From: Lachnospiraceae bacterium
GTDB lineage: Bacteria > Bacillota > Clostridia > Lachnospirales > Lachnospiraceae
DNA: 64,000 nt
Assembly: GCA_910574195.1 (NCBI GenBank)
Contig: CAJTBF010000018.1
Coordinates: 1-64,000, forward strand
Reading direction: 5' to 3'
Both the position numbers and the translations under genes were made by a program. The first letter of the stretch is position 1; each line of letters opens with the position of its first letter. The notes under the pieces were generated by a model. It made no database searches. It saw only the letters and a list, made by a program, of their open reading frames with translations, and was not told the origin of the DNA. Of this stretch, positions 1-64,000 are shown one piece after another.

Positions 1-57
1 TGCCAGTTTCACTGCCTGTACTTTGTATTCATGGTCGTATTGTCTGTTTTCTGCCAT
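1..57 (-). CDS. IS transposase OrfA-like, N-terminal fragment (runs off window)
   Basis: The first 19 codons of a minus-strand gene are present, starting at the ATG at 57-55 and preceded by an AAGGAGTG ribosome site. The peptide (MAENRQYDHEYKVQAVKLA) has the character of the helix-turn-helix N-terminus of IS3/IS911-type transposases. The rest lies outside the window. The IS end probably falls around 100-125, where relaxase-like coding sequence begins abruptly. Identification rests on only 19 residues. Confidence 0.6.
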   Translation of the reverse strand, partial: MAENRQYDHEYKVQAVKLA

Positions 58-119
58 TTTTGTTCACTCCTTATTCTCTTGATTATATCTCAAATCCTTG
101 AGAATGGGCTGTCAACTTT

Positions 120-938
120 TTTTATACCACATCAGATAACGAATATCGTATGCGTTGGAACCGAGAAGTTGACAGGGCGATTGTAAGCGGCGTGGCAGAA
201 AAGGAGATACAACAGATAAAAAAAGAGTATATTTCCAATCGTATCAGGGAATCCGTTGATGTATTTGGCAACCAGCCGGAACGGTTAGGGACTATACTTA
301 TGAGTGCTGTTGCGGTGTTGACAATGCTGATTTCAAAGGTGCTACAAAAGGCAAGGGAACTGACTACAAAACTCTTTGATACAGAGCAGATGCAACCGCA
401 GATGTCAGTGCAAGAAACTGTCTGCCAACCAGCCGAAAAGGAAACACAGACCAAGCCGAAGATACCGCCCAAGCCTGTCATGCCAACAGAAGCAGCCGCC
501 TATCCAAAGTTATTAAAGATTTACAAGGAACTAAAACGACAGAATGAAATCATTTTTGAGGCAGAAAAGGAACGCAATGCTTTGGAACTTGAGCGTGACG
601 ACCTGAAAGGGCTTGCGAGATTTACCAAGAGAGGCGAACTGCAAAGCAAAATTGACCGCAAGAATGAAGAAATTGACATCTTAAAAATTGGATTATCCGG
701 TATTGCCAAACGATACGGTTATAAGAATGTGCAGGAGTTTTATCGTATTTATCACAAATCCCACAGTGCTTATATAGATTATAGGGAACAAGTAGCTGAA
801 CGGGAGAAAACTTACGGAAAGGATAATCAAAAGCAGGATAAGCAAAGTGTGCTTGAACGGTTAAAGAATTCGCCAAAGAGAACATCGGACTATCAGCAGC
901 AAAGAACAAATAACAACAAAGATAGAGGGGCGAGGTAA
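120..938 (+). pseudogene. Truncated relaxase (MobA/MobL-like), C-terminal remnant
   Basis: An open frame of about 270 codons runs from about 120 to the TAA at 936-938. The first ATG is at 150, but the frame is open upstream of it without a good ribosome site, and the start abuts the IS end. The protein is very charged, with a Pro/Gln linker (about residues 85-115), a coiled coil (about 115-180) and a tail resembling the C-terminus of mobilisation relaxases of clostridial conjugative elements. No relaxase catalytic tyrosine or HxH motif is left, so it is read as a 3' remnant cut by the neighbouring IS. Family assignment is by general resemblance. Confidence 0.5.
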
Positions 939-984
939 TCGTCCCCTCTTAAAATGAAGCTATATTCATATATAGTAAGTATAA

Positions 985-1503
985 TCATGAAATATTATTT
1001 ATAATACCAGAATCAAAAGCAATTTTTTTGATTTGTTCAAAAGCTGCCTTTTTCTTTCTGTAGGTTGTTGAATCAGGATCACGCTTTTTATAGACATAAT
1101 CCATAAGGGATTTAATAACATCTAAATCCTCTATTTGTGCGTAATCAATATTGAATTCCATGCTAGTTTCTTTTTCGTTTTTACATAATTGCTTGGTTGA
1201 AAATAATTGACCATTTGCTGTAATAGCATTAATAAAATCATCATCCTTTATCTCTTTAATGATAATAATAGAAAAAGTTCTTAAGGCTCGCCCCAAGCTA
1301 TTTAATGGAAGGGAACTTTCAAGGATTAAAAACATACTATCATCATTAATCTCTTGTAATTTTAACGTTTTAGGGTTTTGCATTTCATATGAACGGTTAT
1401 TGTATCGTTGAATAGCATCATTAATAATGATATGTTTATCTTTTAAATTGAATTTTTTTTGAGTTGTAGCTAATTGAACCTCTACTTCATATACATACGA
1501 CAT
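985..1503 (-). CDS. Hypothetical protein, 172 aa
   Basis: The minus-strand gene starts at ATG 1503-1501 behind a TGGAGGG ribosome site and has its own sigma-A-like promoter (1537-1565). The protein has no signal peptide or membrane segment. It is mixed alpha/beta, with a lysine/arginine-rich stretch near the C-terminus (about residues 140-160: YKKRDPDSTTYRKKKAAFEQ). It is divergent from the cargo operon beginning at 1684, with about 180 bases between the starts. AT-rich codon use matches the mobile segment and not the chromosome after 7.5 kb. Not recognised; no function proposed. Confidence 0.75.
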   Translation of the reverse strand: MSYVYEVEVQLATTQKKFNLKDKHIIINDAIQRYNNRSYEMQNPKTLKLQEINDDSMFLILESSLPLNSLGRALRTFSIIIIKEIKDDDFINAITANGQLFSTKQLCKNEKETSMEFNIDYAQIEDLDVIKSLMDYVYKKRDPDSTTYRKKKAAFEQIKKIAFDSGIINNIS

Positions 1504-1536
1504 ATTATTCCCTCCATGTTTAGTTATGTTAGGTTT

Positions 1537-1565
1537 ATAATATCATGAGAAAAATAAATATTCAA
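1537..1565 (-). promoter_or_regulatory. Sigma-A-type promoter for the 985-1503 gene
   Basis: Reading the minus strand, TTGAAT (1565-1560) and TATTAT (1542-1537) are separated by exactly 17 bases. The predicted start lies about 30 bases upstream of the ATG. Confidence 0.6.
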
Positions 1566-1604
1566 GATAATTTGGACATAGTGATAAAAATATTCAAAAA
1601 GTTG

Positions 1605-1633
1605 TTGACAAACGAGATATACCAATCTATACT
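1605..1633 (+). promoter_or_regulatory. Sigma-A-type promoter of the cargo operon
   Basis: A consensus TTGACA (1605-1610) and TATACT (1628-1633) are separated by 17 bases, about 45 bases upstream of the first operon gene at 1684. It is the best candidate for driving the four genes up to 6777. Confidence 0.75.
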
Positions 1634-1683
1634 TAATTAGTAACTTGAATACGGTGTTCAATTAACGATTGGAGGAATGCATC

Positions 1684-2628
1684 ATGAAAAACATTACAGA
1701 TTATTTACAGAACGATCCATTGCACTATGATTTTACTGACGATTGTACAGAAAGTACGGAATATCAGGCTAAGAAAGGCTATGAAAAATATTTCATCTAT
1801 CGCTGTCCGAAGCCTGATGGAAAAGAAATATATCCGATAGCTGTTTCTGTGATGGAAAAAAATTATCAGCTATATGGTAAAATAGGCGATCCAGATTCGG
1901 AGAGTAAGCTTTTGCAGAACATATATTCACACTTATGGCCTGAGATCAAGGAACTGAAAAGCGAATATATGATGAATAGTAATTCTTGGATCTATTCGGA
2001 CGCGATGATAAGTATCCAAACTACTTTGAATAACTATATAGGAAGAAAAATGCCGGAAGTATTTAAAAAATATGGGGTAAAAAGAGTTTCTAACAAAATG
2101 TGTATAGAACTTTATGAAACGGATTCGGCATTTAGAAAGCTACTTGACAAAAGCGAAGATTTGTCACATGTGATTGCGGCTTATCATACTCTGGGAAATT
2201 ATATTCCCGTTTGTTGTGGTTTCAACATTGCCAGAAGCGGTTACTATGGTTCTTATGACTACTGGGATTTGACATTAATGAAAATTAAAGAATACTATGA
2301 TATCAGAGCAGCTCAAAGCGGTTCTGGAGATTTCCTTAATAGTCCCGAGGTAAAAATAATGCAGCTGCTGCATTGCGATCGCGAGGTTGTTAGCTGTTGT
2401 AAATGGCTGAATAGTTTTGATGGCTGGAAAGATTTTATCAATAAAAATTTTCTCCAAGATTTCGTTGATGTAAATAATCGGCCGATTCCATTATGCAAAG
2501 GACACTCATGGGAATATCCCCAAGTACAGGACTTCGATGATTTTTTCAAAAATACTTGGCAGATTATCGAAAAGAGAAGTGCTAGAATGATAGAAATGCT
2601 TGAAAAGAAAGTATTTAAAGCCATCTGA
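1684..2628 (+). CDS. Hypothetical cargo protein, 314 aa
   Basis: The start at 1684 is chosen because GGAGG (1671-1675) lies 8 bases before this ATG; a longer reading from TTG 1669 would place the ribosome site inside the gene. The protein is soluble and aromatic-rich. Its central part (about residues 165-205, with LSHVIAAYHTLGNYIP and NIARSGYYGSYDYWDL) looks like the conserved core of an uncharacterised family, possibly DUF6994, though I am not sure of that name. It is first in a tight operon; the next start is 15 bases after its stop. No catalytic motif is recognised. Confidence 0.75.
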   Translation: MKNITDYLQNDPLHYDFTDDCTESTEYQAKKGYEKYFIYRCPKPDGKEIYPIAVSVMEKNYQLYGKIGDPDSESKLLQNIYSHLWPEIKELKSEYMMNSNSWIYSDAMISIQTTLNNYIGRKMPEVFKKYGVKRVSNKMCIELYETDSAFRKLLDKSEDLSHVIAAYHTLGNYIPVCCGFNIARSGYYGSYDYWDLTLMKIKEYYDIRAAQSGSGDFLNSPEVKIMQLLHCDREVVSCCKWLNSFDGWKDFINKNFLQDFVDVNNRPIPLCKGHSWEYPQVQDFDDFFKNTWQIIEKRSARMIEMLEKKVFKAI

Positions 2629-2643
2629 TTGGAGGAACGGAAC

Positions 2644-3207
2644 ATGAAAAAAGATAATATACATTTACTTAATAAAATTGTCACTGCCAAATCAAATGAA
2701 TTGGGCTTTGAAATAATGAAACCTAAGCATTCAGATTCTGTGGTATCCATACTTAGGGACAAAGTGCATCTCTTTATAGAGATGCACAGTCCTATAGTGA
2801 CTTCCCTGCCACTTCAGATGAGCATATGTGTCGAAGATGACGCGGTGCGAACCCTTCTCTTTCCCTCTCCCATTATTATTAACAGTGGAAATGTGTGTCA
2901 ATTCGTCCGCTTATCCAATGTGGCTAATCAATATCTGTACCGTGGAAATGCTTTGGGTAGATTCTGGGTTGATGAAGAATGCTTCGACCTAGCATATGAG
3001 CTTATCCTAGAAGAATATCTGATAGAGCATTATACGAAGGAAATCGGAAAGCAATTGTTTGACCTTCCCCTCGCTCACTTTACGGATTGTCACATTCCGC
3101 TTTTGATGCTGGCAAAGAATACTTGGAAAGCAGATACAGCCATGAATTATCTGAAAGAACTACGGGAAAATGGCTATATTGATAATCAGAGATACGGTCT
3201 TTGGTAG
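2644..3207 (+). CDS. Hypothetical cargo protein, 187 aa
   Basis: ATG 2644 follows GGAGG (2631-2635) by 8 bases, the same arrangement as the genes on either side. The N-terminal half is beta-rich (LFIEMHSPIVTSLPLQMSICV) and the C-terminal half helical, ending in a segment with the character of a small winged-helix or tetratricopeptide-like unit (TAMNYLKELRENGYID). No signal peptide, membrane segment or known motif is visible. The stop (TAG 3205-3207) is 26 bases before the ATPase start. Not recognised; it probably works with the ATPase, judged only from operon position. Confidence 0.7.
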   Translation: MKKDNIHLLNKIVTAKSNELGFEIMKPKHSDSVVSILRDKVHLFIEMHSPIVTSLPLQMSICVEDDAVRTLLFPSPIIINSGNVCQFVRLSNVANQYLYRGNALGRFWVDEECFDLAYELILEEYLIEHYTKEIGKQLFDLPLAHFTDCHIPLLMLAKNTWKADTAMNYLKELRENGYIDNQRYGLW

Positions 3208-3233
3208 GATTTGTAAGTATGGAGGATAAAATC

Positions 3234-6077
3234 ATGAGATATTTTGGATTTGCACTTAATACCAGTGCTGAAAAAATTGAGAAAAATTCTAAAATTAGAC
3301 TTAGGGAATATGACTATCAAAGCCCTGTCGCAGCAATGAACAATTATATGTACAAGCATTTGAAAAATGGTATCTGCCTTTTTGCTTATAGGGAAGAAGA
3401 AAATGTTGTATTGGCTGCATTTTCTTATGACGAGAAGAAGGGTTTATTTCGTGATGCTTATGATTATATTCTTGAAATGCTGAATGATATATTCGGTATA
3501 AAAAAAGTGAAAGCTGAACCTTGTGAAATTACAATGTATCAGTTTTATGAATATTTACTTGAAGCCAAAAGAAGAGACTATTTTTGCAGTTATATGAAGA
3601 TAGTAGAAACGGCAAATGTAAGGATTTGTAATTATTATAACAATGAGCCTCTTTCTTTTCACTATGATTTGAAAGAAAAGATTATTTCAGAAAAAAGCAG
3701 AAAAGGAAATCCGATGTATGATAAGAGCATGATAGATGAACTTATCAATATAGAATCTCATAAAAATGTGTCAGATTTTAAGGGGAACATGTTTCATTAC
3801 ATCCTTTCAAGCAGGAGTGTGGACGCGGCAAATGATATGACGGAAACCCTTATGCAGAGGCTGGCAGAAGCAAACCGTTTAAGCGGCAGACGTATGGAAA
3901 TCATCAGTGAAATAGAACCTGATTTGTATAAGGTAAACAACCACCTTGAAGAGTTCATAGAAAACAATTATGGGGGTGTAATCGTTATTGATTTATCTGA
4001 GAAATTTGGGTATGAACCAGTGGATTATGGAATGACTTGTAAATATATTGCAAAACTCGTAAAAAAATATAGAAATGGGTGTCTTTTTGTATTTACATAC
4101 AATATGGATAGGCCAGGGTTTGCTTACCAGCTTTTATCTTTGATTCGGAAACATATCATACCGATTACGCTTAAGGAAGGCAAGGGCAACAGAAAAGCGG
4201 CAATCTGTTACATGAAAAACCTGATAAAAGCCTCGGAATATGCCAAGTATGCGGGACAGGCAAATGAGTTTATGAAACTATTTCCCGGAAATGAGTTTAC
4301 TCAAACAGATGTACTGGAGGCATTTGAGCAATTTGAACCATGGTGCCTTAATAAGAATGTACTGAATGCCTACGATTACAGCTTACCGGATACTTTTTTG
4401 TTAGACAGAGACGAAAATACTGATTCTTCCTATGATAAATTGAATAAGATGATTGGTCTTACAAGCGTTAAAGAACAGATAGATCATATTATTGCAGCAG
4501 ATATTGTGGAAAAAGAGAGAAAAAGACGCCAAGGCAATGCGTATGAGTTTGGGGCAATGCACATGATATTTGGAGGTAATCCGGGAACCGCCAAGACAAC
4601 CGTTGCAAAGCTGTTCGCAGGAATTGCAAAGGAAAAAGGAATTCTAAAGAGTGGCGCATTCGTGGAACGTGGCGGAATGGACCTTGACGGTTTAGGTTGC
4701 ACCATAGAAATAAGAGAAGCTTTTATAGCGGCGAAAGGCGGTATATTATTTATTGATGAGGCGTATTCCTTAAAAAGTGATACTGCCGTTACGGTACTTA
4801 TTCAGGAAATGGAAAACAGGAGAGATGATGTCATCGTTATTCTTGCAGGATATAATGAAAGAATGCAGGCATTTATGGAAATCAATGAGGGATTAAAAAG
4901 TAGAATACCCTATTGGATTGATTTTCCCGATTACAATGTGGACGAATTAACCGATATATTTAATATGATGGTAAAAGACCGTGGTTTTGCTGTTACGGAA
5001 GATGCGATAAGGGAAGCCCGTAATATATTTGAAAAGGTACGATTTATGGATAACTTCGGTAATGGCAGATATGTGCGCAATCTGATAGAACGTGCTACTC
5101 AAAATCAATCTGTAAGGCTTCTTGCAGCAAGAGAAAATGTAGAAAATATACAGAAAAATGAACTCTTTTTAATTACAAAAGATGATATCAGCATGTTGGA
5201 GGAATGTCTTAAAAATGATAGAGAGATAGGCACTGCACGAAAGGAACTTGATGAAATGATAGGTCTTTCTTCCGTGAAAACAGTCATTAATAAGGCAATC
5301 GCTGGCTTTAAATTAAAGAAGGTCTGTATGGACAAGGGTATTCGCAAAGGGAACCTCTCTTTGCATATGGTGTTTACCGGAAACCCCGGAACGGCAAAGA
5401 CAACCGTTGCAAGACTGTTCGCCGAAATCATGAAGGATGAAAAGATTCTGCCATCAGGAAATTTTGTAGAAGCAGGGAGAGCGGATCTTGTCGGTGACCA
5501 TGTAGGAGCTACGGCACCGCTTGTGAAGAAAAAATTTAAGGAGGCGCAGGGAGGCGTTCTGTTTATTGATGAAGCCTATTCCCTTTGTGACAGCTATGAA
5601 AATGGCTTTGGAGATGAGGCAATCAATACCCTTGTTCAGGAGATGGAAAACCACAAAGATGATGTGATTGTCATTTTTGCAGGTTATCCGGCTCAAATGA
5701 AGCAATTTCTTGACAGAAATCCGGGTATGGCATCAAGAATTGCGTTCCATGTGGAATTTAAAGACTATTCTACAGATGAACTTTGTGACATCACGAGACT
5801 AATGCTTGCGAGGAAACAGATGATGATTATGGATGCGGCTATGGAAAAGCTGAAAAATATTTATGAAAACATAAGTGGCGATAAAGATTTTGGAAACGGA
5901 CGTTTTGTGCGAAAAATGTTAGAAGAGGCAGAAATGAATCTGGCTGAACGGGTAGCGCAGTTGGACGAATCCGAGATTACACCAAAGCTTATTACAACTA
6001 TTGAGGAGAGAGATATACCAGAGCCGGATACAAAGAAACCTCATAAAAAGAAACCGATTGGTTTTTGCGTAGCTTAG
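3234..6077 (+). CDS. Double AAA+ ATPase of the CbxX/CfqX (SpoVK/EccA-like) type
   Basis: The start is set at ATG 3234, 8 bases after GGAGG 3221-3225, giving 947 residues. The N-terminal 400 residues have no recognised domain. Two complete CbxX/CfqX-type AAA+ modules follow. Module 1 has Walker A GGNPGTAKTT near residue 447 and Walker B GGILFIDEAY near 502; module 2 has TGNPGTAKTT near 715 and GGVLFIDEAY near 772. Both keep sensor-1-like (VIVILAGY, VIVIFAGY) and arginine-finger-like regions. This family remodels protein complexes (Rubisco activase CbbX, ESX EccA, SpoVK). The large private N-terminus and two unknown upstream partners suggest a dedicated client, which cannot be named. Confidence 0.9.
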   Translation: MRYFGFALNTSAEKIEKNSKIRLREYDYQSPVAAMNNYMYKHLKNGICLFAYREEENVVLAAFSYDEKKGLFRDAYDYILEMLNDIFGIKKVKAEPCEITMYQFYEYLLEAKRRDYFCSYMKIVETANVRICNYYNNEPLSFHYDLKEKIISEKSRKGNPMYDKSMIDELINIESHKNVSDFKGNMFHYILSSRSVDAANDMTETLMQRLAEANRLSGRRMEIISEIEPDLYKVNNHLEEFIENNYGGVIVIDLSEKFGYEPVDYGMTCKYIAKLVKKYRNGCLFVFTYNMDRPGFAYQLLSLIRKHIIPITLKEGKGNRKAAICYMKNLIKASEYAKYAGQANEFMKLFPGNEFTQTDVLEAFEQFEPWCLNKNVLNAYDYSLPDTFLLDRDENTDSSYDKLNKMIGLTSVKEQIDHIIAADIVEKERKRRQGNAYEFGAMHMIFGGNPGTAKTTVAKLFAGIAKEKGILKSGAFVERGGMDLDGLGCTIEIREAFIAAKGGILFIDEAYSLKSDTAVTVLIQEMENRRDDVIVILAGYNERMQAFMEINEGLKSRIPYWIDFPDYNVDELTDIFNMMVKDRGFAVTEDAIREARNIFEKVRFMDNFGNGRYVRNLIERATQNQSVRLLAARENVENIQKNELFLITKDDISMLEECLKNDREIGTARKELDEMIGLSSVKTVINKAIAGFKLKKVCMDKGIRKGNLSLHMVFTGNPGTAKTTVARLFAEIMKDEKILPSGNFVEAGRADLVGDHVGATAPLVKKKFKEAQGGVLFIDEAYSLCDSYENGFGDEAINTLVQEMENHKDDVIVIFAGYPAQMKQFLDRNPGMASRIAFHVEFKDYSTDELCDITRLMLARKQMMIMDAAMEKLKNIYENISGDKDFGNGRFVRKMLEEAEMNLAERVAQLDESEITPKLITTIEERDIPEPDTKKPHKKKPIGFCVA

Positions 6078-6099
6078 ATAGTTTTGAGGAGGAAATAAA

Positions 6100-6777
6100 A
6101 TGAGTTTTGTATATGCAATGAGTGATATCCATGGATGTCTGCAATCATTTGATGCGGCATTGAACCTTGTTGATTTATCGGGAGATAATAAACTTGTTCT
6201 TTGTGGGGACTACATACATGGAGGACAAGATAACTATGGTGTGCTAGATAGAATTATAGCGTTGGAACGCAAATATGGTTCTGATAAAATAATTGTCCTT
6301 GCTGGCAATCATGAGGATATGGCAATTGATGGGAGATGGCCTATTGGGGAAGACCGTTTTTTTGGTTCAGGTGTTGACAATGATGACAGTGATGATAGGT
6401 ACATTTTATGGATGCAAAATCTACGGAGATATTATGTGGAGGGAGATACTATCTTTGTTCATGCAGGAGTTGATGAGGAAGCTGATGATTTATGGGAATG
6501 GGGAACGGATGATTATACTTTCACAGAAAAATATCCTGCTCAAACAGGAAAGTTTTATATGAACATTGTTGCTGGACATATAGGCACAGGAGTGATTTCA
6601 GGAGATCCGAATTTCCATGACATTTATTATGATGGAGAAAGTCATTATTATATTGACGGAACAGTATTAGATAGCGGCACTATTCCGGTTATTAAGTTAG
6701 ACATTGATAACAGTAAGTTTTATCGTGTGACCGAAACGGGTGATTGGCTGATTTTGCCATATGATGAGGAAAATTAA
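6100..6777 (+). CDS. Metallophosphoesterase (PPP-type serine/threonine phosphatase or diadenosine tetraphosphatase-like)
   Basis: The 225-residue protein has the full metallophosphoesterase set: SDIHG (residues 8-12), GDYIHGG (about 46-52), GNHED (about 68-72) and a late VHAG (about 124) and AGHIGTG (about 164). This combination marks the compact bacterial PPP phosphatases and symmetrical ApaH-like hydrolases; the two cannot be told apart here. The ribosome site GAGGAGG lies 22 bases after the ATPase stop, so it is the fourth gene of the cargo operon. The stop overlaps the terminator hairpin at 6774-6801. Confidence 0.88.
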   Translation: MSFVYAMSDIHGCLQSFDAALNLVDLSGDNKLVLCGDYIHGGQDNYGVLDRIIALERKYGSDKIIVLAGNHEDMAIDGRWPIGEDRFFGSGVDNDDSDDRYILWMQNLRRYYVEGDTIFVHAGVDEEADDLWEWGTDDYTFTEKYPAQTGKFYMNIVAGHIGTGVISGDPNFHDIYYDGESHYYIDGTVLDSGTIPVIKLDIDNSKFYRVTETGDWLILPYDEEN

Positions 6778-6801
6778 TTCCCCCAAATTCGGGGGAATTA
6801 A
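6774..6801. terminator. Bidirectional hairpin terminator between convergent genes
   Basis: A perfect 11-base inverted repeat (TTAATTCCCCC / GGGGGAATTAA) with a six-base loop sits between the convergent phosphatase and DUF6061-like genes. It is AT-rich at both flanks, so it can end transcripts from either side. Confidence 0.75.
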
Positions 6802-6806
6802 AATTA

Positions 6807-7043
6807 TCACAGTTCAAGGCTGTCCTCTGCATCAACCCACATCTGCATATTCCTGTCAAGATACAGCCTTGCATATTCAAGAGGATCATCTATTGCCAGA
6901 GCATTTAAGGCACATTCAGAGCAGGGAGTAGTCTTTAATCCGTCCTCTGCCTTATTGCAGTCAATCCGCAGAAGATACCCGTCAAATGTGGTTATATCAA
7001 CACTGTTGTGGTACATATTGTATTCTGCATATATGAATTTCAT
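6807..7043 (-). CDS. DUF6061-like small protein, 78 aa
   Basis: The gene starts at ATG 7043-7041 behind AAGGAAGGA. The N-terminus (MKFIYAEYNMYHNSVDITTFDGYLLRID) and the later DPLEYARLYL segment match what I recall of DUF6061 proteins, which are common accessory genes of clostridial conjugative elements. It contains a CSEC pair around residues 41-44. Function is unknown. Its presence supports reading 1-7.3 kb as mobile-element DNA. No membrane segment is seen. Confidence 0.65.
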   Translation of the reverse strand: MKFIYAEYNMYHNSVDITTFDGYLLRIDCNKAEDGLKTTPCSECALNALAIDDPLEYARLYLDRNMQMWVDAEDSLEL

Positions 7044-7186
7044 ATCTTATCAGTCCTTCCTTTGCTAATTGAATTTTCGGAGAAATTTAAGATAGCATTT
7101 CCATCAGTTCTTCCTGCCCAATTTATTTTATGTTATAATTTGTTACAGATTTTTCTTTCCCTTATTTTTGCCCTTATGAGGGTTCG

Positions 7187-7215
7187 TAACACAGGGGAAA
7201 AGGATATAACACAAG
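7187..7215. repeat. Short direct repeats near the putative element end
   Basis: Two near-identical 13-base units (AACACAGGGGAAA and AACACAAGGGAAA) lie about 20 bases apart. A related inverted CTTTCCCTT occurs near 7155. They sit where the AT-rich cargo DNA gives way to chromosomal genes, so arm-type integrase sites are possible, but no integrase is in the window and no attachment core was identified. Confidence 0.3.
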
Positions 7216-7219
7216 GGAA

Positions 7220-7577
7220 AGTCTAAGGGCAAACTCACATGCTATAAATTTAGCATTTTCAAGGGTTTGCGGACTTTTTGAAGATAAGATATAACAGTTA
7301 TTAAATGCTATATAAAGTGTCTTATCAGAATTCCAGTTTGTCAAACTGACAGCTCATCAAAAAATTAAATACCTGCCGCCTACCGGCGGCACACCCAAGG
7401 GGCTGTCTATTTCCAGACAGCTCCTGTTTGACAAAAAGGCATTTCCGGCGGTAATATAAAAAGTAAGGCTACAGAAGAGGCAAAAAGGTTAGTTTTTATA
7501 CCATATCCATGTACTTTTGCTGCACGGTTACGGGCAGGCACAGTAATGGGAAAAGGCATATTTTCGCGGAAGCAGGA
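7220..7577. other. Non-coding stretch at the element/chromosome transition
   Basis: About 350 bases hold no convincing gene. Visible features are the 15-base palindrome CAGTTTGTCAAACTG near 7332, a short GC hairpin near 7377-7390 (GCCGCC/GGCGGC) and the hairpin at 7399-7424. No preQ1 or other riboswitch pattern is recognised ahead of queH. Confidence 0.5.
7399..7424. terminator. Hairpin upstream of queH, possible terminator
   Basis: A ten-base stem GGGGCTGTCT / AGACAGCTCC (one G-U pair) closes a six-base loop. It is followed by TGTTTG and not a clean T-run, so termination efficiency is doubtful. It marks the boundary before the queH transcription unit. Confidence 0.4.
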
Positions 7578-8225
7578 ATGGAGAAAGGAATGGAACCCGG
7601 AAAGATTAATTATCAGAAGGAACTGGAAAAGATATTGAAAAAACTGGAAGAGGAGCAGAGCGTTCCCCGTCTTTTGCTGCATAGCTGCTGTGCTCCCTGC
7701 AGTAGTTATGTGTTGGAATATCTGTCCGCATATTTTGAGATCACGGTGTTTTATTATAATCCAAATATTTATCCGGAGAGCGAGTATACAAAACGGGTGC
7801 TGGAGCAGCAGATGCTGATTCGGGAAATGAAAGTGAAGTATCCGGTTTCTTTTCTGGCCGGCGTTTATGAGAAGGAAAAGTTCGGCAGGATGGCGGAAGG
7901 GCTGGAGCATGTCCGGGAAGGCGGAGAACGCTGCTTTCGCTGTTATGCGCTACGGTTGAAGGAAACGGCGGAAAAAGCGAAGGAGGGGGGATTTGATTAT
8001 TTTACCACCACGTTAAGTATCAGCCCGCTGAAAAACGCGCAGAAGTTAAATGAGATCGGTCTGGCAGTGGGAAAAGCAGCGAGGGTTCCCTACCTGGTGT
8101 CCGATTTTAAAAAGAGGAACGGGTATCAGCGGTCCATCGAGTTATCCCGGGAATATGATCTGTACCGGCAGGATTACTGCGGTTGCCGGTTTTCCATGGA
8201 AAGCCGTAAAAACAGAGAAGGATAA
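7578..8225 (+). CDS. queH: Epoxyqueuosine reductase QueH
   Basis: QueH (former DUF208) reduces epoxyqueuosine in tRNA to queuosine. The 215-residue protein shows the family cysteines: HSCCAPC at about residues 35-41, RCFRC at about 118-122 and YCGC at about 200-203, which bind the iron-sulfur cluster and metal. The YYNPNIYPESEY and TTTLSISPLKN segments are typical. The start is uncertain: ATG 7578 has GGAAGCAGGA just upstream, while ATG 7590 has GAGAAAGG; both leave the conserved core intact. It stands alone, about 200 bases before argH. Confidence 0.9.
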   Translation: MEKGMEPGKINYQKELEKILKKLEEEQSVPRLLLHSCCAPCSSYVLEYLSAYFEITVFYYNPNIYPESEYTKRVLEQQMLIREMKVKYPVSFLAGVYEKEKFGRMAEGLEHVREGGERCFRCYALRLKETAEKAKEGGFDYFTTTLSISPLKNAQKLNEIGLAVGKAARVPYLVSDFKKRNGYQRSIELSREYDLYRQDYCGCRFSMESRKNREG

Positions 8226-8245
8226 AGAAGAGTAAAAGTTTTTTA

Positions 8246-8274
8246 TGGACAAAGAGCAACTCCTATGGTACACT
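8246..8274 (+). promoter_or_regulatory. Possible promoter for argH
   Basis: TGGACA (8246-8251) and TACACT (8269-8274) are 17 bases apart, the -10 carrying a TATGG-type extension. It lies about 160 bases before the argH start, leaving a leader in which no T-box or other riboswitch was recognised. Confidence 0.45.
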
Positions 8275-8434
8275 AAAACGACATATAAAGGAAACAAAAA
8301 CGATTGTAATTCGTATAAAAGCAGGCTCTTTCCGATTACCGTTCACATCACGCCAGGCCTGGTGGCGGAGGATTTCCGGCAGTGATGAGAATTTCCGGAA
8401 GGAGAAGAGGAAAAGAGAAGAGAGGAAGGGGATT

Positions 8435-9826
<1,392 letters not shown>

Positions 9827-9959
9827 ACCTGCGCTGCGGCAGCAGAATCGTCGCGGTGAAACAGGAAAGGTAAGAAGGGTTTTGGCACATAAGTGCCGGA
9901 TGGTCTATCAATTGGAGATATGGAAGAGAAAAGATTACAGCAGGAGGAGTGGATACGAA

Positions 9960-11048
9960 ATGGAACGGAAATTGAGAGTGGGTGTTTTGGGCGCAACAGG
10001 AATGGTAGGACAGAGATTTCTTTCTCTGCTGGCGGATCATCCCTGGTTTGAAGTAGTTACGGTTGCGGCGAGTCCCCGGTCTGCCGGCAAGACTTATGAA
10101 GAAGCAGTGGGGGGACGGTGGAAACTGGATACCCCTATGCCGGAGGCTGTAAAGAAGCTGATGGTGCACAATGTCAATGAAGTGGAGGAAGTAGCGGCAA
10201 CCGTGGATTTTGTGTTCAGTGCGGTGGATATGAGCAAAGATGAAATCCGGGCCATTGAAGAAGCATATGCCAGAACAGAGACACCGGTCGTGTCCAATAA
10301 CAGTGCGCATCGCTGGACGCCGGATGTACCCATGGTGATACCGGAAGTCAATGCGGCACATTTTGATGTGATTGCGGATCAGAGAAAGCGGCTGGGAACT
10401 ACCCGCGGATTTATTGCGGTGAAGCCGAATTGCTCCATCCAGAGTTATGCGCCGTGTCTGGCTGCATGGAAGGAGTTTGGTCCCAAAGAACTTGTGGTGA
10501 CAACCTATCAGGCCATTTCCGGTGCAGGAAAGACTTTCCGGGACTGGCCGGAGATGGTGGAAAATATCATTCCGTATATCGGCGGGGAGGAAGAGAAGAG
10601 TGAGCAGGAGCCCTTACGTGTGCTTGGAAAAGTGGAAAACGGGGAGATTGTAAAAGCAGCGTTCCCGAAGATTACCTGCCAGTGTATCCGCGTGCCGGTT
10701 CTGAACGGGCATACAGCGGCCGTATTTATCAATTTTGAGAAGAAGCCTTCCAAAGAGCAGTTGATTGAAAAACTGGTAAGTTTCAAAGGTTTTCCGCAGG
10801 AAGAGAATCTGCCGAGCGCACCGAAGCAATTTATTCAATATCTGGAGGACGACAATCGGCCTCAGGTGAAGCTGGATGTGGACTACGAAAATGGAATGGG
10901 AATTTCCATCGGCCGTCTGCGGGAAGATACTATGTTTGATTATAAATTTGTCGGTCTGTCCCATAATACCCTCCGGGGTGCGGCAGGCGGAGCCGTACTC
11001 TGTGCAGAGGCACTGGCGGCAAAGGGGTATATACAGGCAAAAAAGTAA
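9960..11048 (+). CDS. asd: Aspartate-semialdehyde dehydrogenase
   Basis: Asd reduces aspartyl phosphate to aspartate semialdehyde for lysine, threonine, methionine and cell-wall diaminopimelate. ATG 9960 follows AGGAGG (9942-9947) and gives 362 residues starting MERKLRVGVLGATGMVGQRF, with the NADP-binding GATGMVG motif at residues 10-16. The catalytic cysteine is in KPNCSIQ (Cys158), and the substrate-binding histidine is in VLNGHTAAV. Length and motifs fit the archaeal/fungal-type subfamily also found in clostridia. A longer reading from 9882 lacks a ribosome site. Confidence 0.95.
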   Translation: MERKLRVGVLGATGMVGQRFLSLLADHPWFEVVTVAASPRSAGKTYEEAVGGRWKLDTPMPEAVKKLMVHNVNEVEEVAATVDFVFSAVDMSKDEIRAIEEAYARTETPVVSNNSAHRWTPDVPMVIPEVNAAHFDVIADQRKRLGTTRGFIAVKPNCSIQSYAPCLAAWKEFGPKELVVTTYQAISGAGKTFRDWPEMVENIIPYIGGEEEKSEQEPLRVLGKVENGEIVKAAFPKITCQCIRVPVLNGHTAAVFINFEKKPSKEQLIEKLVSFKGFPQEENLPSAPKQFIQYLEDDNRPQVKLDVDYENGMGISIGRLREDTMFDYKFVGLSHNTLRGAAGGAVLCAEALAAKGYIQAKK

Positions 11049-11120
11049 CGGCCAATAAGGTATACTTATTGCACTACTAATGTTCAACAAAGTATAGTGA
11101 TCGGATCATAGTGTACAAAA

Positions 11121-11145
11121 GAAGCTGCCCCTGGCAGCTTCTTTC
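11121..11145 (+). terminator. Rho-independent terminator after asd
   Basis: A perfect nine-base stem GAAGCTGCC / GGCAGCTTC with a three-base loop (11121-11141) is followed by TTTC. It lies 72 bases after the asd stop. Confidence 0.8.
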
Positions 11146-11463
11146 ACGTTTCGTACGCTTTTTTGACATGGCGTCTGCATTTTTTGCGGCACCAGTGTAT
11201 TACAAGTTCCTGTATGTTTCCCAGCCAATGGTTGAATCTCCCCAACCCGACCGTTGGTTCGTGCGAAAAACATATAATAAGGTGTATGATCACTTTAGGA
11301 ATTGTTTCTTTTATTTGTGATTATGCTAAGAAAAAGGGATTGATGAAATAAAAGGGGGAATCTGAATCTTTGGCACATTTCAGAATTGAGTTTGTAAAAA
11401 GTGGTGCATGACATTCGTATTTGTATGACTGGAAAATCAGGTATTAAAATCGAGTATCAAGGA
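11146..11463. other. Gene-free stretch between asd and the C_GCAxxG gene
   Basis: About 320 bases without a convincing gene; open frames here lack ribosome sites and protein character. A TATAAT hexamer occurs at 11273-11278 without a good -35. A weak promoter-like pair, TTGTAT (11421-11426) and TAAAAT (11445-11450) with 18 bases between them, could drive the following gene. Confidence 0.4.
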
Positions 11464-11473
11464 GATGCCTATT

Positions 11474-11893
11474 ATGCGGGAATATGTAAAGAACAGGGTA
11501 CATGAATTGTACTGGAATGAGGATATAAATTGTGCAAGGACAGCGATCATTTGTTTAAGTGAATTATTTGGAACCACGATTGAACCACAGGTAATCTGGT
11601 CTGCAGTTGGCTTGCATGGTGCAGGCGGGTATAGGGCGCAATGTGGTTTGGTCGAAGGAACGCTTATGTTTATAGGGATTTATCTTCATGCACTGGGAAA
11701 AACAGAGAGTGAAATTGTGTCTGCCTGTTATGATTTTGCATCTGCTTTTGACAGCATATTTGGTTCGTTAAGATGTTTTGAATTACGCCCAGCAGGTTTT
11801 TCAGAAAGCGATCCGCCTCATATGTGTGAAAATCTGACTTGTAAAGGCATTGAATTTTCATACCGGTATATCTTAAAGATCACTAAGAAATAA
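11474..11893 (+). CDS. C_GCAxxG_C_C family protein
   Basis: ATG 11474 is placed 9 bases after AAGGAG (11459-11464); the ATG at 11465 overlaps the ribosome site. The 139-residue protein has the spaced cysteines of the C_GCAxxG_C_C (TIGR01909) family: an early NCARTA, then GAGGYRAQCGLVEG, then LRCFEL, then HMCENLTC. The family is presumed to bind metal or a redox cofactor, but its function is unknown. The frame stays open after the TAA at 11891-11893 into a metallo-beta-lactamase-like fossil, so the 3' side of this gene has been rearranged. Confidence 0.75.
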   Translation: MREYVKNRVHELYWNEDINCARTAIICLSELFGTTIEPQVIWSAVGLHGAGGYRAQCGLVEGTLMFIGIYLHALGKTESEIVSACYDFASAFDSIFGSLRCFELRPAGFSESDPPHMCENLTCKGIEFSYRYILKITKK

Positions 11894-12094
11894 ACAATTT
11901 CCATTTCATTACCGGGACATACGGCTGGTTCCATTGGTATTGATGTGGACAATGAGTATTTGATAGTAGGCGGCGCATTGATGAATATGTTTTATCCCAC
12001 AGTTTCTATGTTGTATCATAACAAGGACAAAATGTTAGAAAGCGCACCCAAAATAAGCAGTAAAGAGATAGTCTGTTACTGGGCGCGCCCGTAG
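11894..12094 (+). pseudogene. Metallo-beta-lactamase-fold hydrolase, C-terminal fossil
   Basis: Directly after the previous stop and in the same frame, 66 codons without a start read ISISLPGHTAGSIGIDVDNE, then YLIVGGALMNMFYPTVSML and SAPKISSKEIVCYWARP, ending at TAG 12092-12094. The LPGHTAGSIGI segment is the metal-ligand region of metallo-beta-lactamase-fold hydrolases. The end, where the family usually has a Y-x-GHG-type motif, is degraded. The N-terminal half with the HxHxDH motif is absent. Clear coding similarity without start, N-terminus or ribosome site marks it as a fossil. Confidence 0.7.
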
Positions 12095-12147
12095 GGTGTG
12101 AACAGCAGCGATAATCTGAATTCCCCAATAATTTTATACAAAAATTT

Positions 12148-12177
12148 ATGGACAGGAAAGAAAAAGATCGCTATAAT
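12148..12177 (+). promoter_or_regulatory. Possible promoter for the ktrBA operon
   Basis: A consensus TATAAT (12172-12177) has ATGGAC (12148-12153) upstream with an 18-base spacer. The -35 match is poor. It lies about 95 bases before ktrB. I looked for a c-di-AMP (ydaO) riboswitch here and did not recognise one. Confidence 0.4.
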
Positions 12178-12269
12178 TATAAATGCTATTTTTGGGCGGA
12201 TTTTTGTAACAGGAAGGCGGAAGGTAGAACTGTTACGAAATTCTGGTGTATCGTGGATAGGGTTTTGGT

Positions 12270-13646
12270 ATGGAAAAGAAGAAAAATGTAAAATGGAATA
12301 CGCTGCGTGTTATGGCAGCAGGATTTTTTGGGGTGATTTTGCTTGGCGGAGTATTGTTATGGCTTCCTGTCAGCAATGCGCAGCCTGTTTTATTTCTGGA
12401 TGCGTTGTTCACATCCGTGTCGGCGGTATGTGTGACAGGATTGGTGACGATCACCCCAATCTCGCAGTTTACGCTGTTCGGTAAGGTGATCCTGCTTTTG
12501 CTGATACAGATTGGCGGACTTGGTGTCATTGCGTGTGCAACGATCTTTTTTTTCCTGCTGCGTCGAAAGATTACCCTGCGGGAGAGGGTGGTGCTTCAGG
12601 AGGCGTATGGAGCAGACCATCTTGGTGGGATCGTCGCATTTGTAAAGAAGGTAATCCTGGGAACACTTGCAGTAGAAGGTGTGGGAGCGGTGCTGTATGC
12701 GTTTCGGTTTATTCCGGAGTACGGAATAATTCGGGGAATCTGGTACAGTGTGTTTCATGCGGTCTCCGCATTCTGCAATGCAGGAATTGATATATTAGGA
12801 GAGAACAGTCTGGCGGATTATATGACGGATCCGCTGGTGAATTTTACGACGATGTTTCTGATTATTTCAAGCGGAATCGGGTTTGTGGTCTGGTTTGATC
12901 TGCTCAGCAACGGACAAAAGATATTTCGTCGGAAGTCCCGCGGGCGGTGGTGGTTTAACGGATTGAAACTGCAGTCGAAACTGGCTCTCATCATGACTGC
13001 AGTCCTGCTGGCGGCAGGGACAGTATTTGTGTTTCTGGCAGAGTATGGGAATCCGGATACCATTGGGAATCTGACACTGGGGCAAAAGGTAATGGCCAGT
13101 GCGTTTCAGTCTGTGACGACCAGAACGGCGGGATTTTATACAGTTTCCCAGGGGGCGCTGCATGAGGAGACGAAGTTGTTCTGTGCGATCCTGATGTTTA
13201 TCGGAGGTTCTCCGGGCGGAACGGCGGGAGGCGTGAAGACAACGACCTTTGTGATGCTGTTTCTGGCATGTCTTACATTTGTGCGGGGAGGCAGGGAAAC
13301 AGAATGTATGGGAAGAAAAATCAGCGTGCCGAATTTTCGGATGGGTTTTTGTGTGGTGATGGTAGCATTCACTGTATTTATTACGGGTACAATCGCGATT
13401 CTTATGATTGAGCCGGACGAGATACAGATGGTAAATGTCCTGTATGAAACGGCATCTGCCGTGGGAACGGTAGGGCTTACCGCAGACCTTACCCCGCATC
13501 TTAGCAGACTCAGCCATGTGGTTTTGATGGTGATGATGTATATGGGACGTCTGGGACCTTTGACATTGATGCTGGCGTTTGCCGGGAAGACACATCCCAG
13601 AGACCGGATCCGGAGTCTGCCGGAAGAGCAGATTATGGTAGGATAA
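12270..13646 (+). CDS. ktrB: Potassium uptake channel subunit KtrB (TrkH family)
   Basis: KtrB is the membrane pore of the sodium-dependent Ktr potassium uptake system. The 458-residue protein has four repeated membrane-pore-membrane units with the selectivity-filter glycines visible: SVSAVCVTGL near 50, AVSAFCNAGI near 165, SVTTRTAGF near 285 and TASAVGTVGL near 395. The loop-containing SPGGTAGG segment is also present. The ribosome site before ATG 12270 is weak. Its regulatory partner KtrA follows after 42 bases. Confidence 0.93.
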   Translation: MEKKKNVKWNTLRVMAAGFFGVILLGGVLLWLPVSNAQPVLFLDALFTSVSAVCVTGLVTITPISQFTLFGKVILLLLIQIGGLGVIACATIFFFLLRRKITLRERVVLQEAYGADHLGGIVAFVKKVILGTLAVEGVGAVLYAFRFIPEYGIIRGIWYSVFHAVSAFCNAGIDILGENSLADYMTDPLVNFTTMFLIISSGIGFVVWFDLLSNGQKIFRRKSRGRWWFNGLKLQSKLALIMTAVLLAAGTVFVFLAEYGNPDTIGNLTLGQKVMASAFQSVTTRTAGFYTVSQGALHEETKLFCAILMFIGGSPGGTAGGVKTTTFVMLFLACLTFVRGGRETECMGRKISVPNFRMGFCVVMVAFTVFITGTIAILMIEPDEIQMVNVLYETASAVGTVGLTADLTPHLSRLSHVVLMVMMYMGRLGPLTLMLAFAGKTHPRDRIRSLPEEQIMVG

Positions 13647-13688
13647 TTATAAAAGGTATGGAAAGTTTAGAGGAAGAGGAGAAGGAGA

Positions 13689-14330
13689 ATGAAAAAGCAA
13701 TTTGCCGTGTTGGGACTTGGCGGATTTGGAGCGAGCGTGGCAGTTACCCTGCAGAAGCTGGGATGTGAGGTGGTTGCAGTGGATCAGGACATGGAGCGCA
13801 TAGAGGATATCGCAGAAAGGGTTACTTATGCGATGCAGGCGGATATCGGGAATCCGGAGTTTCTTGAATCTTTGGGTTCCAGGAATTTTGACGGTATTGT
13901 TGTGGCAGAGTCGGGGGATATAGAAGCCAGTATTATGGCGACATTGGTTGCAAAGGAAATCGGAGTCCCTTATGTTCTTTGTAAGGCCAATAGTAAAAGA
14001 CATGCGGAGATGTTAAAAAAAATCGGGGCGGACGCCGTTGTTTTTCCGGAAAAAGAGATTGGAAAACGGATTGCGAAGAATCTTTTGTTTACAGATCTTG
14101 CGGACTGGATTGCATTGTCTCCGGATTACAGTGTCATGGAAATTGAAACGCCGAAAAAATGGGTAGGAAAGACATTAAAGGAATTGAATGTACGGAAGGT
14201 CCATGAGATGAATGTAATCGGAATCCGGGATGGGGAAGAGATGGACGTCACCCCGGATGCCGATAAGCCGTTGAAAGCCGGAACGATTCTCATTATTATG
14301 GGTTCCAATCAAGCGCTGGAAAAATTATAG
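13689..14330 (+). CDS. ktrA: Potassium uptake regulatory subunit KtrA (RCK)
   Basis: KtrA forms the cytosolic octameric ring that gates KtrB in response to ATP/ADP and c-di-AMP. The 213-residue protein has the RCK_N nucleotide-binding fold (LGLGGFGASVA at residues 8-18, acidic strand end VVAVDQD near 36) and an RCK_C domain from about residue 135 (KKWVGKTLKELNVR to TILIIMGS). Size and order match KtrA. It is translated from a GAGGA/AAGGAG-rich site and ends 22 bases before the next membrane-protein gene. Confidence 0.93.
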   Translation: MKKQFAVLGLGGFGASVAVTLQKLGCEVVAVDQDMERIEDIAERVTYAMQADIGNPEFLESLGSRNFDGIVVAESGDIEASIMATLVAKEIGVPYVLCKANSKRHAEMLKKIGADAVVFPEKEIGKRIAKNLLFTDLADWIALSPDYSVMEIETPKKWVGKTLKELNVRKVHEMNVIGIRDGEEMDVTPDADKPLKAGTILIIMGSNQALEKL

Positions 14331-14352
14331 AAAAGAGTGTAGGGGATAGAGG

Positions 14353-15438
14353 ATGCAGAAGAAAAAACATGTATGGAAGTGGTCTTGTCTTATGATTGGA
14401 ATTGCGGCCTGTTACTTATGCTATACCGGGTTTCAGCTGGTATCTGACAGAATCCGTTCCCGGCAGAAATGGGAAGAATACCGGACGGCCGGTGAGGAGA
14501 TGCCGGAGCAGTATGCAGGGAAAGGAAATCCCTCAGCAGTCGATGTGTTTGGTTCCGTGTATGTAAAAAGTATTGATTCCATTGACATCCGGAAATCGGA
14601 ATTTTCGGTTTCTTTTGAAGCGCTGTTTTGCTGGGATAAGGAGAAATATCCGGATTTTACAATGGAGGACAATTTTCAAATCTATAATGGAAAATTTACT
14701 GAGAATCTGCTGTTGGATGAGTATGACAGAGAGGAGATGCGGTGCCAGCTTTTTTATCTGAAGGGGAGTGTGAAAGAAGTATTTTCAACAAAAAGATTTC
14801 CCTTGAGTGCATATCAGCTTCGATTTTATCTGCAGCCGAAAAAAGATATGGGCGGGATTCATCTGCGCCGGCTGGAAGAGGGGTATGTGGGTGCGGACGA
14901 TCAGCTGAATGTGGCGGGTTTTCGGATGGAAGAGATCGACGTATCAGACTTTTATTATGAAGTTCCGTTACCAACGAGGTACGGAAGTTATGAGGGAGAA
15001 GAAGTTCCGGTGGTGTATTCGGAACTTCTCACAAGTATCGAGTTGAGCAGGGCTTCCTGGGGACTATATTTCAAGTGCATTATTGCATTGATCGGATCCG
15101 GGATCTGGGTGTTTTTCTGTTTCTTTATCTGTATTTATGACAGACTGGATAACATCGGTGTGATTTCTCCGGTATTTTTCGGTGTGGTGACCAATCTTCT
15201 GGTGGGAGCCAATCTGGTGCCGGACGCATTGGAGACGGGTTTACTGGAATATATCAACATCTGGGGGATTTATACCATATTGAGTGTGACGTTTATGATT
15301 ATCTATGTGAACCGAATCCGGTATTTCTGGAAGGAGGAAGCATATGCGCGGTATTTCGGGAAAGTGATGTTTTGTGAGATGGCGGCGATGACGGTTCTGG
15401 GGCATCTTGTGATCCCGCTTTGCGCGTATCTGAAATAA
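14353..15438 (+). CDS. Membrane protein of unknown function, 361 aa
   Basis: One N-terminal membrane segment (about residues 9-29) is followed by about 200 probably extracytoplasmic residues rich in beta structure. Four C-terminal membrane segments follow at about 235-260, 268-290, 298-318 and 336-358. No catalytic motif is recognised. It begins 22 bases after ktrA with ribosome site GGGGATAGAGG, and the shared terminator comes only after it. It is therefore the third gene of the ktr operon; an accessory role in potassium or envelope physiology is only inference from position. Confidence 0.75.
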   Translation: MQKKKHVWKWSCLMIGIAACYLCYTGFQLVSDRIRSRQKWEEYRTAGEEMPEQYAGKGNPSAVDVFGSVYVKSIDSIDIRKSEFSVSFEALFCWDKEKYPDFTMEDNFQIYNGKFTENLLLDEYDREEMRCQLFYLKGSVKEVFSTKRFPLSAYQLRFYLQPKKDMGGIHLRRLEEGYVGADDQLNVAGFRMEEIDVSDFYYEVPLPTRYGSYEGEEVPVVYSELLTSIELSRASWGLYFKCIIALIGSGIWVFFCFFICIYDRLDNIGVISPVFFGVVTNLLVGANLVPDALETGLLEYINIWGIYTILSVTFMIIYVNRIRYFWKEEAYARYFGKVMFCEMAAMTVLGHLVIPLCAYLK

Positions 15439-15490
15439 CTTCCGGGGATGTTGGAAAATAGAGGGCTTAAATATAGTCATAGTTGTGTTA

Positions 15491-15523
15491 AAACGGTGTA
15501 GCTATTGGCTATGCCGTTTTTGC
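15491..15523. terminator. Terminator after the ktrBA operon (also faces the ABC exporter)
   Basis: The 12-base stem AAACGGTGTAGC / GCTATGCCGTTT (15491-15502 and 15508-15519, one G-U pair) with a five-base loop is followed by T-rich sequence. It lies between convergent transcription units and can serve both. Confidence 0.7.
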
Positions 15524-15614
15524 TTTGGTGCGTTCCCGTTCTTTTAAATGTTCTTGAAACGCTTTTTCCATTCCTCCTGCGGTCTCTCGATTTTTGTTTT
15601 ACTCTTTTTATAAG

Positions 15615-16463
15615 TTATCTTCTCGCCGGAGCACCGCCACCTCGCATACCTGCGGCAACCTTGATGGTGGAGAAGTCCGCCCGGTCAAATTTGCGGACGC
15701 ACAGCACAAAGAAAAAGGCGCCGATAAAAATGGTAATAGCCAGCCCCATCAACGGCGTGATGACAAATCCGCAAATAGAGAACGCCATGCCCTGTTCAAC
15801 CAATTCCTCTGTGGTCAGCGTGTGCGCACCCAAAGTGAGATAACGGAAAATCGAGGTTGCATAGGTTAGAGGATTTAGATAGACGATGGGCAGTAAAACT
15901 CCGGGTATGATGGTGGTGGGGATATATGCGCCGGAAACAAAGGTCAGGGGCATCATAATCATGGAACTGAGGGTCTGAAAGGCGGGCGAGTTCCGTGAAA
16001 CCGTGGCCAGAAACAGGCCGATGGCGCTGAATGCCATAGCGGAAACCAACATTACCGCAGTCAGAAACAGGATTTGCAGAATGCCCACCCGCAGTCCAAG
16101 CACAATGCCGCAGATCATAGTAACGACGCCTTGTAGCGTGGCGATGACTGCCCCTGATAGAATGTGGCCCATGGAAATCTGTGTCCGTGCAATAGGTGCA
16201 ACCAAAACCTCTTTCATATAGCCGCTGGAAATGTCGGACAGGATATCGGAGGAATTATTTACGCTAACCTGAAACACGCTCATGATAATCACACCGGAAA
16301 TCAGATAGTTCATGGGTGCGTCAAGGCCGCTCATGGAAGATTTCATCAAAAACGAAAACGTTACCAGCATAAACATGGACATAAAGAGCGAGCCCAGCAC
16401 CCGTCCCTTGCTTCTGACATAATTTAGCAGATTTCTCTGCACGATAGCTGTAATTGGGTTCAT
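15615..16463 (-). CDS. ABC-2 type exporter permease (DrrB-like)
   Basis: The 282-residue protein has six predicted membrane segments and the ABC-2 family pattern: an amphipathic N-terminus (ITAIVQRNLLNYVRSKGRVLG), then membrane helices around residues 25-45, 55-75, 105-130, 138-160, 170-190 and 228-250. It is the permease partner of the ATPase encoded just upstream; its ATG overlaps the ATPase stop by four bases (ATGA). A GGAAAGGAG ribosome site lies inside the ATPase 3' end. DrrAB-like exporters move drugs or lipids; the substrate is not predictable. Confidence 0.9.
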   Translation of the reverse strand: MNPITAIVQRNLLNYVRSKGRVLGSLFMSMFMLVTFSFLMKSSMSGLDAPMNYLISGVIIMSVFQVSVNNSSDILSDISSGYMKEVLVAPIARTQISMGHILSGAVIATLQGVVTMICGIVLGLRVGILQILFLTAVMLVSAMAFSAIGLFLATVSRNSPAFQTLSSMIMMPLTFVSGAYIPTTIIPGVLLPIVYLNPLTYATSIFRYLTLGAHTLTTEELVEQGMAFSICGFVITPLMGLAITIFIGAFFFVLCVRKFDRADFSTIKVAAGMRGGGAPARR

Positions 16464-17431
16464 TCTCGAATCTCCTTTCCTGTAATTGCCAGGAACACTT
16501 CGTTCAGCGTTCCGTTTTTTACTTCAAAATCTGTAATTTTGCTCCTGTGTGCCGATAAAATTTCCAAGGCGACAGGGGCCTTTTTAGTATGGAACATCAG
16601 CTTGTTCCCATCTTTTCGATAGGAAATCTCTCGTTCACACAATGCGGCTTCCAACGATTCAGTCTGTGTGCAGACAACATCGATCTCCGTGCCCGTATAT
16701 TGGTGTTTTAAGTTCTCAGGCGTATCGTGGGCAACAATTTTTCCGCAATCCATAATGACGATTTTTGAGCAGACTTCCGCTTCGTCCATATAGTGGGTGG
16801 TAAGAAAGATCGTCATATTTTTTTGTTTTTGAAGCCGCTGAATATATTCCCACACATTTGCTCTGGTTTGTGGATCCAGACCGGTGGTGGGTTCGTCCAG
16901 AAATAAAACCTTGGGATCGTGTACCAGCCCTCTGGCAATCTCAGCCCGCCCCTTCATACCGCCGGACAGACTGCTCACTGCCGCCCGTCGCCATTCTGTA
17001 AGTTCTACCAGATCAAGGGCAAAGTCGATGCGCTCACGCACCTCATTTTTCGGTACTTTGTAGAAGCTGCAATAGTATTTCAGGTTTTCTTCCACTGTCA
17101 TTTGAGCGTCGAGAGTGGAATCCTGAAAGACGATCCCGATGTCTTTGCGCACTAAACTGCGTTCTTGGCAAACATCATGGCCGTTGATTGTCAGAGTTCC
17201 CTCCGTTTTGTCAAGGATCGTACACAGGGTATTGATCGTCGTGCTTTTGCCTGCGCCGTTGGGGCTGAGAAAAGCAAAAATACTGCCCTCGTTCACGGTG
17301 AAGGAAATATTATCCACCGCTGTAAAATCCCCGTACTTTTTAGAGAAATGCTCCACTTGTATGATTGGGTTTATGTTGTTACCTCCTAATAGTAATTTAT
17401 AAAAATTAAGTCCTATGCGAATGACTCGCAT
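16460..17431 (-). CDS. ABC exporter ATP-binding protein (DrrA-like)
   Basis: It supplies ATP hydrolysis for the neighbouring permease. With the ATG at 17431 the protein has 323 residues: Walker A SPNGAGKST at 56-64, signature LSGGMKGRAE at 155-164, Walker B VLFLDE at 175-180, H-loop in TTHYMDEAE and a DUF4162-like tail. The start is a problem: ATG 17431 lies inside a hairpin without a good ribosome site, while the only strong AGGAGG (17387-17382) precedes an ATA codon at 17374. The first Walker A glycine is serine, and LSGGMK is followed by GRA instead of the usual RRL-type sequence. Whether the protein is fully active is uncertain. Confidence 0.85.
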   Translation of the reverse strand: MRVIRIGLNFYKLLLGGNNINPIIQVEHFSKKYGDFTAVDNISFTVNEGSIFAFLSPNGAGKSTTINTLCTILDKTEGTLTINGHDVCQERSLVRKDIGIVFQDSTLDAQMTVEENLKYYCSFYKVPKNEVRERIDFALDLVELTEWRRAAVSSLSGGMKGRAEIARGLVHDPKVLFLDEPTTGLDPQTRANVWEYIQRLQKQKNMTIFLTTHYMDEAEVCSKIVIMDCGKIVAHDTPENLKHQYTGTEIDVVCTQTESLEAALCEREISYRKDGNKLMFHTKKAPVALEILSAHRSKITDFEVKNGTLNEVFLAITGKEIRE

Positions 17432-17439
17432 AGGACTTA
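17407..17439. promoter_or_regulatory. 13-base-pair hairpin/operator ahead of the ABC exporter
   Basis: A perfect inverted repeat (TAAGTCCTATGCG / CGCATAGGACTTA) with a seven-base loop lies between the exporter's ribosome site and its likely promoter. It could be the binding site of the adjacent MarR regulator or an RNA hairpin in the leader; sequence alone does not decide. Confidence 0.55.
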
Positions 17440-17446
17440 TCTCTAT

Positions 17447-17472
17447 AGTAATCTATATCAGTAATCTATATC
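17447..17472. repeat. Perfect tandem 13-base repeat
   Basis: AGTAATCTATATC occurs twice in direct succession immediately upstream of the exporter hairpin. In the minus direction it reads GATATAGATTACT twice and contains TATAGA -10-like hexamers, so it probably overlaps the exporter promoter. Confidence 0.7.
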
Positions 17473-17517
17473 GCCTCAGCTATTTTGTTGTTTGATTCTG
17501 TGTTTTTACAAAGACCG

Positions 17518-17943
17518 TCATCTCCAAATATCGCCCAGTTCTATTAATCTGGCTTGTATGCGGACATAGGCTTTTGCATCCTCTTCCCCTAAAGCCTCCA
17601 GCATTTTTGCCACTGAATGAATCATTCCGATTCGGCGCTCTTCGACCAGGGCAATCCCTTTTTCTGTCAGGCAGACAATGACCTGTCGGCTGTCTGAGGG
17701 GTCAGGGGTTCGTGTAATTACATCCTGTCCCTCTAAAGATTTCAGCATGGCCGCGACTCTCGCCGTAGTCAGCATAAGCGCTTTGCTCATGTCTTTAGGA
17801 TATGCCCGGTTTCCGTTTGCTGCCAAATAATATAATGCTAAAACTTCGCCTCTTGCTATTTGGGATATGGTTCGCTCCATCTTAATTTGCGGTGCAGAGG
17901 CGCGCATATCAATAAGCTGTATTGCTAATTCAGTGTAGTCCAT
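17518..17943 (-). CDS. MarR family transcriptional regulator
   Basis: From ATG 17943 the protein has 141 residues with the MarR winged helix-turn-helix: ISQIARGEVLALYYLAANG, then KDMSKALMLTTARVAAMLKSLEGQDVITRTPDPSDSRQ with the typical wing DPSDSRQ, then a C-terminal dimerisation helix. A longer reading to 18012 adds 23 residues without a better start. It is transcribed in the same direction as the ABC exporter and lies upstream of it, as in many MarR-controlled efflux loci. The 13-base-pair inverted repeat at 17407-17439 is a candidate operator. Confidence 0.88.
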   Translation of the reverse strand: MDYTELAIQLIDMRASAPQIKMERTISQIARGEVLALYYLAANGNRAYPKDMSKALMLTTARVAAMLKSLEGQDVITRTPDPSDSRQVIVCLTEKGIALVEERRIGMIHSVAKMLEALGEEDAKAYVRIQARLIELGDIWR

Positions 17944-18149
17944 GTGTTGTTCGTACCTTCTAAGATTACTAACTCTGTTAGATGTTATAACACAGATTTT
18001 TGCCGCTGTCAATGGGATAAGAAAAAATTTTTATCGAAAATCTCAATGTAAAGCTTGTCATTGCGGACCAATGTTCGCTTGCAGGTGCTTTGCTGTCTTC
18101 AATGTGTTTAGAACATGCTCGCAATCATTCAATTTACGGAGTATAAAAA

Positions 18150-18420
18150 TGAATTATCATGGACAAAAATCAAGTTAACCTTTACAATTTTCAAACACGC
18201 TCTAAGATTGTTGATTTTTCCTGTCCACGCCATTTGGCTGCTGGCTTTGAGCTGCTCTGTCACGCTCTCACGCTCTACCCTCTGCTTAACCAACCGAGAG
18301 AATATTCCCTCTGTCTGTTCGTTAATATCAGCAAGGCAAGCGTTCAATTTTCTGCTTGTGAATTTCCTTATATACAGACATACCGCGTCCCTGTTATTTG
18401 CAATTTTCTGTATATAATTG
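18150..18420 (-). pseudogene. TnpV-like transposon protein remnant
   Basis: On the minus strand an open stretch without an acceptable start reads RKFTSRKLNACLADINEQTE, then GIFSRLVKQRVERESVTEQL and KASSQMAWTGKINNLRACLK. From memory this resembles the C-terminal half of TnpV, a small protein carried by clostridial transposons. The N-terminal part is missing or unrecognisable and there is no ribosome site. The sequence 18185-18204 also matches the end of the MITE-like element at 58569-58655, so the 3' side may be a junction with another element. Confidence 0.5.
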
Positions 18421-18488
18421 CATACAGAAACGCTCTATTCAGAAAGATATGAACGGAATAGCATAGAGAGGAAATTATCCCCAAAAGA

Positions 18489-18500
18489 AAACAAATGTTC
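18489..18500. promoter_or_regulatory. LexA-type (SOS) half-degenerate operator
   Basis: AAACAAATGTTC matches the Gram-positive SOS box pattern GAAC-N4-GTTC at all but one position. It lies just upstream of the -35 of the radical-SAM gene promoter, paired with a perfect box downstream of the -10. Confidence 0.5.
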
Positions 18501-18509
18501 TTATTTTTC

Positions 18510-18538
18510 TTGCAATCGTTTCAAATATATGTTATAGT
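18510..18538 (+). promoter_or_regulatory. Promoter of the radical-SAM/DUF4130 repair pair
   Basis: TTGCAA (18510-18515) and TATAGT (18533-18538) are separated by 17 bases, about 100 bases before the gene start, and are flanked on both sides by LexA-type boxes. Confidence 0.65.
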
Positions 18539-18545
18539 GAAAAAA

Positions 18546-18557
18546 GAACGAATGTTC
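18546..18557. promoter_or_regulatory. LexA-type (SOS) operator
   Basis: GAACGAATGTTC is a perfect GAAC-N4-GTTC palindrome of the Gram-positive SOS class. It sits 7 bases after the -10, where bound LexA would block transcription start. Confidence 0.7.
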
Positions 18558-18638
18558 TAAAGTGTTTATAGTTGAAAAAAGACCGGATTATTTATAGAAA
18601 AAAACAGGAATTTTCATGATGAATGGGGGGAAAGACAG

Positions 18639-19970
18639 ATGCCGGAAAAGATACAGGTACAGATGTCGATGTATGAGAAACTCCAGATTTTATCCGATGC
18701 AGCCAAGTATGATGTTGCCTGTACATCCAGCGGCGTAGACCGTAAAGGAGATGGGACCGGGATGGGGAATTGTAAGACCGCAGGGCTGTGTCATAGTTTT
18801 TCTTCGGATGGACGGTGTATCTGTCTGTTGAAGATTCTATTTACGAATGAATGTATCTATGATTGTAAATATTGTATCAATCGTTCCTCCAATGATGTGG
18901 TGAGAACTTCTTTTACGCCGGAAGAAGTCTGTACGCTGACCATGGAATTTTACCGGAGAAATTATATTGAAGGACTGTTTTTGAGTTCCGGGATTCTCAA
19001 AAGTCCGAATTACACGATGGAATTGATCTATGCCACTTTATTCCGTTTGCGGAAAGTCTGCAATTTTCAGGGCTATATCCATGTAAAAGCGATTCCGGGT
19101 GCGGACGAGGAACTATTGCGAAGAATTGGATTTCTTGCAGACAGAATGAGTGTGAATCTGGAACTTCCGACAGCGGAAGGATTGCGGATGCTGGCGCCTC
19201 ATAAGTCGAGAAAGAATATTTTAAGTCCCATGCGCCTGGTTCAGAATAAGAGAAAAGAGAACAGGCAGGAACTGATACTGTATAAGAACGCGCCGCAGTT
19301 CGTTCCGGCCGGACAGAGTACGCAGATGATTATAGGTGCGACACCGGAGAGTGATTATCAGATTTTAAATGTGGCGGAATCACTGTATCAGAAATTTGAC
19401 CTGAAAAGAGTATTTTACTCTGCATTTGTAGCGGTAAATGAGGATACCGCGCTTCCTGCAAATGTGGGGGAGGGCCCGCCGCTTCTGCGGGAGCATCGTT
19501 TGTATCAGGCGGACTGGCTGCTTCGTTACTATCAGTTTACAGCCGGGGAACTCTTAGATGAGGCACACCCGAATTTTAATCTTTTTCTGGATCCCAAGTG
19601 TGACTGGGCCTTACAGCATCTGGAATATTTTCCGGTGGAAGTGAACCGGGCGGAGTATGGGATGCTGCTTCGGGTACCCGGAATCGGTGTAAAGTCCGCT
19701 TCCCGGATTGTAAAAGCGAGGAGGCTGGGGAATCTACAGTTTGAAGATCTGAAAAAAATGGGAGTAGTGTTGAAAAGAGCACTGTATTTTCTGACCTGCA
19801 ACGGAAAGATGATGTACCGGACAAGAATGGATGTGGATTATATTACGAGGAATCTGCTCAATACGAAAGAGCGGCTTCCTGATACGGTGACCGGTATGAC
19901 ATATCGGCAGTTATCTCTGTTTGATGATCAGAATTATACGAAAGCGCAGGCAGTACAGCTTTTGCAGTAA
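18639..19970 (+). CDS. Putative DNA modification/repair radical SAM protein (TIGR03916 type)
   Basis: The 443-residue protein has the radical-SAM cluster motif CIYDCKYC near residues 72-79 and, near 341-360, a helix-hairpin-helix DNA-binding motif (LLRVPGIGVKSASRIVKARR). This combination and the N-terminus (MSMYEKLQILSDAAKYDVACTSSG) fit the radical-SAM family linked to uracil-DNA glycosylase and DUF4130 proteins. The substrate is unknown. The DUF4130 partner follows at 20132. Two SOS-type boxes around its promoter support a DNA-damage role. A long leader precedes ATG 18639, which has GGGGGGAAAG upstream. Confidence 0.88.
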   Translation: MPEKIQVQMSMYEKLQILSDAAKYDVACTSSGVDRKGDGTGMGNCKTAGLCHSFSSDGRCICLLKILFTNECIYDCKYCINRSSNDVVRTSFTPEEVCTLTMEFYRRNYIEGLFLSSGILKSPNYTMELIYATLFRLRKVCNFQGYIHVKAIPGADEELLRRIGFLADRMSVNLELPTAEGLRMLAPHKSRKNILSPMRLVQNKRKENRQELILYKNAPQFVPAGQSTQMIIGATPESDYQILNVAESLYQKFDLKRVFYSAFVAVNEDTALPANVGEGPPLLREHRLYQADWLLRYYQFTAGELLDEAHPNFNLFLDPKCDWALQHLEYFPVEVNRAEYGMLLRVPGIGVKSASRIVKARRLGNLQFEDLKKMGVVLKRALYFLTCNGKMMYRTRMDVDYITRNLLNTKERLPDTVTGMTYRQLSLFDDQNYTKAQAVQLLQ

Positions 19971-20131
19971 AGAGACAAGGGTTCCGCTATTCCACAGGGA
20001 GGTAGTCTTTGTCGAATAAGAAACGGATGTTTGGATAAAAATGGCAGAGATCGGATTTGGGATGGAATAACGGTATGGAAAAAGTTATGTCGTAAGAAAA
20101 CGGGAGAGACAAATGGGAAAAGGAGAGGAGC

Positions 20132-20938
20132 ATGAAGAAAGTATATATTTGTAATGATACGATTACCGGGATCTTTTCGGCACTTTATGACGCATGGAAG
20201 GAGAGCAGGGATAAGGATGCCGGAATTGCGCTTCGGGGAATGCTGGAGACACAGTTATTCTGTGAATATACCGAAGTGGTAGAAGAAGAAAGAAAAGCGC
20301 TGGCAGTGGAACGGCTGATACAGAATCATCTGGGGTATGATGCATATTGGGATATTTACCATGCACTTCTTTCTGAGGATCCCCAAAAAGCAGACGCCGT
20401 GTTTCATGTCATGCAGACTGCAAGGACCATTCGAAACAGCAAGAAAGTGATGGAACATTTGACGGACTCCTATGTAATACATGTATTTGAACTGAGTAGA
20501 AAGGTGGCCAATGAAGCACACCAGTTTCTGGAGTTCATTCGTTTTCGGGAACTGCAAAATGGTGTGTTGTTTTCAGAGATTACCCCCAAGAATCGGGTGT
20601 TGTCCTGTGTTGCCGATCATTTCTCCGACCGCTTTCCACTGGAGAACTGGATGATTTATGATAAGACACATGAGGAAATGATTGTACACCAGGCAAAGCG
20701 TCGGTGGGTGTATGTGGTGGGGGAAGAGCTGAACTGGAAAGAGGTGGAAAAATGCTCTTTGGCAGAGGAGCAATTTAAAAATCTATGGAAAGTATTTTTT
20801 GAGGCCATTGCCATACAGGAGCGAAAAAATCCGATCTGCCAGAGGACCCATCTTCCAATTCATTTCCAGCAGGATATGACGGAATTTCAAAAGAAATCGT
20901 CCCTCACTGTTGAATCACCTTCGGCGGCTTTTCAATGA
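20132..20938 (+). CDS. DUF4130 / TIGR03915 family DNA-metabolism protein
   Basis: The 268-residue protein is the usual neighbour of the radical-SAM gene before it. Its core VANEAHQFLEFIRFRELQNGVLFSEITPKNRVL and the tail with DRFPLENWMIYDKTHEEMIVH are typical of DUF4130. In some bacteria this domain is fused to a UdgX-like uracil-DNA glycosylase; here it stands alone and no glycosylase gene is nearby. Start ATG 20132 follows AAAAGGAGAGGAG. The 160-base gap from the radical-SAM gene has no terminator, so cotranscription under the SOS-type promoter is likely. Confidence 0.85.
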   Translation: MKKVYICNDTITGIFSALYDAWKESRDKDAGIALRGMLETQLFCEYTEVVEEERKALAVERLIQNHLGYDAYWDIYHALLSEDPQKADAVFHVMQTARTIRNSKKVMEHLTDSYVIHVFELSRKVANEAHQFLEFIRFRELQNGVLFSEITPKNRVLSCVADHFSDRFPLENWMIYDKTHEEMIVHQAKRRWVYVVGEELNWKEVEKCSLAEEQFKNLWKVFFEAIAIQERKNPICQRTHLPIHFQQDMTEFQKKSSLTVESPSAAFQ

Positions 20939-20947
20939 GCTGGATGC

Positions 20948-20984
20948 GTTACAGTTCGCGGACGGTTAGACCGTGAACTGTAAC
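20948..20984. terminator. Long hairpin after the repair pair
   Basis: A 14-base stem (GTTACAGTTCGCGG / CCGTGAACTGTAAC, one G-U pair) with a nine-base loop lies 10 bases after the stop. No T-run follows, so it may be a REP-like palindrome rather than a classical terminator. Confidence 0.5.
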
Positions 20985-21025
20985 ATTTAGACTGCTTTCC
21001 CTGTATGTATATGAATAAATCACAA

Positions 21026-21055
21026 TTGCCCAAAATACAAATGATGTGATATAGT
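21026..21055 (+). promoter_or_regulatory. Promoter of the nfeD/SPFH pair
   Basis: TTGCCC (21026-21031) and TATAGT (21050-21055) are 18 bases apart, about 42 bases before the nfeD-like start. Confidence 0.5.
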
Positions 21056-21097
21056 ATAAGAGAAAGTAGAAGGAAAATGTAGAAAGAAGGGGGACAT

Positions 21098-21541
21098 ATG
21101 GAAAAAGAGGTTTTGATCTGGCTGGGACTGCTGGTCGTGTTTCTTGTAGTGGAAGCGCTGACGGTCGGTCTGACTTCCATCTGGTTGGCCGGAGGAGCGT
21201 TGGCCGGACTCTTGGCGGCTTTGATCGGATTGGATCTGATCTGGCAGATTGGTGCATTCTTTACTGTATCATTTGTATTGCTGTATTTTACGCGTCCATT
21301 TGCGATAAAATACATAAATTCCCATCAAGAAAAGACGAATTATGAGGGGTTGATCGGAAAAGTGGTCAGAATAACAGAGACCGTAGATAATCGCAGAGAG
21401 CAGGGAACTGCAGTTGTAAATGGCCTGGAATGGACCACGCGGACACAGAACGACGGAGAAGTTCTGCATCAGGGGGATCTGGCGGAAGTTTTGGAGATTT
21501 CAGGCGTAAAATTAATTGTGAAAAAGTATGAGGAGGAATAA
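21098..21541 (+). CDS. NfeD-like membrane protein
   Basis: The 147-residue protein has two or three membrane helices in the first 70 residues (LIWLGLLVVFLVVEALTVGL, LAGGALAGLLAALIG, IGAFFTVSFVLLYF) and a C-terminal OB-fold (YEGLIGKVVRITETVDN to VKLIVKK), the layout of short NfeD proteins. These pair with SPFH/flotillin proteins at the membrane, and such a gene follows after six bases. The short form lacks the ClpP-like protease domain of long NfeD. Confidence 0.9.
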   Translation: MEKEVLIWLGLLVVFLVVEALTVGLTSIWLAGGALAGLLAALIGLDLIWQIGAFFTVSFVLLYFTRPFAIKYINSHQEKTNYEGLIGKVVRITETVDNRREQGTAVVNGLEWTTRTQNDGEVLHQGDLAEVLEISGVKLIVKKYEEE

Positions 21542-21547
21542 GAAAAG

Positions 21548-22486
21548 ATGGGTATTTTTTCAATTGTAGTAGTTTTGATTCTTATTTTGTTGGTTTTGAT
21601 TTCCAATATAAAGATTGTACCGCAGGCACATGCCTACGTGCTGGAACGACTTGGGGGATATAAAGATACCTGGAGTGTGGGCATTCACTTTAAGATGCCG
21701 ATTTTGGACCGGGTAGCCAAAAGAGTATCTTTAAAAGAACAAGTAGTGGATTTTGAGCCGCAGGCCGTGATTACGAAAGATAATGTTACGATGCAGATTG
21801 ATACGGTCGTGTTTTTCCAGATCACGGATCCGAAAAAGTATGCGTATGGAGTAGAAAGTCCGATTGCCGCTATTGAGAACTTAACGGCGACCACGCTGCG
21901 TAACATCATTGGGGATCTGGAACTGGATGAGACACTGACGTCCAGGGAGACAATCAACACAAAGATGCGTACCATTCTTGATATCGCTACCGATGAGTGG
22001 GGCATTAAGGTGAATCGTGTGGAGTTAAAGAATATTATGCCGCCGAAAGCCATCCAGGATGCCATGGAGAAACAGATGAAAGCGGAGCGTGAGCGAAGAG
22101 AAGCCATCCTGCGGGCAGAAGGGGAGAAGAAGTCTACGATTCTTGTGGCAGAGGGGGAAAAGGAGTCGGTTATTTTGGAAGCGGAAGCTTCGAAGCAGGC
22201 AGCAATCCTGAAAGCGGAGGCGGAAAAGCAGAGACGGATCAGGGAGGCGGAAGGCCAGGCCGAGGCAATCCGTACCGTACAGAAAGCCACTGCGGAAGGA
22301 ATTGAGTATATCAAAGCGGCGGGAGCTGATCAGGCAGTTCTGACGTTAAAAAGTCTGGAGGCTTTCGCAAAGGCAGCGGACGGCAGGGCCACAAAGATTG
22401 TGATTCCGTCGGATCTGCAGGGAATCGCCGGGCTGACAAAGACCATTGCGGAAGTGGCACAGATGGAAGAAAAGACAGAAGAGTAA
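21548..22486 (+). CDS. SPFH/band 7 membrane protein (QmcA/stomatin-like)
   Basis: The 312-residue protein has one N-terminal membrane segment (residues 4-21), an SPFH domain (about 25-200: VPQAHAYVLERLGGYKDTW, FQITDPKKYAYGV, TLRNIIGDLELDETLTSRE) and an alanine/glutamate-rich coiled coil (about 185-255) ending with a conserved C-terminal region. It assembles large membrane rings that organise membrane-protein quality control. It forms an operon with the NfeD-like gene six bases upstream; the pair is a classic two-gene unit. Confidence 0.93.
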   Translation: MGIFSIVVVLILILLVLISNIKIVPQAHAYVLERLGGYKDTWSVGIHFKMPILDRVAKRVSLKEQVVDFEPQAVITKDNVTMQIDTVVFFQITDPKKYAYGVESPIAAIENLTATTLRNIIGDLELDETLTSRETINTKMRTILDIATDEWGIKVNRVELKNIMPPKAIQDAMEKQMKAERERREAILRAEGEKKSTILVAEGEKESVILEAEASKQAAILKAEAEKQRRIREAEGQAEAIRTVQKATAEGIEYIKAAGADQAVLTLKSLEAFAKAADGRATKIVIPSDLQGIAGLTKTIAEVAQMEEKTEE

Positions 22487-22558
22487 ATTTTTTGACGTCA
22501 TATCTTACGGAGGATAATCTTCGAAGCGATACAGATACAATAAGACGGATAGGCAGGA

Positions 22559-24919
22559 ATGGAAGAAGAACAGATCATTCGGATTTCGGTCCGGAATCTC
22601 GTAGAATTTATTCTGCGGGAGGGGGATATTGACAATCGGATATCGGGCGGTATGGACCGGGACGCCATGCAGCAGGGAAGCAGAATCCATCGTAAGATTC
22701 AAAAGCAGATGGGTTCTGCTTATCGTGCCGAAGTTTTTTTAAAAGGGAAATTTCGGTGTGAGGGATTCTTTTTGCAGGTGGAAGGGAGAGCGGATGGGAT
22801 CTTTACAGAAAACGGGCGGACGGTTGTAGATGAGATCAAGGGGATTCTGCGGGATCTGGAACAGGTAGGAGAACCTTACAAAGTGCATCTGGCGCAGGCA
22901 AAGTGTTATGCGTATCTGTATGCGGTGCAGAATGATCTGGAGGAAATAGATGTACAGATGACTTACTGTAATCTGGAGACAGAGGAAGTCAAAAGATTCC
23001 GACAACAATTTCTTCAAAAGGAATTGGAGGTCTGGTTCGATGGAATCATCCGATCTTATGAAAAGTGGGCCAGATTTCAGATGGAGTGGAAAAAGACCCG
23101 CAATACGTCGATTTGCAGGACAGAATTTCCGTTTCCCTATCGGGAAGGGCAGCGGGAGTTAGTAGCCGCCGTTTATCATACCATTTTACAGAAGAAAAAG
23201 CTGTTTATTCAGGCTCCAACAGGAGTGGGAAAAACGATGGCGACGATATTTCCGGCAGTTCGTGCAATCGGGGAAGAAAAAGGGGAAAAGGTTTTTTATC
23301 TGACGTCCAAAACAATCACAAGAACGGTAGCGGAACAGGCGTTTCGGATCCTGCATGAGCAGGGCCTTTCTTTTAAGACGATTACGCTGACGGCCAAAGA
23401 AAAAATCTGTTTTTGTGAGGAGACGGACTGCAACCCGGAAGCCTGCTCTTATGCGAAAGGACATTTTGACCGGGTGAATGAGGCGGTATTTGATCTGATT
23501 ACGAGGGCGGATTTCTGTACAAGGGAAGTGCTGACGGCGCAGGCGGAGGCTTATCATGTCTGCCCCTTTGAGATGGCGCTGGATGTTTCGGTATGGATGG
23601 ATGCGGTGATCTGTGATTATAATTATGTATTTGACCCCACCGCGCACCTGAAACGTTTCTTTTCGGAAGGGAATAAGGGTGGCTACCTGTTTTTGATTGA
23701 TGAGGCGCATAATCTGGTGGACCGCGGACGGGAAATGTACAGCGCCGCAATTTATAAAGAAGATATACTGAAGATCAGGCGTCTTGTGCAGCAGGATGCG
23801 CCGAAGCTGGCGAAGCGGCTTGCGGAATGTAATAAGCAGCTTCTGGAGATCAAGCGGGAATGTGAAAATTACACTTTACTGGACAGCGTCGCGCATATCT
23901 CTTTGAAACTCATGAATATCACGGGGGAGTTGGAAAAGTTTTTGGAGGAATGCCGGGAGCAGGAGAAGCGCAAAGCAGTACTGGATTTTTATTTTCAGGT
24001 GCGGATGTTTTTGAATATGTATGAGATTCTGGACGAGCACTACGAAATTTATGCAGAATTGGAGCATGGAGGAAGATTCCAGATCAGATTGTTCTGCGTG
24101 AATCCGGCAGTGAATCTGCAGAGATATCTGGCGCAGGGAAATGCCGTAATCTTTTTTTCCGCGACATTACTCCCCGTTCATTATTACAAAAGACTGCTGA
24201 GCGTAGAGAAGGACGATTATGCCGTCTACGCAGAATCTCACTTTCCACAGGAAAACAGGCTGCTGCTTTTGGGAGCGGATGTCAGTACAAAGTATACTAT
24301 GCGGGGGAAAGAGTTGTTTCGGAAGCTGGCTCAGTATATCCTGCAGACGGCCCGTGTGAAAAAAGGAAATTACATCGCATTCTTTCCGTCTTATCGTTTG
24401 CTGGAGGACGTCTATGAATTTTTTCAAACAGAGATGGAAGAAGGGGAAGAGATCGAATGCGTGGTGCAGTCCCAATATATGGGGGAAGAGGCAAGAGAGA
24501 TCTTTCTGGAGAATTTTGAGGAAGAACGGGAAGATTCTCTGGTAGGGTTCTGCGTTATGGGCGGCATTTTTTCCGAAGGGATCGACCTGACGGCGGATCG
24601 TCTGATCGGGGTGATTGTTGTGGGAACGGGGCTGCCTCAGGTATGCAATGACAGAGAGATATTGAAAGGATATTTTGACAGACAGGGGTTGTCCGGATTT
24701 GATTATTCTTATTTGTATCCCGGGATGAATAAAGTTCTGCAGTCGGCCGGGAGGGTGATTCGTACCGAGAAAGATAAAGGGGTGATTCTGCTGCTGGATT
24801 CCCGTTTTCTGAGGATGCAGTATCAGGAGATGTTTCCAAGGGAATGGAAGAAAGTGCAGACGTGCAGACTGGAAAATCTGACGGAAAGACTGGAGGAATT
24901 CTGGAAGAAGCACACTTAA
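22559..24919 (+). CDS. DinG/Rad3-family helicase with N-terminal PD-(D/E)XK nuclease domain
   Basis: The 786-residue protein joins two parts. Residues about 40-160 carry a Cas4/RecB-like nuclease pattern: QGSRIHRKIQ, then VEGRADGIF with its Asp, then VVDEIKG, then a HLAQAKCYAYLYA helix. From about 190 an XPD-type helicase follows: Walker A APTGVGKT near 219, a cysteine group CFCEETDCNPEAC near 284-296 likely ligating an iron-sulfur cluster, DEAH near 380, and C-terminal motifs including GGIFSEGIDL and QSAGRVIRTEKD. It should unwind and cut DNA repair intermediates. No SOS box is seen directly upstream. Confidence 0.88.
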   Translation: MEEEQIIRISVRNLVEFILREGDIDNRISGGMDRDAMQQGSRIHRKIQKQMGSAYRAEVFLKGKFRCEGFFLQVEGRADGIFTENGRTVVDEIKGILRDLEQVGEPYKVHLAQAKCYAYLYAVQNDLEEIDVQMTYCNLETEEVKRFRQQFLQKELEVWFDGIIRSYEKWARFQMEWKKTRNTSICRTEFPFPYREGQRELVAAVYHTILQKKKLFIQAPTGVGKTMATIFPAVRAIGEEKGEKVFYLTSKTITRTVAEQAFRILHEQGLSFKTITLTAKEKICFCEETDCNPEACSYAKGHFDRVNEAVFDLITRADFCTREVLTAQAEAYHVCPFEMALDVSVWMDAVICDYNYVFDPTAHLKRFFSEGNKGGYLFLIDEAHNLVDRGREMYSAAIYKEDILKIRRLVQQDAPKLAKRLAECNKQLLEIKRECENYTLLDSVAHISLKLMNITGELEKFLEECREQEKRKAVLDFYFQVRMFLNMYEILDEHYEIYAELEHGGRFQIRLFCVNPAVNLQRYLAQGNAVIFFSATLLPVHYYKRLLSVEKDDYAVYAESHFPQENRLLLLGADVSTKYTMRGKELFRKLAQYILQTARVKKGNYIAFFPSYRLLEDVYEFFQTEMEEGEEIECVVQSQYMGEEAREIFLENFEEEREDSLVGFCVMGGIFSEGIDLTADRLIGVIVVGTGLPQVCNDREILKGYFDRQGLSGFDYSYLYPGMNKVLQSAGRVIRTEKDKGVILLLDSRFLRMQYQEMFPREWKKVQTCRLENLTERLEEFWKKHT

Positions 24920-25031
24920 CTTTTTCCATTTCCTGCCGATATAACTAGTACAGCAGTTATTCTATGCCGGTGGAGTGTAATAATTAAAACAGTTTGATTT
25001 TCCAAAACAGAAAGTAAAGGAGGATTTTATT

Positions 25032-25667
25032 GTGAAAATCGATGAACTTTATAGTCAGAATATGCAGGTGAATGCAGACTACGCTTACTTAAATTCCAAG
25101 AATGCGGCGGCAGCAGCAAAGGTAGCAGAAGAGCAGGGGAAGGATACTGCGGCTACGAAAAACAGTACATCCAAGAGCAATAAGGATCGTGTAGAATTCA
25201 GCAGAGACACAAAAGTTTCTCAGAAGATGAGTGATGAGGACAGAGCAGCGCTCGTGCAGAGTCTGAAAGCGGATCTGAATAATCAGATGACACGCTTTAC
25301 CAATATGATGTCCCAGATATTCCAGAAGCAGGGAATTACCGGTCTTACTGCGCAGGGAGATAATTTCTGGCAGAAGATTGCCAGCGGAAACTTTACGGTA
25401 GACGCAAAGACGAAGTCCGAGGCACAGGCAGCGATTTCCGAGGATGGATACTGGGGTGTAAAGCAGACTTCTCAGAGAATTTTTGACTTTGCATATGCGC
25501 TTGCAGGGGACGACACAGAGAAGATGAAAGAGATGCAGGCAGCAGTAGAAAAGGGATTCGAGCAGGCAGGAGCAGCCTGGGGAGGTCCATTGCCGTCCAT
25601 TTCAGGCGAGACACACAGTGCAATTACAAGTCTGTTTGACGATTATTATGAAAAAGCAGGAAAGTAA
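25032..25667 (+). CDS. Conserved hypothetical protein, 211 aa (possibly DUF5610-like)
   Basis: It starts with GTG 25032, 7 bases after AAAGGAGG. The N-terminal 60 residues are low-complexity (alanine/lysine/serine/threonine), followed by helices (about 65-105) and a C-terminal region TSQRIFDFAYALAGDDTEKMKEMQ to ITSLFDDYYEKAGK. This C-terminal half has the feel of DUF5610 but is not certain. There is no signal peptide or membrane helix. The composition resembles a secreted or flagellar-rod type helical protein, an observation and not an assignment. Confidence 0.7.
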   Translation: MKIDELYSQNMQVNADYAYLNSKNAAAAAKVAEEQGKDTAATKNSTSKSNKDRVEFSRDTKVSQKMSDEDRAALVQSLKADLNNQMTRFTNMMSQIFQKQGITGLTAQGDNFWQKIASGNFTVDAKTKSEAQAAISEDGYWGVKQTSQRIFDFAYALAGDDTEKMKEMQAAVEKGFEQAGAAWGGPLPSISGETHSAITSLFDDYYEKAGK

Positions 25668-25783
25668 AGTTTATTGATAGTCGGGAAAGGGCAGAAAAGT
25701 AAAACTTACCGGCGGTCAGTAAAGAATAAAAAGCAGGCTGCTTTGGCAGAATATGAAAGAATGTGAAGTTGTTCACGTGACAG

Positions 25784-25815
25784 AAAGGGACGAGGATTTT
25801 CTTCGTCCTTTTTCT
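25784..25815 (+). terminator. Rho-independent terminator upstream of greA
   Basis: AAAGGGACGA (25784-25793) pairs with TCGTCCTTTTT (from 25803) around a short loop, one G-U pair, followed by a T-rich tract. It closes the unit containing the 25032-25667 gene. Confidence 0.75.
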
Positions 25816-25949
25816 TTCGTGTTCCGGAGTGGCCTGTACTGGTACGGCCAATTAAGTTCGCCTGTGGCGGGCTTCCGGGTGCCGTCGACAGGCGGATATG
25901 AAGAGCGGAAGGGTTTTACAAAAATAGAGAGGAAAGGGGTGCAGAAACA

Positions 25950-26453
25950 ATGAAGGACAGGCTGACAAAAAGTGATGTGGAAAAGATTCAGGCGGAAATT
26001 GAGCACCGGAAACTGGTGGTGAGAAAAGAAGCGATTGAAGCGGTAAAAGAGGCAAGAGCGCATGGGGATTTAAGCGAGAATTTTGAGTATCATGCGGCAA
26101 AGAAGGACAAGAATCAGAATGAAAGCCGGATCCGCTATCTGGAAAGAATGTTGAAGAATGCGGTGATCGTAGAGGATCGTTCCAGGGAGGATGAAATCGG
26201 AATCAATAATACGGTAGAAGTATATATGGAAGAGGAGGATGAAACAGAAGTGTATCGTCTGGTTACCTCCATACGGGGAAGCTCTTTGCAGGGGCGGATC
26301 AGTATAGAGTCTCCTTTGGGAAAAGCATTGCTGGGGCATAAGGTGGGAGACCGGGTTCATGTGAAGGTGAACGATGCATACGGATACGATGTGGTGGTTC
26401 GTCGGATTGAAAATACGCAGGACGAAGAAGAGGATCAGATTCGAAGTTATTAG
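25950..26453 (+). CDS. greA: Transcription elongation factor GreA
   Basis: GreA rescues backtracked RNA polymerase by stimulating transcript cleavage. The 167-residue protein has an N-terminal coiled coil with the conserved tip ARAHGDLSENFEYHAAKKDKNQNESRI, which includes the acidic residues that reach the active site, and the C-terminal FKBP-like domain ending ISIESPLGKALLGHKVGD. Length and motifs are typical. Some clostridia have more than one Gre-like factor, so it may be a paralogue. GAGGAAAGGGG lies upstream of ATG 25950. Confidence 0.92.
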   Translation: MKDRLTKSDVEKIQAEIEHRKLVVRKEAIEAVKEARAHGDLSENFEYHAAKKDKNQNESRIRYLERMLKNAVIVEDRSREDEIGINNTVEVYMEEEDETEVYRLVTSIRGSSLQGRISIESPLGKALLGHKVGDRVHVKVNDAYGYDVVVRRIENTQDEEEDQIRSY

Positions 26454-26477
26454 CTATAAGCTGAGAAAGGAAAAAAG

Positions 26478-27137
26478 ATGCTGAAAATAGATACAATCTT
26501 GTTTGATCTGGACGGAACTTTGACGGATTCCGGTCCGGGCATTATGAACGGCGTGCGGTATGCGTTGAAAAGGTACGGAATGGAATCGGTGGAAGAGGCG
26601 GAGCTTCGCGGTTTTGTGGGACCGCCTTTGCAGAAGAAGTTTCAGGAATTCTGCAATATTTCGGAGGAAGAAGGGCGCAGAGCGGTTTCTTATTATCGGG
26701 AATATTACGGGGGAAAAGGAATTTTCGAAAATCAGGTGTATCCGGGGATTCCGGAAACCTTGCAGAGGTTGAAGCAGAAGGGATTCCGAATCTGCATGGC
26801 AACTTCCAAGCCGGAACATTATGCCTTGCAGATTGCAGAATATTTTCAGATTGACGGTTATTTTGATTTCATCGGAGGTAGTCTGATGGACGGACGGCGA
26901 ACAAAAAAAGCCGATGTGATCCGGTATGTCCTGCAGGAATGCGAGGTGCAGGATAAAAGCCGGGTGCTGATGGTGGGAGACCGGGAACATGATATCCTGG
27001 GTGCGAAGCAGGTGGGAATCCATTCCCTGGGCGTCTTGTTTGGCTATGGAAGCAGGGAAGAACTGGAAAAAGCCGGGGCGGAACGGATTGTGGAAACGCC
27101 GGAGGAAATCGGTGATTTTTGCAGCCGTTATTATTAG
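26478..27137 (+). CDS. HAD-family phosphatase (phosphoglycolate phosphatase-like)
   Basis: The 219-residue protein has the four HAD motifs: DLDGT with nucleophile Asp10 (motif I), MATSK (motif II), conserved lysine in GRRTKKADV (motif III) and MVGDREHDILGA (motif IV). A helical cap domain lies at about residues 17-85, as in phosphoglycolate phosphatase and pyrophosphatase PpaX. The substrate cannot be fixed from sequence. It starts 24 bases after greA and is probably cotranscribed. Confidence 0.88.
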   Translation: MLKIDTILFDLDGTLTDSGPGIMNGVRYALKRYGMESVEEAELRGFVGPPLQKKFQEFCNISEEEGRRAVSYYREYYGGKGIFENQVYPGIPETLQRLKQKGFRICMATSKPEHYALQIAEYFQIDGYFDFIGGSLMDGRRTKKADVIRYVLQECEVQDKSRVLMVGDREHDILGAKQVGIHSLGVLFGYGSREELEKAGAERIVETPEEIGDFCSRYY

Positions 27138-27164
27138 AAAGCAGATCATTGAAGGATTGCTTTT
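27138..27164 (+). terminator. Possible terminator after the HAD gene
   Basis: AAAGCA-GATC pairs imperfectly with GAT-TGCTTT over a short loop immediately after the stop, followed by a four-base T-run. Confidence 0.5.
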
Positions 27165-27345
27165 GACACCTGGCTTATGCCGGATTCGTTTCGGTTCCGG
27201 ATATGTCGGAAGAGCGCTCCGCTGAAATTATGGTTACTTTAGAGAGCTGAAAAATTTCCCCCTTTTTGAAAAAATGATATCTGTTTTTCGTATTTTTTGG
27301 ATGTTACAATTTCTTCATCAAATAAATACAAGGGAGGAAATGAGA

Positions 27346-28653
27346 ATGAAAAAAAGAATCGTATCTGTTTTGCTGACCGCGGCTATGATAGCAACGATGC
27401 TTGCGGGATGCGGCTCAGGAGGGAGCGGAAAGGAAGGAAAATCAGAAGCAGCGGACGGGAAAGTTACGTTGAAGATCTTTTCAAATCTGCCGGACAGAAA
27501 GAACGGACAGGGTCTGGTGGAGCAGACGATCATTGATGAGTACATGAAAGAAAACGAGAATGTCAGTATTGAAGTAGAAGCGCTTGATGAGGAAGCTTAC
27601 AAGACGAAGTTTAAGGCATACTCTATGGAAGGGATGCCGGACGTTGTAAGCATCTGGGGGTAGCCCTCCTTTTTAGACGAGGTTCTGGAAGCAGGCGTAC
27701 TGGCAGAACTTGACGAGGCAGATTACAGTGATTATGGATTTGTCTCAGGTTCTCTGGAAGGATTCAAGAAGGATGGCAAGCTGTACGGACTTCCGAGAAA
27801 TACAGATGTAGCTGCATTCTACTATAATGAGAAAATGTTCAAGGATAATCACTGGGAGGTGCCGTCTACTTATGATGAGCTTCTTGCGTTGGCAAAAACC
27901 ATGAAGGATGCGGATGTAATTTCACTGGCAATGGATGGCGGCGACGGATGGCCGCTGTCCATTTATTATTCTGATATTTTGTTTAAGATAACGGACGATT
28001 ACAGGGGCGTGATCCGGAACGCAATCGAAAATGCGGATTTTTCTGATCCGGCTTTTACCCAGGCTACGGAGATTTTGAGGAAGTCCGCAGAGAGCGGCTT
28101 GTTTCAGGATGGATTTGATTCTCAGGATTATGGAACGGCTATGAATCTGTTCACAAATGGACAGGCCGCGATGTTCTATATGGGAAGCTGGGAAGCTTCC
28201 ATGGCGGTCAATGAAGACATTTCGGAGGAGATTCGTACAAATATACGTGCATTTACCATGCCGGTTGTAGAAGGGGGAAAAGCAATTGCCACGGATATCG
28301 CGACAGCTACCGGCGCAGGATATGCGGTGTGCGAGAACTCAAAAGTGAAGGAAGAAGCGATTAAATTCCTGAATTTCATGTATCAGCCGGATAAATTATC
28401 CAAATATGGATGGGAGAACAGTGTAGGAATGTCGGCGCAGGATCAGACGGAATTTGTGACGGGCGATGAGACCGATCTTCAGCTTCAGTTTCTGGAAATC
28501 ATAAAGGACGCGACAAATGTATCGGGAATTGCCATTAATGACTGCGGGACGTCAACGTTCAAAACATGTGTGGAAAGTGAAATACAAAGCGCGGCAAATG
28601 GCTCCATCAGTGTAGAGGAATTTTTAAGCAGACTGGAAAATGCCTGTAAATAA
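27346..28653 (+). pseudogene. Sugar ABC transporter substrate-binding lipoprotein with in-frame TAG
   Basis: ATG 27346 follows GGGAGG (27332-27337). The product starts with a lipoprotein signal (MKKRIVSVLLTAAMIATMLA, lipobox LAGC) and continues as a family 1-type solute-binding protein, but codon 106 is TAG (27661-27663) in VVSIWG-stop-PSFLDEVLEAG, where a CAG glutamine fits. The same frame continues without further stop to 28653 (435 codons) with typical segments such as NTDVAAFYYNEKMFKDN and MGSWEAS. A translation restart at 27835 would lack the signal. No permease genes are adjacent. Read as a recently inactivated gene, or an assembly/base error. Confidence 0.85.
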
Positions 28654-28681
28654 AATGAAACAAATGAAATAGAGAAGGGGG

Positions 28682-28771
28682 TTGTCGGAAAAGACTACAT
28701 TTCCACAATAGTGTATGTGATTTTCGAAATATCACAACAATGTATTGTGTGGAAATGTTATTTTCCGGCAA
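28682..28771. repeat. 90-base imperfect palindrome (MITE-like)
   Basis: The whole segment folds on itself. The left arm starts TTGTCGGAAAA and contains ATTTCCACAATA; the right arm contains TATTGTGTGGAAAT and ends TTTTCCGGCAA, with TGTGA...TCACA at the centre. It lies between the broken binding-protein gene and the broken kinase gene. No target-site duplication is evident. Confidence 0.6.
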
Positions 28772-28850
28772 TCCCTGTGTCTGTATATTTGGGACAAAGT
28801 GTGATCCCGAAGGCTGGGATACAGATCTGGTACCGGACGGGAGGGGCAAT

Positions 28851-29851
28851 GTGAAGAAAATGAGAGCAGCGATTGAGGATATGTCTATTCGGAAAAAAAT
28901 TATATTGTATGCTTATATAGGTGTCGTTCCTCTCCTTTTTGTGATTTGTATTATGGTGACGATTTACCGTTATGTTACATCCTGCGAAAGCTATGTACAG
29001 TTACAAAAGGACGGGATCAGCTCACTGGCTTCTTCGTTGGAGATCATTCAAAAAGAAGCGGAGACTCTTTCTCTGAATATGGCCGTCAGTCAGGATATAC
29101 AGAATATTTTGAAATGTCAGACTCCCGAGATACTGAATCAGGATGTAAAAATGTGGGTAAATAACGCGCCGGTACAGATGCTTGAGGAAAACATCGCGTT
29201 AAAGGGTTATGTTAAAACAATTTCTGTTTATCCCGAAAACGGGATTGTACCTTATCTCAAATGTATCGATTCTACTTCGTATATTCCAACTATGGAACAG
29301 CTCAGGGGAACTTCAATTTACCAGGAAACGGCTGCGTTGTGTGGAGAGGGTGTGTGGAGAAAAGAAGGAAAAGGAACAGGAGAGATTTATTATGCGAATC
29401 GTTCGGAAAAATTGATTTTATGCCGCGAAGTTTATGATTTTCTGGAACAGAAGCCGCTGGGATTTATTACGGTTGGAATCCAGGAAGAGAAGATTCGCTC
29501 TTTGTGCGATGCTGAAATAAAGAATGAGGAGGAGGGCATTATTCTCTATGACAGGAGAGGCATGTATATTGCATCTTACGGAGAGGTAAGCGATCAGACC
29601 AGACAGTATATACAGCAAAAGAATCTGGAAAGCAGGGATACATTTCAGGGTGAGTTTGAAGGGAAGGAGATCTATATTACAAAGGCTTCCGTTCATGGAT
29701 GGTACGTAGGGAAAATTCTCCCTGAAAAGGAAATGTCAGAGAAAGGCTGAAACTGAAATATGGATCCGGATTTAAGCTGCTCATAGAAAGTAAAGAAAAG
29801 GTGGGGACAGTTGTAACTATAGAGATCCCGACAGATATAGGAGAAAGGTGA
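28851..29851 (+). pseudogene. Sensor histidine kinase (YesM-type) with internal deletion
   Basis: GTG 28851 follows GAGGGG. The first 299 residues are a normal N-terminal sensor: a membrane helix (about residues 18-42) and an extracellular Cache-like domain ending GWYVGKILPEKEMSEKG, stop at 29748-29750. The second membrane helix, HAMP, the phospho-accepting His domain and nearly all of the ATPase domain are missing. In the -1 frame the sequence continues directly as VRERLKLKYGSGFKLLIESK and VGTVVTIEIPTDIGER to TGA 29849-29851, which is the very C-terminus of a YesM-type kinase. So an internal deletion, probably of several hundred residues, with a frame change removed the catalytic core. Confidence 0.85.
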
Positions 29852-29855
29852 GGGG

Positions 29856-30587
29856 ATGAAATTATTAATTGCAGAAGATGAAGATATGATTCGTATTAGC
29901 ATGGAACAGTATATCCGTCTTCATACGGATCGCTTTTCGCATATTTATCTGGCCAGGAACGGGAAAGAAGCGACGGATATGATTCTTCAGTATTGTCCGG
30001 AGATTATGCTTTTGGACATCAATATGCCGGTGAAAGATGGAATTGAGGTGATGCGGGAAGTAAAGTCGGTTGGAGTTCTTCCGATGACGGTGATTTTAAG
30101 CGGATATGAAAGCTTCAACTATGCGCAGCAGGCAATGAATCTGGGAGCAAGAGGGTATATGACCAAGCCAAGCAGAACCGGTGAAATACTGAAAAAGCTC
30201 AGTGAGATGGCAGATGAGCTGGAGAAACAGAAAGGACAGAAACCCGAATATGAGAGGGCAGGTTTGGGCGGCACAGTAAACAGGGCCAGAGAATATATGA
30301 ATGAAAATTATATGAAAGATTTGACATTGCAGAAAGTTGCGGAAGCAGCAGGTGTTTCGGCAAACTATCTTTCCACTCTTTTTACACAGGAGCGGGGAGA
30401 GAGTTTTGTAGAATGTTTGAATCAGATCCGGATTGAGCACGCATGTATTTACCTGAATCAGAATTATTATAAAATATATGAAATTGCATATAAAGTGGGA
30501 TTTAAAGACGAAAAATATTTTTCCAGAGTTTTTAAAAAGGTGACGGGAGTGTCACCCAGCGAATATAAAAGAGCAGACAAGATGTAA
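29856..30587 (+). CDS. Response regulator, AraC/YesN type
   Basis: The 243-residue protein has a receiver domain (residues 1-120) with acidic pair EDED (7-10), phospho-acceptor Asp54 in LLDINMP and the conserved lysine region MTKPSR. A short linker is followed by two AraC-type helix-turn-helix units (about 145-240: LTLQKVAEAAGVSANYLSTL and IYEIAYKVGFKDEKYFSRVF). It begins 4 bases after the kinase remnant with a GAAAGGTGAGGGG site. The protein appears intact but its partner kinase is broken, so it is now an orphan unless another kinase signals to it. Its normal target would be the sugar transporter upstream. Confidence 0.92.
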   Translation: MKLLIAEDEDMIRISMEQYIRLHTDRFSHIYLARNGKEATDMILQYCPEIMLLDINMPVKDGIEVMREVKSVGVLPMTVILSGYESFNYAQQAMNLGARGYMTKPSRTGEILKKLSEMADELEKQKGQKPEYERAGLGGTVNRAREYMNENYMKDLTLQKVAEAAGVSANYLSTLFTQERGESFVECLNQIRIEHACIYLNQNYYKIYEIAYKVGFKDEKYFSRVFKKVTGVSPSEYKRADKM

Positions 30588-30630
30588 ACGGGATGAGAGA
30601 GAAACACAGGGCGCAGGAACATCGGCAGAA

Positions 30631-30729
30631 GGGGCTGTTGCAAAATAGCGAATGCACGCAATATATAGTTTAATTATAAGGAATCATACGACGATGTATT
30701 GCGGATTCTTTGTATTTTGTAACCGCCCC
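30631..30729. mobile_element. 99-base MITE-like element
   Basis: Ends GGGGCTGTTGCAAAAT and ATTTTGTAACCGCCCC form an imperfect 16-base terminal inverted repeat. The similarity continues inward (CGCAATA...TATTGCG), so the element is a long imperfect palindrome without a gene. The ends resemble those of insertion sequences of the GGCTGTTGCAAAAT type. No target duplication was identified. It separates the response regulator from the convergent activase gene and may act as a terminator. Confidence 0.6.
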
Positions 30730-30742
30730 CTATATAGATAAA

Positions 30743-33700
30743 TTAAAGCCATTTGCTGCCTGTCGCAAACTGTGGATACAGGACAGGTTCTTTTTCACGG
30801 ATCTGGGTGTCCTCGGCAATGGCCGGCTCTTTTTCCAGATTTTTATTTGCGGTGGAGAGCATCAGCTTGATTCGATTGAGCTGGTTTACTTCGCTGGCGC
30901 CCGGATCGAAGTCAATGGCCACGATATTGGATTGTGGATAGACCCGCCGCAGTTCTTTGATCACACCTTTTCCGACCACATGGTTTGGAAGACATGCGAA
31001 AGGCTGCGTACATACGATGTTTTCCGCATGATTGTGAATCAGTTCCAGCATTTCTCCGGTAAGGAACCAGCCCTCTCCGGTCTGATTTCCAAGAGATACG
31101 AAATCGGATGCCATCTTTGCCAGGTCTTCGATTTTGGCGGGCGGTGTAAAATGCCGGCTTGCCTGGAAGGCTTTTGTGGCAGGTGCCCGGAACCATTCCA
31201 GTGCCCGGATTCCCAGATTTCCCATCATTGCTTTGGATTTTTTCATCCCCAGATGGGAAACTTTGAAGTTCTGGTTATAAAAGCTGTAAAGCAGGAAATC
31301 CAGCAGGTCCGGAACGACAGCCTCGGCTCCTTCGCTTTCCAGAAGTTCCACCAGATGGTTGTTGGCGGCCGGAAGGAATTTTACAAGGATTTCCCCGACC
31401 ACGCCTACTCTTGGTTTTTTTACATCCCGCAGCGCAATCTGGTCAAAGTCCGCAATGATATCCCTGCATAGTTTTTTAAACCGGCGCCGGGAAGGGTAAC
31501 TGCCGGAAAGAAATTCACTGCTGGCTTTCACCCATTTCCGATGTATGGCATTGGTGGTTCCCTCTACCGCTTCATAAGGGCGCATCCGATAGACGCACTT
31601 CATAAAGATATCTCCCAGGACAATGGCATAGATGCCGCGGAGGACCAACGGTACGGAGAGCTGAAAGCCGGGATTGTTCTCCAGACCGCTTACGTTCAGA
31701 GAAATAACCGGAATATGTGCGTATCCCGCTTTTTTCAGAGCACGCCGGATAAAGCCGATGTAGTTGGACGCCCGGCATCCGCCGCCGGTCTGCGTGATAA
31801 TAACGGCCAGATGATCTGTATCATACTGTCCGGATAGGATGGCATCCAGAATCTGTCCGACTACGATCAGAGAAGGATAGCAGGCGTCGTTGTTTACATA
31901 TTTTAATCCCACATCCACGGAGTGTTTGTTGTCGTTGGGCAGCACGCTGATTTTGTAGCCGGATGCCCGGAAAGCAGGTTCCAGAAGTTCAAAATGGATC
32001 GGGGACATCTGCGGACAAAGGATGGTATAATCTTTTTTCATTTCTTTTGTGAACGGCACTTTTTCAATGGAGGCAGGACGGATGGTACGTTCTGTTTTTC
32101 GCTGCTCCCGGACACGGATGGCGGCCAGCAGGGAACGGATCCGGATTCTGGCGGCTCCCAGATTATTCACCTCGTCAATCTTCAATGTGGTATAAATCTT
32201 ATCGGAATTGGTCAGGATTTCGGCCACCTGGTCGGTGGTTACGGCATCCAGGCCGCAGCCAAAGGAATTCAACTGGATGAGATCCAGATTGTCTACGGTT
32301 TTCACATAATTGGCGGCCGCATATAAACGGGAATGGTACATCCACTGATCCATCACATTCAAAGGACGTTCTACCGGATGCAGATGGCAGATAGAATCTT
32401 CGGTCAGAACGGCAATCTGATAGGAGGTGATCAGCTCAGGAAGCCCGTGATTGACCTCCGGATCAATATGATAAGGCCGTCCGGCAAGCACAATGCCACG
32501 GTTTCCGGTCTCCTGTAAAAATCGAAGAGCTTCCTCCCCCTTTTTCTGCATATCCTTCCGGCAGGAAGCTAATTCCGTCCAAGCTTCATGCACGGCGGTA
32601 CGAATCTCACCGGCGGGAATGGAGAACAGATCAGACAATTCTTCCGTCAGCCGGCGGGCAAGGATTTCCTCGCTTTGGAAACTTAGGAAGGGGTGGATGA
32701 AATCAATCTCTCTGTGGATGATTGCATCCATATTATTCTTAATATTCTCCGGGTAGGAGGTAACAATCGGGCAGTTATAGTGGTTGTTTGCCTCCTCAAA
32801 TTCCTTTCGTTCATAGGCGACGGAAGGATAGAAAATCCGCGTGATTCCCTGGTTGATCAGCCATTGGATATGTCCGTGTGCCAGTTTTGCCGGATAACAT
32901 TCCGATTCACTGGGGATGGATTCGATTCCCAGTTCATAAAGTTTCCGGTTGGATGCCGGAGAGAGCACAACCCGGAAATGGAGTTTTGTAAAAAAGGTAA
33001 ACCAGAACGGATAATTTTCATACATGTTCAATACCCGTGGAATTCCGATTGTTCCACGAGCGGCCTGTTCCTCTTCCAGCGGCGTATACCCGAAGTAACG
33101 CTGCATTTTGTAATCAAACAGATTGGGCATCTGATTTTTTGATTTTTCTTTTCCCAGCCCCCGTTCACAGCGATTGCCGGTGATAAACTTCCGGTTGCCG
33201 CTGAAATGATTGATGGTCAGGCGGCAATTATTCGTACAGCCTTTACATTTTGTCATGGTGGTAGAATATTCCAGAGCTTCGATCTGGTCAATGGGAAGCA
33301 TGGTGGTGCCTTCACATTCCGTGTAACGTTCCCGCGCAATGAGAGCGGCGCCGAAAGCCCCCATAATTCCGGCGATATCCGGCCGGATCACTTCACAGTC
33401 CGCAATTTTTTCCAGACTGCGCAGCACGGCGTTATTATAAAAAGTACCTCCCTGTACTACAATGTGTTTTCCAAGCTCCGAGGCGTCGGAGACTTTGATC
33501 ACTTTGAATAAGGCATTTTTGATGACGGAATAAGCCAGTCCGGCGGAGATATCCGCAACGGCAGCTCCTTCTTTTTGCGCCTGCTTTACTTTGGAATTCA
33601 TAAATACGGTACAGCGGGTTCCCAGGTCAATGGGATTCTGTGCATAGAGCGCCTCATGGGCAAAATCTTCCACGGTATAATTCAGTGATTTTGCAAAGGT

Positions 33701-35068
33701 TTCGATAAAGGAACCGCACCCCGAAGAGCAGGCCTCATTTAACTGTACGCTGTCCACCGTCTGATTTTTGATCTTGATGCATTTCATATCCTGTCCGCCG
33801 ATATCCAGAATACAATCCACATCCGGCTCGAAATAGGAGGCGGCATAGTAGTGGGACACCGTTTCCACCTCGCCTTCATCCAGTAAAAGGGCAGATTTAA
33901 TCAGAGCTTCTCCGTAACCGGTGGAACAGGAGTGCACAATCTCCACATCCTCGGGAAGCTGACTGTAAATTTCTTTGATGGCATGGATTGTGGTACCCAA
34001 AGGATCTCCCTCATTGTTATGATAAAAGGAATACAGCAGGGTGCCGTCTTCGCCTACCAATGCTGCTTTTGTCGTTGTGGAGCCCGCGTCGATACCGAGA
34101 AATGCTTTTCCGCGATAGGATGCCAAGTCCTTGATGGGGACCTGATGCCTGTTATGGCGCCGGATAAAAGCCTCGTATTCTTTTGTGGTAGCAAATAGGG
34201 GCTGCATGCGGTCTACCTCAAATTCCATCTGAATCTTTTCGGCCAGACGTTCCTGCAGTTCCCGCAGGGAGACTTTTATATGGGGTTCTGCGTGAAGTGC
34301 AGAACCAATGGCAGCAAAGAGATGGGAGTGATGGGGTGCAATCGTATGTTCATCATCCAACTTCAATGTACGGATAAATGCCTTCCGCAATTCCGACAGA
34401 AAATGCAGCGGCCCGCCCAGAAATGCCACATGTCCCCGGATCGGTTTCCCGCAGGCAAGTCCACTGATAGTTTGGTTTACCACTGCCTGGAAAATGGAGG
34501 CGGAGAGATCTTCCTTGGAGGCTCCCTCGTTGATCAGAGGCTGGATATCTGATTTCGCAAAAACACCGCAGCGTGCGGCAATGGAATAAAGCGCCTTATA
34601 ATCTTTCGCATAGGCATTCAGACCGGAGGCGTCTGTCTGTAAAAGAGAAGCCATCTGGTCGATAAAGGAGCCGGTTCCGCCGGCACAGACGCCGTTCATG
34701 CGCTGTTCCACATTTCCGCCTTCAAAATAGATGATTTTTGCATCTTCACCGCCCAATTCGATGGCCACGTCCGTCTGCGGCGCGTAATCCTGCAAAGCGG
34801 TAGAGACCGCAATCACTTCCTGGACAAAGGGAATGTGCAGATGTTTTGCCAGCGTCAGCCCGCCGCTGCCGGTAATGACAGGGGACACCCGAATCGGTCC
34901 CAGTGTATAGAGGGCCCGCCCCAACAGATCGGAAAGGGTCTCCTGAATATTTGCAAAATGCCGTTCGTAATCGGAGAATAATACTTCGTGTTCCTGATTC
35001 AGTACGGCAATCTTAACAGTCGTAGAGCCAATATCAATTCCAAGGGTATGTAATTCATTCAAACTCAT
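30743..35068 (-). CDS. Acyl-CoA dehydratase activase fusion (BadF/BadG ATPase x2, DUF2229, HgdB-like)
   Basis: The 1441-residue protein has two ASKHA ATPase modules ([14 protein letters not shown] at residue 9; [14 protein letters not shown] near 327), each with the GxGSFI cluster-helix motif ([24 protein letters not shown]). A DUF2229 domain (about 660-900) and a C-terminal region related to 2-hydroxyacyl-CoA dehydratase subunits follow ([35 protein letters not shown]). Activases use ATP and a [4Fe-4S] cluster to send a low-potential electron to dehydratase-like partners. The long fused form is widespread in clostridia with unknown substrate. Start ATG 35068 follows AAGGAAG; no partner gene is adjacent. 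Confidence 0.9.
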
Positions 35069-35448
35069 CGTATTTCCACTTCCTTTTTTATAAAGTTTTA
35101 TGCTTAAGTTTGTCTTATGATTCGCAACATGTTGTCTTTCATTGTATTCTTATTACTTCCTATTAAATGTGTTCCATACCTGACAACAACCTACATTATA
35201 CGACAACAATTCCAAAAAGACAATCGTGAAAGTGATGAACGTTTTGAAAAAGAACGGTTATTTTTTGAAAAATCATATAAAATCTTTGGGAATTTCATAC
35301 AAAATTTACAGAAAAAAACATAACATACATTTGACAAACAAGCCATATAACGGTACAATTACACATGACAGAAAAAAGCGGACTTTCTTCTTTGTCTATC
35401 GGTATCCGGTGGGCGGCGGGAGGAAGGCAGAGTGAGGAGCGTTGGAAT
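35069..35448. other. Divergent intergenic region between the activase and the rhomboid-like gene
   Basis: About 380 AT-rich bases. They hold the activase leader on the minus side and a consensus promoter at 35331-35359 on the plus side. Short open frames here lack ribosome sites. No structured RNA was recognised. Confidence 0.55.
35331..35359 (+). promoter_or_regulatory. Consensus promoter for the rhomboid-like gene
   Basis: TTGACA (35331-35336) and TACAAT (35354-35359) are 17 bases apart. The implied start near 35366 rules out the upstream ATG at 35365 and supports the TTG start at 35449. Confidence 0.75.
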
Positions 35449-36279
35449 TTGAACTGGTTGGATAAATTAGAAAGAAAATTTGGAAGGTATGCGATTCATA
35501 ATCTGACGATGTATTTGATTGGGGGATATGCGGTTGGATATCTGTTTTCCTTCACATTTCCGAATATACTTGCCTGGTTGACACTGGAGCCGGCCTACAT
35601 TTTAAGAGGACAGGTATGGCGTCTGGTCTCCTGGGTGCTGATGCCGCCGTCGGGCGGTATTTTTACAACAATTATTATGCTGCTCTTATATTATCAACTG
35701 GGAACGGCACTGGAACGGACTTGGGGAGCTTTTCGCTATAATGTGTATATTTTTTCCGGAATTTTGTTTACGGTCCTGGGGGCGTTTGTTCTGGCCCTGA
35801 TTCTCGGTTTGGATGTGGTTGGTTACGGGGGCTTCTTCAGTACGTATTATATCAATATGTCTATTTTTCTGGCATTTGCGGCCAGTTATCCCAATCTGGA
35901 ACTGATGCTGTACTTTGTATTGCCCATTAAGATCAAGTGGATGGCATATGTCTATGTGGCTTATATTCTATATGCCCTTGCTATGGGAAACTGGATGACA
36001 AGAACCGCGATTATTGCATCTCTTTTGAATTTTATTTTATTTTTCCTTTCCAGTCGGAACCTGCGGCCGTATACGCCGAAAGAGCAGGCCCGCAAAAGAA
36101 AATTCAAAAAGCAGGTACGGCCGCATATGACTTACGCAAACGGCGCTATGCATCGATGCGCAGTCTGTGGACGGACAGAATTGGATGATCCCACGTTGGA
36201 ATTTCGCTTCTGTTCAAAATGTAACGGAAATTATGAATACTGTCAGGATCATTTGTTTACTCATGAACATGTAAAATAA
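35449..36279 (+). CDS. Rhomboid-like membrane protein with C-terminal zinc-ribbon-like tail
   Basis: TTG 35449 lies 9 bases after GAGGAG (35434-35439) and gives 276 residues beginning MNWLDKLERKFGRYAIHNL. Six membrane segments are visible (about 18-38, 60-80, 96-125, 136-155, 160-180, 185-205), as in the rhomboid fold. The catalytic GxSG serine motif is not found; the equivalent region reads GYGGFFSTYYINMSIFLAF, so it may be inactive or a divergent relative. The tail has paired cysteines, CAVCG and FCSKCNG with a later CxDH, likely binding zinc. Function unknown. Confidence 0.72.
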   Translation: MNWLDKLERKFGRYAIHNLTMYLIGGYAVGYLFSFTFPNILAWLTLEPAYILRGQVWRLVSWVLMPPSGGIFTTIIMLLLYYQLGTALERTWGAFRYNVYIFSGILFTVLGAFVLALILGLDVVGYGGFFSTYYINMSIFLAFAASYPNLELMLYFVLPIKIKWMAYVYVAYILYALAMGNWMTRTAIIASLLNFILFFLSSRNLRPYTPKEQARKRKFKKQVRPHMTYANGAMHRCAVCGRTELDDPTLEFRFCSKCNGNYEYCQDHLFTHEHVK

Positions 36280-36325
36280 GAAAGAAATTTATATGCATAT
36301 TACAGGGATGAGGAGGAAAGCAAAG

Positions 36326-37762
36326 ATGAAAAGGACCAAAATTGTGTGTACGATGGGACCGGCGACAGATGAGAAAGAGGTGATGCGTAGTCTTGTTCAA
36401 AATGGGATGGATGTGGCGCGTTTTAACTTTTCCCATGGGACGCATGCGGAACAGAAGGCAAGGATGGATATGCTGAAACAGGTTCGGGAAGAGGAACATG
36501 CGAACACGGCAATCCTGCTGGATACCAAAGGACCGGAGATTCGTACGGGATTACTGGAGCAAGGGAAAAAAGTGACGTTGAAGACCGGGGATACCTTTAC
36601 TCTCACTTCGGAAAATGTGATTGGAGACAGCAAAAGAGTATCCATCACCTATGAAGGTCTTGCGGAGGACGTGGATAAGGGAAAAAAGATTTTGATAGAC
36701 GACGGACTGATTGGCCTGGAAGTGGTCAAGAAGGACGGAAAAGAGATTATCTGTAAGATTATCAACGGCGGGGAACTGGGCGAGCGCAAAGGGGTGAATG
36801 TTCCCAATGTGCCGGTACGTCTTCCGGCTATTACAGAAAAGGACAGAGAGGACATCAAGTTCGGTGTGGAGCAGGATGTGGACTTTATTGCGGCTTCCTT
36901 TGTACGCAATGCGGAATGCATCCTGGAAATCAAAGCGTACCTGAAGTCTTTGGGCGCGCCGTATATTCCGATTATTGCCAAGATTGAGAATGCAGAAGGG
37001 ATTCAGAATATCGAGGAAATTATCCGGGCAGCGGACGGGATCATGGTGGCCAGAGGAGATCTGGGGGTGGAGATCCCGGCGGAAGAACTTCCCTACCTGC
37101 AGAAACTTCTGATTCAGAAATGCAATCATAATTTTAAGACTGTAATCACAGCGACACAGATGCTGGATTCCATGATGCGCAATCCGCGTCCTACCAGGGC
37201 TGAGGTGACAGATGTGGCCAATGCAGTGTATGACGGTACGGATGCGGTCATGTTGTCCGGTGAGACGGCGGCAGGGAAATATCCGTTGGAAGCGCTGCAG
37301 ATGATGGTACATATTGTGGAGAATACGGAGCAGCATCTGGATTATGATCTCTTGCTTTCCCAGGTGGGGGATCATCTGAAATCCAGTGTGTCTACGGCAA
37401 TCGGGTATTCCTCGGTATTGACGGCGGCGAATCTGAACGCCAAATGTATTATTACACCTTCTGTTTCCGGAGCAACTACGCGGTTTGTATCCAATATGAA
37501 GCCCAGACAGTTGATTCTTGGAGTGACGCCCAACGAGAGGGCGCTTCGGCGGATGTCCATTTACTGGGGAGTTACCCCGTTGAAATCACTGGAATTCAGT
37601 ACGACAGAGGATGTATGCAACGGCGCCGTGGAACTGGCAGAAGTCAAACAGTATGTGGATACCGGTGATATTGTGGTACTGACGGCCGGGATGCCTTCCC
37701 CCAATGTGAAGGAAGAGATCGGCGGGGTCAGCAACATGATGCGGATTGCAATGATCCAATGA
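36326..37762 (+). CDS. pyk: Pyruvate kinase
   Basis: Pyruvate kinase makes pyruvate and ATP from phosphoenolpyruvate in glycolysis. ATG 36326, 9 bases after AGGAGG (36311-36316), gives 478 residues. The family motifs are in place: MKRTKIVCTMGPATDE at the N-terminus, IIAKIENAEG near 220 with the catalytic lysine, VARGDLGVEI near 245 and the C-terminal allosteric domain. It lacks the extra PEP-utiliser domain found in some Bacillus enzymes. The upstream ATG at 36293 has no ribosome site. Confidence 0.96.
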   Translation: MKRTKIVCTMGPATDEKEVMRSLVQNGMDVARFNFSHGTHAEQKARMDMLKQVREEEHANTAILLDTKGPEIRTGLLEQGKKVTLKTGDTFTLTSENVIGDSKRVSITYEGLAEDVDKGKKILIDDGLIGLEVVKKDGKEIICKIINGGELGERKGVNVPNVPVRLPAITEKDREDIKFGVEQDVDFIAASFVRNAECILEIKAYLKSLGAPYIPIIAKIENAEGIQNIEEIIRAADGIMVARGDLGVEIPAEELPYLQKLLIQKCNHNFKTVITATQMLDSMMRNPRPTRAEVTDVANAVYDGTDAVMLSGETAAGKYPLEALQMMVHIVENTEQHLDYDLLLSQVGDHLKSSVSTAIGYSSVLTAANLNAKCIITPSVSGATTRFVSNMKPRQLILGVTPNERALRRMSIYWGVTPLKSLEFSTTEDVCNGAVELAEVKQYVDTGDIVVLTAGMPSPNVKEEIGGVSNMMRIAMIQ

Positions 37763-37790
37763 CAATGAGTGAAAGTGGATGGAAGAATGA

Positions 37791-37823
37791 AAAAGAGATC
37801 GTAGATTTGCGGTCTCTTTTCTT
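37791..37823 (+). terminator. Rho-independent terminator after pyk
   Basis: An 11-base stem AAAAGAGATCG / CGGTCTCTTTT (one G-U pair) with an eight-base loop (37791-37820) lies about 30 bases after the pyk stop and ends in a T-run. Confidence 0.85.
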
Positions 37824-37933
37824 GGATAGGGATATCTGATTGAAACAGTTCTTATATGTTGGCATAAAGACAGTCCGGGCAGGACGATTATTTTCCGGCT
37901 AATAAGATATATTTGTAGAATGATGAGGCGGAT

Positions 37934-38638
37934 ATGAAGAAATTAGATTGGATATTGGGCGGAATCGCTTCGCTGGCCGTGGTGGTGATTCTGCTTCTCA
38001 GCAGTTTTCAGATCGCGATGTATGCGGATTTTTCCGTGTATGAACGGGAATATGCGAAATATGAGGTGCTACGGGATTTGGGAATGGAAATGGATGACGT
38101 GATGCATGTTACCCGGGAGATGATGGCCTACCTGAAAGGGGAAAGAGAGGAATTAAGTGTGATTACTGTGGTGGAAGGAAAGGAACAGGACTTCTTTCAT
38201 GAGCAGGATCGGATTCATATGGCGGATGTGCAGGGATTGTTTCTGGGAGGTTTGGCTCTTCGCAGGGGGGCCGTTATTGTGCTTGTCTGCTGTATCGCAG
38301 GGCTTTTGGTAAAAAAAGCAGATCTGCGGAAGATTCTGGCGCGAAGCTATCAGGTGATTCTGGGAGTTCTGACTGTATTGATCGTACTGCTTGGAATTGG
38401 CGTGTCGCAGAATTTTAACGCCATATTTACAAAATTCCATGAAATCTTTTTTGACAACGATCTGTGGATCTTTGATCCGGCGGAAGACTATATGATCCGG
38501 ATGCTGCCGGAGGGTCTGTTTTATGATATGGTGATTCGGATCGGGGGACTTTTTCTGGCAGGACTCGGAATTCTGCTGCTTCTTAGTATATGGTTCGGCA
38601 GAAAAAAAGAAAAAGAGAAACCTTATCAGACAGCGTAA
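37934..38638 (+). CDS. TIGR01906/DUF1461 integral membrane protein
   Basis: The 234-residue protein has four membrane segments (about 8-28, 105-122, 135-157, 190-212). A conserved extracytoplasmic loop after the first contains ADFSVYEREYAKYEVLRDLG and VTREMMAYLKGEREEL, the pattern of TIGR01906 proteins. The family is common in Firmicutes; its role here is not known. It is monocistronic, between the pyk terminator and the purL promoter. Start ATG 37934 has only a weak GATGAGGCGG upstream. Confidence 0.82.
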   Translation: MKKLDWILGGIASLAVVVILLLSSFQIAMYADFSVYEREYAKYEVLRDLGMEMDDVMHVTREMMAYLKGEREELSVITVVEGKEQDFFHEQDRIHMADVQGLFLGGLALRRGAVIVLVCCIAGLLVKKADLRKILARSYQVILGVLTVLIVLLGIGVSQNFNAIFTKFHEIFFDNDLWIFDPAEDYMIRMLPEGLFYDMVIRIGGLFLAGLGILLLLSIWFGRKKEKEKPYQTA

Positions 38639-38690
38639 GCCGTTGTTCACCTGAAGGGCATGAATTACGGGACGCCGGAAAAGGCAGGGT

Positions 38691-38719
38691 TTTACGAATG
38701 GCGGAGAATATGATATAAT
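38691..38719 (+). promoter_or_regulatory. Promoter of purL
   Basis: TTTACG (38691-38696) and TATAAT (38714-38719) are separated by 17 bases, about 40 bases before the purL start. The short leader leaves no room for a purine riboswitch. Confidence 0.7.
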
Positions 38720-38759
38720 GACACAGGCAACTGGAATCGAACGAAGGAGGAGAACGGGA

Positions 38760-41700
38760 ATGAGTAATGTAAAACGCGTCTATGTAGAGAAAAAAGCAGA
38801 TTTTGCCGTGCAGGCAAAGGAGCTTCGGCATGAAATCAGACATTATCTCGGAATCCGGGCAGTGACCGGTATCCGCGTGCTGATTCGTTATGATGTGGAA
38901 AATGTTTCGGATGAGACATTTGAGAAAGCATGCAACGGGGTATTTGCGGAACCGCCGGTGGATCTGTTGTATCAGGAAGATTTTCCGCGCAAAGAAAGTG
39001 ACAGAGTATTTTCGGTAGAATTTCTTCCGGGACAGTTTGACCAGAGAGCAGACTCTGCGGAGCAGTGTATTCAATTCATCAAAGAGGATGAGAAGCCGGT
39101 GATTCGTACCGCTACGACGTATGTGGTGGAGGGGACCATTACGGACGAGGAATTTACAGCCGTGAAAAATCATTGTATCAATCCGGTGGATTCCCGTGAG
39201 ACCGGTCTGGAAAAACCGGATACTTTGGTGACAGAGTTCGAGGAGCCGCAGGATGTGGCGTATTTTGCCGGATTTGGAGAGATGTCGGAGGAAGCACTGA
39301 GAAAGTTATATGATTCTCTGGGACTTGCCATGACGTTCAAAGATTTTCAGCATATTCAGAATTACTATCAGGGAGAGGAACACCGGGATCCCTCTATGAC
39401 GGAGATTCGGGTGTTGGATACGTATTGGTCAGATCACTGCCGTCATACCACATTTTCCACGGAATTGAAGCGGGTGATTTTTGGCGACGGGGCATACCGG
39501 GCACCGATTGAGAACAGTTATCGGCAGTACTTAAAAGATCACAGTGAGATTTTTGCCGGACGGGAAGATAAATTTGTCTGCCTGATGGATCTGGCATTGA
39601 TGGCCATGCGGAAGTTAAAGAAAGAAGGGAAACTGGCCGATCAGGAAGAATCAGAAGAGATCAACGCCTGCAGTATTGTGGTTCCCATTCAGGTGGACGG
39701 CGCGACGGAAGAATGGCTGATTAATTTTAAGAATGAAACGCATAACCACCCTACGGAGATTGAGCCGTTCGGGGGAGCCGCGACCTGCCTTGGCGGTGCA
39801 ATCCGGGATCCGTTGTCGGGCAGAACCTATGTATATCAGGCCATGCGTGTGACGGGAGCGGCAGATCCCACGGTTCCGGTGGGAGAAACGTTGAAAGGGA
39901 AATTATCACAGAAAAAGCTGGTGCGTACCGCGGCAAAGGGATACAGTTCTTATGGGAATCAGATCGGTCTAGCTACCGGAGCGGTAAAGGAGATCTATCA
40001 TCCCAATTATGTGGCAAAACGGATGGAGATCGGCGCGGTTCTGGGTGCGGCGCCAAGAGCCGCGGTTATCCGGGAGACCTCGGATCCGGGAGATATCATT
40101 GTACTTCTGGGCGGACGTACCGGAAGAGACGGATGCGGCGGCGCCACCGGTTCCTCCAAAGTGCATACGGAGGAGTCCATCGAGACATGCGGTGCAGAGG
40201 TACAGAAAGGAAATCCACCGACGGAGCGCAAAATCCAGCGTTTGTTTCGGCGGGAGGAAGTCAGCAGGCTGATTAAAAAGTGCAATGACTTCGGCGCAGG
40301 CGGAGTATCCGTAGCCATTGGAGAACTGGCGGAAGGACTGCGGGTGGATCTGGACCGGGTACCGAAGAAATATGCCGGTCTGGACGGAACGGAGATTGCG
40401 ATTTCCGAATCCCAGGAACGTATGGCAGTTGTGGTGGACCCGAAAGATGTACCGCAGTTTCTGGCTTATGCGAAGGAAGAAAATCTGGAAGCTACGGAAG
40501 TGGCGGTAGTAACCGAGTCTCCCCGACTGGTACTGGTGTGGCGGGGGAAAGAGATCGTGAATATTTCCCGGGCGTTTCTGGATACCAACGGGGCGCATCA
40601 GGAGACGGATGTGGAAGTGGAGATTCCGGAAAAAGAAGATTCTCTGTTTATTCGAAAAGATGTGACGGATGTGCGGGGAAAATGGCTGTCCACATTGGCG
40701 GATCTCAATGTGTGTTCCCAGAAAGGTCTGGTGGAGATGTTTGACGGCTCTATCGGCGCCGGTTCCGTGTTCATGCCCCATGGCGGGAAGTATCAGTTGA
40801 CAGAGACGCAGACCATGGTGGCGAAGGTGCCGGTACAGAACGGAACGACAGACAGCGTGTCTATGATGAGTTATGGATTTGATCCCTATTTGTCCAGTTG
40901 GAGTCCGTATCATGGCGCCGTGTACGCGGTGACGGAGTCGGTGGCAAAGATTGTGGCGTCCGGCGGGGATTACCGGAAGATCCGGTTTACATTCCAGGAA
41001 TATTTCCGCAGAATGACGGAGGATCCCAGGCGGTGGAGCCAGCCTTTTGCTGCTTTACTTGGCGCTTATGCGGCGCAGCTTGGATTCGGCCTGCCCTCCA
41101 TCGGAGGCAAGGACAGTATGTCCGGAACGTTCCAGGAGATTGATGTGCCGCCCACATTGGTTTCTTTTGCGGTGGATATGGCGACGGAGAAGGAGATCAT
41201 TACACCGGAACTGAAAAAGGCCGGCAGCAAGTTAATCTGGGTGCGGATGGAAAAGGATGCTTATGATCTGCCGGTGTATGAACAGGTGAAGGAACAGTAT
41301 GGGAAATTTACAGAAGATATCCGCGAAGGAAACATTCTCTCGGCCTACGTGCCGGATCGCCATGGAATTCTGGCGGCGGTAAGTAAGATGGCGTTCGGAA
41401 ACCGGATGGGTGTGAAGATCGAACACAACCTGGATCCGCGGGATGCGTTTGCACCGGCCTTCGGAGATTTGATTGCGGAAGTTCCGGCGGAGGCGGTAGG
41501 AGCGCTGCATGTAACGTACACGGTGATCGGCGAGGTGACAGAAGAGCAAATCTTTGCATACGGCGATACGAAGCTTTCTCTGATCGAGGCGGAACGCGCA
41601 TGGAAGGGGACGCTGGAGAGTGTGTTTGCCACAAAATCTGCAGCGAACAGAGAGGAAGCTGTGGAAGAGAAGTTGTTTTCCGCTTCCGACATGCATATCT

Positions 41701-42515
41701 GCAGTCATAAAATAGGGCAGCCCACCGTATTTATTCCGGTATTTCCAGGGACAAACTGTGAATATGACAGTAAGCGGGCGTTTGAGCGTGCGGGGGCCAG
41801 AGTGATCACGAAAGTATTCCGGAATTTGGATGCCGAAGGAATCCGTGCTTCCGTGGCGGAATTTGAAAAAGCAATTGCACAGGCACAGATGATTATGTTC
41901 CCGGGGGGCTTTAGCGCCGGAGACGAACCGGACGGTTCGGCAAAATTTTTCGCAACCGCATTCCAAAATGCGAAGTTAAAAGAAGCCGTGGAAAAATTAT
42001 TGCAGGAGCGGGACGGACTGGCGCTTGGGATCTGCAACGGATTTCAGGCATTGATCAAGCTGGGCCTGGTGCCGGAAGGAAAGATTGTGGGACAGACGGA
42101 AGCTTCTCCCACATTGACGTACAACACCATTGGACGGCATATTTCGAAGATGGTGTATACAAAAGTAGTGACAAACAAATCACCGTGGCTTGCACAGGCG
42201 GAGCTGGGCGGCGTCTATACCAATCCGGCATCCCACGGGGAAGGAAGATTTGTGGCCAGTGACGAATGGCTGGAGCGGCTGTTCGCAGGCGGGCAGGTTG
42301 CGACGCAGTACTGTGATCCGGACGGAAAAATTCAGATGGATGAGGAATGGAATGTGAATGGTTCCTATCGGGCCATCGAAGGGATCACGAGTCCCGACGG
42401 ACGGGTGTTGGGCAAGATGGCGCATTCCGAACGGCGCGGCAGATCTGTTGCGATCAATATATACGGAGAGCAGGATTTGAAGATTTTTGAATCGGGAGTG
42501 GCATATTTCCGATAA
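38760..42515 (+). CDS. purL: Phosphoribosylformylglycinamidine synthase, single-chain clostridial type
   Basis: PurL converts FGAR to FGAM with glutamine and ATP in purine synthesis. ATG 38760 follows AAGGAGG (38744-38750) by 9 bases; the product has 1251 residues. The order is an N-terminal PurS-like region, two AIRS-type synthase halves (NETHNHPTEIEPFGGAATCLGG near 325; FGLPSIGGKDSMSG near 780) and a glutamine amidotransferase domain with nucleophile Cys in GICNGFQAL near 1091 and the region FPGGFSAGDEPDGSAKFFA. The single-chain form differs from the three-subunit Bacillus type. It is alone, away from other pur genes, with its own promoter and terminator. Confidence 0.96.
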   Translation: MSNVKRVYVEKKADFAVQAKELRHEIRHYLGIRAVTGIRVLIRYDVENVSDETFEKACNGVFAEPPVDLLYQEDFPRKESDRVFSVEFLPGQFDQRADSAEQCIQFIKEDEKPVIRTATTYVVEGTITDEEFTAVKNHCINPVDSRETGLEKPDTLVTEFEEPQDVAYFAGFGEMSEEALRKLYDSLGLAMTFKDFQHIQNYYQGEEHRDPSMTEIRVLDTYWSDHCRHTTFSTELKRVIFGDGAYRAPIENSYRQYLKDHSEIFAGREDKFVCLMDLALMAMRKLKKEGKLADQEESEEINACSIVVPIQVDGATEEWLINFKNETHNHPTEIEPFGGAATCLGGAIRDPLSGRTYVYQAMRVTGAADPTVPVGETLKGKLSQKKLVRTAAKGYSSYGNQIGLATGAVKEIYHPNYVAKRMEIGAVLGAAPRAAVIRETSDPGDIIVLLGGRTGRDGCGGATGSSKVHTEESIETCGAEVQKGNPPTERKIQRLFRREEVSRLIKKCNDFGAGGVSVAIGELAEGLRVDLDRVPKKYAGLDGTEIAISESQERMAVVVDPKDVPQFLAYAKEENLEATEVAVVTESPRLVLVWRGKEIVNISRAFLDTNGAHQETDVEVEIPEKEDSLFIRKDVTDVRGKWLSTLADLNVCSQKGLVEMFDGSIGAGSVFMPHGGKYQLTETQTMVAKVPVQNGTTDSVSMMSYGFDPYLSSWSPYHGAVYAVTESVAKIVASGGDYRKIRFTFQEYFRRMTEDPRRWSQPFAALLGAYAAQLGFGLPSIGGKDSMSGTFQEIDVPPTLVSFAVDMATEKEIITPELKKAGSKLIWVRMEKDAYDLPVYEQVKEQYGKFTEDIREGNILSAYVPDRHGILAAVSKMAFGNRMGVKIEHNLDPRDAFAPAFGDLIAEVPAEAVGALHVTYTVIGEVTEEQIFAYGDTKLSLIEAERAWKGTLESVFATKSAANREEAVEEKLFSASDMHICSHKIGQPTVFIPVFPGTNCEYDSKRAFERAGARVITKVFRNLDAEGIRASVAEFEKAIAQAQMIMFPGGFSAGDEPDGSAKFFATAFQNAKLKEAVEKLLQERDGLALGICNGFQALIKLGLVPEGKIVGQTEASPTLTYNTIGRHISKMVYTKVVTNKSPWLAQAELGGVYTNPASHGEGRFVASDEWLERLFAGGQVATQYCDPDGKIQMDEEWNVNGSYRAIEGITSPDGRVLGKMAHSERRGRSVAINIYGEQDLKIFESGVAYFR

Positions 42516-42557
42516 AAGATGCGGTGTTTTTCCGGAGAGCATCCTATTTTGTACGAT

Positions 42558-42602
42558 AAGGACATTTTTCTAAAAGAGATTTTAGGAAAGTGTCCTTTTA
42601 TT
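42558..42602 (+). terminator. Terminator after purL
   Basis: An 18-base stem (42558-42575 with 42580-42597, two G-U pairs) contains AAGGACA / TGTCCTT and a four-base loop, followed by TTATT. It begins 42 bases after the purL stop. Confidence 0.8.
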
Positions 42603-42831
42603 ATACCCCGGTATGTGGAAAAGCTGCCGGCGGAAGCTTTTCTGTATGGTCAAAAACAAGTTTTAAATTCGGATCGGCTTCCTTGCAGCCGTTATAAAAA
42701 TGCTCCTTTTCGATGCGAATTGTCATTTCTTCATTCTTGTCGAAAAGGAGCTGTTTTTTGTAATATGGTAACGGCATTTCGTAGATTTCCTTAATCCACG
42801 AATTCTCTATTATACCCCGCTATGTCGGAAA
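42600..42831. repeat. Two 22-base direct repeats, 209 bases apart
   Basis: ATTATACCCCGGTATGTGGA at 42600 and ATTATACCCCGCTATGTCGG at 42809 are near-identical copies. Read on the minus strand both encode the same kind of C-terminus (PHTGV-stop and RHSGV-stop), suggesting decayed tandem gene copies. Confidence 0.55.
42601..42819 (-). pseudogene. Minus-strand gene remnant, about 70 codons, between direct repeats
   Basis: The minus strand is open over this span and reads ENSWIKEIYEMPLPYYKKQL, LFDKNEEMTIRIEKEHFYNG and ADPNLKLVFDHTEKLPPAAF, ending PHTGV-stop. Without the upstream part the first ATG (42777) gives 58 residues but has no ribosome site. The composition is protein-like (alternating charged and aromatic residues). 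It is probably the 3' end of a larger lost gene. The same ending (FRHSGV-stop) appears at the second repeat copy (42809-42831). Not recognised. Confidence 0.4.
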
Positions 42832-43016
42832 TATACATTTTATTTCACATAATCGGAAAGTGGAGCATAATAAGCACGGATGGATAAAGAAGAAACAGGA
42901 TCCACGGGACGACGGAAAAGTGCCGGCAGGACAGATATGGGAAGGGCGCCGCGATCCGATCCACACAGGCAGCAGAACAGAGCCGCTTTATGAAAAAAGA
43001 GAAGGAATGATCAGAA
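42832..43016. other. Leader region of the polysaccharide operon
   Basis: About 185 bases between the pseudogene debris and the first operon gene. A clear consensus promoter was not identified; short open frames have no ribosome sites. No JUMPstart-like or other known antiterminator element was recognised. Confidence 0.35.
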
Positions 43017-44366
43017 ATGAGGGCAGAGCAGAAAAAACAGGCAGAGGATTTTATGGAACTTATGGAAACCGCGCATGACGAAATTCGAAAAGCAATGGAA
43101 AAGAAGGATGTCATAACTGCGCAGACTTTGCTGGAGGACTGCCAGAATGGAGCGGTCGCCCTGGGAAACATGATAGAAGAGACGGAAGGAGAAGGGGTTC
43201 CGACGATTCGAGTGCTCGAGGAGTATTGTGATCAGCTTTATCAGATTTATATGTGTCTGTCTTCCGGGCAGACACTCAATGCAAATAAGGCGTATAAGAC
43301 GTTGCGGGGAGTGTTTACCCGGATTGCGAATAGTGTGAAGCATGATATAAGAATATCTCTGGAAGTCGTTTTTCTTCCTTATAAGGCTTCTATGTGGGAT
43401 AGTCTGGAAAGTGTCTGGCAGGCGGCGAATAAGAATCCGGACTGTCATGCGGTTGTGATTCCGATCCCTTATTATGATAAGAATCCGGACGGAAGTTTTG
43501 GAGAACTGCATTATGAGGGAGAACAGTATCCAAAATATGTACCGATTGTAAAGTATGAAGCATATGATTTTGAGAAAAGAAAGCCGGATGTGATATTTAT
43601 TCACAATCCTTACGATGACTGCAATTATGTAACAAGTGTTCTTCCATTCTTTTATTCAAAAAATCTGAAACGATTTACCAAAAAGTTAGTATATATTCCC
43701 TATTTTGTTTTGGATGAAATTGATCCTGACAATCCGGATGAGGTAAAGAGAATCGAAGAATTCTGCATTGTTCCGGGAGTCATTCATGCGGACAAGGTCA
43801 TCGTACAGTCAGAAAATATGCGCAGAGCATATATCAGGGCACTACTGGGACAGACAAATAACACGGCAGAACAGCGCAGGTACTGGAAAAATAAGATTCT
43901 GGGACTGGGCTCTCCCAAGATTGATAAAATACAAAGTACAGGAAAAGAAGATGTGCGGATACCGGAGGAATGGCTTAAGGTGATCAGGAAACCATCCGGG
44001 GAATGGAAGAAAATCATTTTGTATAATACAAGTGTGAGTGCACTGTTAGAATACGGGGAAGAGATGATACAGAAAATGCGCCGGGTGTTTCGAATATTTC
44101 AGGAGAATAGAAAGGACGTGGCGCTATTGTGGCGTCCGCATCCGTTGAGCCGGGCAACGATAGAAGCGATGTGTCCGCAGCTATGGGCAGAGTACCAGAG
44201 GACGATGCAAAGATACAAAAAGGAAGGATGGGGGATTTACGATGATACGCCGGAACTTGACCGGGCAATCGTGATAAGCGACGGATATTATGGGGATTCC
44301 AGCTCATTGGTGACACTGTGCAGGAGAAAAGGGGTGCCGGTGATGATACAAAATCCGGAGGCATAG
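43017..44366 (+). CDS. CDP-glycerol/CDP-ribitol phosphotransferase-like protein (TagB/TagF family)
   Basis: The 449-residue protein has a helical N-terminus (1-110), an alpha/beta domain from about 115 (VVFLPYKASMWDSLESVWQA, VVIPIPYYDKNPDGSFGELH) and a C-terminal nucleotide-binding half with LWRPHPLSRATIE near 375 and a final ISDGYYGDSSSLVTLCRRKGVPVM. The latter two are typical of teichoic-acid glycerol/ribitol-phosphate transferases. It should transfer a polyol phosphate from its CDP form to a glycan acceptor, fitting the CDP-polyol genes at the end of this operon. It is the first gene of the operon, with an AAGGA site before ATG 43017. Confidence 0.75.
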   Translation: MRAEQKKQAEDFMELMETAHDEIRKAMEKKDVITAQTLLEDCQNGAVALGNMIEETEGEGVPTIRVLEEYCDQLYQIYMCLSSGQTLNANKAYKTLRGVFTRIANSVKHDIRISLEVVFLPYKASMWDSLESVWQAANKNPDCHAVVIPIPYYDKNPDGSFGELHYEGEQYPKYVPIVKYEAYDFEKRKPDVIFIHNPYDDCNYVTSVLPFFYSKNLKRFTKKLVYIPYFVLDEIDPDNPDEVKRIEEFCIVPGVIHADKVIVQSENMRRAYIRALLGQTNNTAEQRRYWKNKILGLGSPKIDKIQSTGKEDVRIPEEWLKVIRKPSGEWKKIILYNTSVSALLEYGEEMIQKMRRVFRIFQENRKDVALLWRPHPLSRATIEAMCPQLWAEYQRTMQRYKKEGWGIYDDTPELDRAIVISDGYYGDSSSLVTLCRRKGVPVMIQNPEA

Positions 44367-44407
44367 AAGAATCTGTCCGTAAATGTTGCAGGGAAGAAAA
44401 CAGTATT

Positions 44408-45484
44408 ATGAAAAAGCTAGAAACTTTGAAAAACAGGAGAGATTTTTTTAATTATATTGAAAATAGAGACTGCATCTGTTTTGGCGCAGGAATGCAATTA
44501 GATGAAACCTGCCTGGATGTTCCGGAACTGATCAATAAGATCGCCTGTGTGTTGGATAATAATTCGAATCTGCATGGGACAAACAGAAGGATCGGAAACC
44601 GCCGGATTCCGATTCGTTCTTCTGAATATCTGACAGAATGTAATCCGGAAAAAATGATATTAATTATAACAAGTTCTTATAAAAACGAAATACTTATGCA
44701 GTTGAATTTGGATCGCAGGTATGACGAAATTCCATATACAGATTTTTTTGATATTATGGATATGGCTGCATGGGGTGCAAAAACCCCGGATGCCGACTTT
44801 AGAAAGAACCTTGTTGAGACGATTCCCAGGACGCTTCATTACATCTGGTTTTCAGATAAACCAATTCCCAATGAACTGCAGGAGAATATTGAAGGCTGGA
44901 AAAGGCTGTGTCCTGATTATGAGGTTAAGTGCTGGAACGAAAAGAATTATGACGTAAGTACAAATAAATACATGTATGATGCTTATAAAAAGAAAAGATG
45001 GAGTTTTGTAAGTGATTATGCCCGCCTGGATATTGTGTATCAATATGGCGGAATTTATTTTGATACCGATGTGGAGCTGGTGAGACGGCCGGATGAATTG
45101 TTATTTAATGATGCGTTTATCGGTTTTGAAAGGCTTTCTACTGTAAATACGGGTTCAGGCTTTGGAGCAAGAGCGGGTTTTCCGCTTATCCGGGAGATGC
45201 GCGATCATTATGAAAATGTAGAATTTACCAATAGAGCAAATGCAAATGAAATGATTCTCTGTCCCGTTTACGAAACGGCAATATTGGAAAAGCATGGATT
45301 AAAAAGAAACGGTGATTTTCAGGTCGTTGCGGATATGTCCGTATATCCGGTTATGTATTTTAATGCAAAAAGTCTGTACAGCGATAGATTAAGAATAACA
45401 GATCGGACAATTTCGATTCATAAATGTGCATGGTCATGGGCCGGAGCGAAAAGTAAAATCAGGGAATTCAGAGAGGAAAAATAA
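44408..45484 (+). CDS. DXD-type glycosyltransferase (GT32-like) with N-terminal Rossmann module
   Basis: ATG 44408 is chosen as the first ATG after the preceding stop; the product has 358 residues. Residues about 15-100 form a small Rossmann-like module: ICFGAGMQ at the nucleotide loop, acidic strand end VLDNNSNLHG, then IILIITSSYK. From about 135 the GT32/Gly_transf_sug domain follows: IPRTLHYIWFSDKPIP, YEVKCWNEKNYD, SDYARLDIVYQYGGIYFDTDVELV with the metal-binding DTD near 218-220, and a late HKCAWSWAG. It transfers a sugar in the cytoplasm. The module recurs in five other cluster proteins. Confidence 0.85.
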   Translation: MKKLETLKNRRDFFNYIENRDCICFGAGMQLDETCLDVPELINKIACVLDNNSNLHGTNRRIGNRRIPIRSSEYLTECNPEKMILIITSSYKNEILMQLNLDRRYDEIPYTDFFDIMDMAAWGAKTPDADFRKNLVETIPRTLHYIWFSDKPIPNELQENIEGWKRLCPDYEVKCWNEKNYDVSTNKYMYDAYKKKRWSFVSDYARLDIVYQYGGIYFDTDVELVRRPDELLFNDAFIGFERLSTVNTGSGFGARAGFPLIREMRDHYENVEFTNRANANEMILCPVYETAILEKHGLKRNGDFQVVADMSVYPVMYFNAKSLYSDRLRITDRTISIHKCAWSWAGAKSKIREFREEK

Positions 45485-46903
45485 ATGGCGAAAAAATGCT
45501 ATGCAATTGGAGGAAGAATCAATTTTAATGAAGATACGGTGAGTCTTTGCCATGGGATAGACATCGGGGATAAGATTATCTGGAAAATGGGGGATGACGG
45601 CGAATTTACACCCCAATATTACCGGGAGAAAACGGAGGAACTGAATAAGAAAAATCAGGGAAAACATCCTGCATGTGCTGGCTGCAGTAACCTTCGCGAA
45701 GGGAATGTAACCAGTGAAAAAATAGAAATCATAACGATTAACCCCATGTATTACTGCCAGAATCGATGCATTTACTGTGGAAATTTCCGTGGCGCAATGG
45801 AAAGCAGGTATCATCCGCTTCCTGTCATAAAACAGTTTATGGAAGAGGGAATGATTGCGGAACATTGTTTATTTGACTGGGGCGGCGGGGAACCTACGAT
45901 CAGTGATATTTTTGAGGAAACATTTTTATTTTTACTGCATCAGGGATATATGCAGCGTGTGAATACAAATGCAGTCAAAATGTCGGATGTTGTTTTGCAT
46001 AATCTGGACAAGGGGCCGGTCTCCTTAAGAATCTCACTGGATTCGGGCAATTATGAATCTTTTCTGGCCACAAAAGGCAGAAATCTGTTTCACAGAGTGA
46101 TTTCCAATGTGAAAAAATATCGTGAAAAGACGGAGAACCTTCTTCTGAAGTATGTAATTACAAACACAAATTCAGATGAAAAGTCATTGAACGATTTTCT
46201 GAACCTGGCAGAAAAGATGAAAATAAAAGCGATCTGTATTGATACAGATATGTTGTCGTATGGATGGACGGATTATCCTGATTTGCTGCGCTTTACGGAA
46301 AAAGAACTCCATGCCGCACACTTTCTTCAGAGGAAAGCCCATGAAAAAGGACTGGATGTACAGATCGGATACGTATGGACTGCCAGGGATTATGACACGC
46401 CGAGCCGTGATTTTAACTGTATAAAAAGTATCGAAGAACTGATATTAAACGATGAACGTTATCGTCTTCCGGATTCTTTATCGGAATTCCATATTGCGAG
46501 GATACAGGAATTTTCGGCAGGGATTATGCCGAGAGTGATGGCAAGTTTTGAAACCCTGTTACAGGAAGTAAAGGGCAGACGTGTCATTCTGTATGGCGCA
46601 GGAAAGAATGGAAGAGGGTTATGGAGCGCCTTGAAGGAATTCGGAGTGAAAACAGACTGCTTCTGTGATAAGTATAAGGCGGGGCAGTACGTGGAAGGCG
46701 TACGGATTATAACCGTGGACGAGATGTTAAAAAAGCTGGATGAGGATACGATGGTTGTAATCACTCCCTGTCATGTGCGGGAAATTTTACATGAATTTAA
46801 TGATAACAGATATGAGGAACTTCGCGGGAAATTATATTACATTGATGCATTCAGATTTGGCAGACAGGTATTAGAGGAAATAGAAATGAAGGAGTTCGTT
46901 TGA
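45485..46903 (+). CDS. Radical SAM protein with C-terminal Rossmann module
   Basis: The start codon directly follows the previous stop. The 472-residue protein has the cluster motif CQNRCIYC at residues 90-97, a GGGEPT-like SAM-binding segment (DWGGGEPTISDI near 136) and a TIM-barrel pattern to about 330. An upstream CAGC pair near 63-66 may bind another metal. From about 362 a separate Rossmann module follows: RRVILYGAGKNGRGLWSALK, acidic strand end FCDKYKAGQYVEG, TMVVITPCHVREIL. Within a glycan operon the substrate is probably a sugar or a sugar-linked group, but nothing in the sequence fixes it. Confidence 0.85.
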   Translation: MAKKCYAIGGRINFNEDTVSLCHGIDIGDKIIWKMGDDGEFTPQYYREKTEELNKKNQGKHPACAGCSNLREGNVTSEKIEIITINPMYYCQNRCIYCGNFRGAMESRYHPLPVIKQFMEEGMIAEHCLFDWGGGEPTISDIFEETFLFLLHQGYMQRVNTNAVKMSDVVLHNLDKGPVSLRISLDSGNYESFLATKGRNLFHRVISNVKKYREKTENLLLKYVITNTNSDEKSLNDFLNLAEKMKIKAICIDTDMLSYGWTDYPDLLRFTEKELHAAHFLQRKAHEKGLDVQIGYVWTARDYDTPSRDFNCIKSIEELILNDERYRLPDSLSEFHIARIQEFSAGIMPRVMASFETLLQEVKGRRVILYGAGKNGRGLWSALKEFGVKTDCFCDKYKAGQYVEGVRIITVDEMLKKLDEDTMVVITPCHVREILHEFNDNRYEELRGKLYYIDAFRFGRQVLEEIEMKEFV

Positions 46904-46905
46904 TT

Positions 46906-47991
46906 ATGGAGGTTATTGCATTTTATCTGCCCCAGTATCATGTGATTCCGGAAAATGATAAATGGTGGGGGCAGGGATATACAGAATGGAAAAATGTGAA
47001 GTCGGCCAGACCTTTGTATACCGGACACTATCAGCCAAGAGTTCCCCTGTATGAGAATTATTATGATTTGTCAGATGTAAGTGTGATGGCCGCGCAGGCA
47101 AAACTTGCGAAAAAGTACGGCGTCACCGGTTTTGCATATTATCATTATTGGTTTGACGGGAAAAAATTGCTGGAAAAACCTGTTGAAAATATGCTCCATA
47201 CACCGGAAGTGGAGATCCCCTACTGTCTTGCCTGGGCAAATGAAGAGTGGAAGAAATATTGGTATGGACAGGGTGATGAAATTTTGATGAATCAAAATTA
47301 TGGCTCGCGGAAAAACTGGGAAGCGCATTTTCAATATTTACTTCCATATTTTCAAGACGACAGATACATAAGGATAGACGGGAAGCCCGTCTTTATTGTG
47401 TACCGTCCCGGTGCGATGCGGCAGGGAAAGCAGATGATGGCATGCTGGAATAAGATGGCCCGGCAAAATGGCTTACCGGGAATCTATGTAATCGGCATGA
47501 AAAACTGGGAGTTTGAGACAAGGGCATGTGTCTGGCTGAATGCAATGGTAGATTATGAGCCGACGAAAGAGCAGCGTATGAATATTATGAAAAAAAGAAT
47601 ATATGATCCGGTAAAATTGCGGGCTATGTTTCATTTTGGGCTTTGGAACAGGCTCACCTGCAATGTGCAAAGTTATGCTCGAATTAATAAGGTGATGCTC
47701 AAAGCGCCGCATGCGGAGAATGAATTCAGAGGAGTGTTTGTTGATTTTGATAATACGGCCCGTTCCGGGAAAAATGGATTGATTTTCTATGGAAGCAGCC
47801 CGAAGAGTTTTGGCAGATATTTTTCGGAGCATATTCGGCTGAGTAAAGAAGAGGGAAAAAATCATATATTTGTGAATGCCTGGAATGAATGGGGAGAAGG
47901 CTGTTACCTTGAACCGGACGAAAAATTTAAATACGGATATCTGGAGGCAGTCAGAGAAGCTTTGAAAGAAAATGGTGAATGGGATGACTAA
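46906..47991 (+). CDS. WbsX family / GH99-like protein
   Basis: ATG 46906 gives 361 residues starting MEVIAFYLPQYHVIPENDKW, the standard opening of the WbsX family (glycosyltransferase WbsX / glycoside hydrolase 99-like domain). Further hallmarks are WGQGYTEWKNV, GFAYYHYWFDGKKLLEKP, YCLAWANEEWKKYW and the late VNAWNEWGEGCYLEPD. WbsX proteins occur in O-antigen and capsule loci; the reaction is not settled. A TTG at 46900 overlapping the previous TGA is an alternative start. The stop overlaps the next gene. Confidence 0.88.
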   Translation: MEVIAFYLPQYHVIPENDKWWGQGYTEWKNVKSARPLYTGHYQPRVPLYENYYDLSDVSVMAAQAKLAKKYGVTGFAYYHYWFDGKKLLEKPVENMLHTPEVEIPYCLAWANEEWKKYWYGQGDEILMNQNYGSRKNWEAHFQYLLPYFQDDRYIRIDGKPVFIVYRPGAMRQGKQMMACWNKMARQNGLPGIYVIGMKNWEFETRACVWLNAMVDYEPTKEQRMNIMKKRIYDPVKLRAMFHFGLWNRLTCNVQSYARINKVMLKAPHAENEFRGVFVDFDNTARSGKNGLIFYGSSPKSFGRYFSEHIRLSKEEGKNHIFVNAWNEWGEGCYLEPDEKFKYGYLEAVREALKENGEWDD

Positions 47992-48472
47992 ATTTTTTTG
48001 TATGCTGTGTGCGGCTTTGATCTGTACTTTTATCACAGGAAGCACAGTATGGAAAAAATATAAAGAAAAATACGAGGCTGATTTTGCGAAAGAAAAAGAG
48101 AATGTCGCCAAATTTATAGCATATTATGACCTTTTTACCAGATGGATTGCGCTGGATCAGGAGGGCAGGAGATTAAAAGATTTTTTTGAGGAAAATCATT
48201 ATAAATCGGTTGCTGTCTATGGAATGAAGGAGGCCGGAGAGCTTCTCTATCACGCGATAAAAGACTGCGGCCTGGATGCCGTATATGCGGTGGACAGGGC
48301 TCCGGAACGATTAAATCTGGATCTGGATATCCGGAAAACAGTGGATGAAATACCGGACGTGGATGTGATTGTGGTGACACCGATACATTACTTTGCATCA
48401 ATTCAGTCAGAATTATCGAATCTTACAACGGCTGCGATTATTTCAATAGAAGATGTAATATGGGGGATCTGA
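47972..48472 (+). CDS. Stand-alone Rossmann module with N-terminal membrane anchor
   Basis: The 166-residue protein overlaps the end of the previous gene by 20 bases (or by 8 if ATG 47984 is used). A hydrophobic segment (about residues 7-24) is followed by a short helix. A lone Rossmann-like module starts at about residue 75: YKSVAVYGMKEAGELLYHAI, acidic strand end YAVDRAPERLN, DVIVVTPIHYFASIQSEL. The glycine-rich loop is degenerate (VYGMKEAGE). It has no catalytic domain, unlike the five relatives in this operon. It could tether or regulate the other enzymes at the membrane; this is inference. Confidence 0.7.
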   Translation: MVNGMTKFFCMLCAALICTFITGSTVWKKYKEKYEADFAKEKENVAKFIAYYDLFTRWIALDQEGRRLKDFFEENHYKSVAVYGMKEAGELLYHAIKDCGLDAVYAVDRAPERLNLDLDIRKTVDEIPDVDVIVVTPIHYFASIQSELSNLTTAAIISIEDVIWGI

Positions 48473-48556
48473 TTTATGCGGGGACAAAATACCTGTTTCC
48501 TTCCACATTCATTTCCCCGTCCCGCTTAACGGGAATTCAACGGAAAGGATTGTTGC

Positions 48557-51500
48557 ATGATGCGGTATATTTACTCATTGTCGGATATAGACGGCCCGGT
48601 GTACATATACGGTACAGGCATGGTTGCCAGGCTTCTCTATCAATATTTAAAAAGAAGAAATGTTATAATAATCAATTTTCTGTTAAGTGATTGCACGGAA
48701 GGGCGGCGTTTTTTCGGGATACCCGTTATCCCGGTTCATAAAATGCGGGACAAAGAACAGATTATTATAGCGACTTTATCGGATTTGCACCAGGCAATCG
48801 CGGATAAGTTAAATGAGCGGTTTTTGCATAATTACTATGCGGTGAGCGAAACATTTTTTTATGAAATGAGAAAGAGTCTGGTTTCAGAAAAAAGGGAAAA
48901 GGCTTCCCTGAAGTTAAGGTACAGCGAGATGAGAAAGCTTGCGGGGGAGGAAGATCAAAATCCGCTCATTGTGACGGATCATGAACTGTTTGAAAGGAAA
49001 CATGCAAGGGTAATATCCGGTACACAGTTTTTATGTGAAGAGCCCGTGCTCGATAAAGGCTCCCCGTCCGGGCATCCTGTATCCGATGTGCTTTACACAG
49101 GTGAACCGTTTTCACGGTTCGATAAGGTATATATATTTTCGATAAGATGGGATTTGGACTGGAAAAGCATGGTCAGAAAAGCTTTTGCGTATTATGAGAA
49201 TGTCGTTTTATCGTTCCGATATAAATTTGTTCATTTGCAGGGATATTCTTTGATTGGGGAAGCAAAAAAAAGCGGAATGCAGGTCTGCAGAACGAAACGT
49301 TTTTACCGAAGTCAGGAAGAATATTTTACAGAGGATGTTCTTTTCTTTTTTACGAAAAGAAAAATCTCGGCCATAGAGCAGGATGCATTGTGTACCGGCT
49401 GTGGACTTTGTGAATTAAATTGCCCGGGAGACGCAATTACGCTTGTTGAAAATAAATATGGTTGTAAAAAAGCGCATGTAGATCGTACCCGGTGTATAGA
49501 TTGCGGGAAATGTCTGTCTTTCTGTCCGGTTTATAAGGTGGGTGTTTCAGGCGGCGTTCCGGTTACTTATGTGTACAGTGGGGAAGATGAGATCAGAAAA
49601 CATAGCAGCAGTGGGGGCGTTTTTGGGACCATTGCAGCAAAAATCATAAAGGACGGCGGATTTGTCTGCGGCGCTGCCTGGAAGGATAAACTGCAGGTGG
49701 AACATTTGCTCATTGATGACCTGTCCCGTCTGACAGAATTGCAGATGTCCAAATATATTCGCAGTGATATTCGACAGGCAATGCTTCAGGTAAGGGAAAG
49801 GCTTCTGAAAGGGCAAAGGGGTCTCTTTGTCGGGTGCCCCTGTCAGGTTGCAGCGATGAAGGAGTATTTGGGGACGCTGGCAGATACCGTATATTTTATT
49901 GATTTAATCTGTTCGGAAGCGCCGTCGGGCTGGTTTTTTGAAAAATATTTTCACGAAAATACGGATCTCGATATGATAAAGTCCATTAGCTTCCGGGAGA
50001 AAGCGGACGGCTGGCGGCCGGACACGCTGGTGATTCATTATACAGATCGTGAGTCGGAAATCAGGCATATGGAGGATATTTCACAGCAGGCATTTCATAG
50101 CAGAATGATGATGGATTATGGCTGTGAACATTGTAATTATGTGAATCCATCAAGAATAGGAGATCTGTCGATCGGCGACGCATGGGGAGTCCCGGAAAAC
50201 AGCATAAACTGTGAGGACAGATATGGTACCAGTATTGTACTGGTGAACAGCGAAAAAGGTACGCAGCTTGTTTCGATTCTTGAAAGGAATCATACATTTT
50301 TTAAAAGGATTCCCTTTGCATGGACGTTTAAAAACAGAACGGTCGACTGTATACATCCCCATGAAAGGAGAGACCGGTTTTATCGGGAAATTTTAACGCA
50401 GGGGTTTCAGAAAGCTTTCCATAATGCGCAATCGAATCTATATGATATAGGGCTTGTGGGAAACTGGAGTTATCCGAATTATGGTTCGGAACTGACCTAT
50501 TTTGCTTTATATCATGTACTGAAAGATTTAGGGTATACAGTACTGCTCATTGAATGGCCGGAAAACAGTCCATGGAAACCTTATGGCTGTACACAGTTAT
50601 TTGAGATCGAACCATATGAAAATGATGAGATCGCACAACCTGCAGAAAACTGTTTTAAAATGATGAATTACAATGAAAGATGCCGTATGTTCCTTCTGGG
50701 TTCGGATCAACTGTTGAATCCGGACCTGTATTGGGCTTTTGGACGTAGCGCCATTTTAGACTGGGTTCATCCGGAAAAAAAGAGAATCGGATATGCCCTG
50801 TCCATAGGAAGCGCAAAAGTACAGTACAGCGAGTCTGACAGAAAGAAAATTTCCTATTATTTACAAAAGTTTGACGCAGTATCCGTACGGGAGGAATCCG
50901 CAGTCCGGCAGATGGAGGATTTGTTTCATGTAGAAGCGAAATGGGTTCTGGATCCTGTATTTTTGTGTAATCGGAACCGGTACGCTGCATTGGCAGAAAA
51001 TTGTACGGCGAAAAAGACGAAGGGTATTTTTGCCTATATTTTAGATTTAAATTCTGAAATTCAGGAAAAATTGCAGGAAACCGCAAAAGAGCTTGGGGAA
51101 GAGATTTACATGGTTACAGATGCGGCAAAATTGGAAGATTTCAATGAGAAAGAAGTTATTTCAGTGGAACAATGGCTTTTTTATCTGATTCATTGCAAAT
51201 ATTTCATTGCGGACTCTTTTCACGGAATCAGTTTTGCCATGATTTTCCACAAAAAATTTGCGGCCATAAAGAATGAAAATCGCGGGGAAACCAGATTTGA
51301 CTCCATTTTAGGTATGCTGGATTTGAGAGACAGAATGCTGACCAGCGGAGAGATTCATAAAGTAAGTGATATTTTAAAAAAGGGGATTGATTATAAAAGA
51401 ATCGATCAGATGATTGAGAAAAATAAGAAGGATTCCATAGAATGGCTTGTATCTGCATTAAAAGCGAAGCATCAGAATAAATATGACGAATCTGATTTTA

Positions 51501-51559
51501 TATTTGAAAGACATAGACAAGAGTTAGAAAAGATGATTGCGGACAGGATGCAGGAATAA
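48557..51559 (+). CDS. Four-part fusion: Rossmann module, 2x[4Fe-4S], FrhB-like, polysaccharide pyruvyl transferase
   Basis: The 1000-residue protein has, in order: a Rossmann module (about 12-100: VYIYGTGMVARLLYQYL, then LLSDCTEGRRFFGIPVI); a linker of about 170 residues without a recognised motif; two ferredoxin clusters (CTGCGLCELNCPGD near 278, CIDCGKCLSFCPVYK near 313); a coenzyme F420 hydrogenase/dehydrogenase beta-subunit-like region (about 335-610: HSSSGGVFGTIAAKII, GCPCQVAAMKEYL, CEHCNYVNPSRIGDLSIGDAW); and a pyruvyl-transferase domain (about 630-930: GLVGNWSYPNYGSELTYFAL, SDQLLNPDLYW, DSFHGISFAMIF). It may couple a redox step to adding a pyruvate ketal to a glycan. Start is one of two adjacent ATGs (48557/48560). 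Confidence 0.85.
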   Translation: MMRYIYSLSDIDGPVYIYGTGMVARLLYQYLKRRNVIIINFLLSDCTEGRRFFGIPVIPVHKMRDKEQIIIATLSDLHQAIADKLNERFLHNYYAVSETFFYEMRKSLVSEKREKASLKLRYSEMRKLAGEEDQNPLIVTDHELFERKHARVISGTQFLCEEPVLDKGSPSGHPVSDVLYTGEPFSRFDKVYIFSIRWDLDWKSMVRKAFAYYENVVLSFRYKFVHLQGYSLIGEAKKSGMQVCRTKRFYRSQEEYFTEDVLFFFTKRKISAIEQDALCTGCGLCELNCPGDAITLVENKYGCKKAHVDRTRCIDCGKCLSFCPVYKVGVSGGVPVTYVYSGEDEIRKHSSSGGVFGTIAAKIIKDGGFVCGAAWKDKLQVEHLLIDDLSRLTELQMSKYIRSDIRQAMLQVRERLLKGQRGLFVGCPCQVAAMKEYLGTLADTVYFIDLICSEAPSGWFFEKYFHENTDLDMIKSISFREKADGWRPDTLVIHYTDRESEIRHMEDISQQAFHSRMMMDYGCEHCNYVNPSRIGDLSIGDAWGVPENSINCEDRYGTSIVLVNSEKGTQLVSILERNHTFFKRIPFAWTFKNRTVDCIHPHERRDRFYREILTQGFQKAFHNAQSNLYDIGLVGNWSYPNYGSELTYFALYHVLKDLGYTVLLIEWPENSPWKPYGCTQLFEIEPYENDEIAQPAENCFKMMNYNERCRMFLLGSDQLLNPDLYWAFGRSAILDWVHPEKKRIGYALSIGSAKVQYSESDRKKISYYLQKFDAVSVREESAVRQMEDLFHVEAKWVLDPVFLCNRNRYAALAENCTAKKTKGIFAYILDLNSEIQEKLQETAKELGEEIYMVTDAAKLEDFNEKEVISVEQWLFYLIHCKYFIADSFHGISFAMIFHKKFAAIKNENRGETRFDSILGMLDLRDRMLTSGEIHKVSDILKKGIDYKRIDQMIEKNKKDSIEWLVSALKAKHQNKYDESDFIFERHRQELEKMIADRMQE

Positions 51560-51576
51560 CCGGAAAGGGGAATTGA

Positions 51577-52692
51577 ATGTGCGGGAAATACAGACAAAGA
51601 ATTCATTTTAGAGATGCATACCGGATGGATGACCAGTCGATCCTTTTTTCGGCTGTCGAGATGAACGGATTATTTGTGCAGAAATTGGATGACAATAAAG
51701 CAGAATTGCGATGCAAATTCACGGAAGAGGATGAAATGCAGGATAATCTGCATAGCCAGATCGTTATAGAAGGGGAGACGTTGTATTTTATACCTTTAGA
51801 GGGACGGGGAATCAGTAAATATGATCTGAAGACCGGAAAATTGAGAACGATTCTGTTTAAAAAGGTGGAGCATTGCAGGTTTATAAGAGCTTTTCTGATC
51901 GGAAAAGATATTTTTTTAGTTCCGATGAACAACAGTTCCCATTTTTGTGTTTTTCATACAGAAAACGAATCCTATGAACTATTGCATGCATTAGAAAACA
52001 AAATCTGGAAATACATTCCGGATGTGGAATATTGGCTGGATCCGTTTTCAGTCACTTCGAACGGGAAAACCGTCTATATGGCGCCCTCCAAAAAGAATCA
52101 GATCCTTTGCATTGATGTAGAAAATAATAAGGTTGACGGGAAGGAAATAAAAGAAAACAGCAGCATAGATTCCATGGTATATTTTGAAGAAAAATTGTAT
52201 CTGTATTCTGACGGTTTAAAATCAGTCCTGAAATATGACCCGAAAAAGGAGGAACTTGCCACCCTTTTCTGCGACTGTGATCAGGAAGAGGAGACGATTT
52301 TGGTTGAGCATAAAGGGAACATCATCGGGGTTGCAAAATCTCATATTTTCAGTATGGACCCGGCTGCGGGAAAGAAAGAATTCGAGATAACTATTCCGGC
52401 CGGTTTCGGAATAAGAAATACCGGGTATAAGTTACTTGCAGGAAAAAGAGAAATGGAAAATCAATTATGGATTATGTCTGCAAGCGGCTCCGGAACATTA
52501 AAGATTTCAAATCGGAACTGTCAGATTATGGAATCCCATATTGCAGATTCTTTCAGACAAAAAATAAAAGAATATGAGAAAGAACGTCGAAAGAGAAACT
52601 TAAGAATGGTGTTGGAAACAAAGGGAATCGTTGCGGAAAAAGAGTTTGAAGAGGCAGATTTAAAAAATTTTATGGATGTGCTGTTGTCATAA
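51577..52692 (+). CDS. Hypothetical beta-propeller-like protein, 371 aa
   Basis: The 371-residue protein consists mostly of short repeated beta units with a pattern like DNLHSQIVIEGETLYFIPLE, then GISKYDLKTGK and DSMVYFEEKLYLYSDGLKSV, each about 45-50 residues, suggesting a six- or seven-bladed propeller. The last 60 residues are a charged coiled coil (about 325-360). No signal peptide is present, so it is probably cytoplasmic despite the propeller fold. It starts 17 bases after the fusion gene behind GGAAAGGGG and is cotranscribed. Not recognised; a scaffold or glycan-sensing role is only speculation. Confidence 0.7.
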   Translation: MCGKYRQRIHFRDAYRMDDQSILFSAVEMNGLFVQKLDDNKAELRCKFTEEDEMQDNLHSQIVIEGETLYFIPLEGRGISKYDLKTGKLRTILFKKVEHCRFIRAFLIGKDIFLVPMNNSSHFCVFHTENESYELLHALENKIWKYIPDVEYWLDPFSVTSNGKTVYMAPSKKNQILCIDVENNKVDGKEIKENSSIDSMVYFEEKLYLYSDGLKSVLKYDPKKEELATLFCDCDQEEETILVEHKGNIIGVAKSHIFSMDPAAGKKEFEITIPAGFGIRNTGYKLLAGKREMENQLWIMSASGSGTLKISNRNCQIMESHIADSFRQKIKEYEKERRKRNLRMVLETKGIVAEKEFEEADLKNFMDVLLS

Positions 52693-52738
52693 AAACTGTT
52701 TTTTCTGCTTGCGAATGTAATATATGAGGGATTTTATT

Positions 52739-54301
52739 ATGAACCGGATTAAGATTGGCGCGCCGTATATGGAAAAAAAGGAACAAAAAAGAAAAGTGAT
52801 TGTGCCGGTGACGATTGTGGAAGAAGGAGTTTGGAGGAAGTCCGCTCTTTGGTATGAGGTAGATTCACAGTTCGAAAAATATCTGTACCTGGACAGAGTG
52901 GATCCGTTTGTGACGGCGGTTCTGCCTTACTGTATGAAAAACGCTTTTGATATAGAGGTGGATCAGCAGACGGGTGTTTCGGAAGATCTGTTATTTCAAA
53001 TCAGGTGTATATTAATTCCCACCATGGCGATGGCCGATAAGTTCCAGGGGATAGAATTCCTGTCCGCCCCTGTCCGTGAACCGCTTATAAACGGAACAGG
53101 AGTTGCCACGGGGATTTCGAGAGGGGTGGATTCCTTTTATACCATTTTGAAATCTTTTGAGGGACCATATAAACCAGATTATTTCACGTTGTTTAATACG
53201 CAGGCTTATGGGGAATATGGCGGAGAAGCATCGGTACAAATGTTTGAAAGGGATTTCAAAATTGCGGAAAAACTATGCCTGGAATTAAACGACTTATACG
53301 GTTCTGAGGTGAAGATCCTGGCGGTTCATTCCAATATACAGGAAGTATTTCCGATCAGGATATATGATGCCGGTTCCTTCCGGGATGCGGGAGCGATTCT
53401 TCTTCTGAAACAATTGATCGGATTGTATTATTTTTCCACGACGGTTTCTTTAAAAGATTTTACCGTAAACGGAAGCTGCAGAGAATTCGAACCATGGCTG
53501 TTTGCCTGTCTTACAACAAGTGCGCAAAGGATTCAACCGGTAGGCGCGGATAAGCGAAGAATCGAAAAAGCAGAATATATTGCGGATTACCCGATAACAT
53601 ATAAATACTTAAAAGTATGCAGAAAGCCCCTGATGTGCGGAACAGACGGAGAGGAATATGCGAAGGACATAAATTGTACCTCATTGTGTGAAAAATGTAG
53701 GTGCACGGTATTGGAGTTCATGGCTTTAGGCAAATTACATCATTATGATAAAGTGTTTGATCTGGATTGGGTTGAAGCGCATAAAACGGAGTTGTTATAT
53801 GAAGTTATAAGTAAACAAAACCAAAAAGGAGAATTAGATTTTTCGGACATATATACGATACTGAAATATCAAAATGTGATTGACGACTATATGGAGATGG
53901 AGGTAGGTCTTCATGTGGATGCTGTGTGGGATGCCCCTCCGGACAGAGATTACAGAATTCTAGAGCTGATGGATAAATTTTTTGAAAAGGTGCAGGAGGG
54001 GATGTGTATTTCCTCCTGCTTAAGACAAAAAGATATCAACCGTGTAGGAGTGTATGGCTATGGCCGTTTGGGAAAGCTGCTTTGCAGGGAAATAGGATTC
54101 GATGCGTTGTATGTAATCGACAGAAAGGATACCGCCGTCTGTCATAGCCATAAGCGAAAACCGGATGATGATTTTTCGGATTTGGATCTGATTATTATTA
54201 CTACAGTTTATAATGAAGATAAGATAAAAAAATATTTGTTCCGAAAGGGCGCAGGTAAAGTGATTACGTTATCCGAACTGCTGGATAAGAAATTCTCATA
54301 A
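52739..54301 (+). CDS. PP-loop (adenine-nucleotide alpha-hydrolase-like) protein with C-terminal Rossmann module
   Basis: ATG 52739 lies 9 bases after GAGGGA and gives 520 residues. Near residue 125 is an S-x-G-x-D-S motif (GISRGVDSFYTILK), the pyrophosphate loop of the QueC/asparagine-synthetase superfamily, which adenylates an acid or carbonyl before amine or sulfur transfer. Cysteines near 300-322 (CGTDGEEYAKDINCTSLCEKCRC) probably bind zinc as in QueC-like enzymes. From about 433 a Rossmann module follows: RVGVYGYGRLGKLLCREI, acidic strand end YVIDRKDT, DLIIITTVYNEDKI. A role in amidating or thiolating a sugar is plausible; no known subfamily was recognised. Confidence 0.7.
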   Translation: MNRIKIGAPYMEKKEQKRKVIVPVTIVEEGVWRKSALWYEVDSQFEKYLYLDRVDPFVTAVLPYCMKNAFDIEVDQQTGVSEDLLFQIRCILIPTMAMADKFQGIEFLSAPVREPLINGTGVATGISRGVDSFYTILKSFEGPYKPDYFTLFNTQAYGEYGGEASVQMFERDFKIAEKLCLELNDLYGSEVKILAVHSNIQEVFPIRIYDAGSFRDAGAILLLKQLIGLYYFSTTVSLKDFTVNGSCREFEPWLFACLTTSAQRIQPVGADKRRIEKAEYIADYPITYKYLKVCRKPLMCGTDGEEYAKDINCTSLCEKCRCTVLEFMALGKLHHYDKVFDLDWVEAHKTELLYEVISKQNQKGELDFSDIYTILKYQNVIDDYMEMEVGLHVDAVWDAPPDRDYRILELMDKFFEKVQEGMCISSCLRQKDINRVGVYGYGRLGKLLCREIGFDALYVIDRKDTAVCHSHKRKPDDDFSDLDLIIITTVYNEDKIKKYLFRKGAGKVITLSELLDKKFS

Positions 54302-54341
54302 TGTAATAAATAGAAAAGCAGGAATGGAGATGACATGCATT

Positions 54342-55460
54342 ATGAAATTAAAGAATACGACATATGACGGTCTGGTAAATAAAATCACGAAAAAAAATTG
54401 TCGAATTCTCGTATATGGGGCAGGCGTGATCGGTCAGATCATCGTAACATATCTGCTGAAAGAATATAAATTATACAATTACCTGGACTGTTTTATTGAT
54501 GCGGATAAGAGAAAAGCAGGACAAAGCGTGACCATTGATGCCTGTCAGTATGAAATACGAACGCCGGATTATCTGGATACAGTCGGAAAGAATAATATAA
54601 TCCTTATCACCAACAGTAAATTTTTTCCGGTGGTGAGTTTTCTTGACAGGATCCCGAATTTAAAAGAAATCGAAGGGTATATCATTCCGATGATGCAGAT
54701 TTATAGTATGGAACATTCGGAGTCTGTTACGCTTTGTGAGCAAAGCGAACTCCCTTTGATCCCCAGGAAAATCCACTATTGCTGGTTTGGCGGAAGAGAG
54801 AAACCGGTTTTTCTTCAAAAGTGCATGGAGACATGGAAGGAAATGTGTCCGGATTACGAGCTGATAGAATGGAATGAGAGCAATTATGATGTGAACAGAC
54901 ACGATTATACAAAAGAGGCGTTTGAAAAAGGAAAATACGGATTTGTAACGGATGCGGCAAGATTGGATATTCTTTATGAAAATGGCGGAATATACCTGGA
55001 TACAGATGTAACACTTGAGAAAAATTTAGATATCTTATTATTCCAAAAAGGGTTTATCGGCACAGAAAAATGGGGAAATGTGAATACCGGCGGAGGCTGT
55101 GGATTTGTGGCGAAGCATCCAATGCTGAAAAAGATGATTGACCATAGGGAGCGGTATCACTTTGTTTTGGAGGACGGTTCGCTGAATATGGAAACCTGCG
55201 GTATGTATGAGACAAGAATATTTTTGGAGTGTGGTTTTAAACCGGATAATACTTTGCAGATTGTAAATGATGTCACGGTGTATCCCTCCTACATAAACCA
55301 TCCATACGATTATATGAGCTGTGAAATGCATAAAAAGGAGGCGACCGTCTCTGTTCATCATTTCTATGGCGGCTGGATGGAGGAGGAAGACAGATTGGAT
55401 CGAAAGAATACGCAGGATAAATACCAGGCCGTGAGACGGCGGATGACGGAAGAAACATAA
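54342..55460 (+). CDS. DXD-type glycosyltransferase (GT32-like) with N-terminal Rossmann module, second copy
   Basis: Starting at ATG 54342 the protein has 372 residues; in-frame ATGs at 54324 and 54330 are possible. Residues about 15-115 are a Rossmann module (RILVYGAGVIGQIIVTYLLK, FIDADKRKAGQ, NIILITNSKFFPVV). The GT32 domain follows from about 140: IPRKIHYCWFGGREKP, YELIEWNESNYD, TDAARLDILYENGGIYLDTDVTLEK with DTD near 220, and HHFYGGW at the end. It has the same architecture as the 44408-45484 protein but is clearly diverged, so the two probably add different sugars. Confidence 0.87.
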   Translation: MKLKNTTYDGLVNKITKKNCRILVYGAGVIGQIIVTYLLKEYKLYNYLDCFIDADKRKAGQSVTIDACQYEIRTPDYLDTVGKNNIILITNSKFFPVVSFLDRIPNLKEIEGYIIPMMQIYSMEHSESVTLCEQSELPLIPRKIHYCWFGGREKPVFLQKCMETWKEMCPDYELIEWNESNYDVNRHDYTKEAFEKGKYGFVTDAARLDILYENGGIYLDTDVTLEKNLDILLFQKGFIGTEKWGNVNTGGGCGFVAKHPMLKKMIDHRERYHFVLEDGSLNMETCGMYETRIFLECGFKPDNTLQIVNDVTVYPSYINHPYDYMSCEMHKKEATVSVHHFYGGWMEEEDRLDRKNTQDKYQAVRRRMTEET

Positions 55461-55484
55461 AAGATCATGACGGGAGTGAAAAGG

Positions 55485-56147
55485 ATGCAGTTTCAGTTAA
55501 TGGCGTCTATGATGTGTGCCGATTATGGAAATTTAGAAAGGGAAGTAAACGATCTGGACGAGGGCGGGATTGATTCATTTCATATAGACATTATGGACGG
55601 TCGTTATGTTCCCAATTTTGCAATGTCATTAAACGATATGAATTATATAGCGAGGGCTTCGAAAAAGCCGTTGGACGTGCATTTGATGATTGAACATCCG
55701 AATAACAGGATTCATTTGTTTCTGAACCGGCTGCGCAAGGGCGATACGGTTTACATTCATCCGGAAGCAGAATATCACCCGTCCGCCACATTGCAGAGTA
55801 TCATTGATGCCGGGATGATTCCGGGAATTGCCGTTAATCCCGGTACATCCGTTGAGATGGTGATGGAGATGCTGCGTATTGTGAAGAGGGTTCTTGTGAT
55901 GTCGGTCAATCCCGGCAATGCGGGACAGATGTATCTGCCCTATGTAGGGAAAAAGATTACGAAGCTTCTTTCCCTCAAAGAGGATATGGGATTTGAAATC
56001 TACTGGGACGGCGCCTGCAGTGCGGATAAGATTCTGGAGTATGCACCGAAAGGAGTAAAGGGATTCGTACTGGGAACGACGCTTCTCTTTGGACAGGACA
56101 GGCCCTATGGAGAGACGTTGAAGAAAATACGGAATTTGCAGTTTTAA
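55485..56147 (+). CDS. Ribulose-phosphate 3-epimerase family protein
   Basis: ATG 55485 follows GGGAG by 8 bases; the product has 220 residues. It keeps the epimerase signatures: SMMCADYGNLEREV at the N-terminus, FHIDIMDGRYVPNF with metal ligands, LDVHLMIEHP, GIAVNPGTSVE, MSVNPGNAGQMYLP and a catalytic-aspartate region that reads IYWDGACSADKI where canonical enzymes have VDGGI-type sequence. Divergence at that loop and the location beside cytidylyltransferase and dehydrogenase genes suggest a dedicated biosynthetic enzyme acting on a pentulose phosphate, not the pentose-phosphate-pathway housekeeping Rpe. Confidence 0.85.
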   Translation: MQFQLMASMMCADYGNLEREVNDLDEGGIDSFHIDIMDGRYVPNFAMSLNDMNYIARASKKPLDVHLMIEHPNNRIHLFLNRLRKGDTVYIHPEAEYHPSATLQSIIDAGMIPGIAVNPGTSVEMVMEMLRIVKRVLVMSVNPGNAGQMYLPYVGKKITKLLSLKEDMGFEIYWDGACSADKILEYAPKGVKGFVLGTTLLFGQDRPYGETLKKIRNLQF

Positions 56148-56164
56148 AGGAGAGGCAGAGATTT

Positions 56165-56872
56165 ATGAATATTGCGTTAGTTCTGTCGGGAGGGGAAGGA
56201 AAGAGACTGGATTCGGATATCCCGAAACAATACATAAAAGTATGCGGCAGGCCGATTATTTTATATTGCCTGGAATGCCTGTGTGCCCATAAAGATATTC
56301 ATGGAATTCAGATTGCCGCAGGGGATATCTGGCAGGAAAGGATAAAGAAATGGATGCAAAGAATTGACACAGGAAAAAAGTTCAGAGGATTTTCCAGACC
56401 GGGGGCTACCCGTCAGCTGTCCGTTCTGCACGGACTGGAGGATATCGGAAGATATGCCGGGAAGGACGATTATGTGCTGATTCACGATGCCGCCAGACCG
56501 GTGCTCTCATCCGGGCAGATCACTTCCTGTCTGGATGCGGCCGGGAACCATGAGGGGGCAGTCCCTGTCCTGCCGATGAAGGATACTGTGTACCGCAGCA
56601 GGGATCAAAAAAGGATTACGGATCTGCTGGAAAGAAAGGAGATCTATGCAGGACAAGCACCGGAGGTATTCCGACTGGGGATTTATTATGAAGCAAACAT
56701 AAGGCTTCTGCCGGAACAGATTCTGCATGTGAATGGTTCTGCGGAACCGGCAGTTCTGGCCGGAATGGATATTGCCATGATTCCCGGAGACGAGGGGAAT
56801 TTTAAAATTACTACAAAGGCCGATTTAAAGCGTTTTCAGAGGCTCCAGGAGGAGAAAGAAAACATTCTGTAA
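56165..56872 (+). CDS. Cytidylyltransferase of the IspD/TarI family
   Basis: The 235-residue protein starts MNIALVLSGGEGKRLDSDIP, a variant of the AAGxGxRM nucleotide loop, and continues with KQYIKVCGRPII, DYVLIHDAARPVLS and the family-typical NFKITTKADL. It transfers CMP from CTP to a phosphorylated polyol or to methylerythritol phosphate. ispF lies only 2.3 kb downstream, which would fit IspD, but this gene is inside the glycan operon between an Rpe-like and a polyol-dehydrogenase-like gene, so TarI-type synthesis of a CDP-polyol is favoured. Confidence 0.8.
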   Translation: MNIALVLSGGEGKRLDSDIPKQYIKVCGRPIILYCLECLCAHKDIHGIQIAAGDIWQERIKKWMQRIDTGKKFRGFSRPGATRQLSVLHGLEDIGRYAGKDDYVLIHDAARPVLSSGQITSCLDAAGNHEGAVPVLPMKDTVYRSRDQKRITDLLERKEIYAGQAPEVFRLGIYYEANIRLLPEQILHVNGSAEPAVLAGMDIAMIPGDEGNFKITTKADLKRFQRLQEEKENIL

Positions 56873-57045
56873 AAGAGAAGAAGGACAGAAAAGCAGAAAG
56901 CAAAAAAGAAAACGAAAGGGAGAAGCAGGAAACGCGGGAGAAAAGTGGAAAATACAGGAAAAAGGAAGAAAACGCAGGAAAATAAGGAAAAGTATAGAAA
57001 AGGCAGAAAATACAGGGGAAAAGCGGAAAATGAGAGGAACGACAG
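56873..57045. repeat. Purine-rich low-complexity spacer with degenerate repeats
   Basis: About 170 bases are almost entirely A and G on the plus strand, with recurring units such as GAAAATACAGG and GAAAACGCAGG. It contains no gene. It separates the cytidylyltransferase from the dehydrogenase gene, the largest gap in the operon. Confidence 0.6.
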
Positions 57046-58140
57046 ATGAAAGCGTGGGTTTTACATGGGATTCGTAATATGAGACTGGAAACATGGGAGG
57101 ATCCAATGCCGGCAGACGGCGAGGTAGTCGTTGCGGTAAAAGCGGCGGGTATCTGCGGCTCAGATATTCCGAGGATATATGAGACAGGAGCACATATGCA
57201 TCCGCTGATTATCGGACATGAATTTTCCGGAATCGTGACCGGTTTAGGGGCGGGGGTGGATGTCGGATGGCTTGGAAAGCGTGTAGGTATTTCTCCGTTA
57301 ATCCCCTGCGGGAAATGTCTTTCCTGCCAGAAAAGGGCGTATGAAATGTGCAGGAATTACGACTATCTGGGTTCACGCAGGAACGGCGGATTCGCGGAAT
57401 ACGCGTCGGTACCGGCAGGAAATTTAGTGGAGCTGCCATCGCAGGTTACATTTGAGGAAGCCGCCCTGCTGGAACCAATGGCTGTGGCGGTCCATGCGAT
57501 GAGACGTGCCCGGATTTCTGTTTCCGATACAATCGTAATCTGCGGTCTTGGCACGATAGGACTTCTTCTTTTGATGTTTCTTTTGGAAAGAAAAAAGTTC
57601 GAAAAGGAAGTGTCCCGTCAATTTTCGGGAAAGATTCTTGCGATCGGCAATAAGGAATCTCAGAGAAGGATGGCTGTGAAGATGGGACTTCGTGAAGAGT
57701 ATTATTGTGACAGCAGTGCATATCCGGTTGGGAAATGGCTGACGGAACATACGGGCGGGAGAGGAGCCAATCTGTTTTTCGAGTGTGTCGGAAAAAACGA
57801 AACATTTGAACAGGCAGTGAATTATACGGCGGTGAGCGGCAAGGTGATTTTGGCAGGAAATCCTTATTCGGATATGAAACTCGACAGAGCCGTGTACTGG
57901 AAAATTTTAAGAAATCAGCTTACAATAAAGGGCACATGGAATTCTTCTTTTACAGATGACAGGAGAGATGACTGGCATTATGTAATGAACAGGCTTGTAC
58001 AGAAAAGGATTGCGCCAGTGGAATTGATTACCCACAGATTTTCTTTGGAAAGGCTGGCGCAGGGGTTGGAAATCATGCATGGCAAATCGGAGGATTATAT
58101 AAAAATAATGGTTGCGGTAAATAAAACAACAAGAAAATAA
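57046..58140 (+). CDS. Zinc-dependent medium-chain dehydrogenase (TarJ / polyol-phosphate dehydrogenase-like)
   Basis: The 364-residue protein has the MDR layout: catalytic-zinc ligands in GICGSDIPR (Cys37) and GHEFSG, structural-zinc cysteines CGKCLSCQKRAYEMC near 88-102, and an NAD(P)-binding fold around VICGLGTIGLLLLM near 165. It resembles galactitol-1-phosphate dehydrogenases and the TarJ ribulose-5-phosphate reductases. Next to an Rpe-like epimerase and a TarI-like transferase it most likely reduces a pentulose phosphate to the polyol phosphate that is then CDP-activated. It is last in the operon; no terminator was seen directly after it. Confidence 0.82.
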   Translation: MKAWVLHGIRNMRLETWEDPMPADGEVVVAVKAAGICGSDIPRIYETGAHMHPLIIGHEFSGIVTGLGAGVDVGWLGKRVGISPLIPCGKCLSCQKRAYEMCRNYDYLGSRRNGGFAEYASVPAGNLVELPSQVTFEEAALLEPMAVAVHAMRRARISVSDTIVICGLGTIGLLLLMFLLERKKFEKEVSRQFSGKILAIGNKESQRRMAVKMGLREEYYCDSSAYPVGKWLTEHTGGRGANLFFECVGKNETFEQAVNYTAVSGKVILAGNPYSDMKLDRAVYWKILRNQLTIKGTWNSSFTDDRRDDWHYVMNRLVQKRIAPVELITHRFSLERLAQGLEIMHGKSEDYIKIMVAVNKTTRK

Positions 58141-58208
58141 CTTCTTTTTTCCGGATTTAAAAAGTTTAATCACGCAAAAAAATCATACGAAAAAAATGTA
58201 AAAAGGTG

Positions 58209-58238
58209 TTGACATCTATATGGAAGTGATAGTATAAT
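58209..58238 (+). promoter_or_regulatory. Consensus promoter of the tRNA pair
   Basis: TTGACA (58209-58214) and TATAAT (58233-58238) are both perfect, with an 18-base spacer, about 45 bases before the first tRNA. Confidence 0.8.
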
Positions 58239-58282
58239 AGCAAAGCAAGTTGTAAAGAGACGGCTTGCAGAGAGAAAACTAT

Positions 58283-58355
58283 GGGGTCTTAGCTCAGCTG
58301 GGAGAGCATCTGCCTTACAAGCAGAGGGTCATAGGTTCGAGCCCTATAGGCCCCA
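58283..58355 (+). tRNA. tRNA-Val (anticodon TAC)
   Basis: A full cloverleaf can be drawn: acceptor GGGGTCT / AGGCCCC, D-arm GCTC...GAGC, anticodon stem TCTGC / GCAGA with loop CTTACAA (anticodon TAC, reads GTA), and T-arm ATAGG-TTCGAGC-CCTAT. The discriminator is A; CCA is not encoded. Confidence 0.95.
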
Positions 58356-58376
58356 TGAATTTTCGAGGTCAGATAT

Positions 58377-58450
58377 GGCGGAATAGCTCAGTTGGCTAGA
58401 GCACACGGTTCATACCCGTGGTGTCGCTGGTTCAAATCCAGTTTCCGCTA
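58377..58450 (+). tRNA. tRNA-Met, elongator type (anticodon CAT)
   Basis: The cloverleaf has acceptor GGCGGAA / TTCCGCT (first pair G-U), D-arm GCTC...GAGC, anticodon stem CACGG / CCGTG with loop TTCATAC (anticodon CAT) and T-arm CTGG-TTCAAAT-CCAG. The lack of three G-C pairs in the anticodon stem argues for elongator and against initiator tRNA. CCA is not encoded. Confidence 0.92.
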
Positions 58451-58456
58451 CTTGAG

Positions 58457-58490
58457 AGAAGAGTTTCGCAGGAGACTCTTCTTTTTCTTT
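58457..58490 (+). terminator. Terminator after the tRNA pair
   Basis: AGAAGAGT (58457-58464) pairs with ACTCTTCT (58475-58482) over a ten-base loop, followed directly by a long T-rich run. Confidence 0.85.
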
Positions 58491-58568
58491 TTAATCTGCT
58501 CTTTTTGTGGTACAATAAACGGGTAGCTTTCCGGAAGCGGGAAAGGGAGAGCAAAAAGTACGGAAGAT

Positions 58569-58655
58569 ACTAGAGTGTGTTTGAAAATCCAGCGTAAAAT
58601 CTGATGCAAATAGGGACAACATCTTGCAGAAAGCAATTTTCAACCACGCTCTAGT
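58569..58655. mobile_element. 87-base MITE-like element
   Basis: The ends ACTAGAGTGTGTTTGAAAAT and ATTTTCAACCACGCTCTAGT form a 20-base terminal inverted repeat with two mismatches around about 47 internal bases without a gene. The right end matches 18185-18204 in 19 of 20 bases, showing that the sequence is repeated in this genome. No target duplication was identified. Confidence 0.65.
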
Positions 58656-58698
58656 TCCCACGAAAGGGGCATACAATACAGAACGGAGGAAGCGAAGC

Positions 58699-59058
58699 AT
58701 GAGGAAGATCTGTTCCTGTTTGTTTCAAGTGCTGATCGGAATATATTTGATTTTTGTGGGCGGATATCTGGCTTACAGAATGTGGGAGGAACGGCCCGAA
58801 AATATAACATGGATGTGCGGAATTGCCGCTGTATTTGTGTTGACAGGAATGATATATCTGTTCCGGCGGGCGGGAAAGATGCTGGGAGGAAGAAAAGCCG
58901 GAAGAGAAGCAGAGCGGGAACCGGCGGAAGAACGGTCAATGGAAGGGCAGACAAAACTGCCGCTGCGGGATCCGTCTATCTTTCGGACAGCGCCGATGCC
59001 GGTGCTGGAAGAAGAGGAACCGGGCAGGTTCCCGGAGCGAAAAAGGAGACAGCGGTAG
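58699..59058 (+). CDS. Small membrane protein, 119 aa
   Basis: ATG 58699 lies 9 bases after GGAGG (58685-58689). Two membrane helices (about residues 7-28 and 38-57) are followed by a basic then acidic, proline-containing cytoplasmic tail of about 60 residues. No known domain is recognised. It precedes ispF by 50 bases and may be cotranscribed. The upstream MITE-like element ends 43 bases before the start and probably sits in its leader. Confidence 0.6.
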
Positions 59059-59108
59059 TCCGGTGTACGGCAGAGGATGAAAAAAGTCGGAAAAGAAGGA
59101 GAGAAAAC

Positions 59109-59660
59109 ATGCGGATAGGAATGGGATATGATGTTCACAGGCTGGCGGAGGATCGGGACCTGATTCTGGGAGGTGTGAAGATTCCTTATGAAAAAGGGCT
59201 TCTGGGACATTCGGATGCAGACGTATTGGTGCATGCCATTATGGATGCGCTTCTGGGAGCGGCGGCGCTGGGCGACATCGGAAAGCATTTTCCGGATACG
59301 GATTCCCGGTACAAAGGGATTTCCAGTCTTCTGCTGCTGAAGCATGTGGCAGAACTGCTGGAAGAGCATCGGTATATTGTGGAGAACATTGATGCAACGA
59401 TCATTGCGCAGCAGCCAAAGATGCGGCCGTATATAGAACAGATGCAGAAAAACATTGCGGATGTATTGGGCGTGTCTGTGGAACAGGTGAATCTCAAAGC
59501 GACGACGGAAGAGGGACTGGGATTTACCGGTACGGGGGAAGGAATTTCTTCCCAGGCAGTCTGTCTTCTGGAAAAGATCACGAATTACAGCAGCTATGAT
59601 GTGACGCCGGGAGAGAGGGCATGTGAGCATTGTACCGGATGTTTGCAGCGGGGAGAATGA
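59109..59660 (+). CDS. ispF: 2-C-methyl-D-erythritol 2,4-cyclodiphosphate synthase
   Basis: IspF forms the cyclic diphosphate in the non-mevalonate isoprenoid pathway. The 183-residue protein opens [15 protein letters not shown] with the metal-binding DVH motif, then [35 protein letters not shown] and [16 protein letters not shown], all diagnostic. A C-terminal extension of about 25 residues with CEHCTGC cysteines is longer than usual. AAGGAG precedes ATG 59109. It is followed after one base by the GNAT gene. Confidence 0.96.
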
Positions 59661-59661
59661 G

Positions 59662-60909
59662 ATGGAACTGCGAAAACTGGAATCCGGGGAACATCTGCGG
59701 ACAAGAGCACTGTGGGAAAGAATTTTTTTGGAAGATACGAAAGCTTTCCTGGATTATTACTATTTTCTGAAAACGAAAGAGAACGAGATTTATGTGGTGG
59801 AGGAAGAAGGGGAGATTTATGCCATGCTGCATTTGAACCCTTATCTTCTCCAGATAGAAGAGCATACCGCACGCTGCCACTATATCGTGGCCGTAGCGAC
59901 GGAAAAGACACATCGAAGACGGGGATATATGGGAAAGCTTTTGTGCCGCTCTATGCAGGAAATGTATGTGGGAAAGGAACCGTTTACATTTCTGATGCCT
60001 GCGTCGGAAGGAATTTATACTCCTTATGATTTTCGATTTGTGTACCGGCAGGAGCAAAGGGAGGTATCCCGGGGAGAAGAATCGAAAGAGTTGATGCAAG
60101 ACAGATGCAAAACAGGGGGGATTCGGGAAATGATACGGGCTTTCCCCTGTTTTTGGGACGAAGAGACGCACAGCATGACGGAATTTTCAGATGCCACGTT
60201 AGGGGACGCAGGAGAGATGGCGGCGTTTGTACAGCAACATTTTGCGGGACAATGGCAGGTCTGTGCGGTACGGGACGAGGTTTACTATCAGACGCTGCTC
60301 TTCGAACAGCAGAGTGAAAACGGCGGAATCTGCCTGATGCGGGATCAGGGGGAGCTGGTCGGTTTGTTTTTGTATGCGGAGGAAGACGAACCGGAGATTC
60401 GGGAACCATTGTTTCGGAAAGGGCGGGAAGCGGCATTTCATGCGATGCTGGAACATTTACTTGACGGTGGAAAAGAGAGGGTGTCGGTGTACGCCTGGGA
60501 GGCGGAAGAGATCCCGTCGGGGCAGAGGGAGTCCTGTAGTTTTCAGAAAAAAAGCGAACCTCTGATTATGGTGAGAATCCTGCATCTGGAAAGCCTGTTT
60601 TCCTGTATGGAGGTTCGTGCGGGAGAAAAATTGGACTGTTCCTTTGCGGTGGTGGATTCGTTTCTGCCGCAGAACAGTCGAATCTGGCATTTGTCGGGAG
60701 ACGGGGATACCGGGGAGAATGTACAGGTCAGAGAAACGGAGGATTCGGAAGGAGTCCTGACAATCGGAGCACTGACGAGTCTGTTGTTTGGATATCAGAC
60801 GGTGGAAGAGACCGGCAGGGAGGAGCATGTGATTCTGTCCGCACACCTGGCGGCAGAATTGGAGAAATTGCGGCCGCTTCGTTCGGTATGGCTGAACGAA
60901 ATCGTCTGA
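59662..60909 (+). CDS. GNAT acetyltransferase, Eis-like
   Basis: ATG 59662 begins one base after the ispF stop; the product has 415 residues. The N-terminal GNAT domain shows HYIVAVATEKTHRRRGYMGKLL, an acetyl-CoA-binding loop of the R/Q-x-x-G type, followed by a second GNAT-like half and a C-terminal sterol-carrier-like domain (LDCSFAVVDSFLPQ, LTIGALTSLLFGYQTVEE). This three-part layout matches Eis-type N-acetyltransferases, which acetylate amines including aminoglycosides in mycobacteria. The natural substrate here is unknown. Confidence 0.82.
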   Translation: MELRKLESGEHLRTRALWERIFLEDTKAFLDYYYFLKTKENEIYVVEEEGEIYAMLHLNPYLLQIEEHTARCHYIVAVATEKTHRRRGYMGKLLCRSMQEMYVGKEPFTFLMPASEGIYTPYDFRFVYRQEQREVSRGEESKELMQDRCKTGGIREMIRAFPCFWDEETHSMTEFSDATLGDAGEMAAFVQQHFAGQWQVCAVRDEVYYQTLLFEQQSENGGICLMRDQGELVGLFLYAEEDEPEIREPLFRKGREAAFHAMLEHLLDGGKERVSVYAWEAEEIPSGQRESCSFQKKSEPLIMVRILHLESLFSCMEVRAGEKLDCSFAVVDSFLPQNSRIWHLSGDGDTGENVQVRETEDSEGVLTIGALTSLLFGYQTVEETGREEHVILSAHLAAELEKLRPLRSVWLNEIV

Positions 60910-60984
60910 CTCAAATATCCAGACTGTTTTTATGTCAACATGTAAGAACTGTTTCAATGAGGTTAAAAAAGCAGGAGGTCGGAT

Positions 60985-61656
60985 ATGGGAATTCTCTCTT
61001 ATATAAGACAGGAAATTCAGGTAATCCGCGAACGGGATCCGGCAATCAAATCCAATCTGGAGGTATTGCTGTATCCAAGTTTCAAGGTGATTTTAAGTTA
61101 CCGTGTGGCACATAAACTATATCGCAGGAAACATTACTTTCTTGCCCGCTGGATTTCGCAGAGAGCGGCCAGAAAGACCGGAATTGAGATTCATCCGGGG
61201 GCGAGAATCGGGAAAGGGCTGTTCATTGACCATGGAAGCGGTGTGATCATTGGGGAAACGACAATTATCGGAGACAATGTGACGCTCTATCAGGGGGTGA
61301 CGCTGGGAGGAACCGGGAAGGAAAAGGGGAAGCGGCATCCTACGTTGAAAGACAATGTGATGGTCAGTGCGGGAGCCAAGATTTTGGGATCTTTTACCAT
61401 CGGGGAGAATGCCAAAATCGGGGCAGGTTCTGTCGTTCTGAAGGAAGTACCGCCCAACTGTACGGTGGTTGGCGTGCCGGGGCGTGTGGTGAAGATGGGA
61501 GATCAGAAGGTTCCGCGTGCCGACATGGATCAGATTCATCTGCCGGATCCGGTGCTGCAGGATATCCGGGAACTGCAGGATCAGAATGAAAAACTGAGCA
61601 GGCAGATGTCTGAACTGGAAAAGCGTCTGTGTGCACGGAAGAAAAAGCACCGGTGA
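60985..61656 (+). CDS. cysE: Serine O-acetyltransferase
   Basis: CysE acetylates serine as the first step of cysteine synthesis. The 223-residue protein has the helical N-terminus and left-handed beta-helix of hexapeptide repeats, with [20 protein letters not shown] carrying the catalytic His and [19 protein letters not shown]. The C-terminus ends in a coiled coil. GCAGGAGG precedes ATG 60985. It is directly upstream of cysS, a functional pairing seen across Firmicutes. No T-box leader was recognised. Confidence 0.95.
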
Positions 61657-61732
61657 AGAAGCAGGTTTTCCGGCAGGGAAAGGAAGAAGCAGGGAAAAAG
61701 GCAGGAAAGAGAAAGCGAGGAAGGAAAAGGAT

Positions 61733-63139
61733 ATGAAAGTATACAATACGATGTCAAAAGGAAAAGAAGAGTTTGTGCCGTTGGAAGAGGGAAAAGTGAA
61801 GATGTATGTCTGCGGCCCGACGGTATATAATCTGATCCATATTGGAAATGCCCGGCCAATGATCGTGTTTGACACGGTGCGCCGGTATTTTGAGTACAAA
61901 GGATATGAGGTGAATTTTGTATCCAATTTTACGGATGTGGATGATAAGATTATCAAAAAGGCGCTGGAGGAAGGAGTATCTTCCGAGGAAATTTCCAAAC
62001 GGTATATTGCAGAGTGCAAAAAGGATATGGAAGCAATGCATATAAAACCGGCTACGAAACATCCGCTTGCCACGGAAGAGATCGGCGGCATGATCGAACT
62101 GATCCGAACCCTGATCGAAAAAGGGTACGCCTATGAAAAGAACGGGACGGTGTATTACCGGACCAGGAAATTTCAGGATTACGGAAAGTTGTCTCACAAG
62201 AATCTGGATGATCTGCGTTCCGGAAACCGTTCTCTTCTTGTGACAGGAGAAGAGGAAAAGGAAGATCCGCTGGATTTTGTACTGTGGAAGCCGAAAAAGG
62301 AAGGGGAGCCTGCCTGGGCGTCTCCCTGGGGCGAGGGACGTCCGGGATGGCATATCGAATGTTCCGAGATGTCCAAAAAATATCTGGGGGAACAGATCGA
62401 TATTCATGCAGGTGGGGAAGATCTGATCTTTCCGCATCACGAGAATGAGATTGCCCAGAGCGAAGCGGCCAACGGAAAAGAATTTGCAAAATACTGGCTC
62501 CACAATGGATTCCTGAACATTGACAACCGGAAGATGTCAAAATCGCTGGGGAATTTTTTCACAGTTCGGGAGATTGGAGAAAAATATGATCTGCAGGTGC
62601 TTCGGTTCTTTATGCTGAGCGCCCATTACAGAAGTCCGCTGAATTTCAGCGCAGATCTGATGGAAGCGGCGAAAAACGGACTGGAAAGAATCTTGACGGC
62701 AGTAGAACATCTGAAATTCTTACAGGAGAGTGCATCCATAGAAGAGATACAGGCGCCGGAGAACGAAGCACTGGAGAAAATACAGAGCTATGTGACGGAT
62801 TTTGAGAAGGCAATGGAAGATGACTTTAACACAGCGGATGCAATTGCCGCCGTGTTTGAACTGGTAAAGTATGCCAACACCACGGCGGACGGAACATCCT
62901 CCAAAGCATATCTGGAGGCGCTTCTGGAGAAGATTGTCTGCCTGACAGATGTGCTGGGGCTTGTTGTGGAGAAAAAAGAGGAATTGCTGGATACGGAGAT
63001 TGAAGCGTTGATTCAGGAAAGGCAGAGGGCCCGGAAAGAAAAGAATTTTGCCCGTGCAGATGAAATTCGGGAGGAACTGCTGGAATTGGGGATTGTTTTA
63101 AAAGATACGCGAGAAGGAGTACAATGGAAGAGAGCATAA
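61733..63139 (+). CDS. cysS: Cysteine-tRNA ligase
   Basis: The start ATG 61733 follows AAGGAAAAGG; the protein has 468 residues. It shows the class I signatures [14 protein letters not shown] (HIGH variant) and KMSKSLGN (KMSKS). The zinc-site cysteines begin with MYVCGP and continue with the [10 protein letters not shown] region and [15 protein letters not shown]. The upstream spacer after cysE is purine-rich without a terminator, so cysE-cysS-mrnC-rlmB probably forms one operon. Its stop overlaps the mrnC start. Confidence 0.97.
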
Positions 63140-63570
63140 GGACAGATTTCGGATGCTGCATCCAGGAAATGCTGCATCTGGAAGCCATGGACGCGAAGGT
63201 GTATTCTCCGCTTGTTCTGGCATATATCGGGGATTGTGTGTATGATCTGGTCATCAAAAGTATGGTGATCAGCAAAGGAAACAGGCAGGTGCATAAGCTG
63301 CATGAGGAGACCAGCAGTTATGTGCAGGCATCCGCACAGTCTCTGATGATGCGGGCCATGCAGGAACATCTGACAGCGGAGGAACACACGGTGTATCGCA
63401 GAGGGCGCAATACGAAACCGGTATCGGCTGCAAAGAATCAGTCGATTACGGATTACCGCAGAGCGACCGGATTCGAGGCGCTGCTTGGATATCTGTATCT
63501 GAACGGAGAATATGAACGTTTGTTGGAGCTGGTGAAGATTGGTCTGGATAGTATGGAGGGGCAGAAGTAA
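63124..63570 (+). CDS. mrnC: Mini-ribonuclease 3
   Basis: MrnC matures 23S rRNA ends. The 148-residue protein is a single RNase III catalytic domain without the double-stranded-RNA-binding domain: [17 protein letters not shown] with the acidic catalytic residue, and [23 protein letters not shown] with the signature Glu. The start overlaps the last codons of cysS by 16 bases, a tight translational coupling. The order cysS-mrnC-rlmB is typical of Firmicutes. Confidence 0.95.
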
Positions 63571-63573
63571 TCT

Positions 63574-64000
63574 ATGAAACAAAACGATACAAAAGAGTTA
63601 TCCAATCAGAGGAGCAGAGATATGGATCATCAGGAGCGCACGCTGTTGATCGAGGGAAGGAACGCGGTGCTGGAGGCTTTGCGTTCCTCCAGGCCTATGG
63701 ACAAGTTGTTTGTGTTGGACGGCTGCCAGGACGGGCCGATTCGTACCATCATCCGGGAGGCCAGGAAGAGAGACATTATTCTGCATTTTGTGGGAAAGGA
63801 ACGGCTGAATCAGATTTCCGCCACAGGCAAACACCAGGGTGTGATCGCCTGTGCCGCGGCTTATGCATATGCCCGGGTGGAAGATATGCTGGAACTGGCG
63901 GCAAAACGAGGCGAAGATCCGTTCTTGATTCTTCTGGATAATATTGAGGATCCTCATAATCTGGGGGCTATTATCCGAACCGCGAATCTGGCCGGGGCGC
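63574..64000 (+). CDS. rlmB: 23S rRNA 2'-O-methyltransferase RlmB (TrmH family), 5' part
   Basis: The gene begins 3 bases after mrnC and runs off the window after 142 codons. The N-terminal substrate-binding domain is visible (LIEGRNAVLEALRSSRPMDK, HQGVIACAAAYAY), followed by the start of the SPOUT domain (PFLILLDNIEDPHNLGAIIR, which contains the motif-1 Asn and Arg). RlmB methylates G2251 in 23S rRNA; YacO-type homologues of Firmicutes match this start. ATG 63622, after AGGAG, is an alternative start. Confidence 0.92.
   Translation, partial: MKQNDTKELSNQRSRDMDHQERTLLIEGRNAVLEALRSSRPMDKLFVLDGCQDGPIRTIIREARKRDIILHFVGKERLNQISATGKHQGVIACAAAYAYARVEDMLELAAKRGEDPFLILLDNIEDPHNLGAIIRTANLAGA

Follow-up and report, generated by a model that had tools for sequence, protein, structure and literature searches.

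Six proteins encoded in one probable operon of a Lachnospiraceae bacterium were found to carry the same small Rossmann module, joined to unrelated enzymes or, in one case, standing alone behind an N-terminal membrane anchor. Judged from its sequence, the module is a small PglD/NeuD-N-like domain that forms a single sequence family and is also related to Rex and to the structure 3nkl. The fusions arose repeatedly, at either end of the host protein and on unrelated chemistries. The best reading, which we hold with moderate confidence, is that the module docks or clusters glycan enzymes at the membrane.

A shared module in six proteins of one operon

The window analyzed was a stretch of 64,000 nt (assembly GCA_910574195.1, contig CAJTBF010000018.1, positions 1 to 64,000, forward strand), in which genes were called by a longest-ORF rule to give 247 ORFs of at least 60 aa. 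A leave-out profile (HMM) was built from 267 modules, all from other genomes; this set had been grown by iteration from the six window modules, which makes its matches mildly circular. The profile matched exactly the six ORFs named in the original prediction and no other window ORF (full-sequence E-values of 4e-26 to 1.5e-9), and none of 4,940 shuffled ORFs was matched at E ≤ 1. The claim that the six segments share one module was thus borne out, and a chance motif was ruled out. All six ORFs were found at their predicted places; 54342 and 52739 are Met starts that lie inside ORFs 54324-55460 and 52724-54301, respectively. The motif was upheld in its general form, (V/I)(Y/F)G with a Gly-rich loop, a strand for which Asp is the usual last residue, and a further strand downstream that closes with Thr or Ser; the literal DVIVVTPxHY was present only in 47972. 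The predicted host enzymes were recovered by Pfam for 44408 and 54324 (GT32-type, Gly_transf_sug), 45485 (Radical_SAM), and 48557 (FrhB and polysaccharide pyruvyl transferase). The PP-loop label on 52724 drew no convincing Pfam match; it is supported by the motif SRGVDS and by the occurrence of SGGVDS or SCG(V/I)DS in relatives. Among these relatives, a C-terminal module was also detected in G538 and none was found in G525, G146, G548, and G108. A radical SAM homologue in locus L054 has the same layout as 45485, with a diverged module.

The operon neighbors 43017, WbsX (46900), 51577, and the alcohol dehydrogenase 57046 were unmatched by the leave-out profile. Since 57046, a Zn-alcohol dehydrogenase, escaped the profile, indiscriminate matching of Rossmann domains in glycan loci was ruled out. 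Terminator-like stems flank the probable operon at 42558-42597 and 58454-58485, as detected by a pattern scan whose total of 15 was close to the number in shuffled sequence (12.2).

Table 1. Features of the probable module operon. The 70-row profile includes 11 rows of this genome (6 from the window, 5 from C2), so its window E-values are partly circular.
Feature	Position	Strand	Evidence
Probable operon holding six modules	43017..58140	+	ORF order and gaps
Rossmann module, N-terminal, on GT32-type glycosyltransferase (ORF 44408-45484)	44408..44764	+	Leave-out HMM E 1.5e-9 (ORF 44318/44408); 70-row profile 3.7e-14; host Gly_transf_sug 1.1e-15
Radical SAM enzyme with C-terminal module	45485..46903	+	Radical_SAM 2.1e-11
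Rossmann module, C-terminal, on radical SAM enzyme	46538..46894	+	Leave-out HMM E 4.6e-16; 70-row profile 2.2e-21
WbsX-type glycosyltransferase without module	46900..47991	+	PF14307 3.4e-128; 20-base overlap with 47972
Stand-alone module, N-terminal membrane helix and helical stalk	47972..48472	+	Leave-out HMM E 4e-26; model pLDDT 93.1
Rossmann module, N-terminal, on FrhB/polysaccharide pyruvyl transferase fusion (ORF 48557-51559)	48557..48895	+	Leave-out HMM E 1.4e-9; 70-row profile 1.4e-17
PP-loop-like protein (SRGVDS) with C-terminal module	52724..54301	+	Motif and relatives
Rossmann module, C-terminal, on PP-loop-like protein	53963..54298	+	Leave-out HMM E 5.4e-11; 70-row profile 1.6e-18
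Rossmann module, N-terminal, on second GT32-type glycosyltransferase (ORF 54324-55460)	54324..54722	+	Leave-out HMM E 6.8e-11; 70-row profile 2.5e-14

Relation to known families

The nearest known family was the N-terminal domain of PglD/NeuD, with TIGR03570 matching 24 and PglD_N (PF17836) matching 11 of 70 modules at E ≤ 0.01; the best module E-value to the PglD/NeuD/VioB family, 1e-22, may come from the row of a genuine acetyltransferase, L053. The PglD Rossmann domain binds the UDP-sugar substrate. In PglD/NeuD a hexapeptide (left-handed beta-helix) acetyltransferase comes after this domain, and all six window proteins lack it. Except in L053 and L059, the module is found either joined to enzymes of other kinds or as a protein by itself, unlike in PglD/NeuD. 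The window proteins gave no PglD_N match and a single TIGR03570 match, that of 45485, below the cut-off (18.2 of 160.8 bits). In the PDB, the module was matched best by 3nkl (7.5e-12), which we take to be a domain of the PF13727 (CoA_binding_3) kind, followed by the NADH-binding domain of Rex (2e-10); NCBIfam Rex models matched up to 6 of 70 modules, and the winged-helix DNA-binding domain of Rex was not found in the window proteins. PF22674 (C2185-like_N) matched 7 of 70 modules, with three N-terminal modules of other genomes above its 27-bit cut-off, yet at E ≤ 1e-5 it was matched in 1 of 41 genomes and not in this one. Weak matches to Methyltransf_14, a C-terminal domain known from C-methyltransferases, were detected for 5 of 70 modules, whereas the module occurs on many enzymes.

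Like the module, PF13727 of the large phosphoglycosyl transferases is a Rossmann-like accessory domain of glycan enzymes, but at E ≤ 0.01 the 70 modules matched 19 families and PF13727 was not one of these, and the similarity of the module to WbaP itself was weak (E 0.0065). In WbaP, the PF13727 domain is reported to make most of the inter-chain (dimer) contacts and to sense uridine nucleotide (UMP/UDP) (PMC10942596). In the large transferases it accompanies a four-helix membrane bundle and a single catalytic domain, whereas the module is swapped among about 30 families and has a stand-alone form with a single helix. No description of a shared module system was found in searches of a collection of open-access papers.

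The stand-alone copy and its WbsX neighbor

The structure predicted with high confidence for 47972 consists of one 62-residue helix (residues 2-63), membrane end first, followed by a beta/alpha Rossmann domain. The beta-alpha-beta unit with a Gly-rich loop and an acidic residue ending beta 2, as in the NAD(P)-type Rossmann superfamily, is present in this model, with Lys in place of the middle loop Gly. The Rossmann assignment of the original prediction was supported by this model, that of the only one of the six segments to be folded, and by the family matches; likewise, the proposed membrane anchor of the stand-alone copy was upheld by the N-terminal helix of the model and by the hydropathy of stand-alone copies in general. 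Neither of the findings that would have overturned the original prediction, unrelated folds among the six segments or a random scatter of the module, was observed in the one segment folded and the stretches searched. When membrane helices were called by hydropathy, a hydrophobic stretch was detected within the first 45 residues (17-residue window, threshold 1.3) in 49 of 65 stand-alone copies, and the whole-protein scan (19-residue window, threshold 1.9) was positive for 26 of 65 stand-alone vs 2 of 258 fused proteins. The membrane anchor is thus nearly confined to stand-alone copies. The 47972 protein is a member of a conserved family; with its sequence alone as the phmmer query, the best PDB E-value was 0.0018. 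No match to 47972 was found in the plasmid and phage collections, and none of the six window module proteins matched PHROGs.

The WbsX encoded by 46900 is the putative partner of the anchored module. In all four rows of the clade that contains the window WbsX (support 100/98), a stand-alone module gene adjoins WbsX, and in L043 of this clade WbsX itself is also fused to a module, a Rosetta-stone pattern that was counted in favor of docking.

Distribution and apparent locus-wide carriage

Loci from relatives, mostly chosen for holding a 47972 relative, yielded 323 module proteins, the frequencies of which are not population estimates and which include, among those of 200-260 aa, two genuine PglD/NeuD hexapeptide acetyltransferases (L053, 228 aa; L059, 206 aa). 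Profile drift was checked, and 278 of the 323 stayed at E < 1e-10. The module was located at the N or C terminus of hosts from about 30 Pfam families, with at most 12 modules per 20 kb, so that the pattern extends beyond the one in the original prediction. Host chemistries were very different, including glycosyl, methyl, cytidylyl, and phospho-transfer as well as radical SAM and iron-sulphur. Hosts were named from one representative each of 40 of the 62 host clusters; 38 of these matched Pfam at E ≤ 0.01, in some cases under the curated cut-off, and were mostly glycan enzymes. In seven host clusters the module was N-terminal in some members and C-terminal in others. Of 254 fused host domains, 83, spread over 16 host clusters, have a complete homologue that leaves no space for a module, a count that excludes homologues ending at the edge of a fetched stretch or possibly hiding a diverged module. 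Mean column identity was 15% in the 70-row alignment; nonetheless, loop glycine 1 was conserved in 313 of 323 modules and the beta-2 Asp in 280, with the full GxGxxG in 173.

Within this genome, the leave-out profile matched 6 of the 53 genes in the window and 10 of the 43 in three C2 stretches; none of the 20 genes in a C23 stretch was matched. This gathering in the window and C2 rules out a random spread through the genome and agrees with the original prediction that modules cluster in glycan loci. Separately, 28 of the 39 GT2 genes in this genome sit outside the C2 stretch, an observation cited against the any-Rossmann-domain reading. Twelve of 51 fetched loci with at least three modules had no stand-alone copy in the stretch examined, including the larger C2 stretch of this genome.

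WbsX occurs with and without a module, and the two states were compared one per locus at 50 loci (56 places listed, 53 taken, 51 genes scored). At least two other module genes were present at 15/15 loci with module-fused WbsX vs 4/35 with bare WbsX, and any other module within 8 kb at 15/15 vs 7/35 (Fisher P = 7.6e-8; a few bare-WbsX loci are very short, at 2 to 7 genes). Among neighbors within 8 kb, 72 of 168 and 23 of 412 genes, respectively, carried the module. These counts are not independent, because 14 of 16 fused WbsX fall in one clade; the fused state requires three changes on the WbsX tree. The number of WbsX loci with at least three modules (15) was equal to the shuffled mean (15.2), and the locus signal is an excess of empty loci together with the link to fused WbsX. 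For LicD, where numbers are small (37 scored of 40 places hand-picked among the matches listed: 10 long frames, the rest mostly ordinary), other modules were found at 3/4 fused vs 4/33 bare loci (P = 0.016). Module carriage looks like a trait of the locus, with several modules or none, and relatedness weakens this case.

For 178 of 323 modules, the nearest module was carried by a host of the same class (shuffled mean 23). It came from the same locus for 19 modules (shuffled mean of 5.9 and maximum of 16), and from a different host within that locus for 4. Since the nearest module tracks the host enzyme far above the locus, within-operon copying was ruled out as the main source of similarity; the few same-locus cases also give little sign of interface co-evolution within operons.

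Discussion

We suggest that the module may be a non-catalytic, exchangeable assembly tag for glycan enzymes. Modules would bind each other or a common partner, and the anchored copy would hold otherwise soluble enzymes at the membrane, the presumed site of lipid-linked glycan assembly. For this operon, the enzymes so held would be the neighboring WbsX and, recruited via modules of their own, both GT32 enzymes, the radical SAM enzyme, the fusion with pyruvyl transferase, and the PP-loop protein. The contact may be tuned by nucleotide in the Gly-rich loop, which is mostly conserved. Docking is supported because the anchor is nearly limited to stand-alone copies, carriage is largely locus-wide, and fusions recur on unrelated chemistries; the inter-chain contacts and uridine nucleotide sensing described for PF13727 in WbaP offer an analogy (PMC10942596). 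Docking around a membrane hub, as originally proposed, gains from these observations and from the stand-alone gene beside WbsX, but in its strict form it is weakened by the scarcity of same-locus nearest modules, the loci lacking a stand-alone copy, and the conserved loop Gly and Asp, as the latter suggest a bound ligand and fit ligand binding equally well. More tentatively, and with somewhat less than an even chance, the module would be the universal plug carried by dozens of enzymes unrelated to one another, and the membrane-stalked stand-alone copy would be its socket, such that enzymes could be gained or swapped and still form one membrane complex.

The main rival to docking, possible although we doubt it, is a shared allosteric sensor, in which each module would bind one common ligand (UMP/UDP, UDP-sugar, or NADH) and switch its own enzyme, so that the pathway follows one signal and the stand-alone copy senses it at the membrane. 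The kept loop glycine and Asp are consistent with such a sensor, as are the evolution of modules with their own enzymes and the nucleotide-binding nature of the nearest families (TIGR03570, PglD_N, Rex, and the WbaP domain); however, the full GxGxxG is present in little more than half of the modules and is broken by Lys in 47972, and a sensor does not readily account for an enzyme-free anchored copy or for host clusters whose members differ in the end that bears the module. Unlikely in our judgment is a substrate-gripping role, in which the module would bind either the sugar nucleotide or the glycan under construction and thereby let every enzyme hold the same acceptor. Such binding has a precedent in PglD, and the PglD_N-type homology and the prevalence of glycan enzymes among Pfam-named hosts are in keeping with it, but hosts differ widely in chemistry and part of them have module-less homologues. 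The great mosaicism and low identity of the module would also suit a passenger that recombination within glycan loci copies easily and that is tolerated without serving a shared function, an explanation made improbable by the retention of key residues, the segregation of fused and bare enzymes by locus, and the conservation of the anchored family.

To our knowledge, it is little understood how glycan enzymes without membrane segments reach the lipid-linked acceptor and stay in order. Within a family of the Clostridia, one add-on domain on many unrelated glycan enzymes of a cluster, plus an anchored lone copy, may mean that a glycan assembly line is gathered or co-regulated, and the presence of both a shared domain and an anchored enzyme-free copy makes the question of enzyme recruitment testable. 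The module would provide a genome signature by which complete glycan assembly lines, including members that lack annotation, could be found, and it could serve as a ready-made scaffold in glycan engineering.

Six proteins of one glycan operon share a module

The original prediction held that a Rossmann-like module, attached to unrelated enzymes, recurs in six proteins of a single glycan operon (44408-54660). All six open reading frames (ORFs) are present in the window sequence, and Pfam assigned four of the hosts to the GT32-type, radical SAM, and FrhB plus polysaccharide pyruvyl transferase families, in agreement with the claim; for the module itself, family matches were weak or absent in these proteins. 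When the six aligned segments were used as a profile against this genome, the six were recovered along with four weak others, three of which lie in one stretch of contig C2. An HMM built from 267 modules of other genomes matched exactly these six ORFs among the 247 of the window, with E values from 4e-26 to 1.5e-9, while the remaining window proteins, including the alcohol dehydrogenase of the same operon, and 4,940 shuffles gave no match; this is a consistency test and not wholly independent, since the training set was collected by iteration starting from the six.

Regarding the other genes of the operon, the set at 55467-58140 could supply a CDP-polyol, for example CDP-ribitol. Relatives of the PP-loop-like protein were found in 5 of 298 other genomes of the family (as tandem copies in two) and display SGGVDS or SCG(V/I)DS; the module was present in the relatives from G538, and none was found in those from G525, G146, G548, and G108. 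FrhB relatives in loci L057 and L107 carry the module at the C-terminus instead.

Coordinates of operon genes and of related features in other loci
Position	Feature	Module
43017	First operon gene; glycerophosphotransferase resemblance at E 0.04 only	
44408	GT32-type enzyme	Fused
45485	Radical SAM enzyme	Fused
46900	WbsX, 5′ neighbour of 47972	
47972	Anchored protein	Stand-alone
48557-51559	FrhB-type iron-sulphur domain and polysaccharide pyruvyl transferase in a single 1000-aa chain (Pfam)	N-terminal
51577-52692	371-aa protein, no convincing family match	Absent
52724-53923	PP-loop-like domain, SRGVDS replacing SGGxDS, Cys motifs near domain end; no convincing Pfam match	Fused
54324	GT32-type enzyme	Fused
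55467-58140	Operon end: genes for ribulose-phosphate-3-epimerase-like, IspD/ribitol-5-phosphate-cytidylyltransferase-like, and Zn-dependent polyol-type dehydrogenase proteins	
Contig C2, 187-250 kb (L063, L064, L213)	Second, larger module-rich glycan stretch	15 matches
L053:3976-4662	Genuine PglD/NeuD-type hexapeptide acetyltransferase	Matched by same profile
L059:1848-2468	Genuine PglD/NeuD-type hexapeptide acetyltransferase	Matched by same profile
L179:7512-9998	828-aa WbsX-containing protein	N-terminal rather than C-terminal

Hosts of the module and its stand-alone form

Loci collected from relatives yielded 323 distinct module proteins in 80 host clusters (278 proteins at a stricter E < 1e-10), with the module N-terminal in 135, C-terminal in 116, stand-alone in 65, and internal in 7; loci L058 and L106 each have 12 module genes. 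When 40 host clusters were named by a single representative each, about 30 Pfam families emerged, including GT2, GT4, GT8, GT32, GT92, WbsX, RgpF, LicD, WcbI, NKWYS, capsule synthesis, glycerophosphotransferase, TupA ATP-grasp, radical SAM, FrhB, FkbM, TylF and other methyltransferases, cytidylyltransferase, PIG-L, NAD epimerase, and GNAT. Seven host clusters have the module N-terminal in some members and C-terminal in others, and a complete homologue without room for the module was found in the same loci for 83 of 254 fused host domains (16 host clusters). The radical SAM enzyme carries the module in both the window copy and its L054 homologue, where it has diverged. The acetyltransferases of L053 and L059, picked up by the module profile, connect it with PglD/NeuD as the likely source family.

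The further claim, that one copy stands alone with a membrane anchor, was borne out by 47972; the members of its conserved family are about 160 aa long and begin with a hydrophobic segment near the N-terminus. Among 30 aligned members Trp58, Tyr83, Gly84, Gly89, Asp108, and Asp131 are invariant, and AlphaFold2 run on these 30 sequences (pLDDT 93.1) predicted an unbroken helix at residues 2-63, a short helix, a beta-alpha-beta unit, and further strand/helix units. The hydrophobic segment was detected in 49 of the 65 stand-alone copies; by one common segment test, it was found in 26 of 65 stand-alone versus 2 of 258 fused proteins. Locus L173 combines three anchored stand-alone modules with two WbsX genes that are fused to a module.

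Modules mark particular glycan loci

A 70-row module profile (A2) gave 25 matches in this genome at E ≤ 0.01: 6 in the window, 15 on contig C2 (176-246 kb), and 4 elsewhere, one of which, a 225-aa CoA_binding protein, was taken for Rex. All 16 matches at E ≤ 1e-10 were inside these two stretches, which together account for roughly 2% of the genome. As 11 A2 rows came from the same two stretches, the test was repeated with a profile excluding this genome, which matched 6 of the 53 window genes; in three stretches of C2 it matched 3 of 16, 5 of 16, and 2 of 11 genes, and in a C23 stretch none of 20. Since 28 of the 39 GT2 genes of this genome are outside the C2 stretch (11 inside), the modules mark particular glycan loci and not glycan enzymes generally.

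In a phylum sample of 299 genomes including this one, 27 had a match at E ≤ 1e-10; at least two matches were found in 14 of these, and in 12 of the 14 at least two lay within 25 kb. A relative of 47972, fused copies included, was present in 23 of the 200 family genomes searched, and the anchored-family profile matched 8 of 398 phylum genomes at E ≤ 1e-6, several being fused forms. Among the named organisms with the anchored form are Anaerocolumna sedimenticola, Anaerosacchariphilus polymeriproducens, Anaerosporobacter faecicola, Acetatifactor muris, and Candidatus Galacturonibacter soehngenii, and two or more module genes are present in 34 of 39 anchored-form loci. The contig of locus L074 (the same as G188 C13) is titled a Bacteroidales MAG, and the genome collection puts its genome in the family of the window; the title may be wrong.

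Module carriage was also examined from the host side, with WbsX genes picked from 299 genomes through the Pfam family of WbsX itself, to avoid the bias of a module-based collection. Of 51 scored WbsX, 16 were fused to a module and 35 were bare. No module was found anywhere in the stretch examined for 28 of the bare genes; four others directly adjoin a stand-alone module, one has such a module elsewhere, and two have one other module. Within 8 kb, at least two other module genes were present in 15 of 15 fused-WbsX loci, compared with 4 of 35 bare-WbsX loci (any module gene, 7), and pooled neighbours were module genes in 72 of 168 versus 23 of 412 cases. Module-free loci numbered 28 versus 8.0 after shuffling (maximum 14 in 2,000 shuffles), and loci with at least three modules 15 versus 15.2. 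These statistics are weakened by relatedness, because 14 of the 16 fused WbsX form one clade. LicD showed the same tendency in small numbers.

On the WbsX tree, the window WbsX forms a four-member clade (100/98) with those of L049, L043, and L162, and in all four a stand-alone module gene adjoins WbsX (gaps of -20, -1, 152, and -43 bases); the hydrophobic segment of the L162 copy is visible, yet below the cut-off. The L043 WbsX is in addition itself fused to such a module, and fusion in one genome with adjacency in another is a classical hint of a WbsX/module partnership. The fused state requires three changes on the tree, including the N-terminal fusion of L179, apparently an independent event.

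Possible roles of the module

Of the 323 modules, 313 retain the first loop glycine, 261 the second, 208 the third, and 173 all three, and 280 have the Asp after beta 2. The nearest families, PglD/NeuD, 3nkl, and Rex, are nucleotide-binding. Kept loop residues and such neighbours speak for a ligand. A sensor shared by the enzymes for allosteric control is the main rival reading, which we consider less likely than docking. We give even chances to docking or clustering of the enzymes at the membrane, possibly tuned by a nucleotide. By analogy, a single mechanism may underlie docking and sensing: in WbaP, the PF13727 domain provides most of the contacts between chains and also senses uridine nucleotides (PMC10942596), and the WbaP relative EpsZ is activated by a response regulator modelled to stabilise its dimer (PMC12802240).

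For 178 of the 323 modules, the nearest other module sits on the same host class (23 after shuffling); for 19 it belongs to the same locus (5.9 after shuffling, at most 16), 4 of the 19 being on a different host. Modules thus track enzyme class far more than locus, which counts against a strict hub with the anchored copy as the centre of assembly. So does the lack of a stand-alone copy within the stretch examined in 12 of 51 loci with at least three modules. No stand-alone copy was seen in the C2 stretch, where none of the 15 matches is in an open frame below 350 aa; its modules would therefore need the copy on the window's contig (C18) or none. That the module grips substrate for its enzyme is improbable in our estimation, and that it is a mere passenger slightly more so. 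Membrane docking is the reading we favour.

The fold itself is already known, with PglD_N nearest, and Pfam C2185-like_N already matches a few copies (7 of 70). Judged against the open-access literature searched, where no account of one such domain locus-wide with an anchored stand-alone form was found, what appears new is the wholesale use of a single PglD_N-like domain across a glycan locus, together with its membrane-anchored stand-alone form.
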